A stretch of DNA of 51,893 nucleotides, from positions 1 to 51,893 of IMG/VR virus record IMGVR_UViG_3300050019_000211; one strand, given 5' to 3'. This DNA comes from a virus. The translations under genes and the position numbers were made by a program. Positions within the stretch are counted from its first letter, which is position 1, and the number at the start of each line of letters is the position of its first letter. The notes below the pieces were generated by a model. That model had not been told where the DNA came from and made no database searches. It saw nothing but the letters and a program-made list of their open reading frames with translations. Shown one piece after another: positions 1 through 51,893 of the stretch.

Positions 1-613
1 TGGTTGGCTTTTGCGTCGGGTGCAGCCCACATTGGCTTGAGTGTTTTGCGAACGTCTGGATGCTCTTTGGGAATTTCATGCCGGATAGGTCATCGGCCAC
101 GCGGTTGATTGTTCCGCGTGTCTCGGCTGTGTTTGTCGCCGACCTTCCTTGAGCGTGATTTTTAGCACCCGGCACTTTTTGCGGATTGTAGGTTGTCTGA
201 CCTTCACCGAAAACCAGCACCGATTCATGGCACTTGAGCGGTTGCTTATTTGCGATGGCGAAGTTCGCGGCGTTCACCTTATCCCAAATCCATTCGCACC
301 GAAACCAGAGCGGGTTGCTCATCACGAGCGCGGACGTGAACGGCTGGCTTGCCGTCAGGACGATTGCCCCATTTGGTTTGAGCAGCCGCTTCCATTCAGA
401 CCACAGAAGCGCGAACGGGATTACCGCGTCCCACTTGCAGGCCGTTGTCCCGTATGGCAGATCGCTAATTATAGCGTCCACCGATTGCGCGGGCATCGTC
501 GGCATTTCGATTAGGCAGTCAGCGTTCACGATCTTGGGGTCTAACAAATCGCTGGAACACAACGGCGGGATCGCCGGTGGTTCGGGCATTGTCTGTGTTG
601 TTTCGAGCGTCAT
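1..613 (-). CDS. DNA adenine/cytosine-N4 methyltransferase (3' end outside window)
   Basis: This gene starts at an ATG at 613 and reads off the left edge of the window, so only about 204 residues are visible. It carries the catalytic motif DLPYG (residues 51-55, a variant of DPPY) and HPTQKP (about 198-203), the order expected for a beta-type N6-adenine or N4-cytosine methyltransferase that transfers a methyl group from S-adenosylmethionine to DNA. The start codon lies inside attC 539-648, one base after the stop of the cytosine methyltransferase gene. It is therefore the gene of the leftmost visible integron cassette and reads against the attC polarity. The exact target base and sequence cannot be told. 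Confidence 0.85.
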   Translation of the reverse strand, partial: MTLETTQTMPEPPAIPPLCSSDLLDPKIVNADCLIEMPTMPAQSVDAIISDLPYGTTACKWDAVIPFALLWSEWKRLLKPNGAIVLTASQPFTSALVMSNPLWFRCEWIWDKVNAANFAIANKQPLKCHESVLVFGEGQTTYNPQKVPGAKNHAQGRSATNTAETRGTINRVADDLSGMKFPKSIQTFAKHSSQCGLHPTQKPT

Positions 614-648
614 ATTATTCGCCGCCGTGGTTCAGCTTGTCGTTAGCC
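539..648 (+). other. attC site L1
   Basis: This is an integron attC recombination site. The plus strand reads GTCTAAC, AAATC, GCTGGAAC, a loop, GTTCAGC, TTGTC, GTTAGCC. L'' (8 nt) pairs with L' (7 nt) except for one extra G at position 4 on the left arm, which fixes the top strand as plus. It contains the stop codon of the cytosine methyltransferase gene and the start codon of the next methyltransferase, both on the minus strand. Confidence 0.85.
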
Positions 649-1361
649 TGCTTGACCTGGGCGAGCAGGTAGCGCCCTATGTATTCGGTATATGCCGGCG
701 GAATTGCCTGACACATTTCGTCGCGGTTCATCCAGTCTATCTTCATCGCCGCCGCCGCTTCCTTGCGGTAGAGCATCCGGTGTTTTCCCGTGTGTCCACC
801 GTGCCCATACACGCCGACCGCCGGGCCGCGATGGTTGCACGCCGGTTGCGGCAGCGAAAACGATGTCTCGAAAATTCGGTGACGCCGCAGGAATCCGTGA
901 TCTACGCCGAGCCCGAACATTGACCCGCACAGCACGACGCCATTATTGCCGAACAGGTCGGAGTATTTTTGAAGCGGTGCGCCTTCGACATTCTCGATGA
1001 CATAGGGTTTTCCGAAGCGTTTGAGCAGCGCCCGCACCGGCTCAATCAGTAGCGGATATTTCTTTCCGGGATGCATCGCTTTTAGGTTTGAGTAACCCTG
1101 GCACGGCGGGCTGGCGTGGATTGCGTCAAATTCGTCCCCATGCGCTTCGAGATATTCGAGCGCGTCACCGAGGATGAAGCGGTGCGGGTTATTCGGTTGC
1201 GCTTCGATGTCCACGCCAGTCACATCGAATCCGGCCCGCCGGTATCCTTCGCCCGCGCCACCAGCACAGCAAAACAAGTCCAAAAGACGCAGGCTAACAA
1301 AACGCTGCTGCGAATGCGCGGTAACGCCTTGGGTCAATTCGGATGTCAGTTGGTCGCGCAT
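615..1361 (-). CDS. DNA cytosine-C5 methyltransferase
   Basis: This 248-residue protein has the SAM-binding motif I LDLFCCAGG (residues 27-35), the catalytic motif SPPCQGYS (Cys 87) and the ENV motif (123-125) of C5-cytosine methyltransferases. It is shorter than most family members, which suggests a small target-recognition region. Its start codon at 1361 lies inside attC 1292-1381 and its stop inside attC 539-648, so the first 20 or so residues are encoded by the attC site. It is a one-gene cassette in reverse orientation. It may protect phage DNA from host restriction. No specific partner nuclease can be assigned, though the neighbouring nuclease-like gene is a candidate. Confidence 0.9.
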   Translation of the reverse strand: MRDQLTSELTQGVTAHSQQRFVSLRLLDLFCCAGGAGEGYRRAGFDVTGVDIEAQPNNPHRFILGDALEYLEAHGDEFDAIHASPPCQGYSNLKAMHPGKKYPLLIEPVRALLKRFGKPYVIENVEGAPLQKYSDLFGNNGVVLCGSMFGLGVDHGFLRRHRIFETSFSLPQPACNHRGPAVGVYGHGGHTGKHRMLYRKEAAAAMKIDWMNRDEMCQAIPPAYTEYIGRYLLAQVKQANDKLNHGGE

Positions 1362-1381
1362 CGCAGAGCTAATCGTTCTCC
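1292..1381 (+). other. attC site L2
   Basis: The plus strand reads GGCTAAC, AAAAC, GCTGCTGC, a loop, GCAGAGC, TAATC, GTTCTCC. L'' has the extra G at position 4 relative to L', and a further stem (CTGCGA and TGCGCG with their complements) carries an extra A, as in typical attC sites. Polarity is plus. The stop of the nuclease-like gene (1369) and the start of the methyltransferase (1361) both lie within it. Confidence 0.88.
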
Positions 1382-2085
1382 ATCCTTCGCGCCTTCATGC
1401 GTTTTCTGAACGCCAGACGTTTACCATTGGAGTGGAGAGCGGAATACATATTTTGGTGCGTCCGGTAGTGGCTTGGCACATTGGCATGGATCTCTTTCCA
1501 CGTCGCCTTTTGGTGATCGGCTCTATATTCATCCACAGCGGCCTGCACCCATTGAGCAATGCCGACACCTTTCTGGCACGGCAGACCTCCGGGCGTTGTA
1601 TCGCCGGCACGTTCGTATTGTTCGAGCGCATCGAGTAAGATTTTCCGATGGTAGTTATCTGGGTTTTGTAACTGCGGTTGCACAAGTTCGGTTACGACAT
1701 TTTCTGTGACGAGCCACAGTCCGATTTTGTGTTCACGACACCATGCTAGACCTTCCTCGCGTGGTCGTGTGCCGACGATTGCCACAAGCAGGTCAGCCGA
1801 GAGATTCCACCGGATTTGATGCTTGAGTTTTTTTGTAAGTCCGGTTTTCGATTCCATCGCCAGCACTTGTCCGCTGCGTTCAGCCACGGCGTCTATCGGG
1901 CGCGACCATTGCCAAACTTCACACACCACGCGCCAGCCATCGTCGCGCAGCTTCTTTACTCCGGCGGCACAGATTGGTGCTTCACGGTGGGATGGAGAAC
2001 AAATTTCTGGACACGAATCACCGCCACGCCTCTCCGTTTCGGGAGTCACGGGCGGCATTGAGATTGTCGTGTCGGCGGATGTCAT
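1369..2085 (-). CDS. PD-(D/E)XK-like nuclease domain protein
   Basis: This 238-residue protein is not recognised as a named family. Residues 63-80 contain RPIDAVAE followed by AMESK, which fits the D...ExK core of PD-(D/E)XK nucleases (Asp65, Glu78, Lys80). The C-terminal third is rich in Lys and Arg. The ATG at 2085 is preferred over an upstream ATG at 2217 because the upstream part overlaps the preceding gene. It lies in its own cassette between attC 1292-1381 and attC 1994-2118, next to two methyltransferases, so it could be a restriction-type enzyme. That role is inference. Confidence 0.5.
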   Translation of the reverse strand: MTSADTTISMPPVTPETERRGGDSCPEICSPSHREAPICAAGVKKLRDDGWRVVCEVWQWSRPIDAVAERSGQVLAMESKTGLTKKLKHQIRWNLSADLLVAIVGTRPREEGLAWCREHKIGLWLVTENVVTELVQPQLQNPDNYHRKILLDALEQYERAGDTTPGGLPCQKGVGIAQWVQAAVDEYRADHQKATWKEIHANVPSHYRTHQNMYSALHSNGKRLAFRKRMKARRMEND

Positions 2086-2118
2086 GGTCAGCGGGGATCG
2101 GTCAGCTTTGCGTCGGCC
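1994..2118 (+). other. attC site L3 (degenerate)
   Basis: The plus strand reads GGAGAAC, AAATT, TCTGGACA, a loop, GGTCAGC, TTTGC, GTCGGCC. The L boxes pair imperfectly but keep the extra G at position 4. The inner stem (GAC, CGA, TC, CC) pairs perfectly once three extra A bases on the left arm are allowed. It sits exactly at a gene junction, like the other sites. Both outer boxes deviate from consensus, so it may no longer recombine. Confidence 0.6.
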
Positions 2119-2335
2119 TGCTTCGGTTTCTCCACGTCCTATTACATTTAGTGTTTGAGCATTTATGCGGTCCTTTATGTCCTTGTCGGTATTTGCAAGT
2201 GCAAGGCCATATGCCATGCGTGGAACCGCACGGTTTGCGGTGCTTGTTCTTTAATCCACGGGCAGGCCGGACAACCCGCCGGATCTGTCGCAGGATACGG
2301 CTTGAGGCGAGTTTGGTTGTATTGTTCGTTTTCAT
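2102..2335 (-). CDS. Small zinc-binding cassette protein
   Basis: This is a 77-residue protein of unknown role. Its middle has clustered Cys and His residues (PCTCKYRQGHKGPHKC), a likely zinc site. Its first 22 residues are encoded by attC 2266-2369 and closely resemble the N-termini of the proteins at 10434 and 12537 (KLASSRI...RRVVR), because those also start inside copies of the same attC type. It is the last gene of the left cassette group before the replication module. Confidence 0.55.
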   Translation of the reverse strand: MKTNNTTKLASSRILRQIRRVVRPARGLKNKHRKPCGSTHGIWPCTCKYRQGHKGPHKCSNTKCNRTWRNRSRPTQS

Positions 2336-2369
2336 AAAGTTCAGCGCAGGTCAGCTTGGCCAGTTGTGT
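2266..2369 (+). other. attC site L4 (degenerate copy of sites R1 and R7)
   Basis: About 80 bases here are closely similar to the attC sites at 10598 and 12749. The L boxes are intact (GCCGGATC and GGTCAGC), but the outer boxes have decayed (GCCGGAC instead of GCCTAAC; GTTGTGT). It marks the right end of the left cassette group and ties this group to the IntI-linked array. Confidence 0.65.
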
Positions 2370-2504
2370 TTTTCATTGAAAAAGGCTTGTTTTTGATGAT
2401 TTTGAAAGTAACCTTTAATTAGTTGTCGTTTTACTTATATCAAGGCAATCCAGTCAATTTCAGTCTATTTTAGTCCCGTTTTAGTCCATTGTGTGTTTGT
2501 GTCA
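2370..2504. promoter_or_regulatory. AT-rich spacer between replication module and left cassettes
   Basis: I see no gene here. On the minus strand there is a short run of 11-base units beginning GGACTAAAA, followed by AT-rich sequence with TTGATA and TAATTA spaced 16 bases apart. It could hold a terminator or a promoter for the left cassettes. No definite signal was found. Confidence 0.25.
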
Positions 2505-2939
2505 TTATGCGGCAACCAGTTCCAACTGTGCGTCTTTTGGGATTGTGGCCGGAGTTGGCATCAGTGCGCCGCCGTTCCTCGCCAGCCACGTCAACGCCAG
2601 ATCCCGCGACCGCAGCCGATATGCCGCCGTCCATCGTTTCTTGGCCCCGCCGTTATCGTTGCGCTTGCGACCTCCAAAAATCCCAAACCGATCATCGCAG
2701 AAATTCATCGGCGGCCTTTCCAAGATTGGCGACTTTCCGCGGGCCAGCCCGTTCCAGGCGTTACTCACCACGCCTTGGCGGTGGTCTGGGCCAACAATGT
2801 CCTCCGGCACGTCGCCGGGCGACACATACGGCTCGCGAAGCGCCAGCAGGACAATAAACCGCATCACGCGCACCGCGAGTTCGTGCTTGTAATGCAGCAC
2901 CGCCCGTTCGGCGTCAAAGGGTGAATCCAATGTCGTCAT
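2505..2939 (-). CDS. Hypothetical protein, end of replication operon
   Basis: This 144-residue protein has no recognised family. The N-terminal half is helical with several hydrophobic residues. The C-terminal half is basic (RKRND, KKRW, YRLRSRD) and could bind nucleic acid. It overlaps the VRR-NUC gene by the ATGA arrangement, so the two are translationally coupled. It is the last gene of the leftward replication module. Confidence 0.6.
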   Translation of the reverse strand: MTTLDSPFDAERAVLHYKHELAVRVMRFIVLLALREPYVSPGDVPEDIVGPDHRQGVVSNAWNGLARGKSPILERPPMNFCDDRFGIFGGRKRNDNGGAKKRWTAAYRLRSRDLALTWLARNGGALMPTPATIPKDAQLELVAA

Positions 2940-3316
2940 GGTTTGAATTCCAGCGCCGTCTTAATTTGGCGGGCAAATTGGGATGTTAATTCCTCGCCGG
3001 GCGTGCAATACAGGATGCGCCAGCCCAAGACGGCCGCCGCGGTGAGCTTTTCATGTTCCTGCTTGAGCTCCGCCCCGCGCGTGTGCCGCCCCCGCGTCCA
3101 GATGCCGCCCTTCACTTCCACCGCCACGCCGCCGGGGCGAACGCCTTTGTCGAATGTGATGATGACCGCCTCGCGCCCTTCGGTATCAAGGACATGAACT
3201 ATTTTGTTTGGCCAGGCATAATCGAACCGCCGATTCCTCGCGGGATGGAATCGGAACTCCGGCTGGGGTGCCGGGATGCCGAACGATTTCCAGAATGCCG
3301 CGAGCATTGTATTCAT
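2936..3316 (-). CDS. VRR-NUC-type nuclease
   Basis: This 126-residue protein contains FRFHPARNRRFDYAW followed by VAVEVKGG and GWRILYCTP. These are the D, ExK and terminal features of VRR-NUC domains, found in phage structure-specific nucleases and Holliday-junction resolvases. The start at 3316 (MNTML) is chosen because the longer frame overlaps the upstream gene. It probably processes recombination or replication intermediates of the phage. Confidence 0.8.
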   Translation of the reverse strand: MNTMLAAFWKSFGIPAPQPEFRFHPARNRRFDYAWPNKIVHVLDTEGREAVIITFDKGVRPGGVAVEVKGGIWTRGRHTRGAELKQEHEKLTAAAVLGWRILYCTPGEELTSQFARQIKTALEFKP

Positions 3317-3357
3317 CGTGCCAGGCCTGGATCGGGCACCACGGGTGATTGCGTTTC

Positions 3358-4350
3358 TCACCGGGAACCTCCCGGCTGGATTTTTGATTTTTTGGTTGTG
3401 GGAAATTCCCGAACTTGAAATTCCGGTGGCCACTCCGCCATTTTTAGCGAGGCGCGACCGGCCACCGACATCTGCTTGTGATAAACCTGGATGCCGGCGC
3501 CTTTCGCAATGGAGATGAGGCTTCGGACGTTCGTTTCGTATGCTTCCCATCCACGGCGATGTTTGCTTGAGTCGCAGCCAATAATAATCCAGTCAATATT
3601 GCTGATGCCCAGGCGGGTCGGCAGCTTTGGAAACGCCCAAAGCGGCTCACAGGAAAGTCCGCGGACGGCGGCGGGAATGTTCATCACATTAGCCACGCGC
3701 CTTTCGTCCAGCGCATTGCCCAAAACACTCGTCAAAACCCAGATGTTTTTGGGCACCCATGGATTCGGCCGGGACAGGTTGGAGTCCGTCCATTCGAAGA
3801 TCCAATCAACCAAGTTTGCGTCGGTTTTGGAATAATGCTGACAAACATGGTTAAGAGCCATGTCCATGCGCTCGTAAAACAGTTCCGGCCATTTCGTCAG
3901 GAGGATCACGTCCACGTTTGGCGCCAGCCGGATTTCATCCAGCGCCGAAACCAGAGTTCCAATTGGCCAGTCCATCCAATCTGAATTAGAATCGGCAAAG
4001 AACCGGATGCGGCGCAATTCTCCCTTGCATAGACCCCTGCCATCGGGTGCATGACAATAATCGGTTGCCATCTTTTCAATCGGCCATGGGCTATGGCATT
4101 GATCACACACGCACATCTTGTTCAACCGCCTTAAATCCGACAGCCCGGTTTTGGTGGGAACAAACAACCGGCCCGCGCCGAACGTCTCAATCTTATCGCC
4201 CACGTGGCCCGGCCAACGTCCGGCGCGCAGCACCCGCGCCGGCGTGTCGAACTTCGCGTAACAATCATCGCCAAGTTCGCAGCCCCGGCAGCCGATGCCC
4301 GGATTGCCCGTCGCATCGCACCAGCCGATGTTGTTTTTAATCTTACTCAT
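3358..4350 (-). CDS. Phage Gp37/Gp68 family (DUF5131) protein
   Basis: The N-terminus has NIGWCDATGNPGIGCRGC...CYAKF, the cysteine-rich signature of the DUF5131 (Gp37/Gp68) family common in phages and sometimes compared with radical-SAM-like enzymes. More cysteine pairs follow (CVCDQC). The 330-residue length is usual for the family. The ATG at 4350 overlaps the stop of the upstream gene by eight bases and gives the correct family N-terminus. The biochemical role of the family is not established. Confidence 0.8.
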   Translation of the reverse strand: MSKIKNNIGWCDATGNPGIGCRGCELGDDCYAKFDTPARVLRAGRWPGHVGDKIETFGAGRLFVPTKTGLSDLRRLNKMCVCDQCHSPWPIEKMATDYCHAPDGRGLCKGELRRIRFFADSNSDWMDWPIGTLVSALDEIRLAPNVDVILLTKWPELFYERMDMALNHVCQHYSKTDANLVDWIFEWTDSNLSRPNPWVPKNIWVLTSVLGNALDERRVANVMNIPAAVRGLSCEPLWAFPKLPTRLGISNIDWIIIGCDSSKHRRGWEAYETNVRSLISIAKGAGIQVYHKQMSVAGRASLKMAEWPPEFQVREFPTTKKSKIQPGGSR

Positions 4351-4717
4351 AAATATCGCGCAGGATTTCAATCAGAACGTCGCCGTGGCACGGCTCACCG
4401 GGCTTGCAAAAGCAGGCGATATGATCCGCCTTGGACAATTCCTCGATTTGCGGACGGGTCAACGGCGACCGGCGGCGCAGTTCCCGATACCATTCCGCCG
4501 CCATCGCGTTGTCCTTGATGATCGTGAACCCTGGCTGGCCGGGAGCAGTGGATTGCATCCATAGAAACCCATCCGCGGCCCGTAGTCCGCCGAATTTGAA
4601 CCACCCGCCCACCTTGAAGGGATTGCCGTATTGGGTGCCGCGCGTGATGCAGACCGTGTTGGACGGCAGCTTGGCGCCGCGCGTGCGAGCGCGCTGGATG
4701 CGGATTGGAAGTTTCAT
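4343..4717 (-). CDS. DUF4326 domain protein
   Basis: This 124-residue protein shows the DUF4326 pattern: RARTRGAKLPSNTVCITRGTQYGNPF at the start and CFCKPGEPCHGDVLIE near the end. The C-terminal Cys/His cluster may bind a metal. The family is frequent in phage and mobile-element genomes but its function is unknown. It overlaps the DUF5131 gene downstream. Confidence 0.8.
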   Translation of the reverse strand: MKLPIRIQRARTRGAKLPSNTVCITRGTQYGNPFKVGGWFKFGGLRAADGFLWMQSTAPGQPGFTIIKDNAMAAEWYRELRRRSPLTRPQIEELSKADHIACFCKPGEPCHGDVLIEILRDIYE

Positions 4718-4740
4718 ATTGTCATGCGTCAGATTGCCGC

Positions 4741-4881
4741 TCAGTCCTCATAAATTGCCTGGAGAACGGCGCCGGGATTTTCCTCGGCGAACTTTTCCCT
4801 GGCCGCCTCCTTGGTCCAATGTTCCACGGTGGTTTCCAAAATCAGCCCGTCCAACTCGTAAATGACGGTGAATGTTTTCAC
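4741..4881 (-). CDS. Small protein with GTG start
   Basis: This 46-residue acidic protein begins KTFTVIYELDG. It starts at a GTG that overlaps the stop of the upstream gene (GTGA), preceded by GGAGG at a good ribosome-binding distance. It is well formed and fills the gap between its neighbours, so I regard it as real. Its function is unknown. Confidence 0.65.
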   Translation of the reverse strand: MKTFTVIYELDGLILETTVEHWTKEAAREKFAEENPGAVLQAIYED

Positions 4882-5078
4882 GCCGGAACCTCCGGATTGG
4901 CGAGATATCGCCAGGTCGGAGGCTGATAATCCACCAAGGGCACCGCGCCACTGCTGACAAGATACTCTCGCTCAAACACCTTCCGTCTGGCGGCCATGGT
5001 TGCCTTGATTTGGTGGTCCAATAGTCCGGCAAGCGACAGTCTTGCATTCCTCGCCATTTTGCGTTCGTGCCTTGTCAT
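4878..5078 (-). CDS. Hypothetical protein
   Basis: This 66-residue protein has a strongly basic N-terminus (TRHERKMARNARL) and a central helix. It is coupled to the following small gene through a GTGA overlap. No family was recognised. Confidence 0.6.
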   Translation of the reverse strand: MTRHERKMARNARLSLAGLLDHQIKATMAARRKVFEREYLVSSGAVPLVDYQPPTWRYLANPEVPA

Positions 5079-5100
5079 AAAACATTGGCCAAGTGTGGCA

Positions 5101-5859
5101 TCATAACCCGATTTCCTGCCGAACCCATTCCCGCGCCGAGTCCCACACGGTCAGCTTTGGCTTCAGATCCACCGCCATCGTCGCCCGCAAATCCGGCCGC
5201 AAATGGCCGTCCGGGCAGTATTTTGGATTCTGCCGGAGCGCATTGATGGTGTCGGCGATGCTGATGGAAAAGTATTCCTTTATTTTTTCCGGCGGCTCGG
5301 GCGGCACATGCGCCGTTTGCTGTTCCCGCGCTTCCTTGTCAATCACGCCGGCACCCAGCAGCGCTTCCTTGTAAAACCCAGCCACATCGGAGATTAGCGT
5401 AAAGGGTTCCTGGCGACCCGCTACCCTCATGTGCCAAAGGACCTGTTCATGTGACACACGCAGTCCTTTGGGCGTAATGAACAGGTGCTTGTCCTGTTCG
5501 TATAAATCTAACGTTAGTTTTTTGCCGGGCAGCATTTCGGTGTATTCCTTGAAATAAATGCCGGCTTGGCGGGCGTGCTCCGAGCCGGTGACAAACTGCT
5601 CAGCGCCAGTCTTGATGTCGCCAGAAAATTCATCCACGTGGCCGAGCGCACTGGCGAGGTGCCCACGCGTCAGCTGCGCCCTGTCCGGGTTGGCCGCTAA
5701 AAACGCCGCCCTCGGAGTTAATGCCCCGGTCTGGGGCGGCGGTGCGGTAGACTCCTCGCCGCCGGCGACAGGTTCGGAAAGTCTCGCGTTTGCCATCCGC
5801 AATTCCTCGGAGGTCATTGGGCTTGTAACTAATGTTGTTTTGTGAGTGTGTTTGGTCAT
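5101..5859 (-). CDS. Hypothetical replication-module protein
   Basis: This is a 252-residue soluble protein. A proline/alanine-rich N-terminal stretch (about residues 30-55) is followed by a helical domain that resembles nothing I can name. It lies between the HTH protein gene (ATGA overlap) and small genes in the replication block. A role in replication or recombination is suggested only by position. Confidence 0.6.
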   Translation of the reverse strand: MTKHTHKTTLVTSPMTSEELRMANARLSEPVAGGEESTAPPPQTGALTPRAAFLAANPDRAQLTRGHLASALGHVDEFSGDIKTGAEQFVTGSEHARQAGIYFKEYTEMLPGKKLTLDLYEQDKHLFITPKGLRVSHEQVLWHMRVAGRQEPFTLISDVAGFYKEALLGAGVIDKEAREQQTAHVPPEPPEKIKEYFSISIADTINALRQNPKYCPDGHLRPDLRATMAVDLKPKLTVWDSAREWVRQEIGL

Positions 5860-6494
5860 AATTTTCCTGTTTTTAATTGTTTCATCCGGCTGTTGCGCAT
5901 GTTGGCGCAGGCAGCTTCATCCCGCTGTCCTTTACGCGGCGGCAGGCCGAAGAATTTTTGCATCTCCTTCACCTGCTTCGTCACCGCCGCCTTGGAGCAT
6001 CCAATCTGGCGCGCAAACTTCGCAGCATTTCGGTGCCCGGTGATGTCGTCCAGCAGCGGCTCATCCCAGACAGTCAGCAGCGCATACATGGCTGTGGTCG
6101 GGTTGCATTGGAACGCCTTGGATAGGATTTTAATGATGGCCGCCTGCCATCTAGGCGAGTCCAGCGACGGCGACCGGCTGTGCCCGGCCAGCATCCCGTT
6201 CTCCGCGAGTTCGTCCAGCATTTCCTCAATGATCATCCGGGCGCGCACCGCGCCGCCAACGCCACTCGGACCGGCAATGTACGGACCGAAATGCAATACC
6301 AGCCGGTCCACCTGTTCCGAGAACGCGCTGTCCCCGAGCAGCGCCGTGGCGGCCTCCATCTGCTCGTGGTGATGGCCAACGCCTGTCAGGGCCGCCGGGT
6401 GTTCGCCCGGCGGCAATTCCCGGTGCGATTCCTCCGGCTCGCAAAACGGTTCAACCGCGTAACCCATCGGATTGGTTGCTGTTTTTATGTTCAT
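5856..6494 (-). CDS. HTH protein of replication module
   Basis: This 212-residue protein has a likely C-terminal helix-turn-helix (NAAKFARQIGCSKAAVTKQV, about residues 160-179) preceding a basic tail. That pattern suggests DNA binding. It is coupled by ATGA to the downstream gene and follows the DUF1376 gene, so a part in replication start or regulation is plausible. Confidence 0.6.
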   Translation of the reverse strand: MNIKTATNPMGYAVEPFCEPEESHRELPPGEHPAALTGVGHHHEQMEAATALLGDSAFSEQVDRLVLHFGPYIAGPSGVGGAVRARMIIEEMLDELAENGMLAGHSRSPSLDSPRWQAAIIKILSKAFQCNPTTAMYALLTVWDEPLLDDITGHRNAAKFARQIGCSKAAVTKQVKEMQKFFGLPPRKGQRDEAACANMRNSRMKQLKTGKL

Positions 6495-6510
6495 ATTTTA
6501 AGTGAATGTT

Positions 6511-7473
6511 TCAGCGGTTTATTGCCGCGGTCGCGGTAAATTCAACTTTCCAGTCAATGGGTATGCCGCGCTTCATCCATTGGTTTTTTGACCAGTAACG
6601 GTGAAACGAGACCGCCACATTCATGGCTTTTTCGGGCGGGCATTTCTCCGCGGCATAAGCCTTCACCTCGGCCAGTGTTGGCCCGATGGATCCAGGGCGC
6701 CGCTCAATACCCTTTCGCCCCCGATGCGTGCCGTTTTTCCATTGGTTCTGCTCACGCGACCACCGTTTTGACACGTAGGGCAGCCATGCCACCACCACGC
6801 CTCCGCCGTCCCGGCCATCCCGACCGGACCAGTCCTCATAGACGAATTTTGAGAAATCCTCCGGGATGCCGGCGGTCATCGTCATGGCAATGGCCTGCTC
6901 CAGCGTTGGGATCTCACGAAACGGTGGTTCGGTCTGTTCCAGAGTCGCAGAAGAATCACTTTTAACAGTAATGGGGGATGAGACTGGCTTTGACTTAGAT
7001 ACTTCTTCTGACTTTGGTTCTGGTTCTGGTTCTGATTGTGTTGCCGTAACGCAAGGCGTTACGTTGGTCGTTACGTTGGTCGTTACGACTGCTTGTTGTG
7101 TTTTCCTGGTGCTTTGCCGGGCGGCCGTGGCGGCGGCGGTGCGTTCACATTGGGCGCGGTAATTGTCAACGTCCTCGGCATAAATACTCGCGGCTCGTGC
7201 CTGATGCCAGTGCCCGTCCTTGAGTTTGAAGAACAGGTTGTTGTCGAAGATCAAACCTTTTGTTCGGATCCATTCCGTCATCTCGCATTCGCAAAGTCGC
7301 CGCAGGAAATCGTCGTCATTGGGGAGTCCGGCGCAATGCGTGTGGGATCGGTAATGCCAGAGGCACGTCCAGTAAGACCATTTCACCTCGCGCGGCCACC
7401 CCTTTGTGGCCGCCTCAAAATCATTACCGTAATATCTGGCGTAAGCGTCTGGTTTGCTCGAAGTTATTGTCAT
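6511..7473 (-). CDS. DUF1376-type replication initiator
   Basis: The first 100 residues (YARYYGNDFEAATKGW, and the segment ending ARAASIYAEDV) match the DUF1376 pattern found in phage replication initiation proteins. A low-complexity linker rich in Glu, Pro, Lys and Ser (about 145-175) leads to a C-terminal domain with GIPEDF and WKNGTHRG. It lies two genes from dnaB, the usual arrangement of a helicase-loading or initiator protein with its helicase. Confidence 0.75.
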   Translation of the reverse strand: MTITSSKPDAYARYYGNDFEAATKGWPREVKWSYWTCLWHYRSHTHCAGLPNDDDFLRRLCECEMTEWIRTKGLIFDNNLFFKLKDGHWHQARAASIYAEDVDNYRAQCERTAAATAARQSTRKTQQAVVTTNVTTNVTPCVTATQSEPEPEPKSEEVSKSKPVSSPITVKSDSSATLEQTEPPFREIPTLEQAIAMTMTAGIPEDFSKFVYEDWSGRDGRDGGGVVVAWLPYVSKRWSREQNQWKNGTHRGRKGIERRPGSIGPTLAEVKAYAAEKCPPEKAMNVAVSFHRYWSKNQWMKRGIPIDWKVEFTATAAINR

Positions 7474-7492
7474 GTAAATCCTGTGTAAATCT

Positions 7493-7696
7493 TTACTCTT
7501 GTTTCAGCTTTTCAGCCTTTTTTATAAATTCATCCACCGGCGTTTCAACGTCCGAGAGCGCCGGCTTGTGGGAGTGGGTAATGGCCAGTTCATCCTCATC
7601 CAATGCAAACGGACAGTCCGCCTCGGCATGGCCCAGTTCACCGCACCGGCCGCACGTCACTAGACAATTAAAAATATTGTTGTTCCCTGTGTTCAT
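7493..7696 (-). CDS. CCHC zinc-knuckle protein
   Basis: This 67-residue protein contains CGRCGELGHAEADC, an exact CX2CX4HX4C zinc knuckle like those that bind single-stranded nucleic acid. It overlaps the end of the dnaB gene's reading frame (ATGA) and precedes the DUF1376 gene, which points to a replication-linked role. Zinc knuckles of this type are uncommon in phage replication operons. Confidence 0.7.
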   Translation of the reverse strand: MNTGNNNIFNCLVTCGRCGELGHAEADCPFALDEDELAITHSHKPALSDVETPVDEFIKKAEKLKQE

Positions 7697-9174
7697 GTCT
7701 GTGGAACATCCTCATCGCTTATCCGGGCGGCACTTTCAAACCGGGTGTAACTTTTCAGAAAAGTCAGGTTCACGTCGCCCGTCGGCCCGTTGCGCTGTTT
7801 CGCAATCAATAAATTTATCGGCACGCCGTCCGCTTCTTCGAAGTTTCCATCTTCGTCGTCACCCGCACTCGGTTTATACAGCAGCCCCACCAGGTCGGCG
7901 TCCTGTTCAATCGAACCGCTTTCGCGGAGATCGGACAACCGCGGCTTGCCTTCGCGCTTTTCCAGTTCCCGGTTTAATTGTGAAAGCACCAGCACCGGCA
8001 CCCGCAGTTCCTTCGCCAGCGCCTTGATGCCGCTGGAAATATCCGCCACCTCCTGCTGGCGGTTCCCGTCCCGACCGCGCGACGGTGCGTTCAGCAGTTG
8101 CAGATAATCAATCACGAACAGCTTGATGCCGTGCATCTGGTGCAGCCGCCGCGCCCGCGCCCGCAACTGCAAAATCGAAAGCCCCGCCGAGTCGTCAATG
8201 AACAACGGCGCCCCATTCAACCTCCCGGCCGCGTTGGTCAGTTTCGGAAAATCCGACTCACTCATAAACCCCTCGCGGATGGTCCGCAGGTTCACCCGCG
8301 CAATCGAGCACATCATCCGCAGCACCAGCGCCTCGGCGGACATTTCCAGTGAAAAAATGGCGGCGGGCAGTTTGGATTCCAAAACGACGTGTTCCACAAT
8401 TCCACAGGCCAGTGAGGTTTTCCCCAGCGACGGCCTGGCCGCGACCACAATCATTTCGCTGCCGTGCAAACCGTCCGTCATCCGGTCCAGATCGGCAAAC
8501 CCGGTGGTCAGGCCTGACACGGATCCCTTGCGCTCAAAAATGGATTCCACCGTATTGATGGCCGATTGCACCAAGTCTTTAATGGTGGATGCGCCAGGCT
8601 GGGAACGGCATTCGCTGATGCGCAATACGTCGCGCTCCACCTCGTCCAGCAGCGCGTCCACCTCGCCCTCGTAATCATAAACCCGCCCGACGACCTCCGT
8701 GCAGGTCTGGATCATCTTCCGCAGCAGGTATTTTTCCCGCACGATGTCGAGGTAATAGGAAAGATTCGCCGCGCTAGGCACCGCGTCCTGAAGCTGCGAC
8801 AGATAAGCGATGCCGCCGACCTGTTCCAAAAGCGATTGTCCGCCGGAAGATTTTCGGTCCTTGAGCCGTTGCTGCAAGGTGATGACATCAATCGGAACCC
8901 GTGAGTCGAACATCTCAAACAATTCAGCCTGGATCGTCTGATGACGCAGGTCGTAATGCGCCTCAACCCCGATACCCTTCAGTTTTTCGATGACCTCGCC
9001 GACGCATTCGTTTGGCGAGAGCAACTGGCAGCCGAGAACACCCTGCTCCATGTCCATGGCGTGCGGCGGCAACCGGTCCAGTTTTATCGGGTCCGATGTG
9101 GAAACATTCTTGCGGCGGCGCGACTTCTTTAAATCAGCCTCCGCGCCGGCGGTCTCGGAAACGGAATCAATCAT
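7693..9174 (-). CDS. dnaB: Replicative DNA helicase, DnaB family
   Basis: This 493-residue protein has the DnaB N-terminal domain (PPHAMDMEQGVLGCQLL), the linker, and the RecA-like core with Walker A ARPSLGKT (residues 246-253) and Walker B LFVIDYLQLL. A later SQLNRELEKR motif and the conserved SGSIEQDAD segment complete the family features. It is full length. It unwinds the phage DNA at the replication fork as a hexamer. Its start overlaps the stop of the 58-residue gene upstream. Confidence 0.95.
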   Translation of the reverse strand: MIDSVSETAGAEADLKKSRRRKNVSTSDPIKLDRLPPHAMDMEQGVLGCQLLSPNECVGEVIEKLKGIGVEAHYDLRHQTIQAELFEMFDSRVPIDVITLQQRLKDRKSSGGQSLLEQVGGIAYLSQLQDAVPSAANLSYYLDIVREKYLLRKMIQTCTEVVGRVYDYEGEVDALLDEVERDVLRISECRSQPGASTIKDLVQSAINTVESIFERKGSVSGLTTGFADLDRMTDGLHGSEMIVVAARPSLGKTSLACGIVEHVVLESKLPAAIFSLEMSAEALVLRMMCSIARVNLRTIREGFMSESDFPKLTNAAGRLNGAPLFIDDSAGLSILQLRARARRLHQMHGIKLFVIDYLQLLNAPSRGRDGNRQQEVADISSGIKALAKELRVPVLVLSQLNRELEKREGKPRLSDLRESGSIEQDADLVGLLYKPSAGDDEDGNFEEADGVPINLLIAKQRNGPTGDVNLTFLKSYTRFESAARISDEDVPQT

Positions 9175-9347
9175 AAAACCCTCACCGCCACGTCACCTGT
9201 TTTGCTGATGGCAACCTCCGCGTGGCCGATGCGCTGGCATTCGAGCCGGCACCATTCCCAACAGGTGACGAGACCGTATTCCGAGTTGATTTTAGAGTCC
9301 GGTTCAAGCCAGACCGTGATTCGTTTTGGTTCTTCAGTTGTGTTCAT
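9171..9347 (-). CDS. Small protein upstream of dnaB
   Basis: This 58-residue protein (starts MNTTEEPKRITVWLE) ends in an ATGA overlap with dnaB, so the two are coupled. It has a Cys-rich stretch (CWEWCRLEC) in the middle. It is the first gene of the replication module after the integrase. Its function is unknown. Confidence 0.6.
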   Translation of the reverse strand: MNTTEEPKRITVWLEPDSKINSEYGLVTCWEWCRLECQRIGHAEVAISKTGDVAVRVL

Positions 9348-9455
9348 AAAATTACAGTGCTGTTTCCCGTTATGGTGTTGCGCATTGCCAATGGGGGTAA
9401 AACCCGCGGCGTATATTTAACGGATGGTTTCTTGGAAAGGTTGTGTTCATGGAAA

Positions 9456-10412
9456 TCAGGCGGATTGGAACTCCAGCGGGCTGCGCACGCTCAACGCCTC
9501 CGCGTGCAGGTAGCCCATCGTGGTTTCGAGCGACTTGTGGCCCATCGCCTGCTGGATTGCGCGCGGGTTCTGGCCGCCGTTCAAGCAATGCGTCGCGTAG
9601 GCGTGGCGCAGTTCGTGCGGCTTGATGTCGAGGCCGATCCGGCGGCAGGAATTTTTAACCGCCCGCTGCACGCAAGATTCCAGCATGTGCCAGCGCACGA
9701 TCTCGCCTGAGCGCGGGTCGTTGCACGGCGCGATTTGCGGGAAGAGCCACGCCCATTGCCACGACGAGGCGGCACGTGGATATTTCCGGGCGAGCTGGCC
9801 GGGCAGTTTGATGGGCACCTGCGCCGCCGCGTCGCGGCGCCAAGTGACGCGCGCGTTTTCGATTTGCGCCTGAATTTCACCGATGACCGGGCAGGGAATC
9901 GGCACGACGCGATCCTTGCGGCCTTTAGCTTGCCGGATGATGAAGCGGCTGCCAGGAATATCCACGTCGCGGATTCGTAAGCTCAACGGCTCGGTGATCC
10001 GCAGGCCGCAACCATAAAGCAATTTGACGACCAGCCGGACCGGGTAGGCACTTTCGTCGCGCACGTCCTTGAGCAGCGCGCGGACCTCTTCGACCGGCGG
10101 GGCGCGGCGAACGAAGGCGGCGCGCTTGGCGCGGAGGGAATTAACGCCGGAAAGTTTATGGCCGAGACATTCCTGGTAGAAAAAAAGAAGCGCGTTGAAC
10201 GCCTGATTTTGGGTGCTGGCGGAAACGTCATCACGGGCGAGCATGGACAGGAACGATTCCAGTTTTCGTTCGCTCGGCCAGGAGGCCGGAAGTTTTGCAA
10301 GATAGCTGCAATATCGGCGCAGCCAGCCGGCGTAACTCTGCTCCGTTGACAGCGAGAAATGCTTACGCCTGGCTGTATCCGTGAGTTTCTGGATGGCTGC
10401 GTCGTGGTTCAT
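9456..10412 (-). CDS. intI: Integron integrase
   Basis: This is a 318-residue tyrosine recombinase with Arg138 (GCGLR), Lys164 (AKGRKDR), His266 and Arg269 (HELRH), His292 (GHK) and Tyr301 (MGYLH). The segment LPGQLARKYPRAASSWQWAW and the following FPQ (about residues 203-225) is the additional domain that distinguishes integron integrases from other tyrosine recombinases. The C-terminal SVRSPLE also fits IntI. Length and spacing match known IntI proteins. IntI recombines folded single-stranded attC sites with attI to insert and excise cassettes. An attI-like site lies directly before the start, and the cassette array continues to the right. The gene is intact and co-directional with phage transcription, and it is the only recombinase of this class in the window. 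Confidence 0.95.
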   Translation of the reverse strand: MNHDAAIQKLTDTARRKHFSLSTEQSYAGWLRRYCSYLAKLPASWPSERKLESFLSMLARDDVSASTQNQAFNALLFFYQECLGHKLSGVNSLRAKRAAFVRRAPPVEEVRALLKDVRDESAYPVRLVVKLLYGCGLRITEPLSLRIRDVDIPGSRFIIRQAKGRKDRVVPIPCPVIGEIQAQIENARVTWRRDAAAQVPIKLPGQLARKYPRAASSWQWAWLFPQIAPCNDPRSGEIVRWHMLESCVQRAVKNSCRRIGLDIKPHELRHAYATHCLNGGQNPRAIQQAMGHKSLETTMGYLHAEALSVRSPLEFQSA

Positions 10413-10420
10413 GATATACT

Positions 10421-10430
10421 TACACGTGTA
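10421..10430. promoter_or_regulatory. Palindrome before intI
   Basis: TACACGTGTA is a perfect 10-base palindrome between the attI core and the intI start codon. It may be an operator for the integrase gene. Similarity to a LexA box was not seen. Confidence 0.35.
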
Positions 10431-10449
10431 CGCCTAATCATTGTTAGGC
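10431..10449 (+). other. attI-like site
   Basis: The plus strand reads CGCCTAATCATTGTTAGGC. It ends in the core GTTAGGC and matches the layout of the end of class 1 attI (CCTAA box, short spacer, GTTAGGC). It lies 18 bases upstream of the intI start and directly at the border of the first cassette. The two six-base arms GCCTAA and TTAGGC are complementary. Confidence 0.7.
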
Positions 10450-10667
10450 GACAGACAGCGGTTGTGGTCGCCGGCTAGTCGCGTGGCCATTTCCTTTGTG
10501 AGTTCGCTCATTATCAGTAGTCTGTTTCCTTGTAGGACGCGCCAGCCGATATGCGGGATTTCATCGCGGCGATAGCTTTCAATTTTCCAGCGCAGTCGCC
10601 TAACAACCCGCCGGACCTGACGCGGGATACGGCTTGAGGCGAGTTTGGTTGTCTTGTTCGGTTTCAT
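10434..10667 (-). CDS. Cassette R1 protein (duplicate of cassette R7)
   Basis: This is a 77-residue basic protein. Residues 1-23 (MKPNKTTKLASSR...) are encoded by attC 10598-10700. The cassette body then encodes RLRWKIESYRRDE, WRVLQGN and MSELTKEMATRLAGDHN. The last motif resembles endings of small phage proteins. A start at the internal Met of MSELTK is possible. The stop lies in the attI-like region because the cassette is followed by the integrase. The protein is nearly identical to the one at 12537. Confidence 0.5.
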   Translation of the reverse strand: MKPNKTTKLASSRIPRQVRRVVRRLRWKIESYRRDEIPHIGWRVLQGNRLLIMSELTKEMATRLAGDHNRCLSPNND

Positions 10668-10697
10668 AAAGTTCAGCGCAGGTCAGCTTTTATGTTA
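10443..10697 (+). repeat. Duplicated cassette, copy at attI
   Basis: These 255 bases repeat at 12594-12848 with one difference (T at 10523, C at 12674). The identity begins exactly at GTTAGGC and stops exactly after the GTT of the next core, the borders of an excised integron cassette. This copy occupies the first position next to attI. Confidence 0.9.
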
Positions 10698-10700
10698 GCT
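10598..10700 (+). other. attC site R1
   Basis: The plus strand reads GCCTAAC, AACCC, GCCGGACC, a loop, GGTCAGC, TTTTAT, GTTAGCT. The L boxes keep the extra G on the left arm, and the inner stem GACCTG/CGC has an extra A. Read on the minus strand it supplies NIKADLR and a stop to the preceding gene, then five bases later an ATG for the next. Confidence 0.88.
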
Positions 10701-11062
10701 GAAAGGCGCTTTCCACGTTTGAAGGCTTTCCAGTAGTTGTTGCTTCGGCGCTTCCATGCCGCCTTTTTTTGCGGACTGACCGCAAAGCTAGAGAAGTCGT
10801 CGCGTTTTATCATGCCCATCGCCCAGCCGCCGTTGCCCTCCATCACACATTCCGCGCCGGGGATTGCACCTTCCACGAATCCACAGCACTCGACGGCTTC
10901 CTGATACGTCAGGAAGTCGCGGCCATTTGGCCCGTCGTTTGAGTTCCCGACGAAGTAAGACAGGTCATCGTGCTTCTCGTCGCCATCCTCGTAGATGTCG
11001 GGATATTCTTTTTCCACGACACCGAGCTTTGCCTTTTTCGGCAGCCATATTTGCACTTCCAT
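10673..11062 (-). CDS. Cassette R2 protein, unknown
   Basis: This 129-residue protein has an acidic N-terminal half (YPDIYEDGDEKHDD) and a basic C-terminal part (KKAAWKRRSNNYWKAFKRGKR). The last residues, NIKADLR, come from attC 10598-10700 and recur at the end of the unrelated protein at 12824. No family was recognised. The start at 11062 lies 26 bases past the attC R2 border. Confidence 0.65.
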   Translation of the reverse strand: MEVQIWLPKKAKLGVVEKEYPDIYEDGDEKHDDLSYFVGNSNDGPNGRDFLTYQEAVECCGFVEGAIPGAECVMEGNGGWAMGMIKRDDFSSFAVSPQKKAAWKRRSNNYWKAFKRGKRLSANIKADLR

Positions 11063-11087
11063 AAGTTTGATTTTGGTTGTTGTTTTC

Positions 11088-11177
11088 AGCTAACAAATCG
11101 TTGCAGGAAACGCCTATTGGACGCCTCCAGCGAGTCCGGGAGCGCCAGATGCGGCGTTCCTGAACTCTGCGTTCGGC
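11088..11177 (+). other. attC site R2
   Basis: The plus strand reads AGCTAAC, AAATC, GTTGCAGG, a loop, CCTGAAC, TCTGC, GTTCGGC. All L-box positions pair except the extra G. Inner stem CAGGAA/CGCC has an extra A. It is a very close match to the canonical attC layout. Confidence 0.92.
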
Positions 11178-11611
11178 TGCCGGATTGCGTCTCCCTTTTT
11201 TTCGTTACAAGGAGCGCACGCCAGTTGGATGTTGTCCCATTGTGTTCCGCCGCCTTTACTGCGCGGCACGATATGATCTCGCGTCATTTGTTCCGGTTCA
11301 AACGGCAGTCCGCAGATGGCACACAGTCCGTTTTGGGCGCGGTATTGGCGCATGAACATTCCACGCCCGACCAGCCATTCAGGGTTTTCGGATATGCTTT
11401 TCGGCCTTTGCATCGCCGTCAGGTTCACGAACATTTTCTCGACGAGGTGGAGTTGCATACAGGCTTTGCAGTATTCGCCGTCCTCGTTGCTGACCACCGC
11501 TACCGCGCCGCAGGACACGCAGGGCCGGCCAGCCGAACAAGCGCATGAAGCCAAAGCGGGGTGTTCCTGGACTTGGGCGGTTTGGTTGCAATTTTGGATG
11601 TTCATTTTCAA
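11114..11611 (-). CDS. HNH endonuclease
   Basis: This 165-residue protein has CAICGLPFEPEQMTRDHIVPRSKGG followed by NIQLACAPCNEKKGD, the complete HNH nuclease core with its two CxxC zinc pairs. An additional Cys-rich segment (CACSAGRPCVSCGA, CKAC) near the N-terminus is a second zinc site. The last 22 residues are encoded by attC R2. It is a one-gene cassette in reverse orientation. It may act as a restriction-like or homing-type nuclease, but its target is unknown. Confidence 0.85.
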   Translation of the reverse strand: MKMNIQNCNQTAQVQEHPALASCACSAGRPCVSCGAVAVVSNEDGEYCKACMQLHLVEKMFVNLTAMQRPKSISENPEWLVGRGMFMRQYRAQNGLCAICGLPFEPEQMTRDHIVPRSKGGGTQWDNIQLACAPCNEKKGDAIRQPNAEFRNAASGAPGLAGGVQ

Positions 11612-11641
11612 TCGCCGCTTGGCTTATGCGCGACGTTCGGC
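11532..11641 (+). other. attC site R3
   Basis: The plus strand reads GCCGAAC, AAGCG, CATGAAGC, a loop, GCTTATG, CGCGAC, GTTCGGC. L'' carries the extra G at position 4, and the inner stem CAAGCGG has an extra A. It spans the start of the HNH gene and the end of the 83-residue gene. It is hidden inside coding sequence. Confidence 0.75.
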
Positions 11642-11859
11642 AACTTGCCCAGAGTGCCTTTAGAGGCCCTGCACTTTGCTTCGAGTTCGGCAATATCACG
11701 GTCGCTTGGCCACATTGTCGCCTTGCGCGATTGGTATTCCCACCACTGCGCCCCTTGGACGAAGGCTATAATCAGTTCATCCGCCGTTGCCGAACAAGTC
11801 GCTGAAGAACGACGCCGAGTATTCCTGCGCTTGGGTGTTGGTTTCGATTTTGTTTGCAT
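11608..11859 (-). CDS. Cassette R4 protein, unknown
   Basis: This 83-residue protein has a basic N-terminus (KPTPKRRNTRRR) and the segment FVQGAQWWEYQSRKATMW...DRDIAELEA, which looks like a conserved small phage or integron-cassette family without a known role. The stop overlaps the HNH start as ATGA. The start and first 20 or so residues lie in attC R4. Confidence 0.65.
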   Translation of the reverse strand: MQTKSKPTPKRRNTRRRSSATCSATADELIIAFVQGAQWWEYQSRKATMWPSDRDIAELEAKCRASKGTLGKLPNVAHKPSGD

Positions 11860-11898
11860 AAATTTAATCGCGGCGCGTCTTAGCTCCGCACGTTAGAC
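11789..11898 (+). other. attC site R4
   Basis: The plus strand reads GCCGAAC, AAGTC, GCTGAAGA, a loop, TCTTAGC, TCCGCAC, GTTAGAC. L'' pairs with L' except for the extra G at position 4. The inner stem CGCGCC pairs once two extra A bases are allowed. The right spacer is 7 nt, a little long. It spans a gene junction. Confidence 0.75.
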
Positions 11899-12116
11899 GC
11901 CTTCGCGGTTCGTGGGTCTTGGGCTTCGTTCCACGGGTTCACACCCGGCTGAGTCACTTGGCCGTTGTTGCGGATGTCAGCCCATGACCATGACTCCGAG
12001 CCGTCCACATGGAGCGCGAAGTTGATTTCTCCGGCTGGCAGTTCCGGGTGGTTGGTTGCGCGCAGGATTTTCTGCACGGCGTCTGCGATTTCACGTTTTT
12101 GTTGTGTTGAGAACAT
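11880..12116 (-). CDS. Cassette R5 protein, unknown
   Basis: This 78-residue protein contains GEINFALHVDGSESWSWADIRNNG, a well-formed sequence that looks conserved but belongs to no family I can name. The start lies directly after attC R5 and the stop lies in attC R4. No signal peptide or membrane segment is present. Confidence 0.65.
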   Translation of the reverse strand: MFSTQQKREIADAVQKILRATNHPELPAGEINFALHVDGSESWSWADIRNNGQVTQPGVNPWNEAQDPRTAKASNVRS

Positions 12117-12120
12117 AGTC

Positions 12121-12210
12121 GTCTAACCCGTCGGTGCAGCGAATGGCGGGATTACGCTGCTTTTGTTTTGGTGCGTCAGCGGCCCGCCATCGCTGACCTC
12201 TGCGTTAGGC
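12121..12210 (+). other. attC site R5
   Basis: The plus strand reads GTCTAAC, CCGTC, GGTGCAGC, a loop, GCTGACC, TCTGC, GTTAGGC. L'' has the extra G at position 4. The inner stem CAGCGA/TGGCGGG has an extra A. Both spacers are 5 nt. This is the clearest attC of the window. Confidence 0.95.
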
Positions 12211-12540
12211 CACTTCCTTGTTTATGAGTCCAGCGATCATGTATGCGTCTAGATAGTTTGGGCAGAGACACAACATCCGCTTTAGCATGAAATCTCGAAC
12301 CATCCAGTTTCCTAGGATTTCATTGACTTCGGCTCGCTGCGGGGCGCTAACTGGTTTTAGATAGCCTTCACACAGGATTTTGTTTTCACCACGATGCGAA
12401 CCGATACGGACTTGCCCCGGTGTTTTTGATTTTATGGACGATACGGTTTTGCCACAGATAGAACACGCCACCCGTGGCCTAACAACGCGCTGCACCGCAA
12501 CAGCCGGTGGCGCTTCGGATTGGACGGTTTTTGATTTCAT
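12205..12540 (-). CDS. Cassette R6 protein with zinc-finger-like motif
   Basis: This 111-residue protein has ACSICGKTVSS and a later GSHRGENKILCEGY, together a possible C2HC zinc site. The rest is helical. Its start overlaps the previous gene's stop as ATGA and lies in attC R6. Its stop TAA is part of the attC R5 core. No known family. Confidence 0.65.
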   Translation of the reverse strand: MKSKTVQSEAPPAVAVQRVVRPRVACSICGKTVSSIKSKTPGQVRIGSHRGENKILCEGYLKPVSAPQRAEVNEILGNWMVRDFMLKRMLCLCPNYLDAYMIAGLINKEVA

Positions 12541-12600
12541 AGAGATTTTGTTTCAGTTGGTTGCCCGCTCACCCGGCTGTGGGTGAGCTTGGCGTTAGGC
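12477..12600 (+). other. attC site R6
   Basis: The plus strand reads GCCTAAC, AACGC, GCTGCACC, a loop, GGTGAGC, TTGGC, GTTAGGC. L'' has the extra G at position 4 and both spacers are 5 nt. It contains the stop of the gene at 12537 and the start of the gene ending at 12205. Confidence 0.9.
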
Positions 12601-12818
12601 GACAGACAGCGGTTGTGGTCGCCGGCTAGTCGCGTGGCCATTTCCTTTGTGAGTTCGCTCATTATCAGTAGTCCGTTTCCTTGTAGGACGCGCCAGCCGA
12701 TATGCGGGATTTCATCGCGGCGATAGCTTTCAATTTTCCAGCGCAGTCGCCTAACAACCCGCCGGACCTGACGCGGGATACGGCTTGAGGCGAGTTTGGT
12801 TGTCTTGTTCGGTTTCAT
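12537..12818 (-). CDS. Cassette R7 protein (duplicate of cassette R1)
   Basis: This 93-residue protein is nearly identical over its first 74 residues to the one at 10434, with one substitution (N to G). Its C-terminus runs on through attC R6 and ends at an ATGA overlap with the next gene. The first 23 residues come from attC R7. Its function is unknown. Confidence 0.5.
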   Translation of the reverse strand: MKPNKTTKLASSRIPRQVRRVVRRLRWKIESYRRDEIPHIGWRVLQGNGLLIMSELTKEMATRLAGDHNRCLSPNAKLTHSRVSGQPTETKSL

Positions 12819-12848
12819 AAAGTTCAGCGCAGGTCAGCTTTTATGTTC
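12594..12848 (+). repeat. Duplicated cassette, internal copy
   Basis: This is the second copy of the 255-base cassette described at 10443-10697. It is flanked by different attC sites, with identity ending exactly at the recombination cores. Confidence 0.9.
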
Positions 12849-12851
12849 GGC
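12749..12851 (+). other. attC site R7
   Basis: This site has the same sequence as attC R1 except for its right core, which is GTTCGGC. The L boxes are GCCGGACC and GGTCAGC. It supplies the tail NIKADLR and stop to the Lar-like gene and the start codon of the gene at 12537. Confidence 0.88.
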
Positions 12852-13258
12852 GACATTATCCACACGGCTAGGCATTGTTTGCATTGGTGCCATTTATAGC
12901 CGCCGGTTGCGCCAAGACATTCCAGAGGCTTCATGCAGCTTGGACAGGTTCCGAGGTTCACAATCTTCTCCTGGTGGGGAGACATCATTGCAGTTTTGAG
13001 CATGTCGCCGAACAAGTCGCTGATGCCAACGTGCTTGGTTCCTGCCGTTTTGGACGCCACAGGTTGTTGACCGCCTGCCCTCGCGTTCCATTGTTCGATG
13101 GCGCTCTTCTCGTTGATACCTTCTGGGCCGGTCACGTTGCACATCGAGCACCAGACGTTTTTGCGAGGCCGCGTTGGGTAGCCGGTTTGTATGATCATCA
13201 GCATGTCACGGTCTTTTTCGCCGCACCACGGGCAGGCTATCGCATCGGTTATTTTCAT
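12824..13258 (-). CDS. Lar-like restriction alleviation protein
   Basis: This 144-residue protein begins with ACPWCGEKDRD...VWCSMCNVTGP...AIEQWNARAG, the zinc-ribbon pattern of Lar-type restriction alleviation proteins. A second zinc ribbon (CPSC...CKQC) follows near the C-terminus. Lar proteins counter host restriction by modifying restriction enzyme activity, so it probably protects phage DNA. The start at 13258 overlaps the stop of the upstream gene (ATGA), and the tail NIKADLR comes from attC R7. Confidence 0.75.
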   Translation of the reverse strand: MKITDAIACPWCGEKDRDMLMIIQTGYPTRPRKNVWCSMCNVTGPEGINEKSAIEQWNARAGGQQPVASKTAGTKHVGISDLFGDMLKTAMMSPHQEKIVNLGTCPSCMKPLECLGATGGYKWHQCKQCLAVWIMSPNIKADLR

Positions 13259-13303
13259 ATTTTTTCTTGGTTCGACGCACGCGGCATAGCTCCGTCGTTT
13301 GAC
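13007..13303 (+). other. Candidate long attC site R8
   Basis: The left half reads GCCGAAC, AAGTC, GCTGATGC; the right half reads GCATAGC, TCCGTC, GTTTGAC. L'' pairs fully with L' once the extra G at position 4 is allowed, and five more inner bases (CGTGC) also pair. The two halves are about 297 bases apart, much longer than the other sites, and include the 5' half of the Lar-like gene. It could be a site enlarged by insertion or a chance match. Confidence 0.45.
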
Positions 13304-13800
13304 ATCTCTTCGCATTTCTCCGGCAGCATGGCCCGGAAGCCGGTTGATTTGATGCGCTGGAATATAGTTTGCTCGCCGTTCCAGACGTAGGGCAGGAACA
13401 CTTCAGCGTATTCGGCCTGGTGCATTTGAATCATGGACATTTGGACTTCGACCCAATCTTGGATTATTTTCCACGCCGTTCGTTCCGCCTGGTCTTTGAA
13501 ATCGGCGCGTTTGAGTTTCTTCCGGCTTTGCCATTTCATCTTACCATCTTCGCCGAGGTTATCGCCGGCGTAATTCAGCCAGAGCGCGTCTTGCGCTTTT
13601 TCCACGTCGGCCGGCAGGCGCACGGTCAGCTTTGGCGTGTTGGCATCCGGCTGGATTGAGAACGTGATCGCACCGATGCCGCCAGCGGTGCTGACATATT
13701 CTTTCGTGATGCCGCTGACGCCACACTTTATCAGCACTTGCTCGATGCGATAGATGGTCTGACCCACCGGCACATTGGACGTGTAGTTTTTTAGGAACAT
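13255..13800 (-). CDS. Cassette R9 protein, phage-like hypothetical
   Basis: This 181-residue protein has the segment VPVGQTIYRIEQVLIKCGVSG...ITFSIQ and VRLPADVEKAQ, a pattern I associate with common phage hypothetical proteins of unknown role. It is co-directional and coupled by ATGA to the Lar-like gene. The start lies 24 bases left of attC R9. Confidence 0.7.
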   Translation of the reverse strand: MFLKNYTSNVPVGQTIYRIEQVLIKCGVSGITKEYVSTAGGIGAITFSIQPDANTPKLTVRLPADVEKAQDALWLNYAGDNLGEDGKMKWQSRKKLKRADFKDQAERTAWKIIQDWVEVQMSMIQMHQAEYAEVFLPYVWNGEQTIFQRIKSTGFRAMLPEKCEEMSNDGAMPRASNQEKI

Positions 13801-13823
13801 GGTTTTGAAAATTCGGCCATGAT

Positions 13824-13921
13824 GTCGAACAACGTGCCGGACCTAACCGCCGATAGCGCCTTCAGTTCTGCTTCTCGGTTGACGCGCCTTAGTCGGAGGC
13901 AGGTCAGCACAAGCGTTTTGC
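13824..13921 (+). other. attC site R9 (end of array)
   Basis: The plus strand reads GTCGAAC, AACGT, GCCGGACC, a loop, GGTCAGC, ACAAGC, GTTTTGC. The L boxes match those of R1 and R7. The right core deviates from GTTRRRY, so it may be a fixed end of the array. It overlaps the 3' end of the gene at 13843. Confidence 0.75.
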
Positions 13922-14142
13922 CGCACCGGGCGACGCATCAGGCGGACTATCGCGTCGAGCACGTCACTCACATTTACGCCCTGCGTCCGCGTTCGTTCAA
14001 GTGGTGTTAGCTCCATCAGAACGGCGTGTCCGTCAAACAACTGCATTGGAATCGGCTCTACAGAAACGCGGCATGGAGCGCAACTGCCCTTAGCCTTGGG
14101 CTTCGGCAACGGTTGCAGGATAGCAATTGATTTTCGTTTCAT
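13843..14142 (-). CDS. Hypothetical protein at array border
   Basis: This 99-residue basic protein begins MKRKSIAILQPLPKPKAK. It contains an Arg-rich C-terminal part (PRSRTEGA) encoded by the attC R9 sequence. It overlaps the upstream gene by 53 bases. It lies just outside the cassette array. No family was recognised. Confidence 0.45.
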   Translation of the reverse strand: MKRKSIAILQPLPKPKAKGSCAPCRVSVEPIPMQLFDGHAVLMELTPLERTRTQGVNVSDVLDAIVRLMRRPVRQNACADLPPTKARQPRSRTEGAIGG

Positions 14143-14413
14143 ATTTTTGCTTTCTGGTTTTCGGCGGGCAGTGGCTCATCACCGACTTCTGAAACCGATG
14201 CGCCGCCGACTTGGCCGTGGCCAGACATTCGGGGCAAATTCCATCGCTGCCACGCCGCTGAAAGGTGAAATACGCCATCGGATTCTCGCCCTCCCACTCG
14301 CCGCCTGGTGTCAGGCGGTAACGCACCTCCCCAATCCGGTTCACACACCACTTGCACCGGACCGCCAGCGCCGAAGTGGCATCGGAAATAATGGGCGACT
14401 CCGTGGTGTTCAT
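14090..14413 (-). CDS. Zinc-binding hypothetical protein
   Basis: This 107-residue protein has CKWC (about residues 20-23) and CPEC (about 62-65), a likely zinc ribbon. The start at 14413 overlaps the stop of the gene upstream as ATGA. Its role is unknown. Confidence 0.6.
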   Translation of the reverse strand: MNTTESPIISDATSALAVRCKWCVNRIGEVRYRLTPGGEWEGENPMAYFTFQRRGSDGICPECLATAKSAAHRFQKSVMSHCPPKTRKQKYETKINCYPATVAEAQG

Positions 14414-14571
14414 ATTTTCCCAAAGACAAAGCAACCGGCGATGGTGATCGCGCACACGGCGATGACAAAGATCCGTTGCCGCCGCAATTCCCGGCGCCGC
14501 CGCTCCATAAACAGCCCGTCATCATGGAACCGCCGGCCGTCCGAATAACCAACTATTTTTTTTGTGTTCAC
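14410..14571 (-). CDS. Small single-pass membrane protein
   Basis: This is a 53-residue protein. A GTG start (NTKKIVGYSDG...) is followed by a basic helix (ERRRRELRRQR) and one hydrophobic segment (IFVIAVCAITIAGCFVF) at the C-terminus. A tail-anchored membrane protein is likely. The GTG at 14569-14571 is chosen because upstream sequence overlaps the HTH gene. Confidence 0.5.
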   Translation of the reverse strand: MNTKKIVGYSDGRRFHDDGLFMERRRRELRRQRIFVIAVCAITIAGCFVFGKI

Positions 14572-14582
14572 ATTTAGGTTTA

Positions 14583-14846
14583 TCACAACGTCAATCCGGC
14601 GTTCAAAGCCGCCTGTGCGTAACGGGCCAGTTCCGCAAATAGAATCTGCCGGCCACTGGTGCGGTTGATGCGCAGGGGATCGCCGGGTTGCCGGCGGCAT
14701 TGTTCCCAGAGCCATGTCCGGCCGCGCCCGAGTATTTTGGCCGCTTCCACATCATCTTTGGCCACCAAGCGCCGATGTTTGCGCACCAGTTCCAGCGCCA
14801 GCTTCTCAGCCAAGTCCGCCATGACGCCATGTCCGGTCGCACTCAT
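14583..14846 (-). CDS. Small HTH protein
   Basis: This 87-residue protein has KDDVEAAKILGRGRTWLWEQ followed by DPLRINRTSGRQ, resembling the winged or excisionase-like helix-turn-helix of phage DNA-binding proteins. It overlaps the next gene by ATGA. It probably regulates early or integrative functions. Confidence 0.6.
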   Translation of the reverse strand: MSATGHGVMADLAEKLALELVRKHRRLVAKDDVEAAKILGRGRTWLWEQCRRQPGDPLRINRTSGRQILFAELARYAQAALNAGLTL

Positions 14847-15070
14847 GCCGCCCGCGCCTTTTGTTTGTTTTCGGCGTATTGGCGCCGGATGGTTTCAATC
14901 TGGTTTGCCGCATCGTTGTTGTGGGACCGCAACCCGATCAATGCCATGCGCCGAAGAAACTCACCCAGACTGCGGTCGTCCACGAACGCCAGCCGCGCCC
15001 AAATATCCTTCTCGGAGTCCACCAGGTTGACGCCCACATTGCCGGTTCCTTTGCCAAGGGGATTGGTCAT
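14843..15070 (-). CDS. Hypothetical regulatory protein
   Basis: This 75-residue protein has a central amphipathic helix (RSLGEFLRRMALIGLRSH) and a charged C-terminus. It may be a small DNA-binding or dimeric protein. It is coupled on both sides by ATGA overlaps. Confidence 0.55.
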   Translation of the reverse strand: MTNPLGKGTGNVGVNLVDSEKDIWARLAFVDDRSLGEFLRRMALIGLRSHNNDAANQIETIRRQYAENKQKARAA

Positions 15071-15222
15071 CGCCGGGCCTTTCTTTTTTTGGAAAAATGC
15101 TCCACCAACCGGCGGCAGATGAACTTGCTGAAGCTTAAATCTTCGCTGCGCGCCTGCCTTTTGGCCCGCGCCAAGAGTTTTGGGTGGATGCTGATTCCGG
15201 TTGTTATTATTGGCGATTTCAT
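15067..15222 (-). CDS. Ribbon-helix-helix protein
   Basis: This 51-residue protein contains TTGISIHPKLLARAKRQAR...FSKFICRRLVEHF, the strand-helix-helix layout of ribbon-helix-helix DNA-binding proteins. The ATG at 15222 is preferred over 15264, because the longer form would be translated from within a perfect palindrome. The protein resembles the divergent gene product at 15320, so the two may be paired regulators. Confidence 0.6.
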   Translation of the reverse strand: MKSPIITTGISIHPKLLARAKRQARSEDLSFSKFICRRLVEHFSKKRKARR

Positions 15223-15234
15223 TGGTTGCGCTGA

Positions 15235-15257
15235 ATCTTGTAAAGACTTTACAAGAT
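15235..15257. promoter_or_regulatory. Operator palindrome between divergent RHH genes
   Basis: ATCTTGTAAAG, one base, CTTTACAAGAT is a perfect palindrome with 11-base arms. A further half-like CAAGAT lies at about 15263. It lies between the leftward gene starting at 15222 and the rightward gene starting at 15320. It is a likely binding site for one or both ribbon-helix-helix proteins. Confidence 0.65.
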
Positions 15258-15319
15258 CATGCAAGATTCGTCAACTAATATCTTGAATTATTTTTGGGGG
15301 CCGATTATGCTTCAAATAG

Positions 15320-15595
15320 ATGAAGGCAAAATACGTCACAACCGGCATCAGCTTTCCAGACCCGGAACTGATGGCCCGGACGAAAGCAGAGGCGAAGAAA
15401 AGGCGATGGTCTTTCTCCAGTTTCGTCTGCTGGGTGCTGGAGAATTATTTTTCCAGGCATGACGCCGACTTGATCACCCATTCGGCTGACGGCGGATCTT
15501 CGGACAATCATTACAAGGCGAAATCGCTTCTTTTTCAGAAGCCGACATTCGCCCTAGAATGCCTCACCGCTGCCGCTGCCGGCCGAGATGGATGA
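15320..15595 (+). CDS. Ribbon-helix-helix protein, divergent
   Basis: This 91-residue protein has TTGISFPDPELMARTKAEAKK...SFSSFVCWVLENYF, clearly related to the protein at 15067 on the other strand. The C-terminal 40 residues are unlike any known domain. It is the only rightward gene in this leftward block. A repressor or switch function is plausible. Confidence 0.65.
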   Translation: MKAKYVTTGISFPDPELMARTKAEAKKRRWSFSSFVCWVLENYFSRHDADLITHSADGGSSDNHYKAKSLLFQKPTFALECLTAAAAGRDG

Positions 15596-15628
15596 ACAGC
15601 GCCAGGCAGGCGGCAAGCAATGCGGCCT

Positions 15629-16567
15629 TCATGTCAGGATGACGTGGCCTTTCAACACCCTGGCATCGCTGCGAAGGTATGGCTTGTAATAGCCGCGCGT
15701 GAAATATCTATTGAACTCGACCGAGCACCGAGTCACCGTGCCATCGTCACGGTTGGTTTTGAACCGGAGAATGGCTCCGCCCACTTCCATCCTCAATCGC
15801 TTCTTCCGTGTGAAAATATCCTGATCCTTGAACCCGGGCATCCCGATCACGTGGACGTTGCGCTCGACCATGTAATTCCCGACGTGATAATGGCCCTGTA
15901 TCAGGATGTTCGGCTTTTCCCCTCCCTCGAACGCTTCCACTTGTTTTTGAGCCGTGTAACTTCGCGCGTAGGCCGACCCGCCGCCGGGGTGCTGCAATTT
16001 GATGATGGTTGAATGCGCGCCGCCATGTTTCACCTCAATGTCCGATTCGATATGGCCGCAATAAATCAAATCCCGCCGGCCCTGATCCTTTGCCAGATAC
16101 GTCAGGTAGGCGCCGAAGTTGAACCCCTCCTTCATCCACCAGCCCTCGTGGTCATCGCCGGTGATGAAGTATGTCCTGATGTCGGCGCGGGCAGGATAAT
16201 TGTCAATGAAATACTGGCACTGGCCGTCTATGCTGGATTCAAAAACGCTGCCGCCGTTGACCTTGGGGATGTAACCGTCCACCGGGTTGCCGGCGTGAAG
16301 AACGGTGTGGATGCCCTCGGCGGCGAATAAATCATATTGCGCATGAAGCTCTGATAGACGCTCCTCTTTGCAACATAGATGCGTATCGGCAACCAGCCCC
16401 AGGCTGAACCAACCGCCGTCATTCAGCACGCGCACTGGCAGATGCCCAAACTCCGGCTTGGGCAGCTTGGATGCGTGCCGGACCACCGGCGCTATCTCCG
16501 GCTGTTCCTCGCCGTCAATTGTGAATTTTCCAGGCGCGCCACGCCTTGATTGTTTTTGCATTGCCAT
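15629..16567 (-). CDS. Calcineurin-like metallophosphoesterase
   Basis: This 312-residue protein has metal-binding signatures VADTHLC (residues 59-65), HAGNPVDGY, TGDDHEGW and GHYHVG, in the order of the metallophosphoesterase family. The enzyme uses two metal ions to cut phosphate esters. In phages such enzymes may act on nucleotides or nucleic acids. The substrate is unknown. Confidence 0.8.
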   Translation of the reverse strand: MAMQKQSRRGAPGKFTIDGEEQPEIAPVVRHASKLPKPEFGHLPVRVLNDGGWFSLGLVADTHLCCKEERLSELHAQYDLFAAEGIHTVLHAGNPVDGYIPKVNGGSVFESSIDGQCQYFIDNYPARADIRTYFITGDDHEGWWMKEGFNFGAYLTYLAKDQGRRDLIYCGHIESDIEVKHGGAHSTIIKLQHPGGGSAYARSYTAQKQVEAFEGGEKPNILIQGHYHVGNYMVERNVHVIGMPGFKDQDIFTRKKRLRMEVGGAILRFKTNRDDGTVTRCSVEFNRYFTRGYYKPYLRSDARVLKGHVILT

Positions 16568-16778
16568 AAATCATTAAACGCCCCTGATTGGCTTTGTATT
16601 CGTCCGGCAGGGATGTGCCGATGTGTAGAATGGTTCCTGGACTGATGCCGGCCGCCGATGCCAAACCGACGCGCGTTTTTAATTCTCCATCGGGAAGCTT
16701 TTTAAGCGCCGCAATGCACGCCACAACCGACGGCAATTCGGCTTGAGCCGCGGACTTGCAATCAATTGTAAATTTCAT
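16515..16778 (-). CDS. Small winged-helix-like protein
   Basis: This 87-residue protein contains LKKLPDGELKTRVGLASAAG and GTILHIGTSLPDEY, resembling a small winged-helix domain. It overlaps the metallophosphoesterase gene by 53 bases and the next gene by four. No named family. Confidence 0.5.
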   Translation of the reverse strand: MKFTIDCKSAAQAELPSVVACIAALKKLPDGELKTRVGLASAAGISPGTILHIGTSLPDEYKANQGRLMIYGNAKTIKAWRAWKIHN

Positions 16779-17035
16779 GGCGGTTTTGCGCGGGTCCTCT
16801 TTGGTTGCCGCTTTCTTAAAAACTTCCGCTCGTCATGGATGATTGCCGGCGTGCAATCAACAAACTTGATTCCCATCCCCGTCATCATTTCCTCAAAAAA
16901 CTTCACCTTTTCGCTTTTCGTCGGAGCCGCATGACCCAGCACGGGCTGGCCGGGTTGGTCGGAAATAACGGCCGGTTTTTGTGACGGCAACCGCGGCACC
17001 CCCTCTGCATGATTATGTTCCTCGGCGGTGTTCAT
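16775..17035 (-). CDS. Hypothetical protein
   Basis: This 86-residue protein has a Lys/Arg-rich C-terminus (RKFLRKRQPKRTRAK). It is coupled to both neighbours by four-base overlaps. It has no recognised domain. Confidence 0.5.
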   Translation of the reverse strand: MNTAEEHNHAEGVPRLPSQKPAVISDQPGQPVLGHAAPTKSEKVKFFEEMMTGMGIKFVDCTPAIIHDERKFLRKRQPKRTRAKPP

Positions 17036-17475
17036 GGCTCGTGGCCGTTGATGCGGCCGTTATCGGCCAGAAGCGATACCCGGGCCGCGTTGCGCCGCAT
17101 CGGCAGCGGGCATTCCTTGAGATTGAAATGCCGCCGCTTGAACCCATCAAACCCCAGGTTCCAACATCCGTAAATGTTAGCCGCGCTTGTGGATGTTCCC
17201 GCCCTGAGCAGCCGGCGCTTAATGATGGCGAGGTAGCCATTGGCTGTGTTCTGCGCGCGGATCATACTTTCCTGATCGTTCCCGGCGATGTCTTGGAAGT
17301 GCTCGCCCACGTCAAGAAACTGCCGGTCAGTTCGGGTTCCATAAGCCCTTTTCACGTCCAGCCACGCCGGGCGGTGGATTTGAAAAACAGACACGGCCAG
17401 ACCGCGCTCGTCCTGGTGCGGCGCCGTCCATCGGTTGCCGGTTTCCACAATGGCTATGGCCTGGGTCAAAAGCAT
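17032..17475 (-). CDS. Lysozyme/transglycosylase-like protein
   Basis: This 147-residue protein has AIVETGNRWTAPHQDERGLAVSVFQIHRPAW, an SLT-like pattern with a candidate catalytic Glu in VETGNR. It ends with WNLGFDGF-type aromatic motifs. The start at 17475, one base after the previous stop, is chosen because the longer frame overlaps that gene. It probably cleaves peptidoglycan as endolysin or entry enzyme. Confidence 0.65.
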   Translation of the reverse strand: MLLTQAIAIVETGNRWTAPHQDERGLAVSVFQIHRPAWLDVKRAYGTRTDRQFLDVGEHFQDIAGNDQESMIRAQNTANGYLAIIKRRLLRAGTSTSAANIYGCWNLGFDGFKRRHFNLKECPLPMRRNAARVSLLADNGRINGHEP

Positions 17476-17476
17476 A

Positions 17477-17671
17477 TCAGTCTCGATGTGGGTTCCGGTG
17501 CTTTTCCGCGACCCGGGGAAGGCGCTCGGCGCCCAACTCATAAATCCAGCGCACCGCCTCCTCGATGGTCATGCTGGACGGGATCGCTCGTCCGATTTGC
17601 AGCACCGTGCCCTGGGGTCGGCCGCCTTTTTCGGTCCAGATTTTCAGGAATAATGTTTCGGCGGCCGGCAT
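17477..17671 (-). CDS. Hypothetical protein
   Basis: This 64-residue protein starts PAAETLFLKIWTEKGG and has the helix IEEAVRWIYELGAE. It is placed between the lysozyme-like and the DUF1353 genes. Its function is unknown. Confidence 0.5.
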   Translation of the reverse strand: MPAAETLFLKIWTEKGGRPQGTVLQIGRAIPSSMTIEEAVRWIYELGAERLPRVAEKHRNPHRD

Positions 17672-17675
17672 AATG

Positions 17676-18161
17676 TCATCCGCGGTCCTCTTTGAAGGCG
17701 TGCCAGCCTCCAATCGTCACGCCCTCGTAAATCGCATCCATCTGCAACTTCTCAAATGTGGTCGGGTTTGGCTTGATAGCCTTCATCATTTCGAGCAGCA
17801 GCACATTACATGCGCCTTCCGTGTCCGCGCCCGGAAACGCCAGATGCTTTAAACCATCAGAGTTCACCGCCAGCAACGAATTTTGGAAAGCAGAATCATG
17901 GCCAAGTGCGGGCAGCGACCACCAGCCATAAGGAATCAGAAATAGCGGAGGCCCCCACAGCGCGGGCGGTGCAGAGGCATAATCAGTTGGCTGAAATGGT
18001 GGAATCTCGTAAAGTGTGCCGTCCAAAGACAGATAAAACACCGGCTTTAGCACTTTTGAAATCAGCCTTCCGTTAGCGTCAATCGCATTATAGCTCTGCC
18101 AATCCTGCGACGAGAATTGTCCAGGTGAAAGGTGGTATCCGCAGATTGGAAAGGCATCCAT
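17676..18161 (-). CDS. DUF1353 domain protein
   Basis: This 161-residue protein contains PFQPTDYASAPPALWG and LPALGHDSAFQN, the TDxAS and LxHD motifs of the DUF1353 family. These proteins are frequent in phage lysis and tail regions. The role is unknown, though the conserved His-Asp pair suggests a metal-dependent or hydrolytic function. Confidence 0.75.
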   Translation of the reverse strand: MDAFPICGYHLSPGQFSSQDWQSYNAIDANGRLISKVLKPVFYLSLDGTLYEIPPFQPTDYASAPPALWGPPLFLIPYGWWSLPALGHDSAFQNSLLAVNSDGLKHLAFPGADTEGACNVLLLEMMKAIKPNPTTFEKLQMDAIYEGVTIGGWHAFKEDRG

Positions 18162-18217
18162 ACTTCAACATTGGCCGGGCGTCGGAGGAACGAGCACCCG
18201 GCCATTTTTGGTGGAAA

Positions 18218-18889
18218 TCAGAACTCGCGCAATTGCTGGCTTGGATGCTGATTCAAAGCCACTGTTGACCATGCGTTCGCTTTCTGGTTGGCTGCAAGAA
18301 CCGGAGCCGAATATGTCCCCCAACCGATTCTCAAATAAAGCCCAATCCAATTTCCAGAATACGCCGGGCCAGTTCCAGACTCGTTTCCATAGTAACCGCC
18401 ACCAGAAAAGATGACTGGGTTTTTAGCTACGTTGAGTTGGTAAATGTGCAAGTCAACGCCGGCTCGTGTGGCGTTCATAAGGTTCCCTTGGTTCTGTCCG
18501 CTGAACGGAGTGCCGACGAATGTGCCGACGAATGGACGCGCAAACTTGTTGGTGATTCCGAACAAGTTAAGTGGAGCAATCGCCGTGGACAGTTGTATGC
18601 CAACAGATAAGTTGTAAGAGGCTGCTTGGGCAGCCTTGTTTGGCGTCCACTCTTTTGCCATACCTGCGCCGACAGCAACCATGCTGTTCGCGTTGTAGAA
18701 CCACAAGCCGGCAATCTTGTTCGCGTCACCAGTCAATTTTCGCTCACCGGCGATAACGTAGGTGGCATTTGTTGAGCCAAGCGAATCGTTGTAGATCGCT
18801 GATATGTCAGCCGGAATGCTTTGAGCCTTAACTGATACCCCGCACGCCAGAAGCAGTGCGGCCAATCCGATTGCGATTTTGTTTTTCAT
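18218..18889 (-). CDS. Secreted outer-membrane-like protein
   Basis: This 223-residue protein has a signal peptide (KNKIAIGLAALLLACG, cleavage near KAQS). The mature part is rich in Gly, Asn and aromatic residues in alternating patterns, compatible with a beta-barrel. The start at 18889 is chosen to keep the signal peptide at the N-terminus. It overlaps the previous small gene by ATGA. Confidence 0.6.
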   Translation of the reverse strand: MKNKIAIGLAALLLACGVSVKAQSIPADISAIYNDSLGSTNATYVIAGERKLTGDANKIAGLWFYNANSMVAVGAGMAKEWTPNKAAQAASYNLSVGIQLSTAIAPLNLFGITNKFARPFVGTFVGTPFSGQNQGNLMNATRAGVDLHIYQLNVAKNPVIFSGGGYYGNESGTGPAYSGNWIGLYLRIGWGTYSAPVLAANQKANAWSTVALNQHPSQQLREF

Positions 18890-19020
18890 GATTTTACGAT
18901 TGCATTTACCGCCAATAGGATGACGGCCACGGCCAGCAATGGCCATGTGGGTTTGATGATTCCGACGACCGCCAGCACAAGTGCGATGACGGGTAGAATC
19001 AGGTGAATGTTATTTTGCAT
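18886..19020 (-). CDS. Two-helix membrane protein
   Basis: This 44-residue protein is almost entirely two hydrophobic helices (ILPVIALVLAVVGII and LLAVAVILLAVNAIV) separated by KPTWP. It could be a small holin-like protein. The start at 19020 (MQNNIH) is chosen since the upstream stretch is highly basic and unlike the rest. Confidence 0.55.
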   Translation of the reverse strand: MQNNIHLILPVIALVLAVVGIIKPTWPLLAVAVILLAVNAIVKS

Positions 19021-19066
19021 TTTTCCTTTCGGTTGTTGTTTTCTTTTTTGTTTTGGACAGCCGTTT

Positions 19067-19171
19067 CTACACAAGTTCCAGCAGCGCCTCTACTGGAACA
19101 TTAAGCTCAATGTCCATCCACTGTGATCCGCGAGGCAGCGCTATATTGAATATACGTCCTGAAAGTTTCAT
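19067..19171 (-). CDS. Small hypothetical protein
   Basis: This is a 34-residue open frame (KLSGRIFNIALPRG...PVEALLELV). It starts at 19171, two bases after the stop of the peptidase gene, and fills the gap before the small membrane protein. Codons are well formed. Its function is unknown. Confidence 0.4.
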   Translation of the reverse strand: MKLSGRIFNIALPRGSQWMDIELNVPVEALLELV

Positions 19172-19173
19172 GG

Positions 19174-19953
19174 TTAAATTCTGTTTGTAAATGTCCACCA
19201 GTCAAATCCGTATTTCAGCATGATTTCGTAACTCATCCACCAATAACCTTGCAAAGCAAATTTTACGCCCCATGAATTTGCGACAAGAAACGCCTGCTTT
19301 GAATCGTCGAAGTCCACTGCCCTGACGGCGTGGCCACCCATCTTCCGCTCGTAGGCTGGTATGGGCATCGGCATGACTCCTGAAGTCTGCCAAGACTTGT
19401 CCTCGAAAGATTCATAGACGGTGAATCCGAAAACAAAATTCCCCTTGTTGGCCAGACAGGTCTTCATATCCGTCAGCGTGTGCAGCGCGTAGTAGCTGCG
19501 AATCGCATTCGGCAGGGCGTCGGTGTAACACTGTTGCGGTGGCTTTGTCAGGGCGTTGAAAAATCCATCACTGTCGCGGTAAGGATATTCATCTTCAGGA
19601 CAAATTCCATATTGCGCGAGTGCCTGAATCGAAGCGCGGAGCGTCGAGCCACTGTCGGTCATCGTGTCACCGTCTATTGAACGAGAATTGTAATACTCAA
19701 ACTGGCGGCTCGGCAACCAGAGCGGAATGCCTTTGACGATTTCGTTAAATTGGATTGCCCCTGAAACCGCGTTTGCCGTGCAAGAGCCTTCAGCCTCTTG
19801 ATCCAGAACAGGCGGGCAGATTGCGCGATTATTTGTTATTGCCGGGAGTGGAGTTGCCGGATCAATTTGTGTTTCACGCACCAGACGTTCAAATCCAAAG
19901 TCGAGGATGTGTTGTGGTGACGGCCGCAGATCGTATTTGTATTGAGTTTTCAT
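19174..19953 (-). CDS. Papain-like (C1) cysteine peptidase
   Basis: This 259-residue protein has DQEAEGSCTANA with Gln52 and catalytic Cys58, GGHAVRAV with His208, and NSWG with Asn226. These are the full catalytic set of papain-type peptidases. No signal peptide is seen. Papain-like peptidases are uncommon in phages and might act on host or cell-wall proteins during lysis or on phage structural proteins. Confidence 0.9.
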   Translation of the reverse strand: MKTQYKYDLRPSPQHILDFGFERLVRETQIDPATPLPAITNNRAICPPVLDQEAEGSCTANAVSGAIQFNEIVKGIPLWLPSRQFEYYNSRSIDGDTMTDSGSTLRASIQALAQYGICPEDEYPYRDSDGFFNALTKPPQQCYTDALPNAIRSYYALHTLTDMKTCLANKGNFVFGFTVYESFEDKSWQTSGVMPMPIPAYERKMGGHAVRAVDFDDSKQAFLVANSWGVKFALQGYWWMSYEIMLKYGFDWWTFTNRI

Positions 19954-20153
19954 TTTGTGTTTTTGTCTTTTAGAAAGTGAATGTTATCTGTGCGAACTGG
20001 TGTTAATCCATATTGACCAAGCTTCACGTTTGCCATGTAAAGCCTTTCTTCCAACATCTCAGCAAATTCGTGATGGACGCACGGAGTCATTGTGCCGATA
20101 TGTTTCGCACCCCTTGCACGCTCGGCATTGGTTAATGGTGTCAGGCTGTTCAT
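19950..20153 (-). CDS. Hypothetical protein
   Basis: This 67-residue protein is soluble, with a histidine-rich centre (CVHHEFAEMLEERLY). It overlaps the peptidase gene by ATGA. No family is known. Confidence 0.55.
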   Translation of the reverse strand: MNSLTPLTNAERARGAKHIGTMTPCVHHEFAEMLEERLYMANVKLGQYGLTPVRTDNIHFLKDKNTK

Positions 20154-20260
20154 GGTTTCGTAAATCGCCGGGGCAACATAAGTATCATCACGACGGCGAT
20201 GATTCTAGGCGTGAAAAGGCCGACCAAAAAGGAGACGCAAACTATAATAGCTGTTATCAT
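20150..20260 (-). CDS. Small single-pass membrane peptide
   Basis: This is a 36-residue peptide with two hydrophobic stretches (ITAIIVCVSFLVGLF and IIAVVMILML) and a basic C-terminus. It overlaps both neighbours by ATGA. It may be a holin or antiholin-like protein of the lysis region. Confidence 0.5.
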   Translation of the reverse strand: MITAIIVCVSFLVGLFTPRIIAVVMILMLPRRFTKP

Positions 20261-20403
20261 GGCTGTTTCTCCGGCTTCTTCTCTCGTTGTGGAATGAGGT
20301 AGTTATAAATGTCCTCACTGCTCTCGTAGAGAAACTCAAATGAATCATCAATAGGTTCAAGCGTAGTCGTTCCAGGTTCGTATATTGTAAATGTGTCGCT
20401 CAT
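20257..20403 (-). CDS. Small acidic hypothetical protein
   Basis: This is a 48-residue protein (SDTFTIYEPGTTTLEP...) rich in Asp and Glu, coupled by ATGA overlaps on both sides. Its function is unknown. Confidence 0.5.
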   Translation of the reverse strand: MSDTFTIYEPGTTTLEPIDDSFEFLYESSEDIYNYLIPQREKKPEKQP

Positions 20404-20774
20404 ATTTTTGTCTCCGACGGAGTGGCCGGCGGAGTGGCCGGTGTTGGTTGAACTACGGGGACAGGAATTGTGACTGGCGCGGCAGCCATCTGAGCGGCGG
20501 TGATTGGTTGTGCCGTAACAGGTGGCACACTTTCTTTTCGGGTTTCCGTTATCACCGTTGAGTCGGGTGTTGTCTCCGATTTAATTTGAGCAAACGTCGT
20601 CGAGCGATACATCTTTACCGCCAAAGCGCCCGCTCCGAGTGAACCGAACGTAACCTTTGCCCAGAATAAAGTTGATGGCTGAAACAAGGTGAACGCCTCA
20701 TCACTTCCAAGTGACGAAGTGATAAATCCAGTCATTGCGATAGCTGCGTAAAGGTATCCATCAAAGTGTTTCAT
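20400..20774 (-). CDS. Membrane protein with proline-rich tail
   Basis: This 124-residue protein has two hydrophobic segments (YLYAAIAMTGFITSS and FWAKVTFGSLGAGALAVKM) followed by a Thr/Pro/Ala-rich tail of about 55 residues. The layout fits a small holin-like or spanin-like protein. It overlaps its neighbour as ATGA. Confidence 0.55.
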   Translation of the reverse strand: MKHFDGYLYAAIAMTGFITSSLGSDEAFTLFQPSTLFWAKVTFGSLGAGALAVKMYRSTTFAQIKSETTPDSTVITETRKESVPPVTAQPITAAQMAAAPVTIPVPVVQPTPATPPATPSETKI

Positions 20775-20777
20775 AAC

Positions 20778-21152
<375 letters not shown>

Positions 21153-21176
21153 ATAAGTTGCCCTTTCGTCCTCAAC

Positions 21177-22670
21177 TCACTGGTGTTTCAAAAATGGTAA
21201 AAACTTTATCCCGCCCGACGGCGGTGCAGGCGTATTAGTCACAGACTCATACGCCCCAATCGTCCACGGGCCGGTTGCCGGGCGAGGATTGCCTGCCTTG
21301 TCAACGGTGAAAAGGCTGTAAAAGTTTGCCCCCGCGCCTATGGCTGGACTGGCGGCTTGCAATGTTCCATCGCTGTTGACCAGAGGATTGGCGTTCACGG
21401 TATGAAGCTCGTAACCCAACGATTGCGCTCCCGCCAATGTAGTGTAGCCCTGACTCCCGAAACTTCCAAAACTGTATTCGTAGCCCGACGGCATGTTATA
21501 AATGATGTTGCTATCCATCAGGAGATTCCCAGTTCCGTAATTGGCCATGTAGAATGTCGCCCCACCACTGGAAATGTTTCCCTTGATGGTGTTCACCCCG
21601 CCATTCGTTCCAAAATTGATTGATGCGCTACTGCCTCCATGCAGGAAGGTATTATTCAAGATTTGAATCCCACCAACCCTCCACGCAAAAATCAAGCCGT
21701 CAGCAACCGATTCACCGGGATTGCCCAGAAACAGATTGTTATAGACAAGGATATTGGTAAAGTCGTTCACCGTTTCACAAGACAGATAAATCCCGGCGGT
21801 GCAATAAGGGCCAAGGTCGGGGCCAATGACATTGTCATAAATCTTCATGTCCCGGATTTTGCCCCCCCAGTTTGACCACGGGAAAAATCCATCGTGATGA
21901 TAATAGTTGCCTATCGGGTCATCCCAGTTGGTGAAACTATAATAATGATTTTTTGCAAACACTATATTATAAATGGCCGAGTTGGTGTCTTGATCGGCGC
22001 AATTCATAACCCAGTTGCAGCGGGAAATCGTGTTTCCAATGATTGTGAAGTTAGAGCAAACACCAATATAGGTCACCGTAATACCGGAGCCTGTGTCATG
22101 CATTACACAGTTGCTGACGGTGAAGTCACTGAACGCGTATGGATACACATTGCAATAATTTGCAATGGCAACTCCCTGGGCACCTCCTACCCCTCCCGAT
22201 TGGTCGTTGGTGCTGGTTCGGACATACATATTTTGGATGAGAAGGTTTTGAACTGTCAAATGGCTGGCTGAACTCCCATAGATTCCACATGACCCTGATT
22301 GGTAAGCCAATCCACTGCCCGATGCAGTGGCTTCGATGACTCCGTTTGAACCTCCATCTATGGTGATGTAGTTCTGGGCGTTCACCCGGATCGCACCGAG
22401 CGGCTGGTTGGTGGCACTTAACTTCGCGTTCGGCTCGAAATAGATGGTGATGGGATTTCCAGCCGTGCCGCTTCCGCCAATGGTCAACTGATTTGTTAGC
22501 GTGCCAACGAGATGAACTGTGTCGCCAGCAATTACGTTCGTCCATTGATTCAGTCCATTCAGGTCGTTAGTTCCGGGGAAATTGCCAGATTGAGAAACGT
22601 AGCGGTCTTCCGCTGACAGGTGCAGTGCAGAGGCACATAGGACGCAGAGGATTACGAGAAAATGTTTCAT
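21177..22670 (-). CDS. Secreted parallel beta-helix protein
   Basis: This 497-residue protein begins with a signal peptide (LVILCVLCASALHLSA) and then shows repeated short beta-strand patterns with Asn and Gly turns (ITIDGGSNGVIEA, LTVQNLLIQNMY, FTIIGNTISRCNW, ILNNTFLHGGS), typical of right-handed parallel beta-helix (pectate-lyase-like) folds. It could be a tailspike-like depolymerase that reaches the periplasm by Sec. A host-derived secreted polysaccharide lyase is an alternative. Confidence 0.7.
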   Translation of the reverse strand: MKHFLVILCVLCASALHLSAEDRYVSQSGNFPGTNDLNGLNQWTNVIAGDTVHLVGTLTNQLTIGGSGTAGNPITIYFEPNAKLSATNQPLGAIRVNAQNYITIDGGSNGVIEATASGSGLAYQSGSCGIYGSSASHLTVQNLLIQNMYVRTSTNDQSGGVGGAQGVAIANYCNVYPYAFSDFTVSNCVMHDTGSGITVTYIGVCSNFTIIGNTISRCNWVMNCADQDTNSAIYNIVFAKNHYYSFTNWDDPIGNYYHHDGFFPWSNWGGKIRDMKIYDNVIGPDLGPYCTAGIYLSCETVNDFTNILVYNNLFLGNPGESVADGLIFAWRVGGIQILNNTFLHGGSSASINFGTNGGVNTIKGNISSGGATFYMANYGTGNLLMDSNIIYNMPSGYEYSFGSFGSQGYTTLAGAQSLGYELHTVNANPLVNSDGTLQAASPAIGAGANFYSLFTVDKAGNPRPATGPWTIGAYESVTNTPAPPSGGIKFLPFLKHQ

Positions 22671-22671
22671 A

Positions 22672-25020
22672 TCAAGGCGCTGTGATGTGAGCCTTCACAG
22701 AAAGCAGTTCGGCTTGGACGGCGGCAGTCCCTAGTGGGTCGCTCCAAGTATCAGAATACGCTTGAGTTTTATAATACCAATTACTGCCAGAACTCCAGTC
22801 GTATCGAATAGAGATTTGACCGGATTGGTTGGCAATTTCAGCTATCCAATATGTGTTGCCCGCGATGACTGGAAAACTGACGGTGAATGGATGCCATTCC
22901 AGACTCCAAGTTGCAGCACCTATTTCAGTCGGCCCGGAAACCAACGCACCGGGAACACCGGCAGAATCGGCATAGAGTCCAAGTTTTACACTGGTGCCGA
23001 AAACGCAAGACGAGTAGATATAGACAGCATCAATGGTTCCCGATGCCGGAGCGGTAAATTTGGTTAAGACCCACAGGTTAAAATCGAAGACAGAAGTTGA
23101 ACCGCCAATGTTTGTATAGCCGACGATGTAACTACCTCCCCCGCCCGCCGATGGCACGGTCGTCAGCACTTGGCCTACAAGCAAACTCTGGCCAACTGGA
23201 ATCATGGACTGCGAAACCGGCGGCGTATTCGTCGTGGGAAGCAGAATCGCCACCAAGACATTTGACCCGCCGATTGTCTGCGAAGAATACCCGATGACGA
23301 CGGCGTTGGTGATGCCGTTTGTGAGAGCAAAAGATGCCCCTCCCCCAGCCGGAGCATTACTCCATGCCACTCCTGTTGGTGTCGCAGTAGCAATCTGCCC
23401 CGGCGAAGAACTGTTCTCAATTTGGACAAGATCGTTGGATGTTACATAGCTTGGAGGTAAATTAGTCACCCAGAACACATCAATGCTATTCGTCGGCAAA
23501 CTCAATGGCAAAGCGTTGCTGAAAACCACTGAATACGGATTCACCGGGTCAATGTTTTGGGCGACATAAACCGTATTCGACTGTAGAGGCCACAGGTTCG
23601 TGATGTTCACACTGACGGACTGCACCGAGTTGTTGGTGTTACGAGTGGTCAACTTTACGCCCTTCACCAGTGGAGCGGAGGCGAAATACACGCCCGCGTT
23701 GCTGTAGGTGTCCTGCGCTGAGTTGCACAGCTTGTCATTCCACACTTGGTAGGCAAACGAACTTCGTGTCAGTGCATTCGTCAGGTAGATATTATTTGCC
23801 GCCGAAAGATTGGTCACGGCAAAGATTTGCACAACTTGCAACGGGTCTGCGAACGAAATGGCCGTGTTGACTCCGCACTTGAATGAGTTGGTGTCAAATG
23901 TGCCATTGACTCCGCACATAATGTAATTTCCTGGCTTGTTGAATGCGGGATAGGTTTTGCGCCAGACGAACGTGCCCTCATACATCGCAGCACCTGTCCC
24001 GCTGCTATACCACGTTGTGAACGCGGAGTTCAGGATATTTGCCTGCCCTGCGTATTCTTCCAAAGGATAGGTGGTGGACATCTGGCTCGGAGTGTAAGAC
24101 CCATTTAGAACATTCAACGAACCGTAGGACATAAAGTAATCGTAGTGCTCGTAAATCATCTGCGGTTTATACCGCTCAATCGCACCTGACCAGGCCAGAA
24201 GAATTGAGTTGCCAATTGCAGTGTCTGCCGGTGCGTTGTCGTCAACAATTCCGTCAAAACCCCAAACGGCGAATGTCTTGGTGATGTTATCCGCCGCCGA
24301 AGGGTTATTGGTAGGCATGACGTTACCAAAGGCCGGACTATCGTAGAAAACGTGTGCCCAAAGTTGGATGCCGTTGGCATGTGCCAAGGTCGCTAGGTAG
24401 GGAGCGCCCACTGGAAAATTGGTTGGGTTTATGGCAATGGTTCCTCCAGAAAGTGCGTTGCTAGTCCAATTGATCGCATCAATCTGATAAATAATATCTT
24501 GGTTTTGGGCAAGCCCCCACGCTCCGATTGCGTTAAGCTCGTTGGTGACGTAAAGCTGATTAACCGTGTAATCGCCCTGCTCGAAGGAAGTTTCAAACAC
24601 CGCAAAGGCTGGACTCAACATCCGAGAAGTTGCCCGCGCTTGAGGCAGTTCAGTCCCAAAGATGGCAGACCCTAAAAGGTTGGTGGCTGCATTGACTTTG
24701 GACACGGCGTTGCTGGCCGTGATTTGCGTGCCCACCTGAGCAGCGGTCTGGCCGGAGCCGGATGTAAATCCATTCGTAGCTTGTTGCGCGGCAATCGCGG
24801 CAATGTTCGTCGCCTGATTCAACGATGAAATTACCTTACCGTCCGGCGCATTGGTAGCAACGCCCGCGTTAGTCGCGTTGGCTACCGTGCCGCCGACTTC
24901 GCTGCCATCTACAACTTTGTAACCAGCACCGTTGGCGGTGAGCGGCCCCGGCACGGTGACTTGCGCCAGCGCCAATCCGGTTGCCGCCAGCAAAGCAAAA
25001 AGAGAAAGAATCGTTTTCAT
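22672..25020 (-). CDS. Secreted glycoside-hydrolase-like fibre protein
   Basis: This 782-residue protein has an N-terminal signal peptide (TILSLFALLAATGLALA). The middle part has ANGIQLWAHVFYDSP, FAVWGFDGIVDDNAPAD and IYEHYDYFM, resembling a TIM-barrel glycoside hydrolase with candidate acidic residues. The N-terminal repeats (ATNAGVATNAPDG) and C-terminal beta-rich region resemble phage tail fibres. The start at 25020 keeps the signal peptide at the N-terminus. It follows the beta-helix gene in an apparent adhesion or depolymerase cluster. Confidence 0.6.
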   Translation of the reverse strand: MKTILSLFALLAATGLALAQVTVPGPLTANGAGYKVVDGSEVGGTVANATNAGVATNAPDGKVISSLNQATNIAAIAAQQATNGFTSGSGQTAAQVGTQITASNAVSKVNAATNLLGSAIFGTELPQARATSRMLSPAFAVFETSFEQGDYTVNQLYVTNELNAIGAWGLAQNQDIIYQIDAINWTSNALSGGTIAINPTNFPVGAPYLATLAHANGIQLWAHVFYDSPAFGNVMPTNNPSAADNITKTFAVWGFDGIVDDNAPADTAIGNSILLAWSGAIERYKPQMIYEHYDYFMSYGSLNVLNGSYTPSQMSTTYPLEEYAGQANILNSAFTTWYSSGTGAAMYEGTFVWRKTYPAFNKPGNYIMCGVNGTFDTNSFKCGVNTAISFADPLQVVQIFAVTNLSAANNIYLTNALTRSSFAYQVWNDKLCNSAQDTYSNAGVYFASAPLVKGVKLTTRNTNNSVQSVSVNITNLWPLQSNTVYVAQNIDPVNPYSVVFSNALPLSLPTNSIDVFWVTNLPPSYVTSNDLVQIENSSSPGQIATATPTGVAWSNAPAGGGASFALTNGITNAVVIGYSSQTIGGSNVLVAILLPTTNTPPVSQSMIPVGQSLLVGQVLTTVPSAGGGGSYIVGYTNIGGSTSVFDFNLWVLTKFTAPASGTIDAVYIYSSCVFGTSVKLGLYADSAGVPGALVSGPTEIGAATWSLEWHPFTVSFPVIAGNTYWIAEIANQSGQISIRYDWSSGSNWYYKTQAYSDTWSDPLGTAAVQAELLSVKAHITAP

Positions 25021-25024
25021 ATTG

Positions 25025-25876
25025 TTATTGAACTTGGACGGTGAAATCTCCGATGGTCGCCAGCGTGTGCTGGTAGATGCGATAACTGATAATTCCGCCG
25101 GATGCGTTCGTGACATTCCGCGTCACCAGCGTCCAGCCGGCATCAGGAAAACCATTCACGGTGAAAGTCGCTGCGCCCCATGCCGCCGGGTAGCAGAAAA
25201 ACAAATAAGTGCTGGCCGTGCTGATAGTCTGCGTCGTTGCGCGTGAGGTTGCGAATGCGCCGCCAAGCGCGATGATCTGCCCATCCGTGATGGTTGAAGC
25301 CGTCTGTGCCGATGCTCCCCAATAAATCTTCGAGTAAAAATTAACCGTCGTTGAGGCCGTTGCCGTTGTCGTGCCGTCGCTGGCCGTCATGATGTAGGTT
25401 CTGGCCGTGGTGTAGCTGGAAGTGTGCGAGTAGCTGGTCAGGTTGGTGGCTACGCTGCCGATGGAATTGTCCAGCGCAAGCGAAGTGACCGGCCCGCCGG
25501 CGCGCGTCCACGTCAGCAGCGTGCTCGTGACGGTCGCTCCAACCTCCTGCGGGTTTTGATTATTCGCGAACGCTGTGATCGTCGGCGCGGAATAAAGTGA
25601 GATGATGTTCGTGCCGCCAGAAACAGTGACCGTGATGCCGGTTCCAGCCGCCAGTGTCGCGCCGCCGTTGGTGCTGCCCGCGGCAGGATTTGTTACAACA
25701 TCCACCCCGTTCACTTGCAGCTTTTGGAAGTTGCCGTTGGTGGCAAAGACGCCAGGGAACTGGTTCGTCGGCGTGCCGATTGAGTCCGGCGCGGACGGGT
25801 TCGGAATGATGGGTGTGGCGGACGCCAGCGCCGCCGCGAACGCGAATATTAAAGCAAGGAATGGTTTCATGTTCAT
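25025..25876 (-). CDS. Secreted beta-rich fibre-like protein
   Basis: This 283-residue protein begins with a signal peptide (FLALIFAFAAALASA). It has a GTPTNQFPGVFATNGNFQ segment shared in style with neighbouring fibre-like proteins, then Thr/Ser-rich beta-strand repeats like an Ig-like domain. The start overlaps the stop of the next gene as ATGA. Likely function is in adhesion. Confidence 0.55.
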   Translation of the reverse strand: MNMKPFLALIFAFAAALASATPIIPNPSAPDSIGTPTNQFPGVFATNGNFQKLQVNGVDVVTNPAAGSTNGGATLAAGTGITVTVSGGTNIISLYSAPTITAFANNQNPQEVGATVTSTLLTWTRAGGPVTSLALDNSIGSVATNLTSYSHTSSYTTARTYIMTASDGTTTATASTTVNFYSKIYWGASAQTASTITDGQIIALGGAFATSRATTQTISTASTYLFFCYPAAWGAATFTVNGFPDAGWTLVTRNVTNASGGIISYRIYQHTLATIGDFTVQVQ

Positions 25877-26445
25877 TGTGGGTAAATGTTGCCGCCGGCC
25901 GAAATCCAGCCGCCGTTGGTGCCCGTGCTGCCATTGGGATAAATACTGCCGCCCAAGCTGGTCCACAGGCCGCTGCTGGAGCCGCTGATGTTCACCGTTA
26001 CGTTCGTCACCACCGGGTTTGGGTAATAAAAGGTGGCCGGATCCACATATTTACCAATCCACGCCGTCTGGAGTGTGATCGTCGTGTTGGTTCCAGCCGT
26101 AGCCGGGATTAAAAAGTTGGTTGACCAAACCCGATACCCGGACAGGTCAATTTGATAGGGAATGCCGCAAACCAAATTACTGACCGTCACCGTCCCGTTG
26201 GTCAACCGAGGCTGCTGTGACACGTTGATGGTTTGCGGCGGATTGACATAAATCGTGTTGCCGATGGGCGCCCAATACTTGGGAGTTACGGTCACGGACC
26301 GGACGGCCGCGGAATTCAGCCCGAACGAACTGATGTTGATGGTGACGTTATTGGTGGAAATAGCCGTCTGCGCCAGTGAGGGACCGGCGCAAACGAGCGA
26401 AGTCAAGGCGAGAAATGGGAGCAATAATGCCCGGATGAACTTCAT
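25873..26445 (-). CDS. Secreted fibre-like protein
   Basis: This 190-residue protein has a signal peptide (FIRALLLPFLALTSLVCAG) and a mature part rich in Thr, Asn and Gly with short beta-like patterns, ending in a GGxIYP repeat (GGSIYPNGS, GGNIYPQ). It may form part of the same fibre complex as its neighbours. Confidence 0.55.
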   Translation of the reverse strand: MKFIRALLLPFLALTSLVCAGPSLAQTAISTNNVTINISSFGLNSAAVRSVTVTPKYWAPIGNTIYVNPPQTINVSQQPRLTNGTVTVSNLVCGIPYQIDLSGYRVWSTNFLIPATAGTNTTITLQTAWIGKYVDPATFYYPNPVVTNVTVNISGSSSGLWTSLGGSIYPNGSTGTNGGWISAGGNIYPQ

Positions 26446-26490
26446 ATAAAACCCACGGAGTCAAACCTTGCGGTTGGCCCACTGCCCGGT

Positions 26491-26796
26491 TTAATGCGGA
26501 AAGTTCCGATTCAGCCAGGTCTGGGCATCCGCGCATCCGCACAATTGCCCTACCCGTGCCGCAAACCACGCCGCGAATCGTTTCCCATTCGTGCCGCCAG
26601 CCATTCGCGCCACCGTGTCACCCAGCCCGCGGTCTGCCGGCCGGCGATACCGCTTCAAATGCTTGACCAGGCGCGGCGAGTTGGCGATGAATTTGGCCAG
26701 CTTGTTTGGCTTGCCGGAAGAATTGACTGTGGACTGTGGACTGTGGACTGTGGACTGGGCCGGTAGCGGTGCGTTCTTTGGCAATCCATGAATCAT
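26491..26796 (-). CDS. Hypothetical protein containing a GACTGTG repeat
   Basis: This is a 101-residue protein. The STVHSPQSTVNSS stretch near the N-terminus is encoded by a tandem DNA repeat (26725-26758), probably an expansion inside the gene. The basic C-terminal part (VARMAGGTNGKRFAAW) has no family. The start at 26796 overlaps the stop of the large tail gene as ATGA. Confidence 0.4.
   Translation of the reverse strand: MIHGLPKNAPLPAQSTVHSPQSTVNSSGKPNKLAKFIANSPRLVKHLKRYRRPADRGLGDTVARMAGGTNGKRFAAWFAARVGQLCGCADAQTWLNRNFPH
26725..26758. repeat. 7-base tandem repeat GACTGTG
   Basis: GACTGTG repeats 4.7 times in tandem. The same repeat recurs at 42294-42335. Confidence 0.9.
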
Positions 26797-29700
26797 GGGC
26801 AAAGCGTAAAAGTTCCCGTCGGAGCGTAAATCGTGGCCGGCTGGTCGGCTGGCGATGGCGGAAAGGCGATGTTCCCGACGCTGTAAGCCGCGGCATTCAA
26901 CATCGTGTAATCGTAGAGTAACACCGGCGTCTCGTTCAACGCCGCCCCGCCGCCACCATCAGGCGAGGCTGTCAAGCTGCTTGACCCCGGCAGAATCGCC
27001 CGCGCTTCCACAATCGGCACGCACGTCGGCGGACAACCCTTCACCGGATAGGCTTCAGTTCCGCATTCATCGCTCGCGCAGGCCGGGTGCGGGATTTGAT
27101 AAAACGGGTCGGTCATGCCTTGAAATACACTCACCACCCGGCGCGAACCGTAGCGCGGGTCGGCGATGAAAGTGTTGTCAGAAAAATCAAATCTGTCGCC
27201 CTGATTGGCCGGCGGCGTGTCGGTCGAGTGCGGAGACATGACTATGTAGCCCGGCCCGCAAGCTGCCGTCTTTTTGCAAACATCCGCCAGCGTCGTCAGC
27301 GTCGGGTCGTAACCGTCATTCGCAACCGGAAGGTCGCCGCCAAACAGCCCGGCGCAAGCTGAAGACCAGACGCACGTCCAGATTATGCCGCCATCGCTCG
27401 CGGTGTCTCCTACGGACGGCGATGACGGAAAAGGGTCGCTGCTGCTTCCAGCAGGGCCGCTGGCAGTCGTCACGCGCCACAAATCGCCAGCCGAATCGAG
27501 TGTTTCGTAACCGAGCGGATAAACGCCGTTTGGCTCGCGCGAATTGACCGTCATCCGCAAAAATTCTCCGGTGGTTCGCAAATCAAAACTCCACTCGCCT
27601 TTGACCATCGTTCCGACGCCACCATGCGCGCCCTGCCAGCCGTCGTAACACCAATACCATTTTGGGATTGGATGGTTGCTTGCATCCGGCATCTGCCAGT
27701 TCACCGCGGACTCGCCCGGCAGCGCGCCGTAAAGCACAACCCATTTCGTCGCCGAAATGTCTGCCAGCGCCGCCGTCACAATGAACGTCGTCAGCGTGCT
27801 GGCTGTAGGAATATAATCCACCGGGGAGATTAACGGCAGTTGCCCGGCGTCGGCGGCGTGCGTGCCGGGCCGGTTGCCATTTGAATCCTTGATTTGTAAC
27901 CCAACCACCACGTTGCTTTTCAGCGCCGTCATGTCTGCCGCGCAGAAATCCAGCGCGTAAGTCCCTGCCGTCCCGTCCGGCTTGATATTGTTCAGCACGG
28001 GCAGCGCCTCGGCAAGAACCACCGTGCAAGTGCCGTCGCCATTGTCGGCCACCGACACCACCGCCAGCCGCCCGCCAAACGGCGGGCAACTCGGCATCCG
28101 AAATTGGAAGCAGATGCCTTTCGTATCGCCGGCCAAGTCGGCGCCGTCATCCCAATAGTCAAATCCCGATGGCAGGCTTCCGACGGAATGACAGGTGAAA
28201 CTTGGATTAGTGAACGTGTCAATGTGGTAAAGCCCGTCAACGCCGGTTTCAAACATTGCCCAATTCTGGCCCGCAGCAAATCCGGTTGGCGTGCGCGCGA
28301 AAGTTCCCGCTATCCCGGTGAAGCTGCTAGTGCCAAAATCAGCCGTGAAGCAGCCAACTTTGTTTTCATCCACCAGCCATCTGTCTTTCCCGAAAGGCCG
28401 CGCATGATTGAACGCAGGAAATCTCACAACCGTCTGGACACACTTCGACACCCAGATGCTACCGAGCGGAGCGAACTGCGGCCCGTAAAGGCGCTGGCGG
28501 CAGAAGGCCAGTTGCGACGCCTCCCATCGGTTCGTCGTCTGCGTCACACGGTAATCTTTATTCCACTTCCCGTAGGCTCGGAGATAGGCCGAATCCAGCC
28601 AGATCCTCGGCGGGCAATTTTCATAATCCAAAAAATTCGCGTCGAAGTAATCCATCGGCACTCCATCGCCGTTGATCAAGTCCAGCGGCAGGCCAAGAAT
28701 CGAGCCGTCCACAACTGTCACCAGCGTTCCAGTGTCGCTGGCAAATTCGGCTGCCTCGTTTCCAACAAGACAAAAGGCTCCGTAGTAAGGCGCGGCGTCG
28801 GAATGTTTCCACAGCTGGCAGGTCGTGTCATACCAGTCCATCGTCCCGGCGGGATTTGTGGAATAGTCCGGCACTGGTGTTAACGATACGATTCCGACAT
28901 CCGAAAACTGCCGCTCGGTTGGCAACTCGTTCCTCGTCACTTTCGGAATGATGCCGTCCCAGGGCCGCGTTTGCAGCGGCATCAAAGACCTGTCCATGAG
29001 ATTCCACGATTGATAGTTCGCCTCGGCGTCGGCGGTCACGTCGGCAACGGTGTTCGCAATTGAAAGCGTGGCGATGCAAGATGCCGTATAGGTTTGTGGC
29101 GGATCTGTGTAAGAATAGGTGCTTCCATACGTTCTAATCAACGAATAACTTGTCTTTGTTATGTCTAGCACTTCATCTACTAAAAGTATCGGACCGGTTC
29201 CAGGCCCACCGTCCGGGCTTATTGGAACGTAGGCATACGGGTAATGCCACTCAAAATGGCCGGTGTCAAAATTTACGTCAAACCATTCTAATAGCAAGCC
29301 ATCTGAATCTCTTGTCACCTTTCCATTGACGTGACCAGTTCCATTAGCCGCGCCGCCGGTGTAATTGAACGTGATTGTAAAACCGGTTCCGTAACTGATT
29401 GATTGTGGGTCGCGAATGCCAATGTAGGTTGGCCCATAAGAAAGAAAATCAAGCCCGTCTTTCAAACTCCCAAGCCCCTTGGAAAGCAAGCTGGCTGGGG
29501 CGCTCATGCCGGAAGGATAATCAACCCCGCTGGTGAGTGGCGGCATATCAGCGCCGCCATTCAATTCCAACTCACCGCTGTTTTTATTAATGGACATTGA
29601 TCTTGAATCGGAGATGTTGAAATTCGTATATCCAGACACCCAACTGCTGATGTAGGTGCAGTTGATGTCCAAAGTAAGATATTTTGTTTGCGGAATCGTG

Positions 29701-30560
29701 TAACTGCACGGGCTGGTGCTGGCCCGGCACGGCTCGTAATTCGCCAATCCAAGGCAAAATTCCGTAGTGCCGATATTTTGAATCGTTGGCACTCCGTTCG
29801 GATCGTTGAATGGTTTCTGCCCATGCCACCTTCGATTCGAGCACACCTCCGCCCAGCCCACTTGGTTGCACCCACTGAAATTGTGAACCGCGTCCTGCCG
29901 CAAAAATGTGAACACCGCCGCCGTGCCAGACGGATGCGGATTTGCATCAGTCAGCGCCGTTAAATCTACATATACCGCTCCGGCGACAACGACCGTTGCG
30001 CTTTCAATGATGCCGCTGGTCGGTGTCGTGGTTTTGATTCGGAATGTCGGAGCCACGTCATCTGGATTAGACGATGGCGAGTAAGGCAGCGTCACCGTCA
30101 GCAACGCGCCGTCTGTGTAACCCGTGCCGCCGGACACAACCGACACCTCCAGCAGCGCGTCCATCGGCGTTGAGGCGAACGTGTTGACCGGCGGCCGCTG
30201 AGTCCACGGCCCGCAAAAGTTGGTGGCAAAATCGAAATTGTTTCCCGTGTAGCGCGTGCCTGTGCTGCCCACGTTCCGGGCGCAATCTCCAAACCCGCAA
30301 TACAGCGAAATCCCATCGAAAAATCCATCCGGCGAATGGAGTGGCGAGAAGTCTGCCGTCCCGGTGGTGGCATTCAGCGTGGTGCCGATGCCTTGAGCCT
30401 GATCGCTGGATGGACTTTGGCCCGGCCCGGAGCCGCAGAGGTTTGTCGTGTTTTTGTAGAGCTTCAGCCCCGGCTTCTTGCGGTAGTAACGCTGCGCGCC
30501 GCAGGATTTATATCCCGCGCACTTGGCCGGTTGCGGCGGGCTGGTAGTCACGTTGCTCAT
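26793..30560 (-). CDS. Large tail-like structural protein
   Basis: This protein of 1255 residues is not assigned to a family. It is rich in Gly, Ser, Thr and Asp with many short beta-like segments and scattered Cys pairs (CGSGPG, CGFGDC). Its length, position after the tape-measure and tail genes, and the secreted fibre genes downstream suggest a tail tip, tail fibre or large baseplate-like protein. It has no signal peptide. Confidence 0.6.
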   Translation of the reverse strand: MSNVTTSPPQPAKCAGYKSCGAQRYYRKKPGLKLYKNTTNLCGSGPGQSPSSDQAQGIGTTLNATTGTADFSPLHSPDGFFDGISLYCGFGDCARNVGSTGTRYTGNNFDFATNFCGPWTQRPPVNTFASTPMDALLEVSVVSGGTGYTDGALLTVTLPYSPSSNPDDVAPTFRIKTTTPTSGIIESATVVVAGAVYVDLTALTDANPHPSGTAAVFTFLRQDAVHNFSGCNQVGWAEVCSNRRWHGQKPFNDPNGVPTIQNIGTTEFCLGLANYEPCRASTSPCSYTIPQTKYLTLDINCTYISSWVSGYTNFNISDSRSMSINKNSGELELNGGADMPPLTSGVDYPSGMSAPASLLSKGLGSLKDGLDFLSYGPTYIGIRDPQSISYGTGFTITFNYTGGAANGTGHVNGKVTRDSDGLLLEWFDVNFDTGHFEWHYPYAYVPISPDGGPGTGPILLVDEVLDITKTSYSLIRTYGSTYSYTDPPQTYTASCIATLSIANTVADVTADAEANYQSWNLMDRSLMPLQTRPWDGIIPKVTRNELPTERQFSDVGIVSLTPVPDYSTNPAGTMDWYDTTCQLWKHSDAAPYYGAFCLVGNEAAEFASDTGTLVTVVDGSILGLPLDLINGDGVPMDYFDANFLDYENCPPRIWLDSAYLRAYGKWNKDYRVTQTTNRWEASQLAFCRQRLYGPQFAPLGSIWVSKCVQTVVRFPAFNHARPFGKDRWLVDENKVGCFTADFGTSSFTGIAGTFARTPTGFAAGQNWAMFETGVDGLYHIDTFTNPSFTCHSVGSLPSGFDYWDDGADLAGDTKGICFQFRMPSCPPFGGRLAVVSVADNGDGTCTVVLAEALPVLNNIKPDGTAGTYALDFCAADMTALKSNVVVGLQIKDSNGNRPGTHAADAGQLPLISPVDYIPTASTLTTFIVTAALADISATKWVVLYGALPGESAVNWQMPDASNHPIPKWYWCYDGWQGAHGGVGTMVKGEWSFDLRTTGEFLRMTVNSREPNGVYPLGYETLDSAGDLWRVTTASGPAGSSSDPFPSSPSVGDTASDGGIIWTCVWSSACAGLFGGDLPVANDGYDPTLTTLADVCKKTAACGPGYIVMSPHSTDTPPANQGDRFDFSDNTFIADPRYGSRRVVSVFQGMTDPFYQIPHPACASDECGTEAYPVKGCPPTCVPIVEARAILPGSSSLTASPDGGGGAALNETPVLLYDYTMLNAAAYSVGNIAFPPSPADQPATIYAPTGTFTLCP

Positions 30561-30563
30561 TTG

Positions 30564-31010
30564 TCAAACGCAGTAGGGGACAATCAGGAGAGCGTAGCAT
30601 GTCCCTGTGGCCGGCAGAGGGTCTTGCGGCACGGCGTTGCCCGTTGGACTGGCCGGAACGCTCCCGGCCCATGTCCGCGCCAGTTGCGCGTCCACGCCCG
30701 CTGAAGGCACGCCATACAGCCCAGCGGCAACCGTGATTGTGGCGATTGTCATTTGAGTCAGAACCACAAACGTATCCCCCGTCGCATAACTTTTCGTCTG
30801 GTCGTAGATGTCAAAGCTTCCGGCAGGCGCGCTGGGCCGGCTTCCGCGCGCGGGTTTTGCGTGAAATCGTGTTCCCCTGGTGGTCTGTTCCACCTTTACC
30901 GTCTCCGTGGAAAAAAATTGCAGTTCCTTCAGGCGGTCCAGCACGCGATTGATGAAGTCGCTGTCTGGTCCGTTTCCGGTAGCGTCTGAATGGATGTTTT
31001 TGGAGCGCAT
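30564..31010 (-). CDS. Tail-region hypothetical protein
   Basis: This 148-residue protein has a coiled-coil-like N-terminus (FINRVLDRLKELQFF) and a Thr/Ala-rich beta-like C-terminus. It is only three bases from the large tail gene. It probably belongs to the tail tip. Confidence 0.6.
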   Translation of the reverse strand: MRSKNIHSDATGNGPDSDFINRVLDRLKELQFFSTETVKVEQTTRGTRFHAKPARGSRPSAPAGSFDIYDQTKSYATGDTFVVLTQMTIATITVAAGLYGVPSAGVDAQLARTWAGSVPASPTGNAVPQDPLPATGTCYALLIVPYCV

Positions 31011-31011
31011 T

Positions 31012-31926
31012 TTAACGCGGCTCGTAGCGGAGGGTGCTCCAGAGGTTCAGCGCGTATTCCGTTTCGCATTCAACCATGAAATTAGCCATGACCGGCTCCC
31101 TCGAAATGGTTTTCTTCCAGCCCCACTCATAATAACCAGCCTCGGTGGTTGGCGCAAGCTGAAACGGGATGCCCGCAATCTTGGAATACAGGCGAGGCGG
31201 CAGATTGTAAGTCCACCCACTGCCCACCTCCGTCAACAACTGTGCCGGCGTGTAAATCTTTCCCGTGTTGGCCGTGCTGGTGTTGTAAAGTGCGCCCGCG
31301 CTGCAATAGCTCGTGTGCCTCAAGACGTATGCGGGGCGTTCAAATTCCGTCTGTCCCTTCATTATTTCGATATAAATCTGCTTGGAACGGGAATCGGAAG
31401 GCGATTGATATTGCGATGGTGAATCCCCCGTCCCGCCGGATGCCGGGTAAGACAAAGACTGTGGCGTGTCATTGCACCTTTTATTTGCGTCCGCCAGCGC
31501 TTCGTCAAGCGCGAAACCGTTAATAGCAACGGATGAAAGGATCACCTTGTCGTTGTCCGTCATCCAGCCGGCCGCACCGACGATCAGAGGGTTGTTGAAA
31601 ATCGAATCCGTGGGTTCGTTTGTCAGCAACTCCCATAAATCGAAATAAAGTTCGGACAGAACGCTCTGAAGGTTGTTCAACAATCCCGGCACGGATACTT
31701 CGAGGCTTTTGACCTCCGCGCCGGTCGAGCCGTCAAGACCCACGTCGCACCCCAAAAACGTCCCCGATGCGCCGAATTGGACAATGTAATTGTAATAGGC
31801 GATCAGCGGCCCAATCGTCAGGCATGTCACCGTGAAATGCGTCGTCGTTCCCTTCGGCCCGTAATCAATCTTGAGCGGCCCGAACGTGAGTGCTAGAAAA
31901 CCGCTGCCTTGTAAGTAGCCTGCCAT
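31012..31926 (-). CDS. Tail-region structural protein
   Basis: This 304-residue protein has short Gly- and aromatic-rich beta segments (GPLIAYYNYIVQFGAS) and a Cys at CLTIG. One base separates it from the upstream gene and six from the tape measure. Likely a tail-tip or distal-tail protein. Confidence 0.6.
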   Translation of the reverse strand: MAGYLQGSGFLALTFGPLKIDYGPKGTTTHFTVTCLTIGPLIAYYNYIVQFGASGTFLGCDVGLDGSTGAEVKSLEVSVPGLLNNLQSVLSELYFDLWELLTNEPTDSIFNNPLIVGAAGWMTDNDKVILSSVAINGFALDEALADANKRCNDTPQSLSYPASGGTGDSPSQYQSPSDSRSKQIYIEIMKGQTEFERPAYVLRHTSYCSAGALYNTSTANTGKIYTPAQLLTEVGSGWTYNLPPRLYSKIAGIPFQLAPTTEAGYYEWGWKKTISREPVMANFMVECETEYALNLWSTLRYEPR

Positions 31927-31932
31927 AAAATA

Positions 31933-33639
31933 TCAGATGTTGAATTTGTGGAAGATTTCATTTCCGCCCCGCGTGTTTCCGTCGGACGGCCTTGTTCCAA
32001 GTTGCGGCTTGCGCTCGCCGGGCGGATGATTGCTCGGCGGATGCGCGGGTGTAACCTTATGGTCAATAGATTTCAACGATGTCGCCATCTGCAACATCAC
32101 CGGCGGCGTGGCTGCGTATGCGCCAATCTTTTGCTGGCTGTTCAGGGAATAGCCTTTTTCTTCCATCTTGCCCAAATCCCTGGCTTTTCCCTCGGCAAGC
32201 TTCGCGGCGGCTTCGGCGGAAGTTTCGGCATTTTTCTGTGCATTCGCTTTTACAATGTCCGGGACGGAAGCGCCGATTCCGGCGGCAGCAGCCGCTGCCT
32301 TTGCTGCGTCCTTTACAAGTTGCTCCTTGGCCTTTCGGGTTTCGTCATTAGCTTTTACCTCATCCGCGAAGGCATCCCGTTTTGCGATTGTTTTTGCCGC
32401 CAATGCAGCCCCACCTTCTTCAGTAGCCTGCAACATTTTATACATCGCATACCCTTGCAGCGGGCCTTTTGCTGCAATTGCAAAGTTTTTTTTCACTTCA
32501 CCCCAAACGCCATCACCCTTCAAAAACTTTTCAGCTGCCTCGGCTTCTTGGTTTAACTGTCCAAATGATTTTTGATCTTCTGCCTTTGTGGTTACCTTTA
32601 TTGCATTGGCCTGTGCGAATTTATTTTGGGAATCGGATTCAAGGGCATGTTTCTCCAGCAGCTTGTTGGCTAGTTCGGTTCCTTGCTGCATTTTTTGCAA
32701 TTCCAAACTCTTGCCGGCATATCTGGCTTCAATTCCTTCTTTTTGCCCTGGAGTCTTTGCGGTGGTGAGTTCGGTTTCCTTTTGAATATCCAGCATCTTT
32801 TTTAGATATTCAAAATGTTCCTTCGAGGCAGTTGCGCCACGCTTCGCTTGCTCTGCCGCAGAATAGTAAGCATTGACTGTTTTATTAACCTCATCGGTTA
32901 TTTCTTTTTGGGCGTTGCGAACATCACTAAGATGCCGCTCCAGCAGTGGTATGTAATCATCCCTCAAATCAATTGTAGAAACGTCAAAACCAAGGCTCTT
33001 GATAAGATTACTGATTCCCCAGATGCGTTCATAAACAACACCAACCGCAAGCGCCACGGCTGTGAAAATTCCAGAAATTAAGATCCACGACATTCCCGCG
33101 CCAGCCGTTGCCGCCGCATCCGCTTCTTGAGCCGCAGCATCGGCAGCCGCAGCCTCGGCCTTTCGTGCGAGTGCCGCCGCCGCCGCATTTGCAGTTGCGG
33201 CTTCCTCAGCATCAGCATCGGCGGCGGTTAATGTGGCATCAATTTCAAATCCCTCCATTTCAGCCTCAGTTGCCGTTGCCGATGCTTTTCGCATTGCTGC
33301 AACTGCCGCCGCATTTGCCTTGAATGAAGCCTCGGCATAAGCATCTGATAGTGTTCGCGCCGCAGATGCCCCTTGTTGCGCCGCCCTTGATGCACTGCTT
33401 AGATATTGAGTGAGAAGCGTCAGGGAAGCCAGAATGCGCCCGATTCCGCGCCCTTGCGCTATTTCACGCCCAATGACGGCGGTTTCACGGACGATGCCCG
33501 TCGTCCCTACCATGTGGCCGGATGCCGCCGCAGATGCCATGCGCCGGCTGGATGCGACCGTCAGCGCCTGCATCCGCGCCAGTTCCGCCTGGAACTGCGT
33601 CGAATTCGCCCCAAAAATGACTGTTACAGCCGATGCCAT
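31933..33639 (-). CDS. Tape measure protein
   Basis: This 568-residue protein has a long Ala-rich and Lys/Glu-rich central region with predicted coiled coils, a hydrophobic segment (MSWILISGIFTAVALAVGVV) and a position among tail genes, all usual for tape measure proteins that set tail length. It is moderate in size for the class. Confidence 0.75.
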   Translation of the reverse strand: MASAVTVIFGANSTQFQAELARMQALTVASSRRMASAAASGHMVGTTGIVRETAVIGREIAQGRGIGRILASLTLLTQYLSSASRAAQQGASAARTLSDAYAEASFKANAAAVAAMRKASATATEAEMEGFEIDATLTAADADAEEAATANAAAAALARKAEAAAADAAAQEADAAATAGAGMSWILISGIFTAVALAVGVVYERIWGISNLIKSLGFDVSTIDLRDDYIPLLERHLSDVRNAQKEITDEVNKTVNAYYSAAEQAKRGATASKEHFEYLKKMLDIQKETELTTAKTPGQKEGIEARYAGKSLELQKMQQGTELANKLLEKHALESDSQNKFAQANAIKVTTKAEDQKSFGQLNQEAEAAEKFLKGDGVWGEVKKNFAIAAKGPLQGYAMYKMLQATEEGGAALAAKTIAKRDAFADEVKANDETRKAKEQLVKDAAKAAAAAAGIGASVPDIVKANAQKNAETSAEAAAKLAEGKARDLGKMEEKGYSLNSQQKIGAYAATPPVMLQMATSLKSIDHKVTPAHPPSNHPPGERKPQLGTRPSDGNTRGGNEIFHKFNI

Positions 33640-33640
33640 G

Positions 33641-34312
33641 TTATTTTGTCCCTTCCGTGGCCTTTTTCACCGCCTCGGCAAACACCTTTTCGGCCGCCTC
33701 GCCGGTATAGACCTTCTCATTCTGTCCTGGATGGGGCACGCCAGCGCCCAGCGGCCTTTCCCTGTCCATTTCCTGATGATTCTTCACCCACACCGCCCCC
33801 GTGGTTTCCAAATGGGTCGTGTAGAGGATTTGAGCCAAGCCCAGCGGAAAATTCAGCGGCGACCCCTTGAAATGCGACTGGATGAGCAGGGAATGGTGCT
33901 CTGTGACGTAATTGATGAGGCTCGCCAGTCCCGGCGCTCCGAAATAGCGGAACGGGATGCCGTGTTGCTTTGGCATCTTCGCCAGCGGCAGATCCCGGCT
34001 GCCGGCGGCGCGATAATCGCGGAAGATTTTAACCTGCTCTGCCAGCGCCTCTGCATTGGCGCGATGCACCCTGATGGCAAGATTGTATTTCGATAACAAG
34101 TTCAACCGGCCGCAGACTTCCACCGCCATCCCCACGGCGAGATTCTTGGCGTCACGGGAAAGTTCACCAAACGAAGCCTCTGTGTAAGTCGCCATCGGGT
34201 TGCCCTGCCGTATCAACGCCAGTTCGTGCCCAATGGCAAAGGTTTCCAGCTTTACGCCAAACACTTTTGCCGCCGGCGGCTGGAATGAATTGCAAAAAAC
34301 TTGGTCGTGCAT
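33641..34312 (-). CDS. Tail-region hypothetical protein
   Basis: This 223-residue protein lies between tape measure and major-tail-like genes, where tail assembly chaperones usually are. It has no recognised domain. Internal start codons, for example before the segment SFGELSRDAKN, are possible. Confidence 0.55.
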   Translation of the reverse strand: MHDQVFCNSFQPPAAKVFGVKLETFAIGHELALIRQGNPMATYTEASFGELSRDAKNLAVGMAVEVCGRLNLLSKYNLAIRVHRANAEALAEQVKIFRDYRAAGSRDLPLAKMPKQHGIPFRYFGAPGLASLINYVTEHHSLLIQSHFKGSPLNFPLGLAQILYTTHLETTGAVWVKNHQEMDRERPLGAGVPHPGQNEKVYTGEAAEKVFAEAVKKATEGTK

Positions 34313-34317
34313 CTGTT

Positions 34318-34360
34318 AAGTAAAAGACGGCGGCTTCGGATTGCTCCGTTGCCGCCGTCA
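34318..34360 (-). terminator. Intrinsic terminator after tail protein gene
   Basis: Read on the minus strand, a nine-base stem GACGGCGGC / GCCGCCGTC with a 16-base loop is followed by TTTTACTT. It lies just downstream of the gene at 34379. It may reduce expression of the following genes after the abundantly made tail protein. Confidence 0.7.
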
Positions 34361-34378
34361 TAAATTGTCAAACTGAAA

Positions 34379-34846
34379 TTAACCGACTATCGGAGCGCTG
34401 GTTAACGCCGCGTTCTGGCGGTCATTCAGATAGCGTTCCATTCCGAAATCAATTGAGGCGTTGTCGTCCATCTTCAAATTGATTTTGGTGCCGGATTTCA
34501 CGCGCCAGCTTCCGTTGAACGCCGCCACCTTGTAATTGGTAACCACAACCGAGAAAAGGGTGATGGCTTCACCGCAAACCGTCGCCGCGCCCGCGCGCGT
34601 GGCGGCCGAGGGAAAGATTTTCAGCGACCGCTCATACCGGAAATTCGTCTGCGTGAAATTCTGGATGTTTCCGGTCGTGTCCTTGTTGGACTTTTCATCC
34701 CAAGTCAGGGTGAGTTCGTCAGAATCAAATTCAAACGAGTCCAATCCGGCAATCGTTACGGTCGTGCCGTTGTTGGTGATGCCATACAGATAGCAGACTG
34801 CGCCAATCTGTTGCTCGACAATGTTGAGGGGTGAGGGTCCGGGCAT
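34379..34846 (-). CDS. Probable major tail protein
   Basis: This 155-residue protein is beta-rich (GTTVTIAGLDSFEFDSDELTL, AFNGSWRVKSGTKINLK) without a signal peptide. A strong terminator follows it. It lies upstream of the tape measure gene, as a tail tube protein would. Assignment is by position and composition. Confidence 0.55.
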   Translation of the reverse strand: MPGPSPLNIVEQQIGAVCYLYGITNNGTTVTIAGLDSFEFDSDELTLTWDEKSNKDTTGNIQNFTQTNFRYERSLKIFPSAATRAGAATVCGEAITLFSVVVTNYKVAAFNGSWRVKSGTKINLKMDDNASIDFGMERYLNDRQNAALTSAPIVG

Positions 34847-34849
34847 AAA

Positions 34850-35032
34850 TTATTTGGTTGCGGATTGCGGCTTGGGCTTGGCCTCGGGTTTCGGAAAATG
34901 GACGGGACCGTAAATCCGGCCAAGGATCGGGTAAATTTCCGGCTGATGCAGGAACGCACACTTTTCCTCATGCGTTTTGAGCGCGCGGAATTCTTTTACC
35001 AGTTTCGCCAGTTGTTCAGATTCATCGGCCAT
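34850..35032 (-). CDS. Small hypothetical protein
   Basis: This 60-residue protein (ADESEQLAKLVKEFRALK...) has an amphipathic helix and Lys/Pro-rich C-terminus. The start at 35032 is chosen because the longer frame overlaps the next gene. Its function is unknown. Confidence 0.45.
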   Translation of the reverse strand: MADESEQLAKLVKEFRALKTHEEKCAFLHQPEIYPILGRIYGPVHFPKPEAKPKPQSATK

Positions 35033-35037
35033 AAAAT

Positions 35038-35433
35038 TTATTGTCCGTAGTTTCCGCCGACTTGGACGCTGTTGGTGGTGACGCATTGGACGCGGAAATA
35101 GTTAGTCACCGGCACCGCGCCGGCGTAAATGTATTCCGTGGCCGCATTTGTGGTGGTCGGATACCAAGTAAGAGAGTTGGTAAAATTAACCGCGTCGGTG
35201 GAAACCTGAATGTTGAGAACCAGCGCATTTATCGCCGTCAACGCCCCATGCTGAATAGTGAATTGCTGCAAAGTCGGGTTGTAGGTGAAACAGGCATTGG
35301 TCGAACTGTAGGCCGTGGTATTATTCACCGTCACCAGCGACCCGATGATAAGCACCGGCGCGGCCTGTGTCCGCGAAAGAAACGCGAAAAGCAAAAAAGC
35401 CAGAATTACAAGAAAGGCAGAAAATCGTTTCAT
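35038..35433 (-). CDS. Secreted hypothetical protein
   Basis: This 131-residue protein has a strong signal peptide (FSAFLVILAFLLFAFLSRTQA) and a Thr/Asn-rich beta-like mature part. Its position in the tail gene block is unusual for a secreted protein. Its function is unknown. Confidence 0.55.
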   Translation of the reverse strand: MKRFSAFLVILAFLLFAFLSRTQAAPVLIIGSLVTVNNTTAYSSTNACFTYNPTLQQFTIQHGALTAINALVLNIQVSTDAVNFTNSLTWYPTTTNAATEYIYAGAVPVTNYFRVQCVTTNSVQVGGNYGQ

Positions 35434-35453
35434 ATTCTGAAAAATGGCGGTAG

Positions 35454-35810
35454 TCAACCAAGTTGGACCCGTTTGACATGGCCTTGGAATGAAACGTCTC
35501 CGTTGGCGTGCTTTACAACGTGCAGATCAATTTCCGCCGCGTTCGTTTCCACAAATGACAACTCGTGATGCAATAATGCCTTGTAAGGGTCTTGCAGGTT
35601 GGCGTCCGCCGTGATCAAGTCCTTGAGCGGTTGAATCAGGTGTTTTTTGCCGTTAATGGCAAACAGCAGCGGGTGTTTCACTGGAGCAAACTGCGGGATA
35701 TGGGCGGGCAATTCCGGTTGCGGCTTCGTCGTGGTCGCTGGCACAGGCTTTGGAGTGGATGAAAAGGCATCTTTCGCAGGCGCGGATTGGGGTTCGGTTT
35801 GGTCTGGCAT
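35454..35810 (-). CDS. Hypothetical structural protein
   Basis: This 118-residue protein has a Pro/Thr-rich N-terminus and a mixed alpha/beta C-terminus (HPLLFAINGKKHLIQPLKDLI). The start at 35810 (MPDQTEP) keeps it clear of the upstream gene. It may be a minor structural protein. Confidence 0.5.
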   Translation of the reverse strand: MPDQTEPQSAPAKDAFSSTPKPVPATTTKPQPELPAHIPQFAPVKHPLLFAINGKKHLIQPLKDLITADANLQDPYKALLHHELSFVETNAAEIDLHVVKHANGDVSFQGHVKRVQLG

Positions 35811-35814
35811 AAAT

Positions 35815-36393
35815 TTAATTCGGAAGCGGGAGGTTTGAGTGGCTGACAAAAGCGGACAGGTGGACGATTTCAACCCAGTTCGTGGTTGCCGTGTCGGTCC
35901 CGCGCGTGATGAGTGGCGTAGAAAACTTCACCCAGTCGCAGCGGAAATTCACCATGTCCAGGTTTGCTTTCACAATCAAGTCGGCCGCGTCACCGGGAGT
36001 TCCGTTTGGGTCCGGGGTGGCCAGCCATTGGCCTGCCTGTGTGATTGCATCCGCCAGCGCCTTCATGTCAGTGGCCTCTGGCTGGCCGCCAAGGTTCAGC
36101 GTGTCGAACGTGTCCCCAAGGTAAGCATCCAAATCTACGCCTGGCTGCGTCACTTGCTGGTTCGGCTGGGCTGCGGCCAAGAAATGATGTTGAATCTCCA
36201 TCTGACAGGTGCCTTCCGGCCGCCAGCCTCGCGTCGGATTGAATGCCCGGACAACAAAAGTGCGGTTTGGAAGCGTCCTCGACCGCGAATCATTGGAAAT
36301 GAAGGCATCATTCGCCGTTGCTTTGCCCTGCAAAAGCAGCAAAGCGCGCATCGCGCGCTCAAACTTGGAGGCCGGACTGATGAAAAACGCCAT
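35815..36393 (-). CDS. Head-tail connector-like protein
   Basis: This 192-residue protein has mixed helices and beta-strands with a Thr/Asp-rich middle. Its position between the capsid and tail genes is that of connector or tail-terminator proteins. No family was recognised. Confidence 0.5.
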   Translation of the reverse strand: MAFFISPASKFERAMRALLLLQGKATANDAFISNDSRSRTLPNRTFVVRAFNPTRGWRPEGTCQMEIQHHFLAAAQPNQQVTQPGVDLDAYLGDTFDTLNLGGQPEATDMKALADAITQAGQWLATPDPNGTPGDAADLIVKANLDMVNFRCDWVKFSTPLITRGTDTATTNWVEIVHLSAFVSHSNLPLPN

Positions 36394-36404
36394 TCAGAAA
36401 AGGC

Positions 36405-36433
36405 TTGAAGTCAAAAAAGAGATGTGCTATTGT
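36405..36433 (+). promoter_or_regulatory. Sigma70-like promoter for moron gene
   Basis: TTGAAG at 36405-36410 and TATTGT at 36428-36433 are 17 bases apart. The ATG of the plus-strand gene lies 12 bases downstream, so the transcript would have almost no leader. Confidence 0.65.
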
Positions 36434-36444
36434 CTGGAATCTAT

Positions 36445-36681
36445 ATGGCGCTAATTCGATGTCCAGAATGCGGCAAGGACGCTTCATCAAAAGCCGTGTC
36501 ATGTCCAAGCTGCGGCAATCCCATCAGCGCTAAATCCGGTCCGTTTGGTGGTTTTGAAGGAGGCGTGACAGTTCGGCCCGGTTTTTGGCATGACCGCAAC
36601 CTCGGCGCGGTCGGGTTTCTGGTCCTGTTTGTGATCCTGCTGATTGTCGCCGTCCGGCTGATGATGAAATACGGCGGTTGA
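36445..36681 (+). CDS. Zinc-ribbon membrane protein, moron
   Basis: This 78-residue protein has a zinc ribbon (IRCPECGKDASSKAVSCPSCG) followed by one membrane helix (GFLVLFVILLIVAVRLMM). It lies alone on the plus strand in a leftward gene block and has its own promoter, like a moron that changes the host cell. The ATG at 36445 is preferred because an upstream ATG at 36424 lies inside the promoter. Confidence 0.7.
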   Translation: MALIRCPECGKDASSKAVSCPSCGNPISAKSGPFGGFEGGVTVRPGFWHDRNLGAVGFLVLFVILLIVAVRLMMKYGG

Positions 36682-36683
36682 AA

Positions 36684-37547
36684 TCACGGCATTACCAGCA
36701 ACCCCAGCGCCCGCAATTCCGGTTCGTCTTTCGCCCATTCCTGTTTTGCCGCCAATTGCATTTTCTTGTCAAATTCGCGGCTGATGGCGTTTCGTATCCG
36801 AGGCTCGGCAATCCGGTGGTTCGCCTCGTTGTATTTTTCGGAAAGCTCCTTGGTGGTTTCGTAGCCTGTGCCTAGAGTGTTTGAAACCCGGCAAACTGCC
36901 AGCGCAGAACCTTCTTTGGCCGGCGAAACATCCGCGAAATTCGTCATCATTCCACCACCTCCGAACGGGTTGGTATTTCCCATTGCGAACGGAATCAATG
37001 CGACCTTCAGATCAATCCATGATTTTTTGATGAACCCGGTGGATGAGTGCCGGGCCTTGACCATGCGCTCGGCGATTGGCCGGATGGCGTCCAAGGCTAG
37101 CGCAAATGCGCTTCCATTGGAAATGCCGTGTCTATAATCCTTTGGCATTGCGAATTGCTTGATAAAGGCGTGCCACCCGCCGGGGAATGACACCGGCCAC
37201 CTGTTGCCGGTCGAAAGGCTGTATTTCGATTGCGGGTTCATCCTGGCAATCGTGATCTTCATTGCGGCGCTCATGTCCGGCACCTCAACGTCCGATGCCC
37301 CGGATTTGAGCGGCATCCCCTTTCTCGGCCCGCGCGTGGACACTTGCGGCGTCGTTGTCACCTCCATGTCCGAATCAATCGTTGATTGCGCCACCACCGG
37401 AAATCCGCCGTCCGCGTCCACCACGTCCTTGATCACATGATAAGCCGTCGAATTGATGCAGCGCGACGGAGAGCGCTTGCTGTGGCGCAGCAGCACCATC
37501 TGCGCCCGCATCAAGTTTGACGTGTCCACCATGCAGGTCAGTTGCAT
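36684..37547 (-). CDS. Minor structural protein
   Basis: This 287-residue protein has a basic N-terminus (RHSKRSPSRC) and repeated Met-rich and Thr-rich segments. It has no recognised domain. By position it may be a head-completion or tail connector protein. Confidence 0.5.
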   Translation of the reverse strand: MQLTCMVDTSNLMRAQMVLLRHSKRSPSRCINSTAYHVIKDVVDADGGFPVVAQSTIDSDMEVTTTPQVSTRGPRKGMPLKSGASDVEVPDMSAAMKITIARMNPQSKYSLSTGNRWPVSFPGGWHAFIKQFAMPKDYRHGISNGSAFALALDAIRPIAERMVKARHSSTGFIKKSWIDLKVALIPFAMGNTNPFGGGGMMTNFADVSPAKEGSALAVCRVSNTLGTGYETTKELSEKYNEANHRIAEPRIRNAISREFDKKMQLAAKQEWAKDEPELRALGLLVMP

Positions 37548-37561
37548 AAAAAATTAAAAAC

Positions 37562-37660
37562 TGGAGCGGGCGGCGGAATCGAACCGCCGGCGGGACGTGA
37601 ATTCAAGCCACACAGACAACGTGAAGCTGCGTCCATCGCCTCCTGGTCAAGCCAGCCCGC
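37562..37660 (-). tRNA. tRNA-like gene, anticodon uncertain
   Basis: On the minus strand a six-base acceptor stem GCGGGC / GCCCGC, the canonical T arm (GGCGG, TTCGATT, CCGCC) and an encoded CCA end are seen. The 99-base length and the D/anticodon part are atypical. Alternative anticodon loops give Ser (TGA), Asp (GTC) or a UGA-reading form. It lies in the gap between two genes. It may be degenerate, or a phage tRNA with an enlarged arm. Confidence 0.5.
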
Positions 37661-37667
37661 ATAAAAA

Positions 37668-37973
37668 TCAAACCGACACCGGCTGTCCAGCGGCAGATTG
37701 CCGCCGGAACAGCGCATTGAACCGTTCCCGCGGCGAGTTCCGTTGCGCCCAGAAATTCTGGCAGCCATGCAGCGCCAGCACCGCCTCGCGCACCTCATTC
37801 CATTCCGGGATGCGTTTCACCACCGGCCTGGGTGACGGTTCAACCCGCCGCCGGACTTCGCCGCCCTTCGACAATTGCGTCTCGCACCAATAACAGAACT
37901 CGCACACCGATGCGTTGCCGTGCCGCCGAGTGGCCGGCAGCCCGCACTCGCAAATTTTATTTCCGTGTGCCAT
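37668..37973 (-). CDS. Small zinc-binding protein
   Basis: This 101-residue protein has CECGLPATRRHGNASVCEFC, a C4-like zinc site, followed by a basic helical part with RERFNALFRRQ. It is the first leftward gene beyond the divergent control region. Function unknown. Confidence 0.6.
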   Translation of the reverse strand: MAHGNKICECGLPATRRHGNASVCEFCYWCETQLSKGGEVRRRVEPSPRPVVKRIPEWNEVREAVLALHGCQNFWAQRNSPRERFNALFRRQSAAGQPVSV

Positions 37974-38415
37974 TCAAAAATTGGTTGCAGCACTACACCA
38001 AAACGCCGCAGTCAAAAAACGCGCGGCATAAAACGGGTTGACTGGTGGTTTTCCAAGATTTCCGCAGGCGCACTCCAAGATTTCCGACTTAAAAAAACGC
38101 CATCCAAACGCCGCGATATGTGTGCAATCGCGCGGTAATTCAAAATGGCAACACTCGCAAACACATTGAAAACATTGGGTGAAACGTTCATTGTTTTCAC
38201 AATCACCGACGCCCGTCCCCACCAAGACCGAAAATCGAAACATCAAACCCATTGATATTATTGAGCTTTCAGCGCCACTTTTCCCGTGTAAAAGCCATTA
38301 AAAACATCACGCACAGGAGTTATTGGTGGTTCCGTAACTAGCTTGTGGTGCCTGGGGTGCAAAAGAATCCTTATGCCGGTGGGTAGTGGGTAGGTGGGCC
38401 ATGGCCAGTTGGTGC
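37974..38415. promoter_or_regulatory. Divergent control region
   Basis: This stretch of about 440 bases has no convincing gene. It has two copies of TCCAAGATTTCCG starting at 38052 and 38074, 22 bases apart (two helical turns), and an imperfect palindrome with arms GAAAACA (38168) and TGTTTTC (38192). Leftward genes start at 37973 and rightward genes from 38451, so it likely holds operators and promoters. Confidence 0.45.
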
Positions 38416-38444
38416 TTGCGAGCGTGGCGGCGGCGTGTTATGTT
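38416..38444 (+). promoter_or_regulatory. Sigma70-like promoter, short leader
   Basis: TTGCGA at 38416-38421 and TATGTT at 38439-38444 are 17 bases apart. The proposed GTG start at 38451 is only six bases beyond, again almost leaderless. Confidence 0.5.
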
Positions 38445-38450
38445 GACTTC

Positions 38451-38666
38451 GTGAAGCGTTCAAAATCTGTTGAAAAGAGATCCCGGCAGGCTAACTACCA
38501 GGCCCGCAAGCGCTCGGCCGGCTTATGTCCGTGTTGTGGCAGTGAACGGCTTGACGTGAACCGGCGAACCGGCAAGCCGTATTCGTTTGGCCCGTGTTGC
38601 CGTTCTGTCTTTAACAAACTTCAATCCGCGAAAATGAAGCGACGCCGTGCCGCTGGTTTGGCTTAA
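38451..38666 (+). CDS. Small Cys-rich basic protein
   Basis: This 71-residue protein is very basic and has CPCCGSERLDVNRRTG and GPCCRSVFNK, a possible zinc-binding domain. It begins at a GTG (KRSKSVEK) placed right behind a promoter. The longer ORF from 38394 is less likely. It is the first gene of the rightward block and could be a DNA-binding regulator. Confidence 0.55.
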   Translation: MKRSKSVEKRSRQANYQARKRSAGLCPCCGSERLDVNRRTGKPYSFGPCCRSVFNKLQSAKMKRRRAAGLA

Positions 38667-38709
38667 CTAATCACATCAGCGAACCGGCGCAGAGCCGGTC
38701 GCTGTGTTC

Positions 38710-38795
38710 AGTGTTATAGTTGACAGCATAGAACGTGCCATTCCGTTCCTTTTGGGCGTAAAATATCTGCTCTTTTCCAAGTGTTATAGTTGACA
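38710..38795 (+). repeat. Direct repeats AGTGTTATAGTTGACA
   Basis: The 16-base sequence occurs at 38710-38725 and 38780-38795, 70 bases apart. The second copy contains the -35 box of the downstream promoter. Likely a binding site of a regulator of the rightward operon. Confidence 0.7.
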
Positions 38796-38818
38796 ATCTG
38801 CGGCGGGTGATTTAAGCT
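38790..38818 (+). promoter_or_regulatory. Promoter of rightward early operon
   Basis: TTGACA at 38790-38795 and TAAGCT at 38813-38818 are 17 bases apart. The first gene of the operon starts at 38874. The -35 box is part of the 16-base direct repeat. Confidence 0.6.
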
Positions 38819-38873
38819 CTTTGTGACGGTAGAAATTAAACCATAGCCGAGCGGGCGTTAAACGTATCAAATA

Positions 38874-39131
38874 ATGAACGATCAAATCAAAATTGCTTTT
38901 CAACAGGGTTACGACGCCGCCAAAAATTACAGCGTTGCGGATGAGTTGCCCAGGAATCCGTATATCTCAACGTCAAACTGCGCGGATGCGTTCAACTTGG
39001 GCGTGCTTGCGTGCAATCGGCAAATGAAGCCGGATTGCCAGTTGCGGAAATCGCGCGGATACACTTGGTTTATGGCAGGTATTAAATTCCTGGTCGAGGA
39101 CGATTGCATCACTCAACTTTCAACCATATAA
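38874..39131 (+). CDS. Hypothetical early protein
   Basis: This 85-residue protein has FQQGYDAAK and RNPYISTSNCADAFNLGV, which recalls the pattern of ribosome modulation factor-like small proteins, but the match is weak. It is the first gene after the operon promoter. No clear function. Confidence 0.55.
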   Translation: MNDQIKIAFQQGYDAAKNYSVADELPRNPYISTSNCADAFNLGVLACNRQMKPDCQLRKSRGYTWFMAGIKFLVEDDCITQLSTI

Positions 39132-39135
39132 CACC

Positions 39136-39408
39136 ATGACTGTTTATCTTACTCCAATTTTGATGCGTTCCTGCTTTTGCCAGGAGCGCGAAAATTTCAA
39201 GCGCGTTGAATTGCCAGTGGCTTTCAAACCGCGCTTTGAGTTTCGCGCGGGCGTTGAAACACTGGCCGCGAAAATCGGCGCAACTGACATTTGGTTTAAC
39301 CCGCGCGAAAAGCGCGCAACGGCGCTCTTGAAAAACTTTTGCAAGCATGGTGATATGCCAGTCACGTTTGACTGGAATTTATACTCAACTATGGTGGGTA
39401 AAATGTGA
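39136..39408 (+). CDS. Hypothetical early protein
   Basis: This 90-residue protein has two Cys residues near the N-terminus (CFCQE) and is rich in Phe and Arg. It begins four bases after the previous gene. No family was recognised. Confidence 0.5.
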   Translation: MTVYLTPILMRSCFCQERENFKRVELPVAFKPRFEFRAGVETLAAKIGATDIWFNPREKRATALLKNFCKHGDMPVTFDWNLYSTMVGKM

Positions 39409-39515
39409 GTTAATCGCGCTTCAGTCCATCGGCGGCGGGCCGGTGGATTGAGCGCGGGGAATTCCCGCAAAAACAAAACGCCCCGGCGGGGTATCAAACA
39501 CGCATCAAACGACAA

Positions 39516-40610
39516 ATGAAAATTACAACTTACAACTTGAACGAAACCGGCGCGCTGGTCGAGGAACTGGCAACGCCGGCAACGCCGCTTGCCATCGGCC
39601 AAATTATCACTTATGAGGACCGCGCGAACCCGCGCCGCGAATTCGCCGTTCTCGGTCCTGTGCCGCCGTCTAATTGGACGCCGGCTGGAACCATGAGGGC
39701 ACTATGCCTGGAGGATGGACACGAAAGCCAGGTCCGCGAAGTGGACAACACCGGCTTTACCGGCTGGCAAATGGGCAACCGCATTTTGTCCGCCGATGAA
39801 CTACTAGACGCCATCCGCTCGGCGGGGGAAGCCAAGGCACGATTGAAAGCGGAGGCGGACGCCGCCGCGATTGTCGAGGCAGCCCGCAAAGCTGACGAAC
39901 GGGCGCAATGGGCGATTAAATTTGCTTTCCTGCAAACCACCGCCAGCGGTTGCCGGTGTCACGTCTTGGGCGCAAAGAACATCCGCGCCGAATTGAAACG
40001 CGCCTTTCCGGGTGTCAAATTCTCGGTTACGTCTGATAGCTATACGGGGGGAAATTCGATTGATGTCCACTGGCAAGCCGGGCCGATAACCGAGGACGTG
40101 AAGAAAATAACAGACAAATACCAAGAAGGCCATTTTGACGGGATGGAAGATATTTACGAAAGCAGCGGCGACATGTGGCCGGAGATTTACGGCGGCGCAA
40201 AATACGTTATGGAGGCGCGCGGCTTTCCGGCGGAACTGCACGAGCAGATCGGGCGCGGCTTATGCGCCTTGCAGCGCATTGAGTTTGACGGCCAATGGAC
40301 GCGCGGACTGCTTGGGGAAAATGATGACCGCGATTTGCAGCAACACGTCAACATGCTTTTGAGCCTGACAACCTTCGCGCCGGGCGCCATTGTGGCGGGG
40401 GTGGATCGCAGAGAAAAATCCGCCGAAGATGCCGCAACATGGAAACAGCTTTTCGAGAAATACGGCGCCGGATTTGCCGGGCCGAAGCGGGCGGAACTGG
40501 CCGCCGAGGATGAAACCGCGCTGCAAGGTTACGAGTCCAGAATGGGCGGCCATTGGTGCCGGATCGTGTTCCAATCCAATGCTGGGCAACGCAATCAGGA
40601 GGCCGCTTGA
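39516..40610 (+). CDS. LPD29-domain protein
   Basis: This 364-residue protein contains AKNIRAELKRAFPGVKFSV followed by YTGGNSIDVHWQAGP and FDGMEDIY (about residues 150-220), the pattern of the LPD29 domain found in large polyvalent phage and mobile-element proteins. The N-terminus and the Lys/Ala-rich linker have no assignment. It may be transferred or expressed early to act on host functions. Confidence 0.65.
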   Translation: MKITTYNLNETGALVEELATPATPLAIGQIITYEDRANPRREFAVLGPVPPSNWTPAGTMRALCLEDGHESQVREVDNTGFTGWQMGNRILSADELLDAIRSAGEAKARLKAEADAAAIVEAARKADERAQWAIKFAFLQTTASGCRCHVLGAKNIRAELKRAFPGVKFSVTSDSYTGGNSIDVHWQAGPITEDVKKITDKYQEGHFDGMEDIYESSGDMWPEIYGGAKYVMEARGFPAELHEQIGRGLCALQRIEFDGQWTRGLLGENDDRDLQQHVNMLLSLTTFAPGAIVAGVDRREKSAEDAATWKQLFEKYGAGFAGPKRAELAAEDETALQGYESRMGGHWCRIVFQSNAGQRNQEAA

Positions 40611-40689
40611 CATTTTAACAATTCTGTGCCCTGCGGGCGCGCGGGGCACGGTTCAACAAACAACACGCACCAAAAAGAAAGAACAAAAA

Positions 40690-40794
40690 ATGAAATTGAC
40701 ATTCAAACAAATCGCGCGCATTGCGGCGCGGCTGGGAATGAGCATTCCCGCCGTCCTGCTCCTGCTCGCCAAAATGAACGGTGGGGCACGATGA
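40690..40794 (+). CDS. Small helical protein
   Basis: This is a 34-residue protein (KLTFKQIARIAARLG...) with an amphipathic helix and a hydrophobic C-terminus. It overlaps the next gene start by ATGA. Its role is unknown. Confidence 0.5.
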   Translation: MKLTFKQIARIAARLGMSIPAVLLLLAKMNGGAR

Positions 40795-41381
40795 AAACCA
40801 ACCAAGCCAAAGTTTTGGAAGAACGGTTTTGGAACACCGTGGCGACCTGTTATGAAGTTGTGGGAACGGTCTCAAATCCATATTCGTGCAACCGGCAAAC
40901 CCCTTTTGCCGTCATCAAAAAAGCGCCAGGCGAAATGAAAACATTTTGCGGCGCTTTCAAACTCAAACGGGATGCAATCAAACACTGCAAAGAACTATTC
41001 TTTGCGGCAATGCACAACGCCAAAAGCGGAAAACCGCTTCCAGCCGCCGTGGGGAAATTGGACGCAAACCCGCTGCGGTTGCCATGGCGGGCTTTTGGCG
41101 GGATGGTGGACGGTTACGGCGTGGTGAACAGTGAAGGGCATACACAAATTGCGGCGGAAACATTAAACCGGGCGCAAGTGGATGCCATTCTCAACGGTGT
41201 TAATCACCGGGCGGACCTGCTGGCGGCATTGGAAAACTTCATTGCCACAGAAGCCGGTATGCCGACCACGTATCGGATGCCGTTGGCCGCCGAACAAGCC
41301 CGCGCCGCCATCGCCGCCGGCGTGGGGAAGTTTGCCGCGCTAAATGAATCAATGACCGCAACAGAACAGGGGGCCGCATGA
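40791..41381 (+). CDS. Hypothetical early protein
   Basis: This 196-residue protein starts at 40791 (KTNQAKVLEERFW). It has no recognised domain. It has predicted helices in its C-terminal half (RAQVDAILNGVNH, ARAAIAAG). It overlaps the ligase gene by ATGA. Confidence 0.55.
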   Translation: MKTNQAKVLEERFWNTVATCYEVVGTVSNPYSCNRQTPFAVIKKAPGEMKTFCGAFKLKRDAIKHCKELFFAAMHNAKSGKPLPAAVGKLDANPLRLPWRAFGGMVDGYGVVNSEGHTQIAAETLNRAQVDAILNGVNHRADLLAALENFIATEAGMPTTYRMPLAAEQARAAIAAGVGKFAALNESMTATEQGAA

Positions 41382-42232
41382 GAACTTTTCTTTTACTTTT
41401 CATGTTTGGGAACGCACAACAATGCGAGGAAACGGTTCAATGCAAATCCAAAACGGCGGCGGAAAAATACGCGCGACAAATCGCCAAGCAACGTGGACAT
41501 CGCTTTTTAGAAGCAAGGGAGGCCGTAGGCACGCCCTACGATGGCGACGTGGGGAAATTGGCCGAAGTGCTGCCGCATCCAACCAAGCAAATCGTCAACC
41601 TGGCGACAATGCGCAATTACAGCGCGCAGGATTATCTCATCCAGCGTAAATTCGACGGCGAACTGGCGCGCGTGAACATCGCCGGCGCCGTCATCCTGGC
41701 CGAATTCATGCGCACCCCTATCAGCGGACACCACTATTCCAAGGCTGACTTTGAAATGTTCGCCCGTTTTCAAAGTGGCTGGTGGGCGGCGCTGACGGTT
41801 GCGGAATGGCGTGGGGAAAACGTGCTGCATTTGAGCACACGCGAACGCTGGGCGCTGCTGGACGCCGTCTGCAAGGACTTTACGCCAGACATCATCCTGG
41901 CCGAAGTGGTTACAGATGTTGACAAGTGTATGCAATATGGAGCGGAAGGCATTTGCGCGCACGACTGGAACGCGCCGTGGGGAACCATGCTGTGCTGCAA
42001 AGTGAACACAATTTACGAGTGCATCACCGGGCCGACAGGTTCAACCCAAAGCGTCGAGGTTTTTGATGCGGACACGGGCGCGGCGCGCGGGCGCGTGAAG
42101 CTTGGCGGGGGGAAATGTGACAAAATCAATGCCAGCGGCGGAAGCCGCATCCGCGTCGAAGGTTTGGGTCTGACCGACGACGGCAAGATCCGCGAACCAC
42201 GGCCGTGCAGGGAATGGTTTCTGAAAAGCTGA
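41378..42232 (+). CDS. ATP-dependent DNA ligase-like protein
   Basis: This 284-residue protein has KFDGE (Lys91) as the nucleotide-binding motif I, then ILAEV, EGI (Glu190) and CCKV (Lys208) as motifs III, IV and V of the nucleotidyltransferase superfamily. A small N-terminal domain precedes motif I. It is shorter than standard ligases, so a minimal phage ligase or related capping-type enzyme is likely. It seals nicks in phage DNA. Confidence 0.7.
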   Translation: MRTFLLLFMFGNAQQCEETVQCKSKTAAEKYARQIAKQRGHRFLEAREAVGTPYDGDVGKLAEVLPHPTKQIVNLATMRNYSAQDYLIQRKFDGELARVNIAGAVILAEFMRTPISGHHYSKADFEMFARFQSGWWAALTVAEWRGENVLHLSTRERWALLDAVCKDFTPDIILAEVVTDVDKCMQYGAEGICAHDWNAPWGTMLCCKVNTIYECITGPTGSTQSVEVFDADTGAARGRVKLGGGKCDKINASGGSRIRVEGLGLTDDGKIREPRPCREWFLKS

Positions 42233-42258
42233 AAAGCTGAAAAGCTGAAAAGCTGAAA
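42221..42258. repeat. 8-base tandem repeat CTGAAAAG
   Basis: CTGAAAAG repeats four times plus one near-copy, starting in the last codons of the ligase-like gene. Confidence 0.85.
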
Positions 42259-42293
42259 AAGAATTTGGGGCATTGCGGAGAAAACCGCTGAAT

Positions 42294-42335
42294 AGACTGT
42301 GGACTGTGGACTGTGGACTGAAAACTGTGGACTTT
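42294..42335. repeat. GACTGTG tandem repeats
   Basis: GACTGTG repeats 3.7 times with an extra half unit after an AAA interruption. Same unit as at 26725-26758. Confidence 0.85.
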
Positions 42336-42337
42336 TT

Positions 42338-42673
42338 ATGAGCTGGCAAAACCTCAACCTGGTGGGTGAAAAACTGTTCGAGGAACTGCCGGCGGGGGTG
42401 GACCCGGCCACGGCGCGGATCATCTTCAAGCTGATGGAGGCGCAACTGCTGCGCGAACAAATCGGAGGTGACGCCCGGCTGGCGGACGAACTGTTGAAAT
42501 CATTGCGTGGGGAATTTGAACCCGGAGGCGTGGCCATCATATTGCGCGCGGCCGAGCGGGCGGCACGCCGTGGGGAAAAGCGGCAACGCACCGTGGGGAA
42601 CCGGCAATCTGCCGGGGGACATGGCGGTGGAAAACAACAATCCAGCAATCCAGTAATCCATCAATCCGTCTAA
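42338..42673 (+). CDS. Hypothetical protein with repeat-derived tail
   Basis: This is a 111-residue helical protein (LNLVGEKLFEELPAGVDPAT...). Its last 20 or so residues (SSNPVIHQS) are encoded by an imperfect AATCC-type repeat at 42637-42668. It is the last gene of the rightward operon. The start at 42338 follows the GACTGTG repeat. Confidence 0.5.
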   Translation: MSWQNLNLVGEKLFEELPAGVDPATARIIFKLMEAQLLREQIGGDARLADELLKSLRGEFEPGGVAIILRAAERAARRGEKRQRTVGNRQSAGGHGGGKQQSSNPVIHQSV

Positions 42674-42681
42674 ACAAAAGG

Positions 42682-42705
42682 CCACTCCAATTGATGCTGG
42701 AGTGG
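42682..42705. terminator. Bidirectional terminator
   Basis: An eight-base stem CCACTCCA / TGGAGTGG is followed by T-rich sequence on both strands (TTTGTTT right, CTTTTGTTT left). It separates the rightward operon from leftward genes. Confidence 0.75.
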
Positions 42706-42725
42706 TTTGTTTGGAACTCCAAAAA

Positions 42726-42821
42726 TTACTTTGAAGGCTTCGGGGTGGGGATCGGAGCGGGAACCGGCTTCGGCGCTGGCGCCGGATTCGGAATGTTTGT
42801 ATTTTTATTCATAGACTTCAT
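42726..42821 (-). CDS. Small proline-rich peptide
   Basis: This 31-residue frame (KSMNKNTNIPNPAPAPKP...) is made of Pro/Ala/Lys repeats. Promoter or ribosome site is not clear. It may be real or a by-product of repeats. Confidence 0.3.
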   Translation of the reverse strand: MKSMNKNTNIPNPAPAPKPVPAPIPTPKPSK

Positions 42822-42899
42822 AATAGTTTTAAGTCAACTTTTTTTATATGCAAGGTGTAATCATTGCGGCGATGAGAAACCTTGGACTTCGGAATTATT

Positions 42900-44939
42900 T
42901 TATTGAACCGGCAGCGGATTTGCTACTTCCGCTTCCTGCGTCTTGAGGGGGAAAGTCACAATGCCTTGATGCCGCAACGCGACTTTGGTGTGGCCGAATA
43001 TCTCGCCGCTCAGGTCCAGCCATCGCTGGCAGAAATACCAGTCCTCGCTCAAATAGCGGCCTTCATCAGTCTGGTCCGGCTCCAGCTTCCCATTGGTGGC
43101 CAACCGCAAGGTTCTATAAACGCCCATGCTCCAGAAATCGTGCGCGATGGCGCGGTTGCCGTAATCCTCCCGGAACCGCAGTTCGGGATATGCCACAATC
43201 ATCTTTTCAAACACTTCGCGCTTGACGCACAGGAAACCCGTGCCGATGTATTTCAACGGCTGCAACGCATCCCCGCGCATCGGTGGGGACGGGATGAGCG
43301 GGTTCACCACCCATTCCAGACGGCCCTCCTGTTTCTTGGGGTAAAACCCGCCGACGATGGGCTGGTCCGCCAGCAACAATTCTTTGACGTGCTCGACGCT
43401 GAAAATCAAATCGCTATCCATGAACAGCAGGTGTGTGCAGTCCGATTTCAGGAATTCCGCCGTCAACACGTTGCGCGTGCGGCCCACGCCGTCACCGCTG
43501 CCGACGTGCGGCTCGATGTGGCACGGTTTCCGCGCCTGCAATTCCATCAGGCAGCGCACAAATGCCATCGTCGGGTGCCCGTAAATCGGCAGGCCGATGA
43601 ATAGTTTGACGCGCTTCAGGCGGGGATCGTAATGCTCGTTCCGCAGGTTTTCGGCGCGAATGGAAATGGTCTTGCCATCCGGCGTGTTGCCGGAAAGCTC
43701 CGTGTCACCGGGGATTCGCACACGGCATTCAAGCTGCGCCAGCAGGCTTTTGCGGGCGAACTTGAGCAGGCCAAAATTGAAATCGCGGTGGTCGGGGATA
43801 TGCTGGATTTCAACCAGATCCGCCGCGGTCGCCAGCTTGCGGATGGCGTCCAAGTCGGCGCGGCGATGATATTCGCAGACGAGCGCCTGCGTCTTGAATA
43901 GGTCAAGATTTTCGAGGATTTCAACCTCGCAACCTTCTGTGTCAATCTTCACCAGTTCGCATGGAGGAAGTGTTCTGGCTGAAATACAATGAACCTCCAT
44001 TTTCTTTTCGGTTTGGCGCCCGCTAACCTTGTGAAAACTGCAAGTGACATCCTTATCGCCGATAAAAATACCTTCCGTGCCATCAAAAGACCTCACGGCA
44101 GCGATCTCAAGCGTCGCCTCTGGGCAATTCCTTAAAAATTGAGCGGCGGATTGAGGCATCGGTTCGTAGGCATAAATCCTGGCCGCCGGCCATTTATCGC
44201 GGCAGCGCATTGAATAGCAGCCGATGTTCGCGCCGATGTCGAGTATGGTTGCCGGGGTGAAGTCGAAAGGGATGTCGTATTGCTTCACCTCGTCGTGCCG
44301 CCATTGGCTGATGACGGTGCGCGTGCCGGGGATGGCGAACTTCATTGTCCCGCGATTAAGACATGACTTTTCAAAATGAAACATTTTCAGGCCCTTCGCC
44401 TCAAGCAATGAGCAGATGGGGACGCAATCCAAATCCCGGTGATATTCCAGCACTACGGCTTTGGTTGCCGACAGGTCAAGCCCCTGCAAAATCTCAAGTT
44501 CGCAGCCTTCCGTGTCAATCTTCACAAACTCAGCGCTGGAAATTGCGCCCGGATGTATGCAATCAACAGTCACCGTCTCCGGCAATTGTTCGCCAATGTC
44601 GTATGCGGAGCACGCGCCGGAATTGGTGGCGCTCATGTGGATTTTTAGAGTCTCGGAATTTGAAACCGCCTGGAGATGGAATTGCACGCGCGAATTTCCG
44701 GTGTGATTCAAGGCAAAGATTTCCGCGTTGTTCGGCACCGGCTCATAAGCTTCAATCTTGCATTCCGGCCACCGCTCCAAGGCCCAGGCCGTGAATGCGC
44801 CCTCGTTCGCGCCGATGTCCAGAACAGTTTTGGGGGCGGCAATCAGGTCGCATTCGTAGCAGCCGCCAAAAACCTCCTCAAAGGAATCATTCGTGCGCGT
44901 GAAGTTTTTGAATTGTGTGCGGGGGTGTGGGTTTTTCAT
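42900..44939 (-). CDS. Tandem FkbM methyltransferase-glycosyltransferase fusion
   Basis: This 679-residue protein has two FkbM-type SAM methyltransferase domains (LDIGANEGA at about 41-48 and LDIGANIGC at 233-241, each followed by KIDTEGCE at about 140-147 and 331-338) and a C-terminal GT-A-like glycosyltransferase domain with the DSD motif (508-510). FkbM enzymes methylate sugars or acids at oxygen; the glycosyltransferase adds a sugar. The neighbourhood of capsid genes suggests modification of the virion or host surface. The start at 44939 (MKNPHPRT) is chosen because upstream sequence forms an RNA-like structure. Confidence 0.75.
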   Translation of the reverse strand: MKNPHPRTQFKNFTRTNDSFEEVFGGCYECDLIAAPKTVLDIGANEGAFTAWALERWPECKIEAYEPVPNNAEIFALNHTGNSRVQFHLQAVSNSETLKIHMSATNSGACSAYDIGEQLPETVTVDCIHPGAISSAEFVKIDTEGCELEILQGLDLSATKAVVLEYHRDLDCVPICSLLEAKGLKMFHFEKSCLNRGTMKFAIPGTRTVISQWRHDEVKQYDIPFDFTPATILDIGANIGCYSMRCRDKWPAARIYAYEPMPQSAAQFLRNCPEATLEIAAVRSFDGTEGIFIGDKDVTCSFHKVSGRQTEKKMEVHCISARTLPPCELVKIDTEGCEVEILENLDLFKTQALVCEYHRRADLDAIRKLATAADLVEIQHIPDHRDFNFGLLKFARKSLLAQLECRVRIPGDTELSGNTPDGKTISIRAENLRNEHYDPRLKRVKLFIGLPIYGHPTMAFVRCLMELQARKPCHIEPHVGSGDGVGRTRNVLTAEFLKSDCTHLLFMDSDLIFSVEHVKELLLADQPIVGGFYPKKQEGRLEWVVNPLIPSPPMRGDALQPLKYIGTGFLCVKREVFEKMIVAYPELRFREDYGNRAIAHDFWSMGVYRTLRLATNGKLEPDQTDEGRYLSEDWYFCQRWLDLSGEIFGHTKVALRHQGIVTFPLKTQEAEVANPLPVQ

Positions 44940-44950
44940 GGTGAAAAAGC

Positions 44951-45038
44951 CCTGCCGACGAAAGCCAAACCAGTGAGTTGTGACGCCCGGCAAGTTCGGG
45001 CATTCCGCCGGCAGGAGAATTGGTTATCGGGCGTCACA
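44951..45038 (-). promoter_or_regulatory. Pseudoknot-like leader of FkbM fusion gene
   Basis: On the minus-strand RNA an 11-base stem (TGTGACGCCCG at 45038-45028 with CGGGCGTCACA at 44989-44979) encloses a loop with CCTGCCG, which can pair with CGGCAGG at 44957-44951 to form a pseudoknot. A competing hairpin GCCCG / CGGGC uses part of the first stem. The second pairing covers sequence about 12 bases before the ATG, so it could control translation. It may be a cis-regulatory RNA. Confidence 0.55.
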
Positions 45039-45057
45039 CTAACCGCGCGCAGTCAAA

Positions 45058-45624
45058 TCAATCAAACTCTGGCAATGTCAACACCCTGGTCGCTTTCAGC
45101 CGGATGCCGGCAATCACATTTGTTTGAAAACCGGCGGAAGCGCCGTTCAGGAACACAAACGCCAGCCGGTCAAGCCCGGTCAAATCAAGATTTGTAACCA
45201 CCGTGTAAGTCGCCGTGTCATTCGGGGCGGCATTGGTGGTGGTGAAATTCCATCGCGGTGTGGTGTCCCATACGGCGCCCTTGCTGGCCGAGCCAAAGAT
45301 TTGCACCCCAAAAACTTCGTTGGTTGAGCCGGCCACACCCACCGATTGAAATGTAAATCCGCATTTGTCGAAATCCATGCACTTCACCACGATGTTCGAT
45401 GCCGTGATGGTTATGGCCGATGATGGAGATCCCCATTGATTCGTAACCGTGCCGGACAGCAGCACAATCCGGTTTGTCGTTCCCGCCGGCAGCGTGGCCG
45501 TCAGGTCGTTCGTCGCGGTGTCAACCAGGTTGAACAGGTTGTAATACCGCGCCACCTGTGCCGGGGCCGGTTGAACCGCCAAGGCGCAAAGAACACCAAG
45601 GCAAAGAAGATATTTCATTCTCAT
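45058..45624 (-). CDS. Secreted protein of head region
   Basis: This 188-residue protein starts at 45624 (or at the second Met, 45618) with a signal peptide (YLLCLGVLCALAVQPAPAQ). The mature part is Thr/Asn-rich with beta-like segments and two Cys. The role is unknown; a secreted virion-associated or periplasmic protein is possible. Confidence 0.55.
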   Translation of the reverse strand: MRMKYLLCLGVLCALAVQPAPAQVARYYNLFNLVDTATNDLTATLPAGTTNRIVLLSGTVTNQWGSPSSAITITASNIVVKCMDFDKCGFTFQSVGVAGSTNEVFGVQIFGSASKGAVWDTTPRWNFTTTNAAPNDTATYTVVTNLDLTGLDRLAFVFLNGASAGFQTNVIAGIRLKATRVLTLPEFD

Positions 45625-45641
45625 AATCGTAAAATTCAAAA

Positions 45642-45669
45642 CGCGGCGCGGTGACAACTCCGCGCCGCG
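45642..45669 (-). terminator. Intrinsic terminator after decoration gene
   Basis: A perfect ten-base stem CGCGGCGCGG / CCGCGCCGCG with an 8-base loop is followed, on the minus strand, by TTTTGAATTTT. It lies just downstream of the gene at 45698. Confidence 0.75.
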
Positions 45670-45697
45670 AGAAACGGAACCAAAACAAACCCAAAAC

Positions 45698-46135
45698 TTA
45701 AAACGCCAGAGCAAACGTGACGTTGGCCGTATTGGCCGCGTTGGAGCCGCCTGCGCCCTGGGCAATCTGCAAACGGACATACCGCAGCAACGCCGTAGGC
45801 GGGACTGCAAAAACAATGTTGGTCGCGGGATAGGTGGCGCCGTTGCTGGCAATGCTGGTCAAAGCTTGTCCGGGCACATTCACCATGTTCGCCGTGTTGG
45901 CCGGCTCCGCGCTGTGCTGCATGATGCAGTTGATGGCCGCCGCGTTGCCGTTGTTGGCCGTGGCCGCATCCGTGAACGCCACGAAATTGACCTGGTCCAG
46001 CGATGCAAACGGCTTGACCACCTCCAGGTCAATGATGTTGGTGTTGGCCGTGGCGCTGATGATCGGCAGCGCCAGGGTGACGCTTTTTTGCGCGTCGAGC
46101 TGGCGGCGGGGTGATTCTTGGGATTGCAATGCCAT
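45698..46135 (-). CDS. Probable head decoration protein
   Basis: This 145-residue protein is Ala/Asn/Thr-rich and beta-like (ATANTNIIDLEVVKPF, VPPTALLRYVRLQI). It is placed near the major capsid gene and followed by a strong terminator, as for an abundant small capsid protein. Confidence 0.5.
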   Translation of the reverse strand: MALQSQESPRRQLDAQKSVTLALPIISATANTNIIDLEVVKPFASLDQVNFVAFTDAATANNGNAAAINCIMQHSAEPANTANMVNVPGQALTSIASNGATYPATNIVFAVPPTALLRYVRLQIAQGAGGSNAANTANVTFALAF

Positions 46136-46170
46136 ATTTTTGTTTGGTTAAATTTTTTGTCCGATGCGAA

Positions 46171-46632
46171 TTATTCCTCCGGCGTGAAACCTTCGGCCAG
46201 CAGCAATGCGGCCACGATGTCCGATTTGCTGGCATTCGGGGCGAGCCGGATCTGGTTCTCGTCGCCCGACGTGGTGTTGAACGTGGCCACTTCCGCCAGC
46301 AATTCATCCTTGGTCTTGCCGTTCAACAGATCCTTCTGGTCGGAAAGTTTTTGGTCGGCAGCTTTAGTAAGTCTTTTGTCGGCCGCTTTCTCGGCGGCAA
46401 CATCCGCGCGCGTGAAATGTCCCGGCTTGGGCACGTCGGAGACCGTGCAGTTCCGCACGACAATCAAGTCCGCCGGCTTCGACACGCCATCGCGGTCTTT
46501 TTCCGTTGTCCCATTCGGGATGCCGATGTTCACGGTGCCGTCTTCGTTCTCGGTGAGAATGGTGAACCGCTTCGGCTCCGCGTGGGGAGAATGATAAAAG
46601 CCGGTTGCTTTGCCTGTTTCGTTTTTAGCCAT
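46171..46632 (-). CDS. Head-region hypothetical protein
   Basis: This 153-residue protein (start 46632, AKNETGKATGF) has a beta-like N-terminal half and a Lys/Asp-rich C-terminal half that ends in a SAP-like helix pair (SKSDIVAALLLAEGF). It follows the major capsid gene. It may be a minor capsid or head-completion protein. Confidence 0.5.
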   Translation of the reverse strand: MAKNETGKATGFYHSPHAEPKRFTILTENEDGTVNIGIPNGTTEKDRDGVSKPADLIVVRNCTVSDVPKPGHFTRADVAAEKAADKRLTKAADQKLSDQKDLLNGKTKDELLAEVATFNTTSGDENQIRLAPNASKSDIVAALLLAEGFTPEE

Positions 46633-46667
46633 AAAGTTGATTTGTTGTTTTTTAATTTTTGGCCGGC

Positions 46668-47714
46668 TTATGCCACGACTGCTTCCGTGTTCACGATGCT
46701 GTTGGTCAGCACAATCGGGATGCCGTTCGATTGCGGATTCATGCTCGTCGGATATTGCAGCGGGGTGGCCGCGGTGATGGCCGTGCCGCCGGAAGCCGCT
46801 ATCGGCGTGCGGCTGGCTTGCAGACTGAGCCATGCCTGCGGGTTCATCATGATCTTCAGGCCGGGGCCAAAAGGCTTCGGGCCGCCGGTGTTGTAATTGG
46901 CCAGGGCTTCCGCCTGCATGGTCAACGGCAGCCAGGAAAGCACTTTCGCAATAAATGCGTCCGTGCAGGGCTTGCTGTCCGTGCCCCAGTTGATGTTCGC
47001 CAGCCGGGCAACCGAGAGCGGGTGGTTGATGGCGAAGCCGAGCCAGCCCTGGATGTTGTTCACCAGCGCCGTGAGCGGCTTGCTGTTCGCGCCGAGCACC
47101 TGTTGAAGCCGCCATTCGGGCATCATGGTCAGCCCGCGATTTTTGCCGAAAATGAAGTGCGCGCCACGGATATTTTCCCAAATGAAATAGGCCGAGGTCT
47201 GGACGGTGGAACTTGATCCGCCGGCACTCACGCAAACCGGCGTGGTGTTGGTGGCCGGATTCAGAGAGCCGAGAAACGGCGCCATGCCGCCAAAACCGTT
47301 GGCATCGTTGGAGGTTCCGTAATAAAGCTGCGCGCCGGCGGTGATATACACGCCTTGAATCACGCCGGAAGCCTCGTCGAAAAGAGGATCGCCGATGTCC
47401 GACTGCGGCCCCTCGCCGGGTGCGGCAGCGTCCACGACGGCGCTGTCCGCCTGGATTTGCGCGTCAATGATGGAACATTCGTGCAGGGAATCCCGGTAAA
47501 GACCCTTTACCGTGTCCGAGCCGTTATTCGCCTGGCGGAACGCAACCGTCGGGAGCGAGCGATGGATGGTCTTGTATTGTGTGCCGACAATGGGGCGGCC
47601 CATGATCGCGCCGAGTTCCGGCGCGTAGATGATGGTATCTTCGAGCAGGCCGATTTCCTGGTCGCCGCCTTTGCGTTTGGTGATGTCCAGCAGTGAAATG
47701 AGTGCGTTTGACAT
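46668..47714 (-). CDS. Major capsid protein
   Basis: This 348-residue protein lies between scaffold-like and head genes. It has patterns found in phage major capsid proteins (RDSLHECSIIDAQIQ, FGKNRGLTMMPEWRLQ, KIMMNPQAW). Position, length and composition support the call. Confidence 0.8.
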   Translation of the reverse strand: MSNALISLLDITKRKGGDQEIGLLEDTIIYAPELGAIMGRPIVGTQYKTIHRSLPTVAFRQANNGSDTVKGLYRDSLHECSIIDAQIQADSAVVDAAAPGEGPQSDIGDPLFDEASGVIQGVYITAGAQLYYGTSNDANGFGGMAPFLGSLNPATNTTPVCVSAGGSSSTVQTSAYFIWENIRGAHFIFGKNRGLTMMPEWRLQQVLGANSKPLTALVNNIQGWLGFAINHPLSVARLANINWGTDSKPCTDAFIAKVLSWLPLTMQAEALANYNTGGPKPFGPGLKIMMNPQAWLSLQASRTPIAASGGTAITAATPLQYPTSMNPQSNGIPIVLTNSIVNTEAVVA

Positions 47715-47745
47715 AAATTTGTTTTAGAGATTCGTGGTCGGTTGA

Positions 47746-48486
47746 TTATTGCTTGACGGCGACGGCGGCGCTGAACCGGGCGCGACCGGTTTTTTCAGTT
47801 TTGGCGGCAGTGGCCGTTCCAGCACCAGCACTGGGCAGGTCGGCCAAAGAGACTTGCGTGCGCTGCACGGCGGCATTCACCGCGCCGCCAATGGCCTTGA
47901 GCTTGTCGGCCACGGGGATGCGTTCGGCGGCGGCCTGTTTTTCAGCCGCAGTTGCGGTGGACGGAAGCAGGCCGCCCTTTTCATCGCGCAAATCGGAGAG
48001 GCAGTTGAAAGTGAGTGCCTGGCGGGAAACTTCGGCGTTCACGGCGTTCAATTGGCCGGCTACGCGACCAGCTTCGGCGGCGGCGGAATTGCGCAATTCG
48101 GTAAGTTGGGCGTTTTCGGCCGTCAACCGTGTGACATTGGCTTGTGCGACGGAAAGATTGGTTTCCAATGTGGATTTTTCCTGCGTGATTGTGCCAAGAC
48201 TGGCCTTGGCAACGGCCAGGGCGGATTCGGATTTTTCCAGTTGCGCCGTGATTTGGCCGTTCAACGTGGCAAGTTCAACATCATCATTCGATTTTGCGCC
48301 CGCCTTCATCACACTGGCGTATGCGTTGATGCGGGCATCAAGGGGAACATCCGACGCCGGCTTGTCCGCGCCGTCAATTTTGATTGAAGTGATGTTGGCC
48401 GCGGTCAGAAGCGGATTGATGGCTTCATCGGCGGCGGAAAGTTCCGCCGTCAGTTTCGGAGCATTCCAAGATTGTTTGCGTGCCAT
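47746..48486 (-). CDS. Scaffold-like protein
   Basis: This 246-residue protein is dominated by a long helical coiled coil (QLEKSESALAVAKASLG, NVTRLTAENAQL) and a basic C-terminal tail, typical of phage scaffold proteins. It precedes the major capsid gene. Confidence 0.65.
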   Translation of the reverse strand: MARKQSWNAPKLTAELSAADEAINPLLTAANITSIKIDGADKPASDVPLDARINAYASVMKAGAKSNDDVELATLNGQITAQLEKSESALAVAKASLGTITQEKSTLETNLSVAQANVTRLTAENAQLTELRNSAAAEAGRVAGQLNAVNAEVSRQALTFNCLSDLRDEKGGLLPSTATAAEKQAAAERIPVADKLKAIGGAVNAAVQRTQVSLADLPSAGAGTATAAKTEKTGRARFSAAVAVKQ

Positions 48487-48636
48487 AAAATTTTATTCTT
48501 TGAATTGCAATTGCGGTTGTTCCGCGCTTAACAAGCTTCTCAAGTCAACCCGCCGGCGCCTCTGGCTATGGCGAGGCAGGCCGCGACAGGTAGCGGAGGC
48601 CCGTGAGATGGCCGCAACGGGAAGTGGAAAACGCAG
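48487..48636. other. Intergenic spacer between protease and scaffold genes
   Basis: This 150-base stretch contains no gene I can support. A GCCTC / GAGGC hairpin is present, and TTGACT on the minus strand could be a -35 box, but a matching -10 box is not clear. Confidence 0.3.
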
Positions 48637-49698
48637 TTATTCTTCAAAATCTTCATCTGGGGCGTAACCGGCGCCGATGTCCTCAATGATTGAATCTGCA
48701 AAACCTTTTTCAATCGCTTCCGGCCCGATGAATTCTTGGCCGCGCAACAGCGATTCATCAATGATGCGCGTCGAGCGGACCACTTCGCGCAACTGTTCAC
48801 CGAAAAAGTCCGCGTGTTTCTGGAATTCGGCCTTTTGCTTGGGTGAAAGGCTCGTGCCATCCATGCCGGCGCCCTTGTATTCGCCGGAAGCGAAAACCTG
48901 CATCAGCAAACCGGCGACCTCGAAAGCCTTGCTCGAATCCAGAATCGCGCAAAACGCACCCACGCTGCCGATCATCGTCGTCTCGGTGATGGCAATGCTG
49001 TCGCACGCGGTCGCCAGTCCGAACGCCGCGCTCCCGATGCCCGTGTCCGAAATCGCCTTGATGGGGATTCCCGCCTCGCGCACTTGAAAAATCTTGTTGA
49101 TGGTTTCCTTCAAGCCGTTGCACATGCCGCCGGGGGAGCCGATCTTCATCACAATCCGCTTGAGTCCCGGCGTGGATTGCGCAGCCATCAAATCGTTTTG
49201 GATCTGCTGATAGCTGCACGCGCCGCACATCCGGTCCATCAGCGATGCGTGATTGAGCAACGGGCCGAACACCGGCACGATGGCCAAGCCGTCGGGCGTC
49301 ACCTGAAACTGTTCAATCGGCTGGCCGAAAAAGTCCGTGTCGGGACATTCATCATCATCGCATCCTGAAAATGCCAATGACTTTTCATTGGTGTCATCTT
49401 GATTTACCGGCTTTCCGCAATTCGGGCAGGCGACGGAACCCATTGCTATTTCCGGCTCTTTTTTGCCGTCAAAAACGCAGCCGCAGTTCGGGCATTTCAA
49501 GTCGGCACTGTTATTGTCGCCCGCGGCCGGCTTGGCGGATTTCTTCATGCGCGCATTGATGAAGTTCTGAACATTGGTCGGCAGGGCCGCGCCGAGCAGG
49601 TGCGGCTTGACGACACGGTGAACGTCGCGCCAGCCCGCGTCCGTGATGCTCCACGGTTTGAAATAAACCGCCTCGATTATTTGTTGGAATTTTGGCAT
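48637..49698 (-). CDS. S49-type head maturation protease with zinc ribbon
   Basis: This 353-residue protein has an N-terminal zinc ribbon (Cys69, Cys72, Cys91, Cys94) and a C-terminal SppA/S49 domain with GSPGG (187-191), the nucleophile Ser223 in TGIGSAAF, GSVGAF, and the candidate Lys275 in SGEYKGAG. S49 proteases cleave scaffold and capsid proteins during head assembly. The start at 49698 is chosen because the preceding part of the frame overlaps the small upstream gene. The zinc ribbon is unusual. Confidence 0.8.
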   Translation of the reverse strand: MPKFQQIIEAVYFKPWSITDAGWRDVHRVVKPHLLGAALPTNVQNFINARMKKSAKPAAGDNNSADLKCPNCGCVFDGKKEPEIAMGSVACPNCGKPVNQDDTNEKSLAFSGCDDDECPDTDFFGQPIEQFQVTPDGLAIVPVFGPLLNHASLMDRMCGACSYQQIQNDLMAAQSTPGLKRIVMKIGSPGGMCNGLKETINKIFQVREAGIPIKAISDTGIGSAAFGLATACDSIAITETTMIGSVGAFCAILDSSKAFEVAGLLMQVFASGEYKGAGMDGTSLSPKQKAEFQKHADFFGEQLREVVRSTRIIDESLLRGQEFIGPEAIEKGFADSIIEDIGAGYAPDEDFEE

Positions 49699-49702
49699 AA
49701 TT

Positions 49703-49891
49703 TTAAGCGCAGAAAGTTGGATGAACCGGCGACATCCATGAATAGCCGTTCTGCCGGCAATAATTTTTCGCCGCCTTTTGCGAGTTCGGCGCGGCCACAA
49801 TTTGCCGCGTCAGCGGATGCCGCAACACGCGCCCGCTCACATACAGTTGCGATTTTTCAAGTATCAAAGCTGTGCCACGCCATGCGTTCAT
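49703..49891 (-). CDS. Small hypothetical protein
   Basis: This 62-residue protein overlaps the portal stop as ATGA and lies directly before the protease. It has no recognised domain; it may be a head-completion protein. Confidence 0.45.
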   Translation of the reverse strand: MNAWRGTALILEKSQLYVSGRVLRHPLTRQIVAAPNSQKAAKNYCRQNGYSWMSPVHPTFCA

Positions 49892-51633
49892 TTGGTGTTA
49901 TCCTTTTTGTCTGGTGTTTTTGGGGCAGGAGTTTTAGGAGCGTCGCTGCCGGGGACACCCGGAGCGGGTGGCGTTGCTTCGCCCTTCTGCTGCGCGTTGT
50001 CCGAAAAACTCTGCATCGCCTCGCCGGAATCCAGCCGGAGCAGCCATTCCTTTTTAGTCATCCAGTCGTGTTTCGCGGCCAGGCTTTCCGCCCGCTTTGC
50101 CAGGCGATCTTCCTCCGCCTCGCGTTGCTCCTCGATTTCTTCCGCCAGATAGCCGTCCAGTTCGCAGATCATCCCGCGGGAAATAGTGCAGCGCCCAAGC
50201 GATTGCAACCGTTGCTTGCTGTCATTGCCCTCATCCACCGTGAACTTTCCGGGGACGGTAAAAACGTAATTATACGGGTCAGCCAGATTGTTGTTGGTGG
50301 GGATAAATCCCATGCGCATTTCCCATTCCGTGCGCCGGTCGCAAATCCAGCGCGCGTCCCGTTCAAGGCATTTCTGGTCCCAAACGCAAATCGTGTTCGC
50401 CTGCGCCGCCGTCACGCGGGTCGCCGCGCGCCCGGTGTCGCCGGAATAAATCAGCGGGCGCGGCCAGAGATCGTGCATCACCGCCGTCTCGATGCGCGCA
50501 ATCAGGTTTTCCTCGTTCATCGAGGGCCGGTCAAACGGCAGCACCTTGAGCGATTCCTTGTTATTCTGCGCCATTTCGAAGATGCCTGGGTAAATCTCCT
50601 GCACCGACCGTTTCCATTTCACCGGTGCGCCGGCTTCATCCGTGCTTTCCTCGTCGTAATTCGCGCGCCCGCCCTGGCGCGGGTTGCCGTCCGTGCTTTC
50701 CCGCCCGATGGTCAGCGCTGCCGCCAGCTTCATCGCCATCGTGATGAGATGCTGCACGTCGTCCAAGTGCATGATCTGGATTATCTTGCACCCAATATCG
50801 GGCCAGCCTCGGATCAAGTCGGTTTCCTCGCGCGAAGAAAAATTGAAGTGCATCTGCGCCGCCGGCACGTCCACATACGTCGGCTGGCCCGAGTCCGTAA
50901 AACCCGTCAGGCGGAAGCCAGCGCGCACCATGTTCGCGTCCACAATGATGCCGTCCACGATGCGATACCCGTCAAAAATGCTAGTTTTGTCGTTGATGAT
51001 GTAAATGCCCGGCCACGAAGCCTGCCCCGAAAGGCTTGTGCTATACGCATATCCTTGAACCTTAGGCAGTTCCTTCAATTCTTCGAGGCCGTTTCCAACC
51101 CCGACGGCGCCGGGCTTCGAGCCGCCGATGATGCTGGTAGAAATGCGGTCGAATGTGATTATTTGGAACCGGCCGGATGCCGGCGTGGTTTTTAACGTCA
51201 CCGGGTCTTGATAATCCTTGCCGTCGAACAAAATGCCGTAATCCGCCTGCACCTTGCGCGTCCAGTTCAATTGCCGCAGGGTGGACCACCAATCCGATTG
51301 CTTGCCGCGCGTGTTGCAATCCCGGAAAAAGCTGGTATTGAAAGATTCATCGCGCTTTTTGCCCCAAGCCGCGTTCGTGCCGCGGTATTTGATGTGCCAC
51401 GAATCGCCCACGGAATACTCGCCCGCCTGGAGCAGTGCCGCGCGTATATTCTGGACGCCCTTCGCCGCCACGCGCGAAACATCCACCATCTCCCGCCGTT
51501 GCCATGCTGAAACCGCCTCGTAAGACTTGGCGCGGGGCCGCGAGATGCGCCCCATGTCGCCGCCCATCTGCGACGGCGTTTTCATCAGCGTATTCACGCC
51601 GTAGGACGAATACGGATTGACGATGGTGCTCAT
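49888..51633 (-). CDS. Portal protein (lambda-type)
   Basis: This 581-residue protein has features of lambda GpB-like portals: an N-terminal basic helical part (YEAVSAWQRREMVDVSR), the DGIIVDANMVRAGF region, FNFSSREETDLIRGWPDI and a long helical C-terminus with an acidic, Pro-rich tail. The portal forms the ring through which DNA enters the head. Its position between terminase and head protease fits. Confidence 0.85.
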   Translation of the reverse strand: MSTIVNPYSSYGVNTLMKTPSQMGGDMGRISRPRAKSYEAVSAWQRREMVDVSRVAAKGVQNIRAALLQAGEYSVGDSWHIKYRGTNAAWGKKRDESFNTSFFRDCNTRGKQSDWWSTLRQLNWTRKVQADYGILFDGKDYQDPVTLKTTPASGRFQIITFDRISTSIIGGSKPGAVGVGNGLEELKELPKVQGYAYSTSLSGQASWPGIYIINDKTSIFDGYRIVDGIIVDANMVRAGFRLTGFTDSGQPTYVDVPAAQMHFNFSSREETDLIRGWPDIGCKIIQIMHLDDVQHLITMAMKLAAALTIGRESTDGNPRQGGRANYDEESTDEAGAPVKWKRSVQEIYPGIFEMAQNNKESLKVLPFDRPSMNEENLIARIETAVMHDLWPRPLIYSGDTGRAATRVTAAQANTICVWDQKCLERDARWICDRRTEWEMRMGFIPTNNNLADPYNYVFTVPGKFTVDEGNDSKQRLQSLGRCTISRGMICELDGYLAEEIEEQREAEEDRLAKRAESLAAKHDWMTKKEWLLRLDSGEAMQSFSDNAQQKGEATPPAPGVPGSDAPKTPAPKTPDKKDNTK

Positions 51634-51812
51634 TTCTGTTGCAACGCCTTGGCCGCCTGCGTGCCGGCCATGTAAAGTTCGTCAACCAGGGGGTTCGGCA
51701 AAGGCTTGTTCTCCGCGTTCAAAAGAGGATGCGCCAAAGCAAACGCCTGGATTTCCTTCCACGCTTCCAGGATTTCAAGATTTTCAGCAACGGTGAATTT
51801 TGGATTTTTCAT
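51630..51812 (-). CDS. Small gpW-like protein
   Basis: This 60-residue helical protein (AENLEILEAWKEIQAF) sits between terminase and portal, overlapping both by ATGA-type overlaps. A head-tail joining role is suggested by position only. Confidence 0.45.
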   Translation of the reverse strand: MKNPKFTVAENLEILEAWKEIQAFALAHPLLNAENKPLPNPLVDELYMAGTQAAKALQQK

Positions 51813-51893
51813 CGCCGGTTCAGATTGTTGATGCCGCCGAAGTTCGCGCGGGTGATGGCGGGGCGCTGGTTGTTATAGGCCGCCAGTTGGATC
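51809..51893 (-). CDS. Probable terminase large subunit (C-terminal end only)
   Basis: Only 28 codons lie in the window, ending in NNLNRR. Position immediately upstream of the portal, in the same direction, suggests the C-terminus of the large terminase. Sequence alone cannot prove this. Confidence 0.4.
   Translation of the reverse strand, partial: IQLAAYNNQRPAITRANFGGINNLNRR

Follow-up and report, generated by a model that had tools for sequence, protein, structure and literature searches.

An integron in a tailed-phage genome with cassette genes turned towards the integrase

Integrons are gene-capture devices of bacteria. Here we describe one that lies in a virus record of IMG/VR (IMGVR_UViG_3300050019_000211), the whole of which, 51,893 bases, was analysed and is called the window below. 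An array of nine attC-ended cassettes (10443-13921) adjoins the integrase gene intI, and virion and replication genes of a tailed phage are found on the same molecule (Table 1). No exact terminal repeat was found in the window and no terminase was detected in it, so the record may be incomplete. The portal of the window is absent from its relatives, bar a weak match in contig G016. The gene at 42900-44993 (minus strand), near the virion genes, codes for 697 aa that include an FkbM-type methyltransferase domain.

Table 1. Positions of the integron and phage features in the window
Feature	Position	Strand	Remarks
N6/N4 DNA methyltransferase cassette gene	2-613	-	runs off the record
attC X1, outlying	539-648	+	scanner; covariance model E 9e-10
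C5 cytosine methyltransferase cassette gene	615-1361	-	
attC X2, outlying	1292-1381	+	scanner; covariance model E 3e-10
Decayed attC	2271-2357	+	94% like attC 1, core boxes lost
DnaB-like replicative helicase	7693-9174	-	next large gene beyond intI
intI, integron integrase	9456-10412	-	318 aa; PF00589 and PF13495
attI core	10432-10449	+	GCCTAATCATT followed by GTTAGGC; crossover in GTT at 10443-10445
Cassette 1	10443-10693		unit of 251 bp; recurs almost exactly as cassette 7
Cassette 1 ORF	10434-10667	-	77 aa; start codon in the loop of attC 1
attC 1	10598-10700	+	motif layout and structure scanner
Cassette 2 ORF	10673-11062	-	129 aa; reversed
attC 2	11088-11177	+	scanner; covariance model E 8e-10
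Cassette 3 ORF, HNH endonuclease	11114-11605	-	reversed; PF14279 E 9e-16, scored on a slightly longer ORF
attC 3	11532-11641	+	scanner
Cassette 4 ORF	11608-11859	-	83 aa; reversed
attC 4	11789-11898	+	scanner
Cassette 5 ORF	11880-12116	-	78 aa; reversed
attC 5	12121-12210	+	scanner; covariance model E 4e-13; bottom-strand fold z -3.7
Cassette 6 ORF	12205-12540	-	111 aa; reversed; codon usage here alone favours the opposite direction
attC 6	12477-12600	+	scanner; covariance model E 3e-9
Cassette 7	12594-12844		copy of cassette 1 with one SNP
Cassette 7 ORF	12537-12818	-	93 aa; reversed; cassette 1 protein with a different C-terminal tail
attC 7	12749-12851	+	scanner
Cassette 8 ORF, Lar restriction-alleviation protein	12824-13315	-	reversed; PF14354 E 3e-8
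attC 8, irregular	half-sites 13007.. and ..13304	+	~299 nt apart, flanking the Lar gene start; by eye
Cassette 9 ORF	13255-13800	-	181 aa; reversed
attC 9, distal end of array	13824-13921	+	motif layout
Major head protein, head maturation protease and portal	46668-51633	-	phage hallmarks

The integrase reaches 265.3 bits against the NCBIfam model of integron integrases (TIGR02249), barely at its threshold (cut-off 265), and its alignment with the nearest solved structure, IntI4 of Vibrio (PDB 2A3V, E 5e-44), runs through the extra domain that is specific to IntI. An ordinary lysogeny integrase (phage Int-like, with attP and no attC) was rejected on account of the IntI family and the attC array. 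The attI core lies 30 nt from the start codon of intI, and across the clade of related integrases discussed below the GTT is found ~26-40 nt from this codon. At 17 IntI loci the stretch between the start codon and GTT is alike while all sequence beyond GTT differs, which marks attI as the place where cassettes insert. The window IntI is predicted to recombine attI with attC in a site-specific manner.

The nine attCs of the main array lie on the plus strand between 10598 and 13921, eight being regular and one, attC 8, stretched; R'', L'', L', R' and an extrahelical base can be assigned in this set. In the regular layout, RNYNAAC is followed by 5 nt, an 8-nt L'' with an extra base at position 4, a 7-nt L', another 5-7 nt and GTT, and the extrahelical base on the top strand is G in 44 of 50 sites. 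A scanner for attC structure found nine sites in the window at a score of at least 46, X1 and X2 among them, where 20 dinucleotide shuffles scanned on both strands give an expectation of 0.05 per 52 kb. A covariance model built from 30 attCs of relatives, with the window sites excluded, matches five window attCs (starting at 12121, 1292, 11088, 539 and 12477; E 4e-13 to 3e-9). Under default filters it did not report the sites at 10598, 11532, 11789, 12749 and 13824, and in an unfiltered search the sites with long loops scored worse than under the default. The same model also matches sites of the Shewanella prophage integron (E ~0.002). Matches in three relatives (G007, G009 and G015) that fall within GCGGCGGGC repeats were discarded as low complexity. 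Compensatory pairing is seen in all 14 pairs of the L and inner stems, each with changes on both sides and with G-U nearly absent; 117 cells with changes on both sides were counted against 45 in shuffles, a comparison biased in favour of pairing by the preselection of the sites for it. Bottom-strand folding was much better than in shuffles for only one of the four window attCs tested (attC 5), which counts against the recombination as a folded bottom strand that is predicted for these sites.

The original prediction, made without database searches, had described an intact IntI with its additional domain, an attI-like site and nine canonical attCs with a 7-nt L' and an 8-nt L'' carrying an extra G at position 4. 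The integrase, the attI core with its clade-wide divergence at GTT and the layout of the regular sites all agree with this description. It had named a failure of the attC model to find any sites as evidence against itself, and the held-out model does find them. As to the number of canonical sites, eight stand and attC 8 is irregular; X1 and X2 had been missed, together with the decayed attC, a further site at 38661-38719, the duplication of a cassette and the reversed orientation of the genes.

Among 75 array ORFs, Pfam matches were obtained to N6/N4 methyltransferases (three), Dam, a C5 methyltransferase, Mom, Lar (two), HNH, DUF4326 (two) and one PAPS-reductase-like protein, most ORFs being without a match, and PADLOC matches are mostly to methyltransferases. 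Genes for DNA modification and anti-restriction abound in the identified cargo. Because they make up most of what can be identified, the array probably serves as a kit of swappable counter-defence genes, from which the phage may benefit.

Traces of recombination are present both in the array and among its relatives. The cassette at 10443-10693 recurs at 12594-12844 with 253 of 254 positions identical (one SNP), and the identity stops at GTT on both sides. Two related contigs, L014 and L020, are 99.98% identical over 10,996 bp, and different cassettes are joined to their attI exactly at GTT. The first cassette of L014 is found 1454 nt deeper in L020, and the L014 contig stops 127 nt beyond the junction of its attI-joined cassette, as an assembler would do at a putative fork in the array. 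The duplication, the divergence at attI and the L014/L020 junction are the footprints expected of recombination between attI and attC, a reaction that the phage IntI would catalyse. In another contig, G010, arrays occupy both ends (1-2951 and 50367-52212), and the contig closes on 127 nt that recur in the left array, an arrangement that two versions of the array on a single backbone might produce.

Since the crossovers fall at GTT, the top strand of the attCs is fixed. In an ordinary integron, genes run along this strand and away from intI, a common trait though not part of the strict definition. Here the codon usage of bounded cassettes across the clade places the gene on the reverse strand, facing the integrase, in 34 of 35 cases. 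All four window genes with Pfam matches (HNH, Lar and the two methyltransferases) are reversed, and at 36 of 53 sites the reversed ORF has its start codon within the attC. The codon-usage test replaced a longest-ORF rule, under which 37 were reversed vs 23 in the same direction with the discarded repeats included. A leader peptide encoded in attC is not claimed, since the frame in which attC is read varies (15/12/9). A consensus scan of the 30 nt between attI and intI in the window found no promoter-like site, although this is a weak test and a promoter may yet lie there. Because the genes face intI, often start inside attC and have no promoter-like site in this gap, the cassettes are probably expressed by phage read-through toward intI and not from Pc.

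Searches of IMG/VR viral contigs for IntI yielded ~20 loci from many separate datasets. The full-length ones are 53-71% identical to the window IntI, and most relatives have attCs of the same type just 5' of intI and antisense to it. Terminase, portal and other phage genes are present among them. The 17 phage-contig IntIs form one clade in the tree (support 100/100, stem 1.03), apart from the best bacterial matches, IntI1, the Vibrio and Shewanella prophage IntIs and that of Virus Rctr41k, although the phage and bacterial IntIs were gathered by different searches and a phage-only clade is not proven thereby. Sampled bacterial IntIs are at most 43% identical to the window IntI (~790 genomes, two phyla). 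These phyla were sampled via the genomes behind the matches of a genome-contig scan with the IntI alignment; it gave matches of only 25%, and its peptides occur in few clade members, which makes the scan weak evidence of absence. Two phage contigs (L002 and L003) share 969 bp of intI and attI at 88% but have nothing else in common over the compared stretches, and such segments are 84-88% identical in otherwise dissimilar phages. In L005 (1-868), an attC cassette is fused directly to a clade intI of which the final 120 codons remain, and the array seems to have cut the integrase short.

Phage integrons have been published before, and in this respect the novelty supposed by the original prediction falls away. 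A screen of 10,705 phage genomes yielded three complete integrons, one In0 and 17 CALINs, described either as captured chromosomal or class 1 integrons or as attC clusters that lack an integrase, and attCs from phages were shown to recombine with attI1 (Qi et al., 2023; PMC9892861). As in the window, an intI with or without an attC array lies in the genomes of Vibrio anguillarum phages p16/p42, Shewanella prophage M16-3 and a P1 derivative, and methyltransferases are among the cassettes of that phage set (Qi et al., 2023). However, the Vibrio, Shewanella and P1-derivative IntIs are 31-38% identical to the window IntI as computed here, and the annotated cassette genes of M16-3 run opposite to intI in the usual way, whereas here they are reversed. 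The CALINs in virulent phages TJE1, P12002L and PH101 are attC arrays in tailed phages, as here, with attCs that recombined with attI1, but without intI (PMC9892861). In the literature searched, which covered few subscription papers or preprints, we found neither another paper on phage integrons nor a phage-borne IntI clade with inverted cassettes. On that coverage, what is new is the phage-borne integrase lineage with inverted cassettes.

That captures of this kind are documented lends some weight to the view that the phage recently took up an ordinary piece of a host chromosomal integron, just as the Vibrio and Shewanella prophages did, and that this piece plays no lasting part in phage biology. 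The bacterial sampling, limited to two phyla, and the scan peptides, carried by only some clade members, leave room for it as well. Such a passing capture is nevertheless unlikely in view of the single clade of 17 phage-contig IntIs, whose members are closer to the window IntI than is the best of ~790 bacterial genomes, the inversion of cassette genes throughout and the sharing of intI and attI between otherwise dissimilar phages.

Another way to account for the reversed genes is that the attC orientation has been misassigned, the other strand being the top strand, the genes normal and the extra base in L' rather than L''. The extrahelical base of canonical attCs is C and that on the top strand of this array is G, and the genes start and stop where those of a normal cassette of opposite polarity would. 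Yet the edges of the duplication, the divergence point at attI and the L014/L020 junction are all at GTT, whereas breaks at the AAC boxes would follow from the reverse model, and a lone core box stands at the intI side while a full attC closes the distal end, all of which makes this a quite improbable reading. Least credible of all is that the contigs are host chromosome or chimeric assemblies with an integron abutting prophage genes: linear fragments make up most of the records, and some of these stop within arrays, but three relatives (G001, G003 and G008) are closed circles by exact 123-bp terminal overlaps, two of them with phage hallmarks (portal-like and capsid-like genes in G001; tail fibre, virion protein, DnaB and primase in G008), capsid, protease, portal and DnaB lie in the single window record, and the IntI family occurs in many separate datasets. 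The view of the integron as a module within a phage genome withstands both objections that had been raised against it beforehand, a chimera and a host integron beside a prophage. The circular 75 kb genome G008 (L035-L038) also has a match to phrog_1211 (2-aminooxy adenylosuccinate synthetase, PurZ-like), a hint at 2-aminoadenine DNA.

We are thus left, with considerable confidence, with a phage-resident and recently active integron whose gene-reversed cassettes would be read by a leftward phage operon and probably form a counter-defence kit. The phage's own IntI would recombine the attC of a cassette, folded as a single strand, with attI just 5' of intI; new cassettes would go in beside the integrase, and older ones would be copied or dropped. 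The cassette genes lie on the strand opposite to that of an ordinary integron, many starting in their own attC and ending in the neighbouring one. Since they point toward intI, a Pc promoter at attI could hardly read them, and co-transcription in a leftward phage operon with intI last is most likely. With less assurance, we lean towards the wider view of an integron lineage that belongs to phages, its intI and attI module spread among different tailed phages, its reversed genes read by phage operons and its counter-defence pool shared and shuffled.

In inverted-integrase integrons, such as that of Treponema denticola, intI and the cassette genes are co-directional and the integrase is said to be flipped. 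The phage integron shares the co-directional arrangement, but here the polarity of IntI, attI and attC is the usual one and the genes are flipped. If a phage-borne lineage with inverted cassettes is real, phages would keep a cassette platform of their own, which would account for swaps of anti-restriction genes between close phage relatives and give a natural system for testing how integrons express their cargo when Pc is lacking. A further implication is that the traffic of gene cassettes between phages and bacterial integrons could be measured directly.

Virus Rctr41k (KX853513; L006 / W01) is likewise a phage record, from GenBank, with an IntI (TIGR02249, 383 bits) and several attC-like sites. 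This IntI, annotated only as xerD, is 36% identical to that of the window and falls outside the clade, and the array is placed downstream of intI. The region 4680-10101 holds the integrase gene together with about six regular attC-like sites, each 127-131 bp long. The virus is absent from the phage tables of Qi et al. (2023) that were consulted. In the window, the lone attC-like site at 38661-38719 (plus strand; 5-nt loop, model E 7e-7) lies directly 3' of a small zinc-ribbon-like ORF on the plus strand, in the usual order of gene then attC, and is followed by repeated AGTGTTATAGTTGACA.
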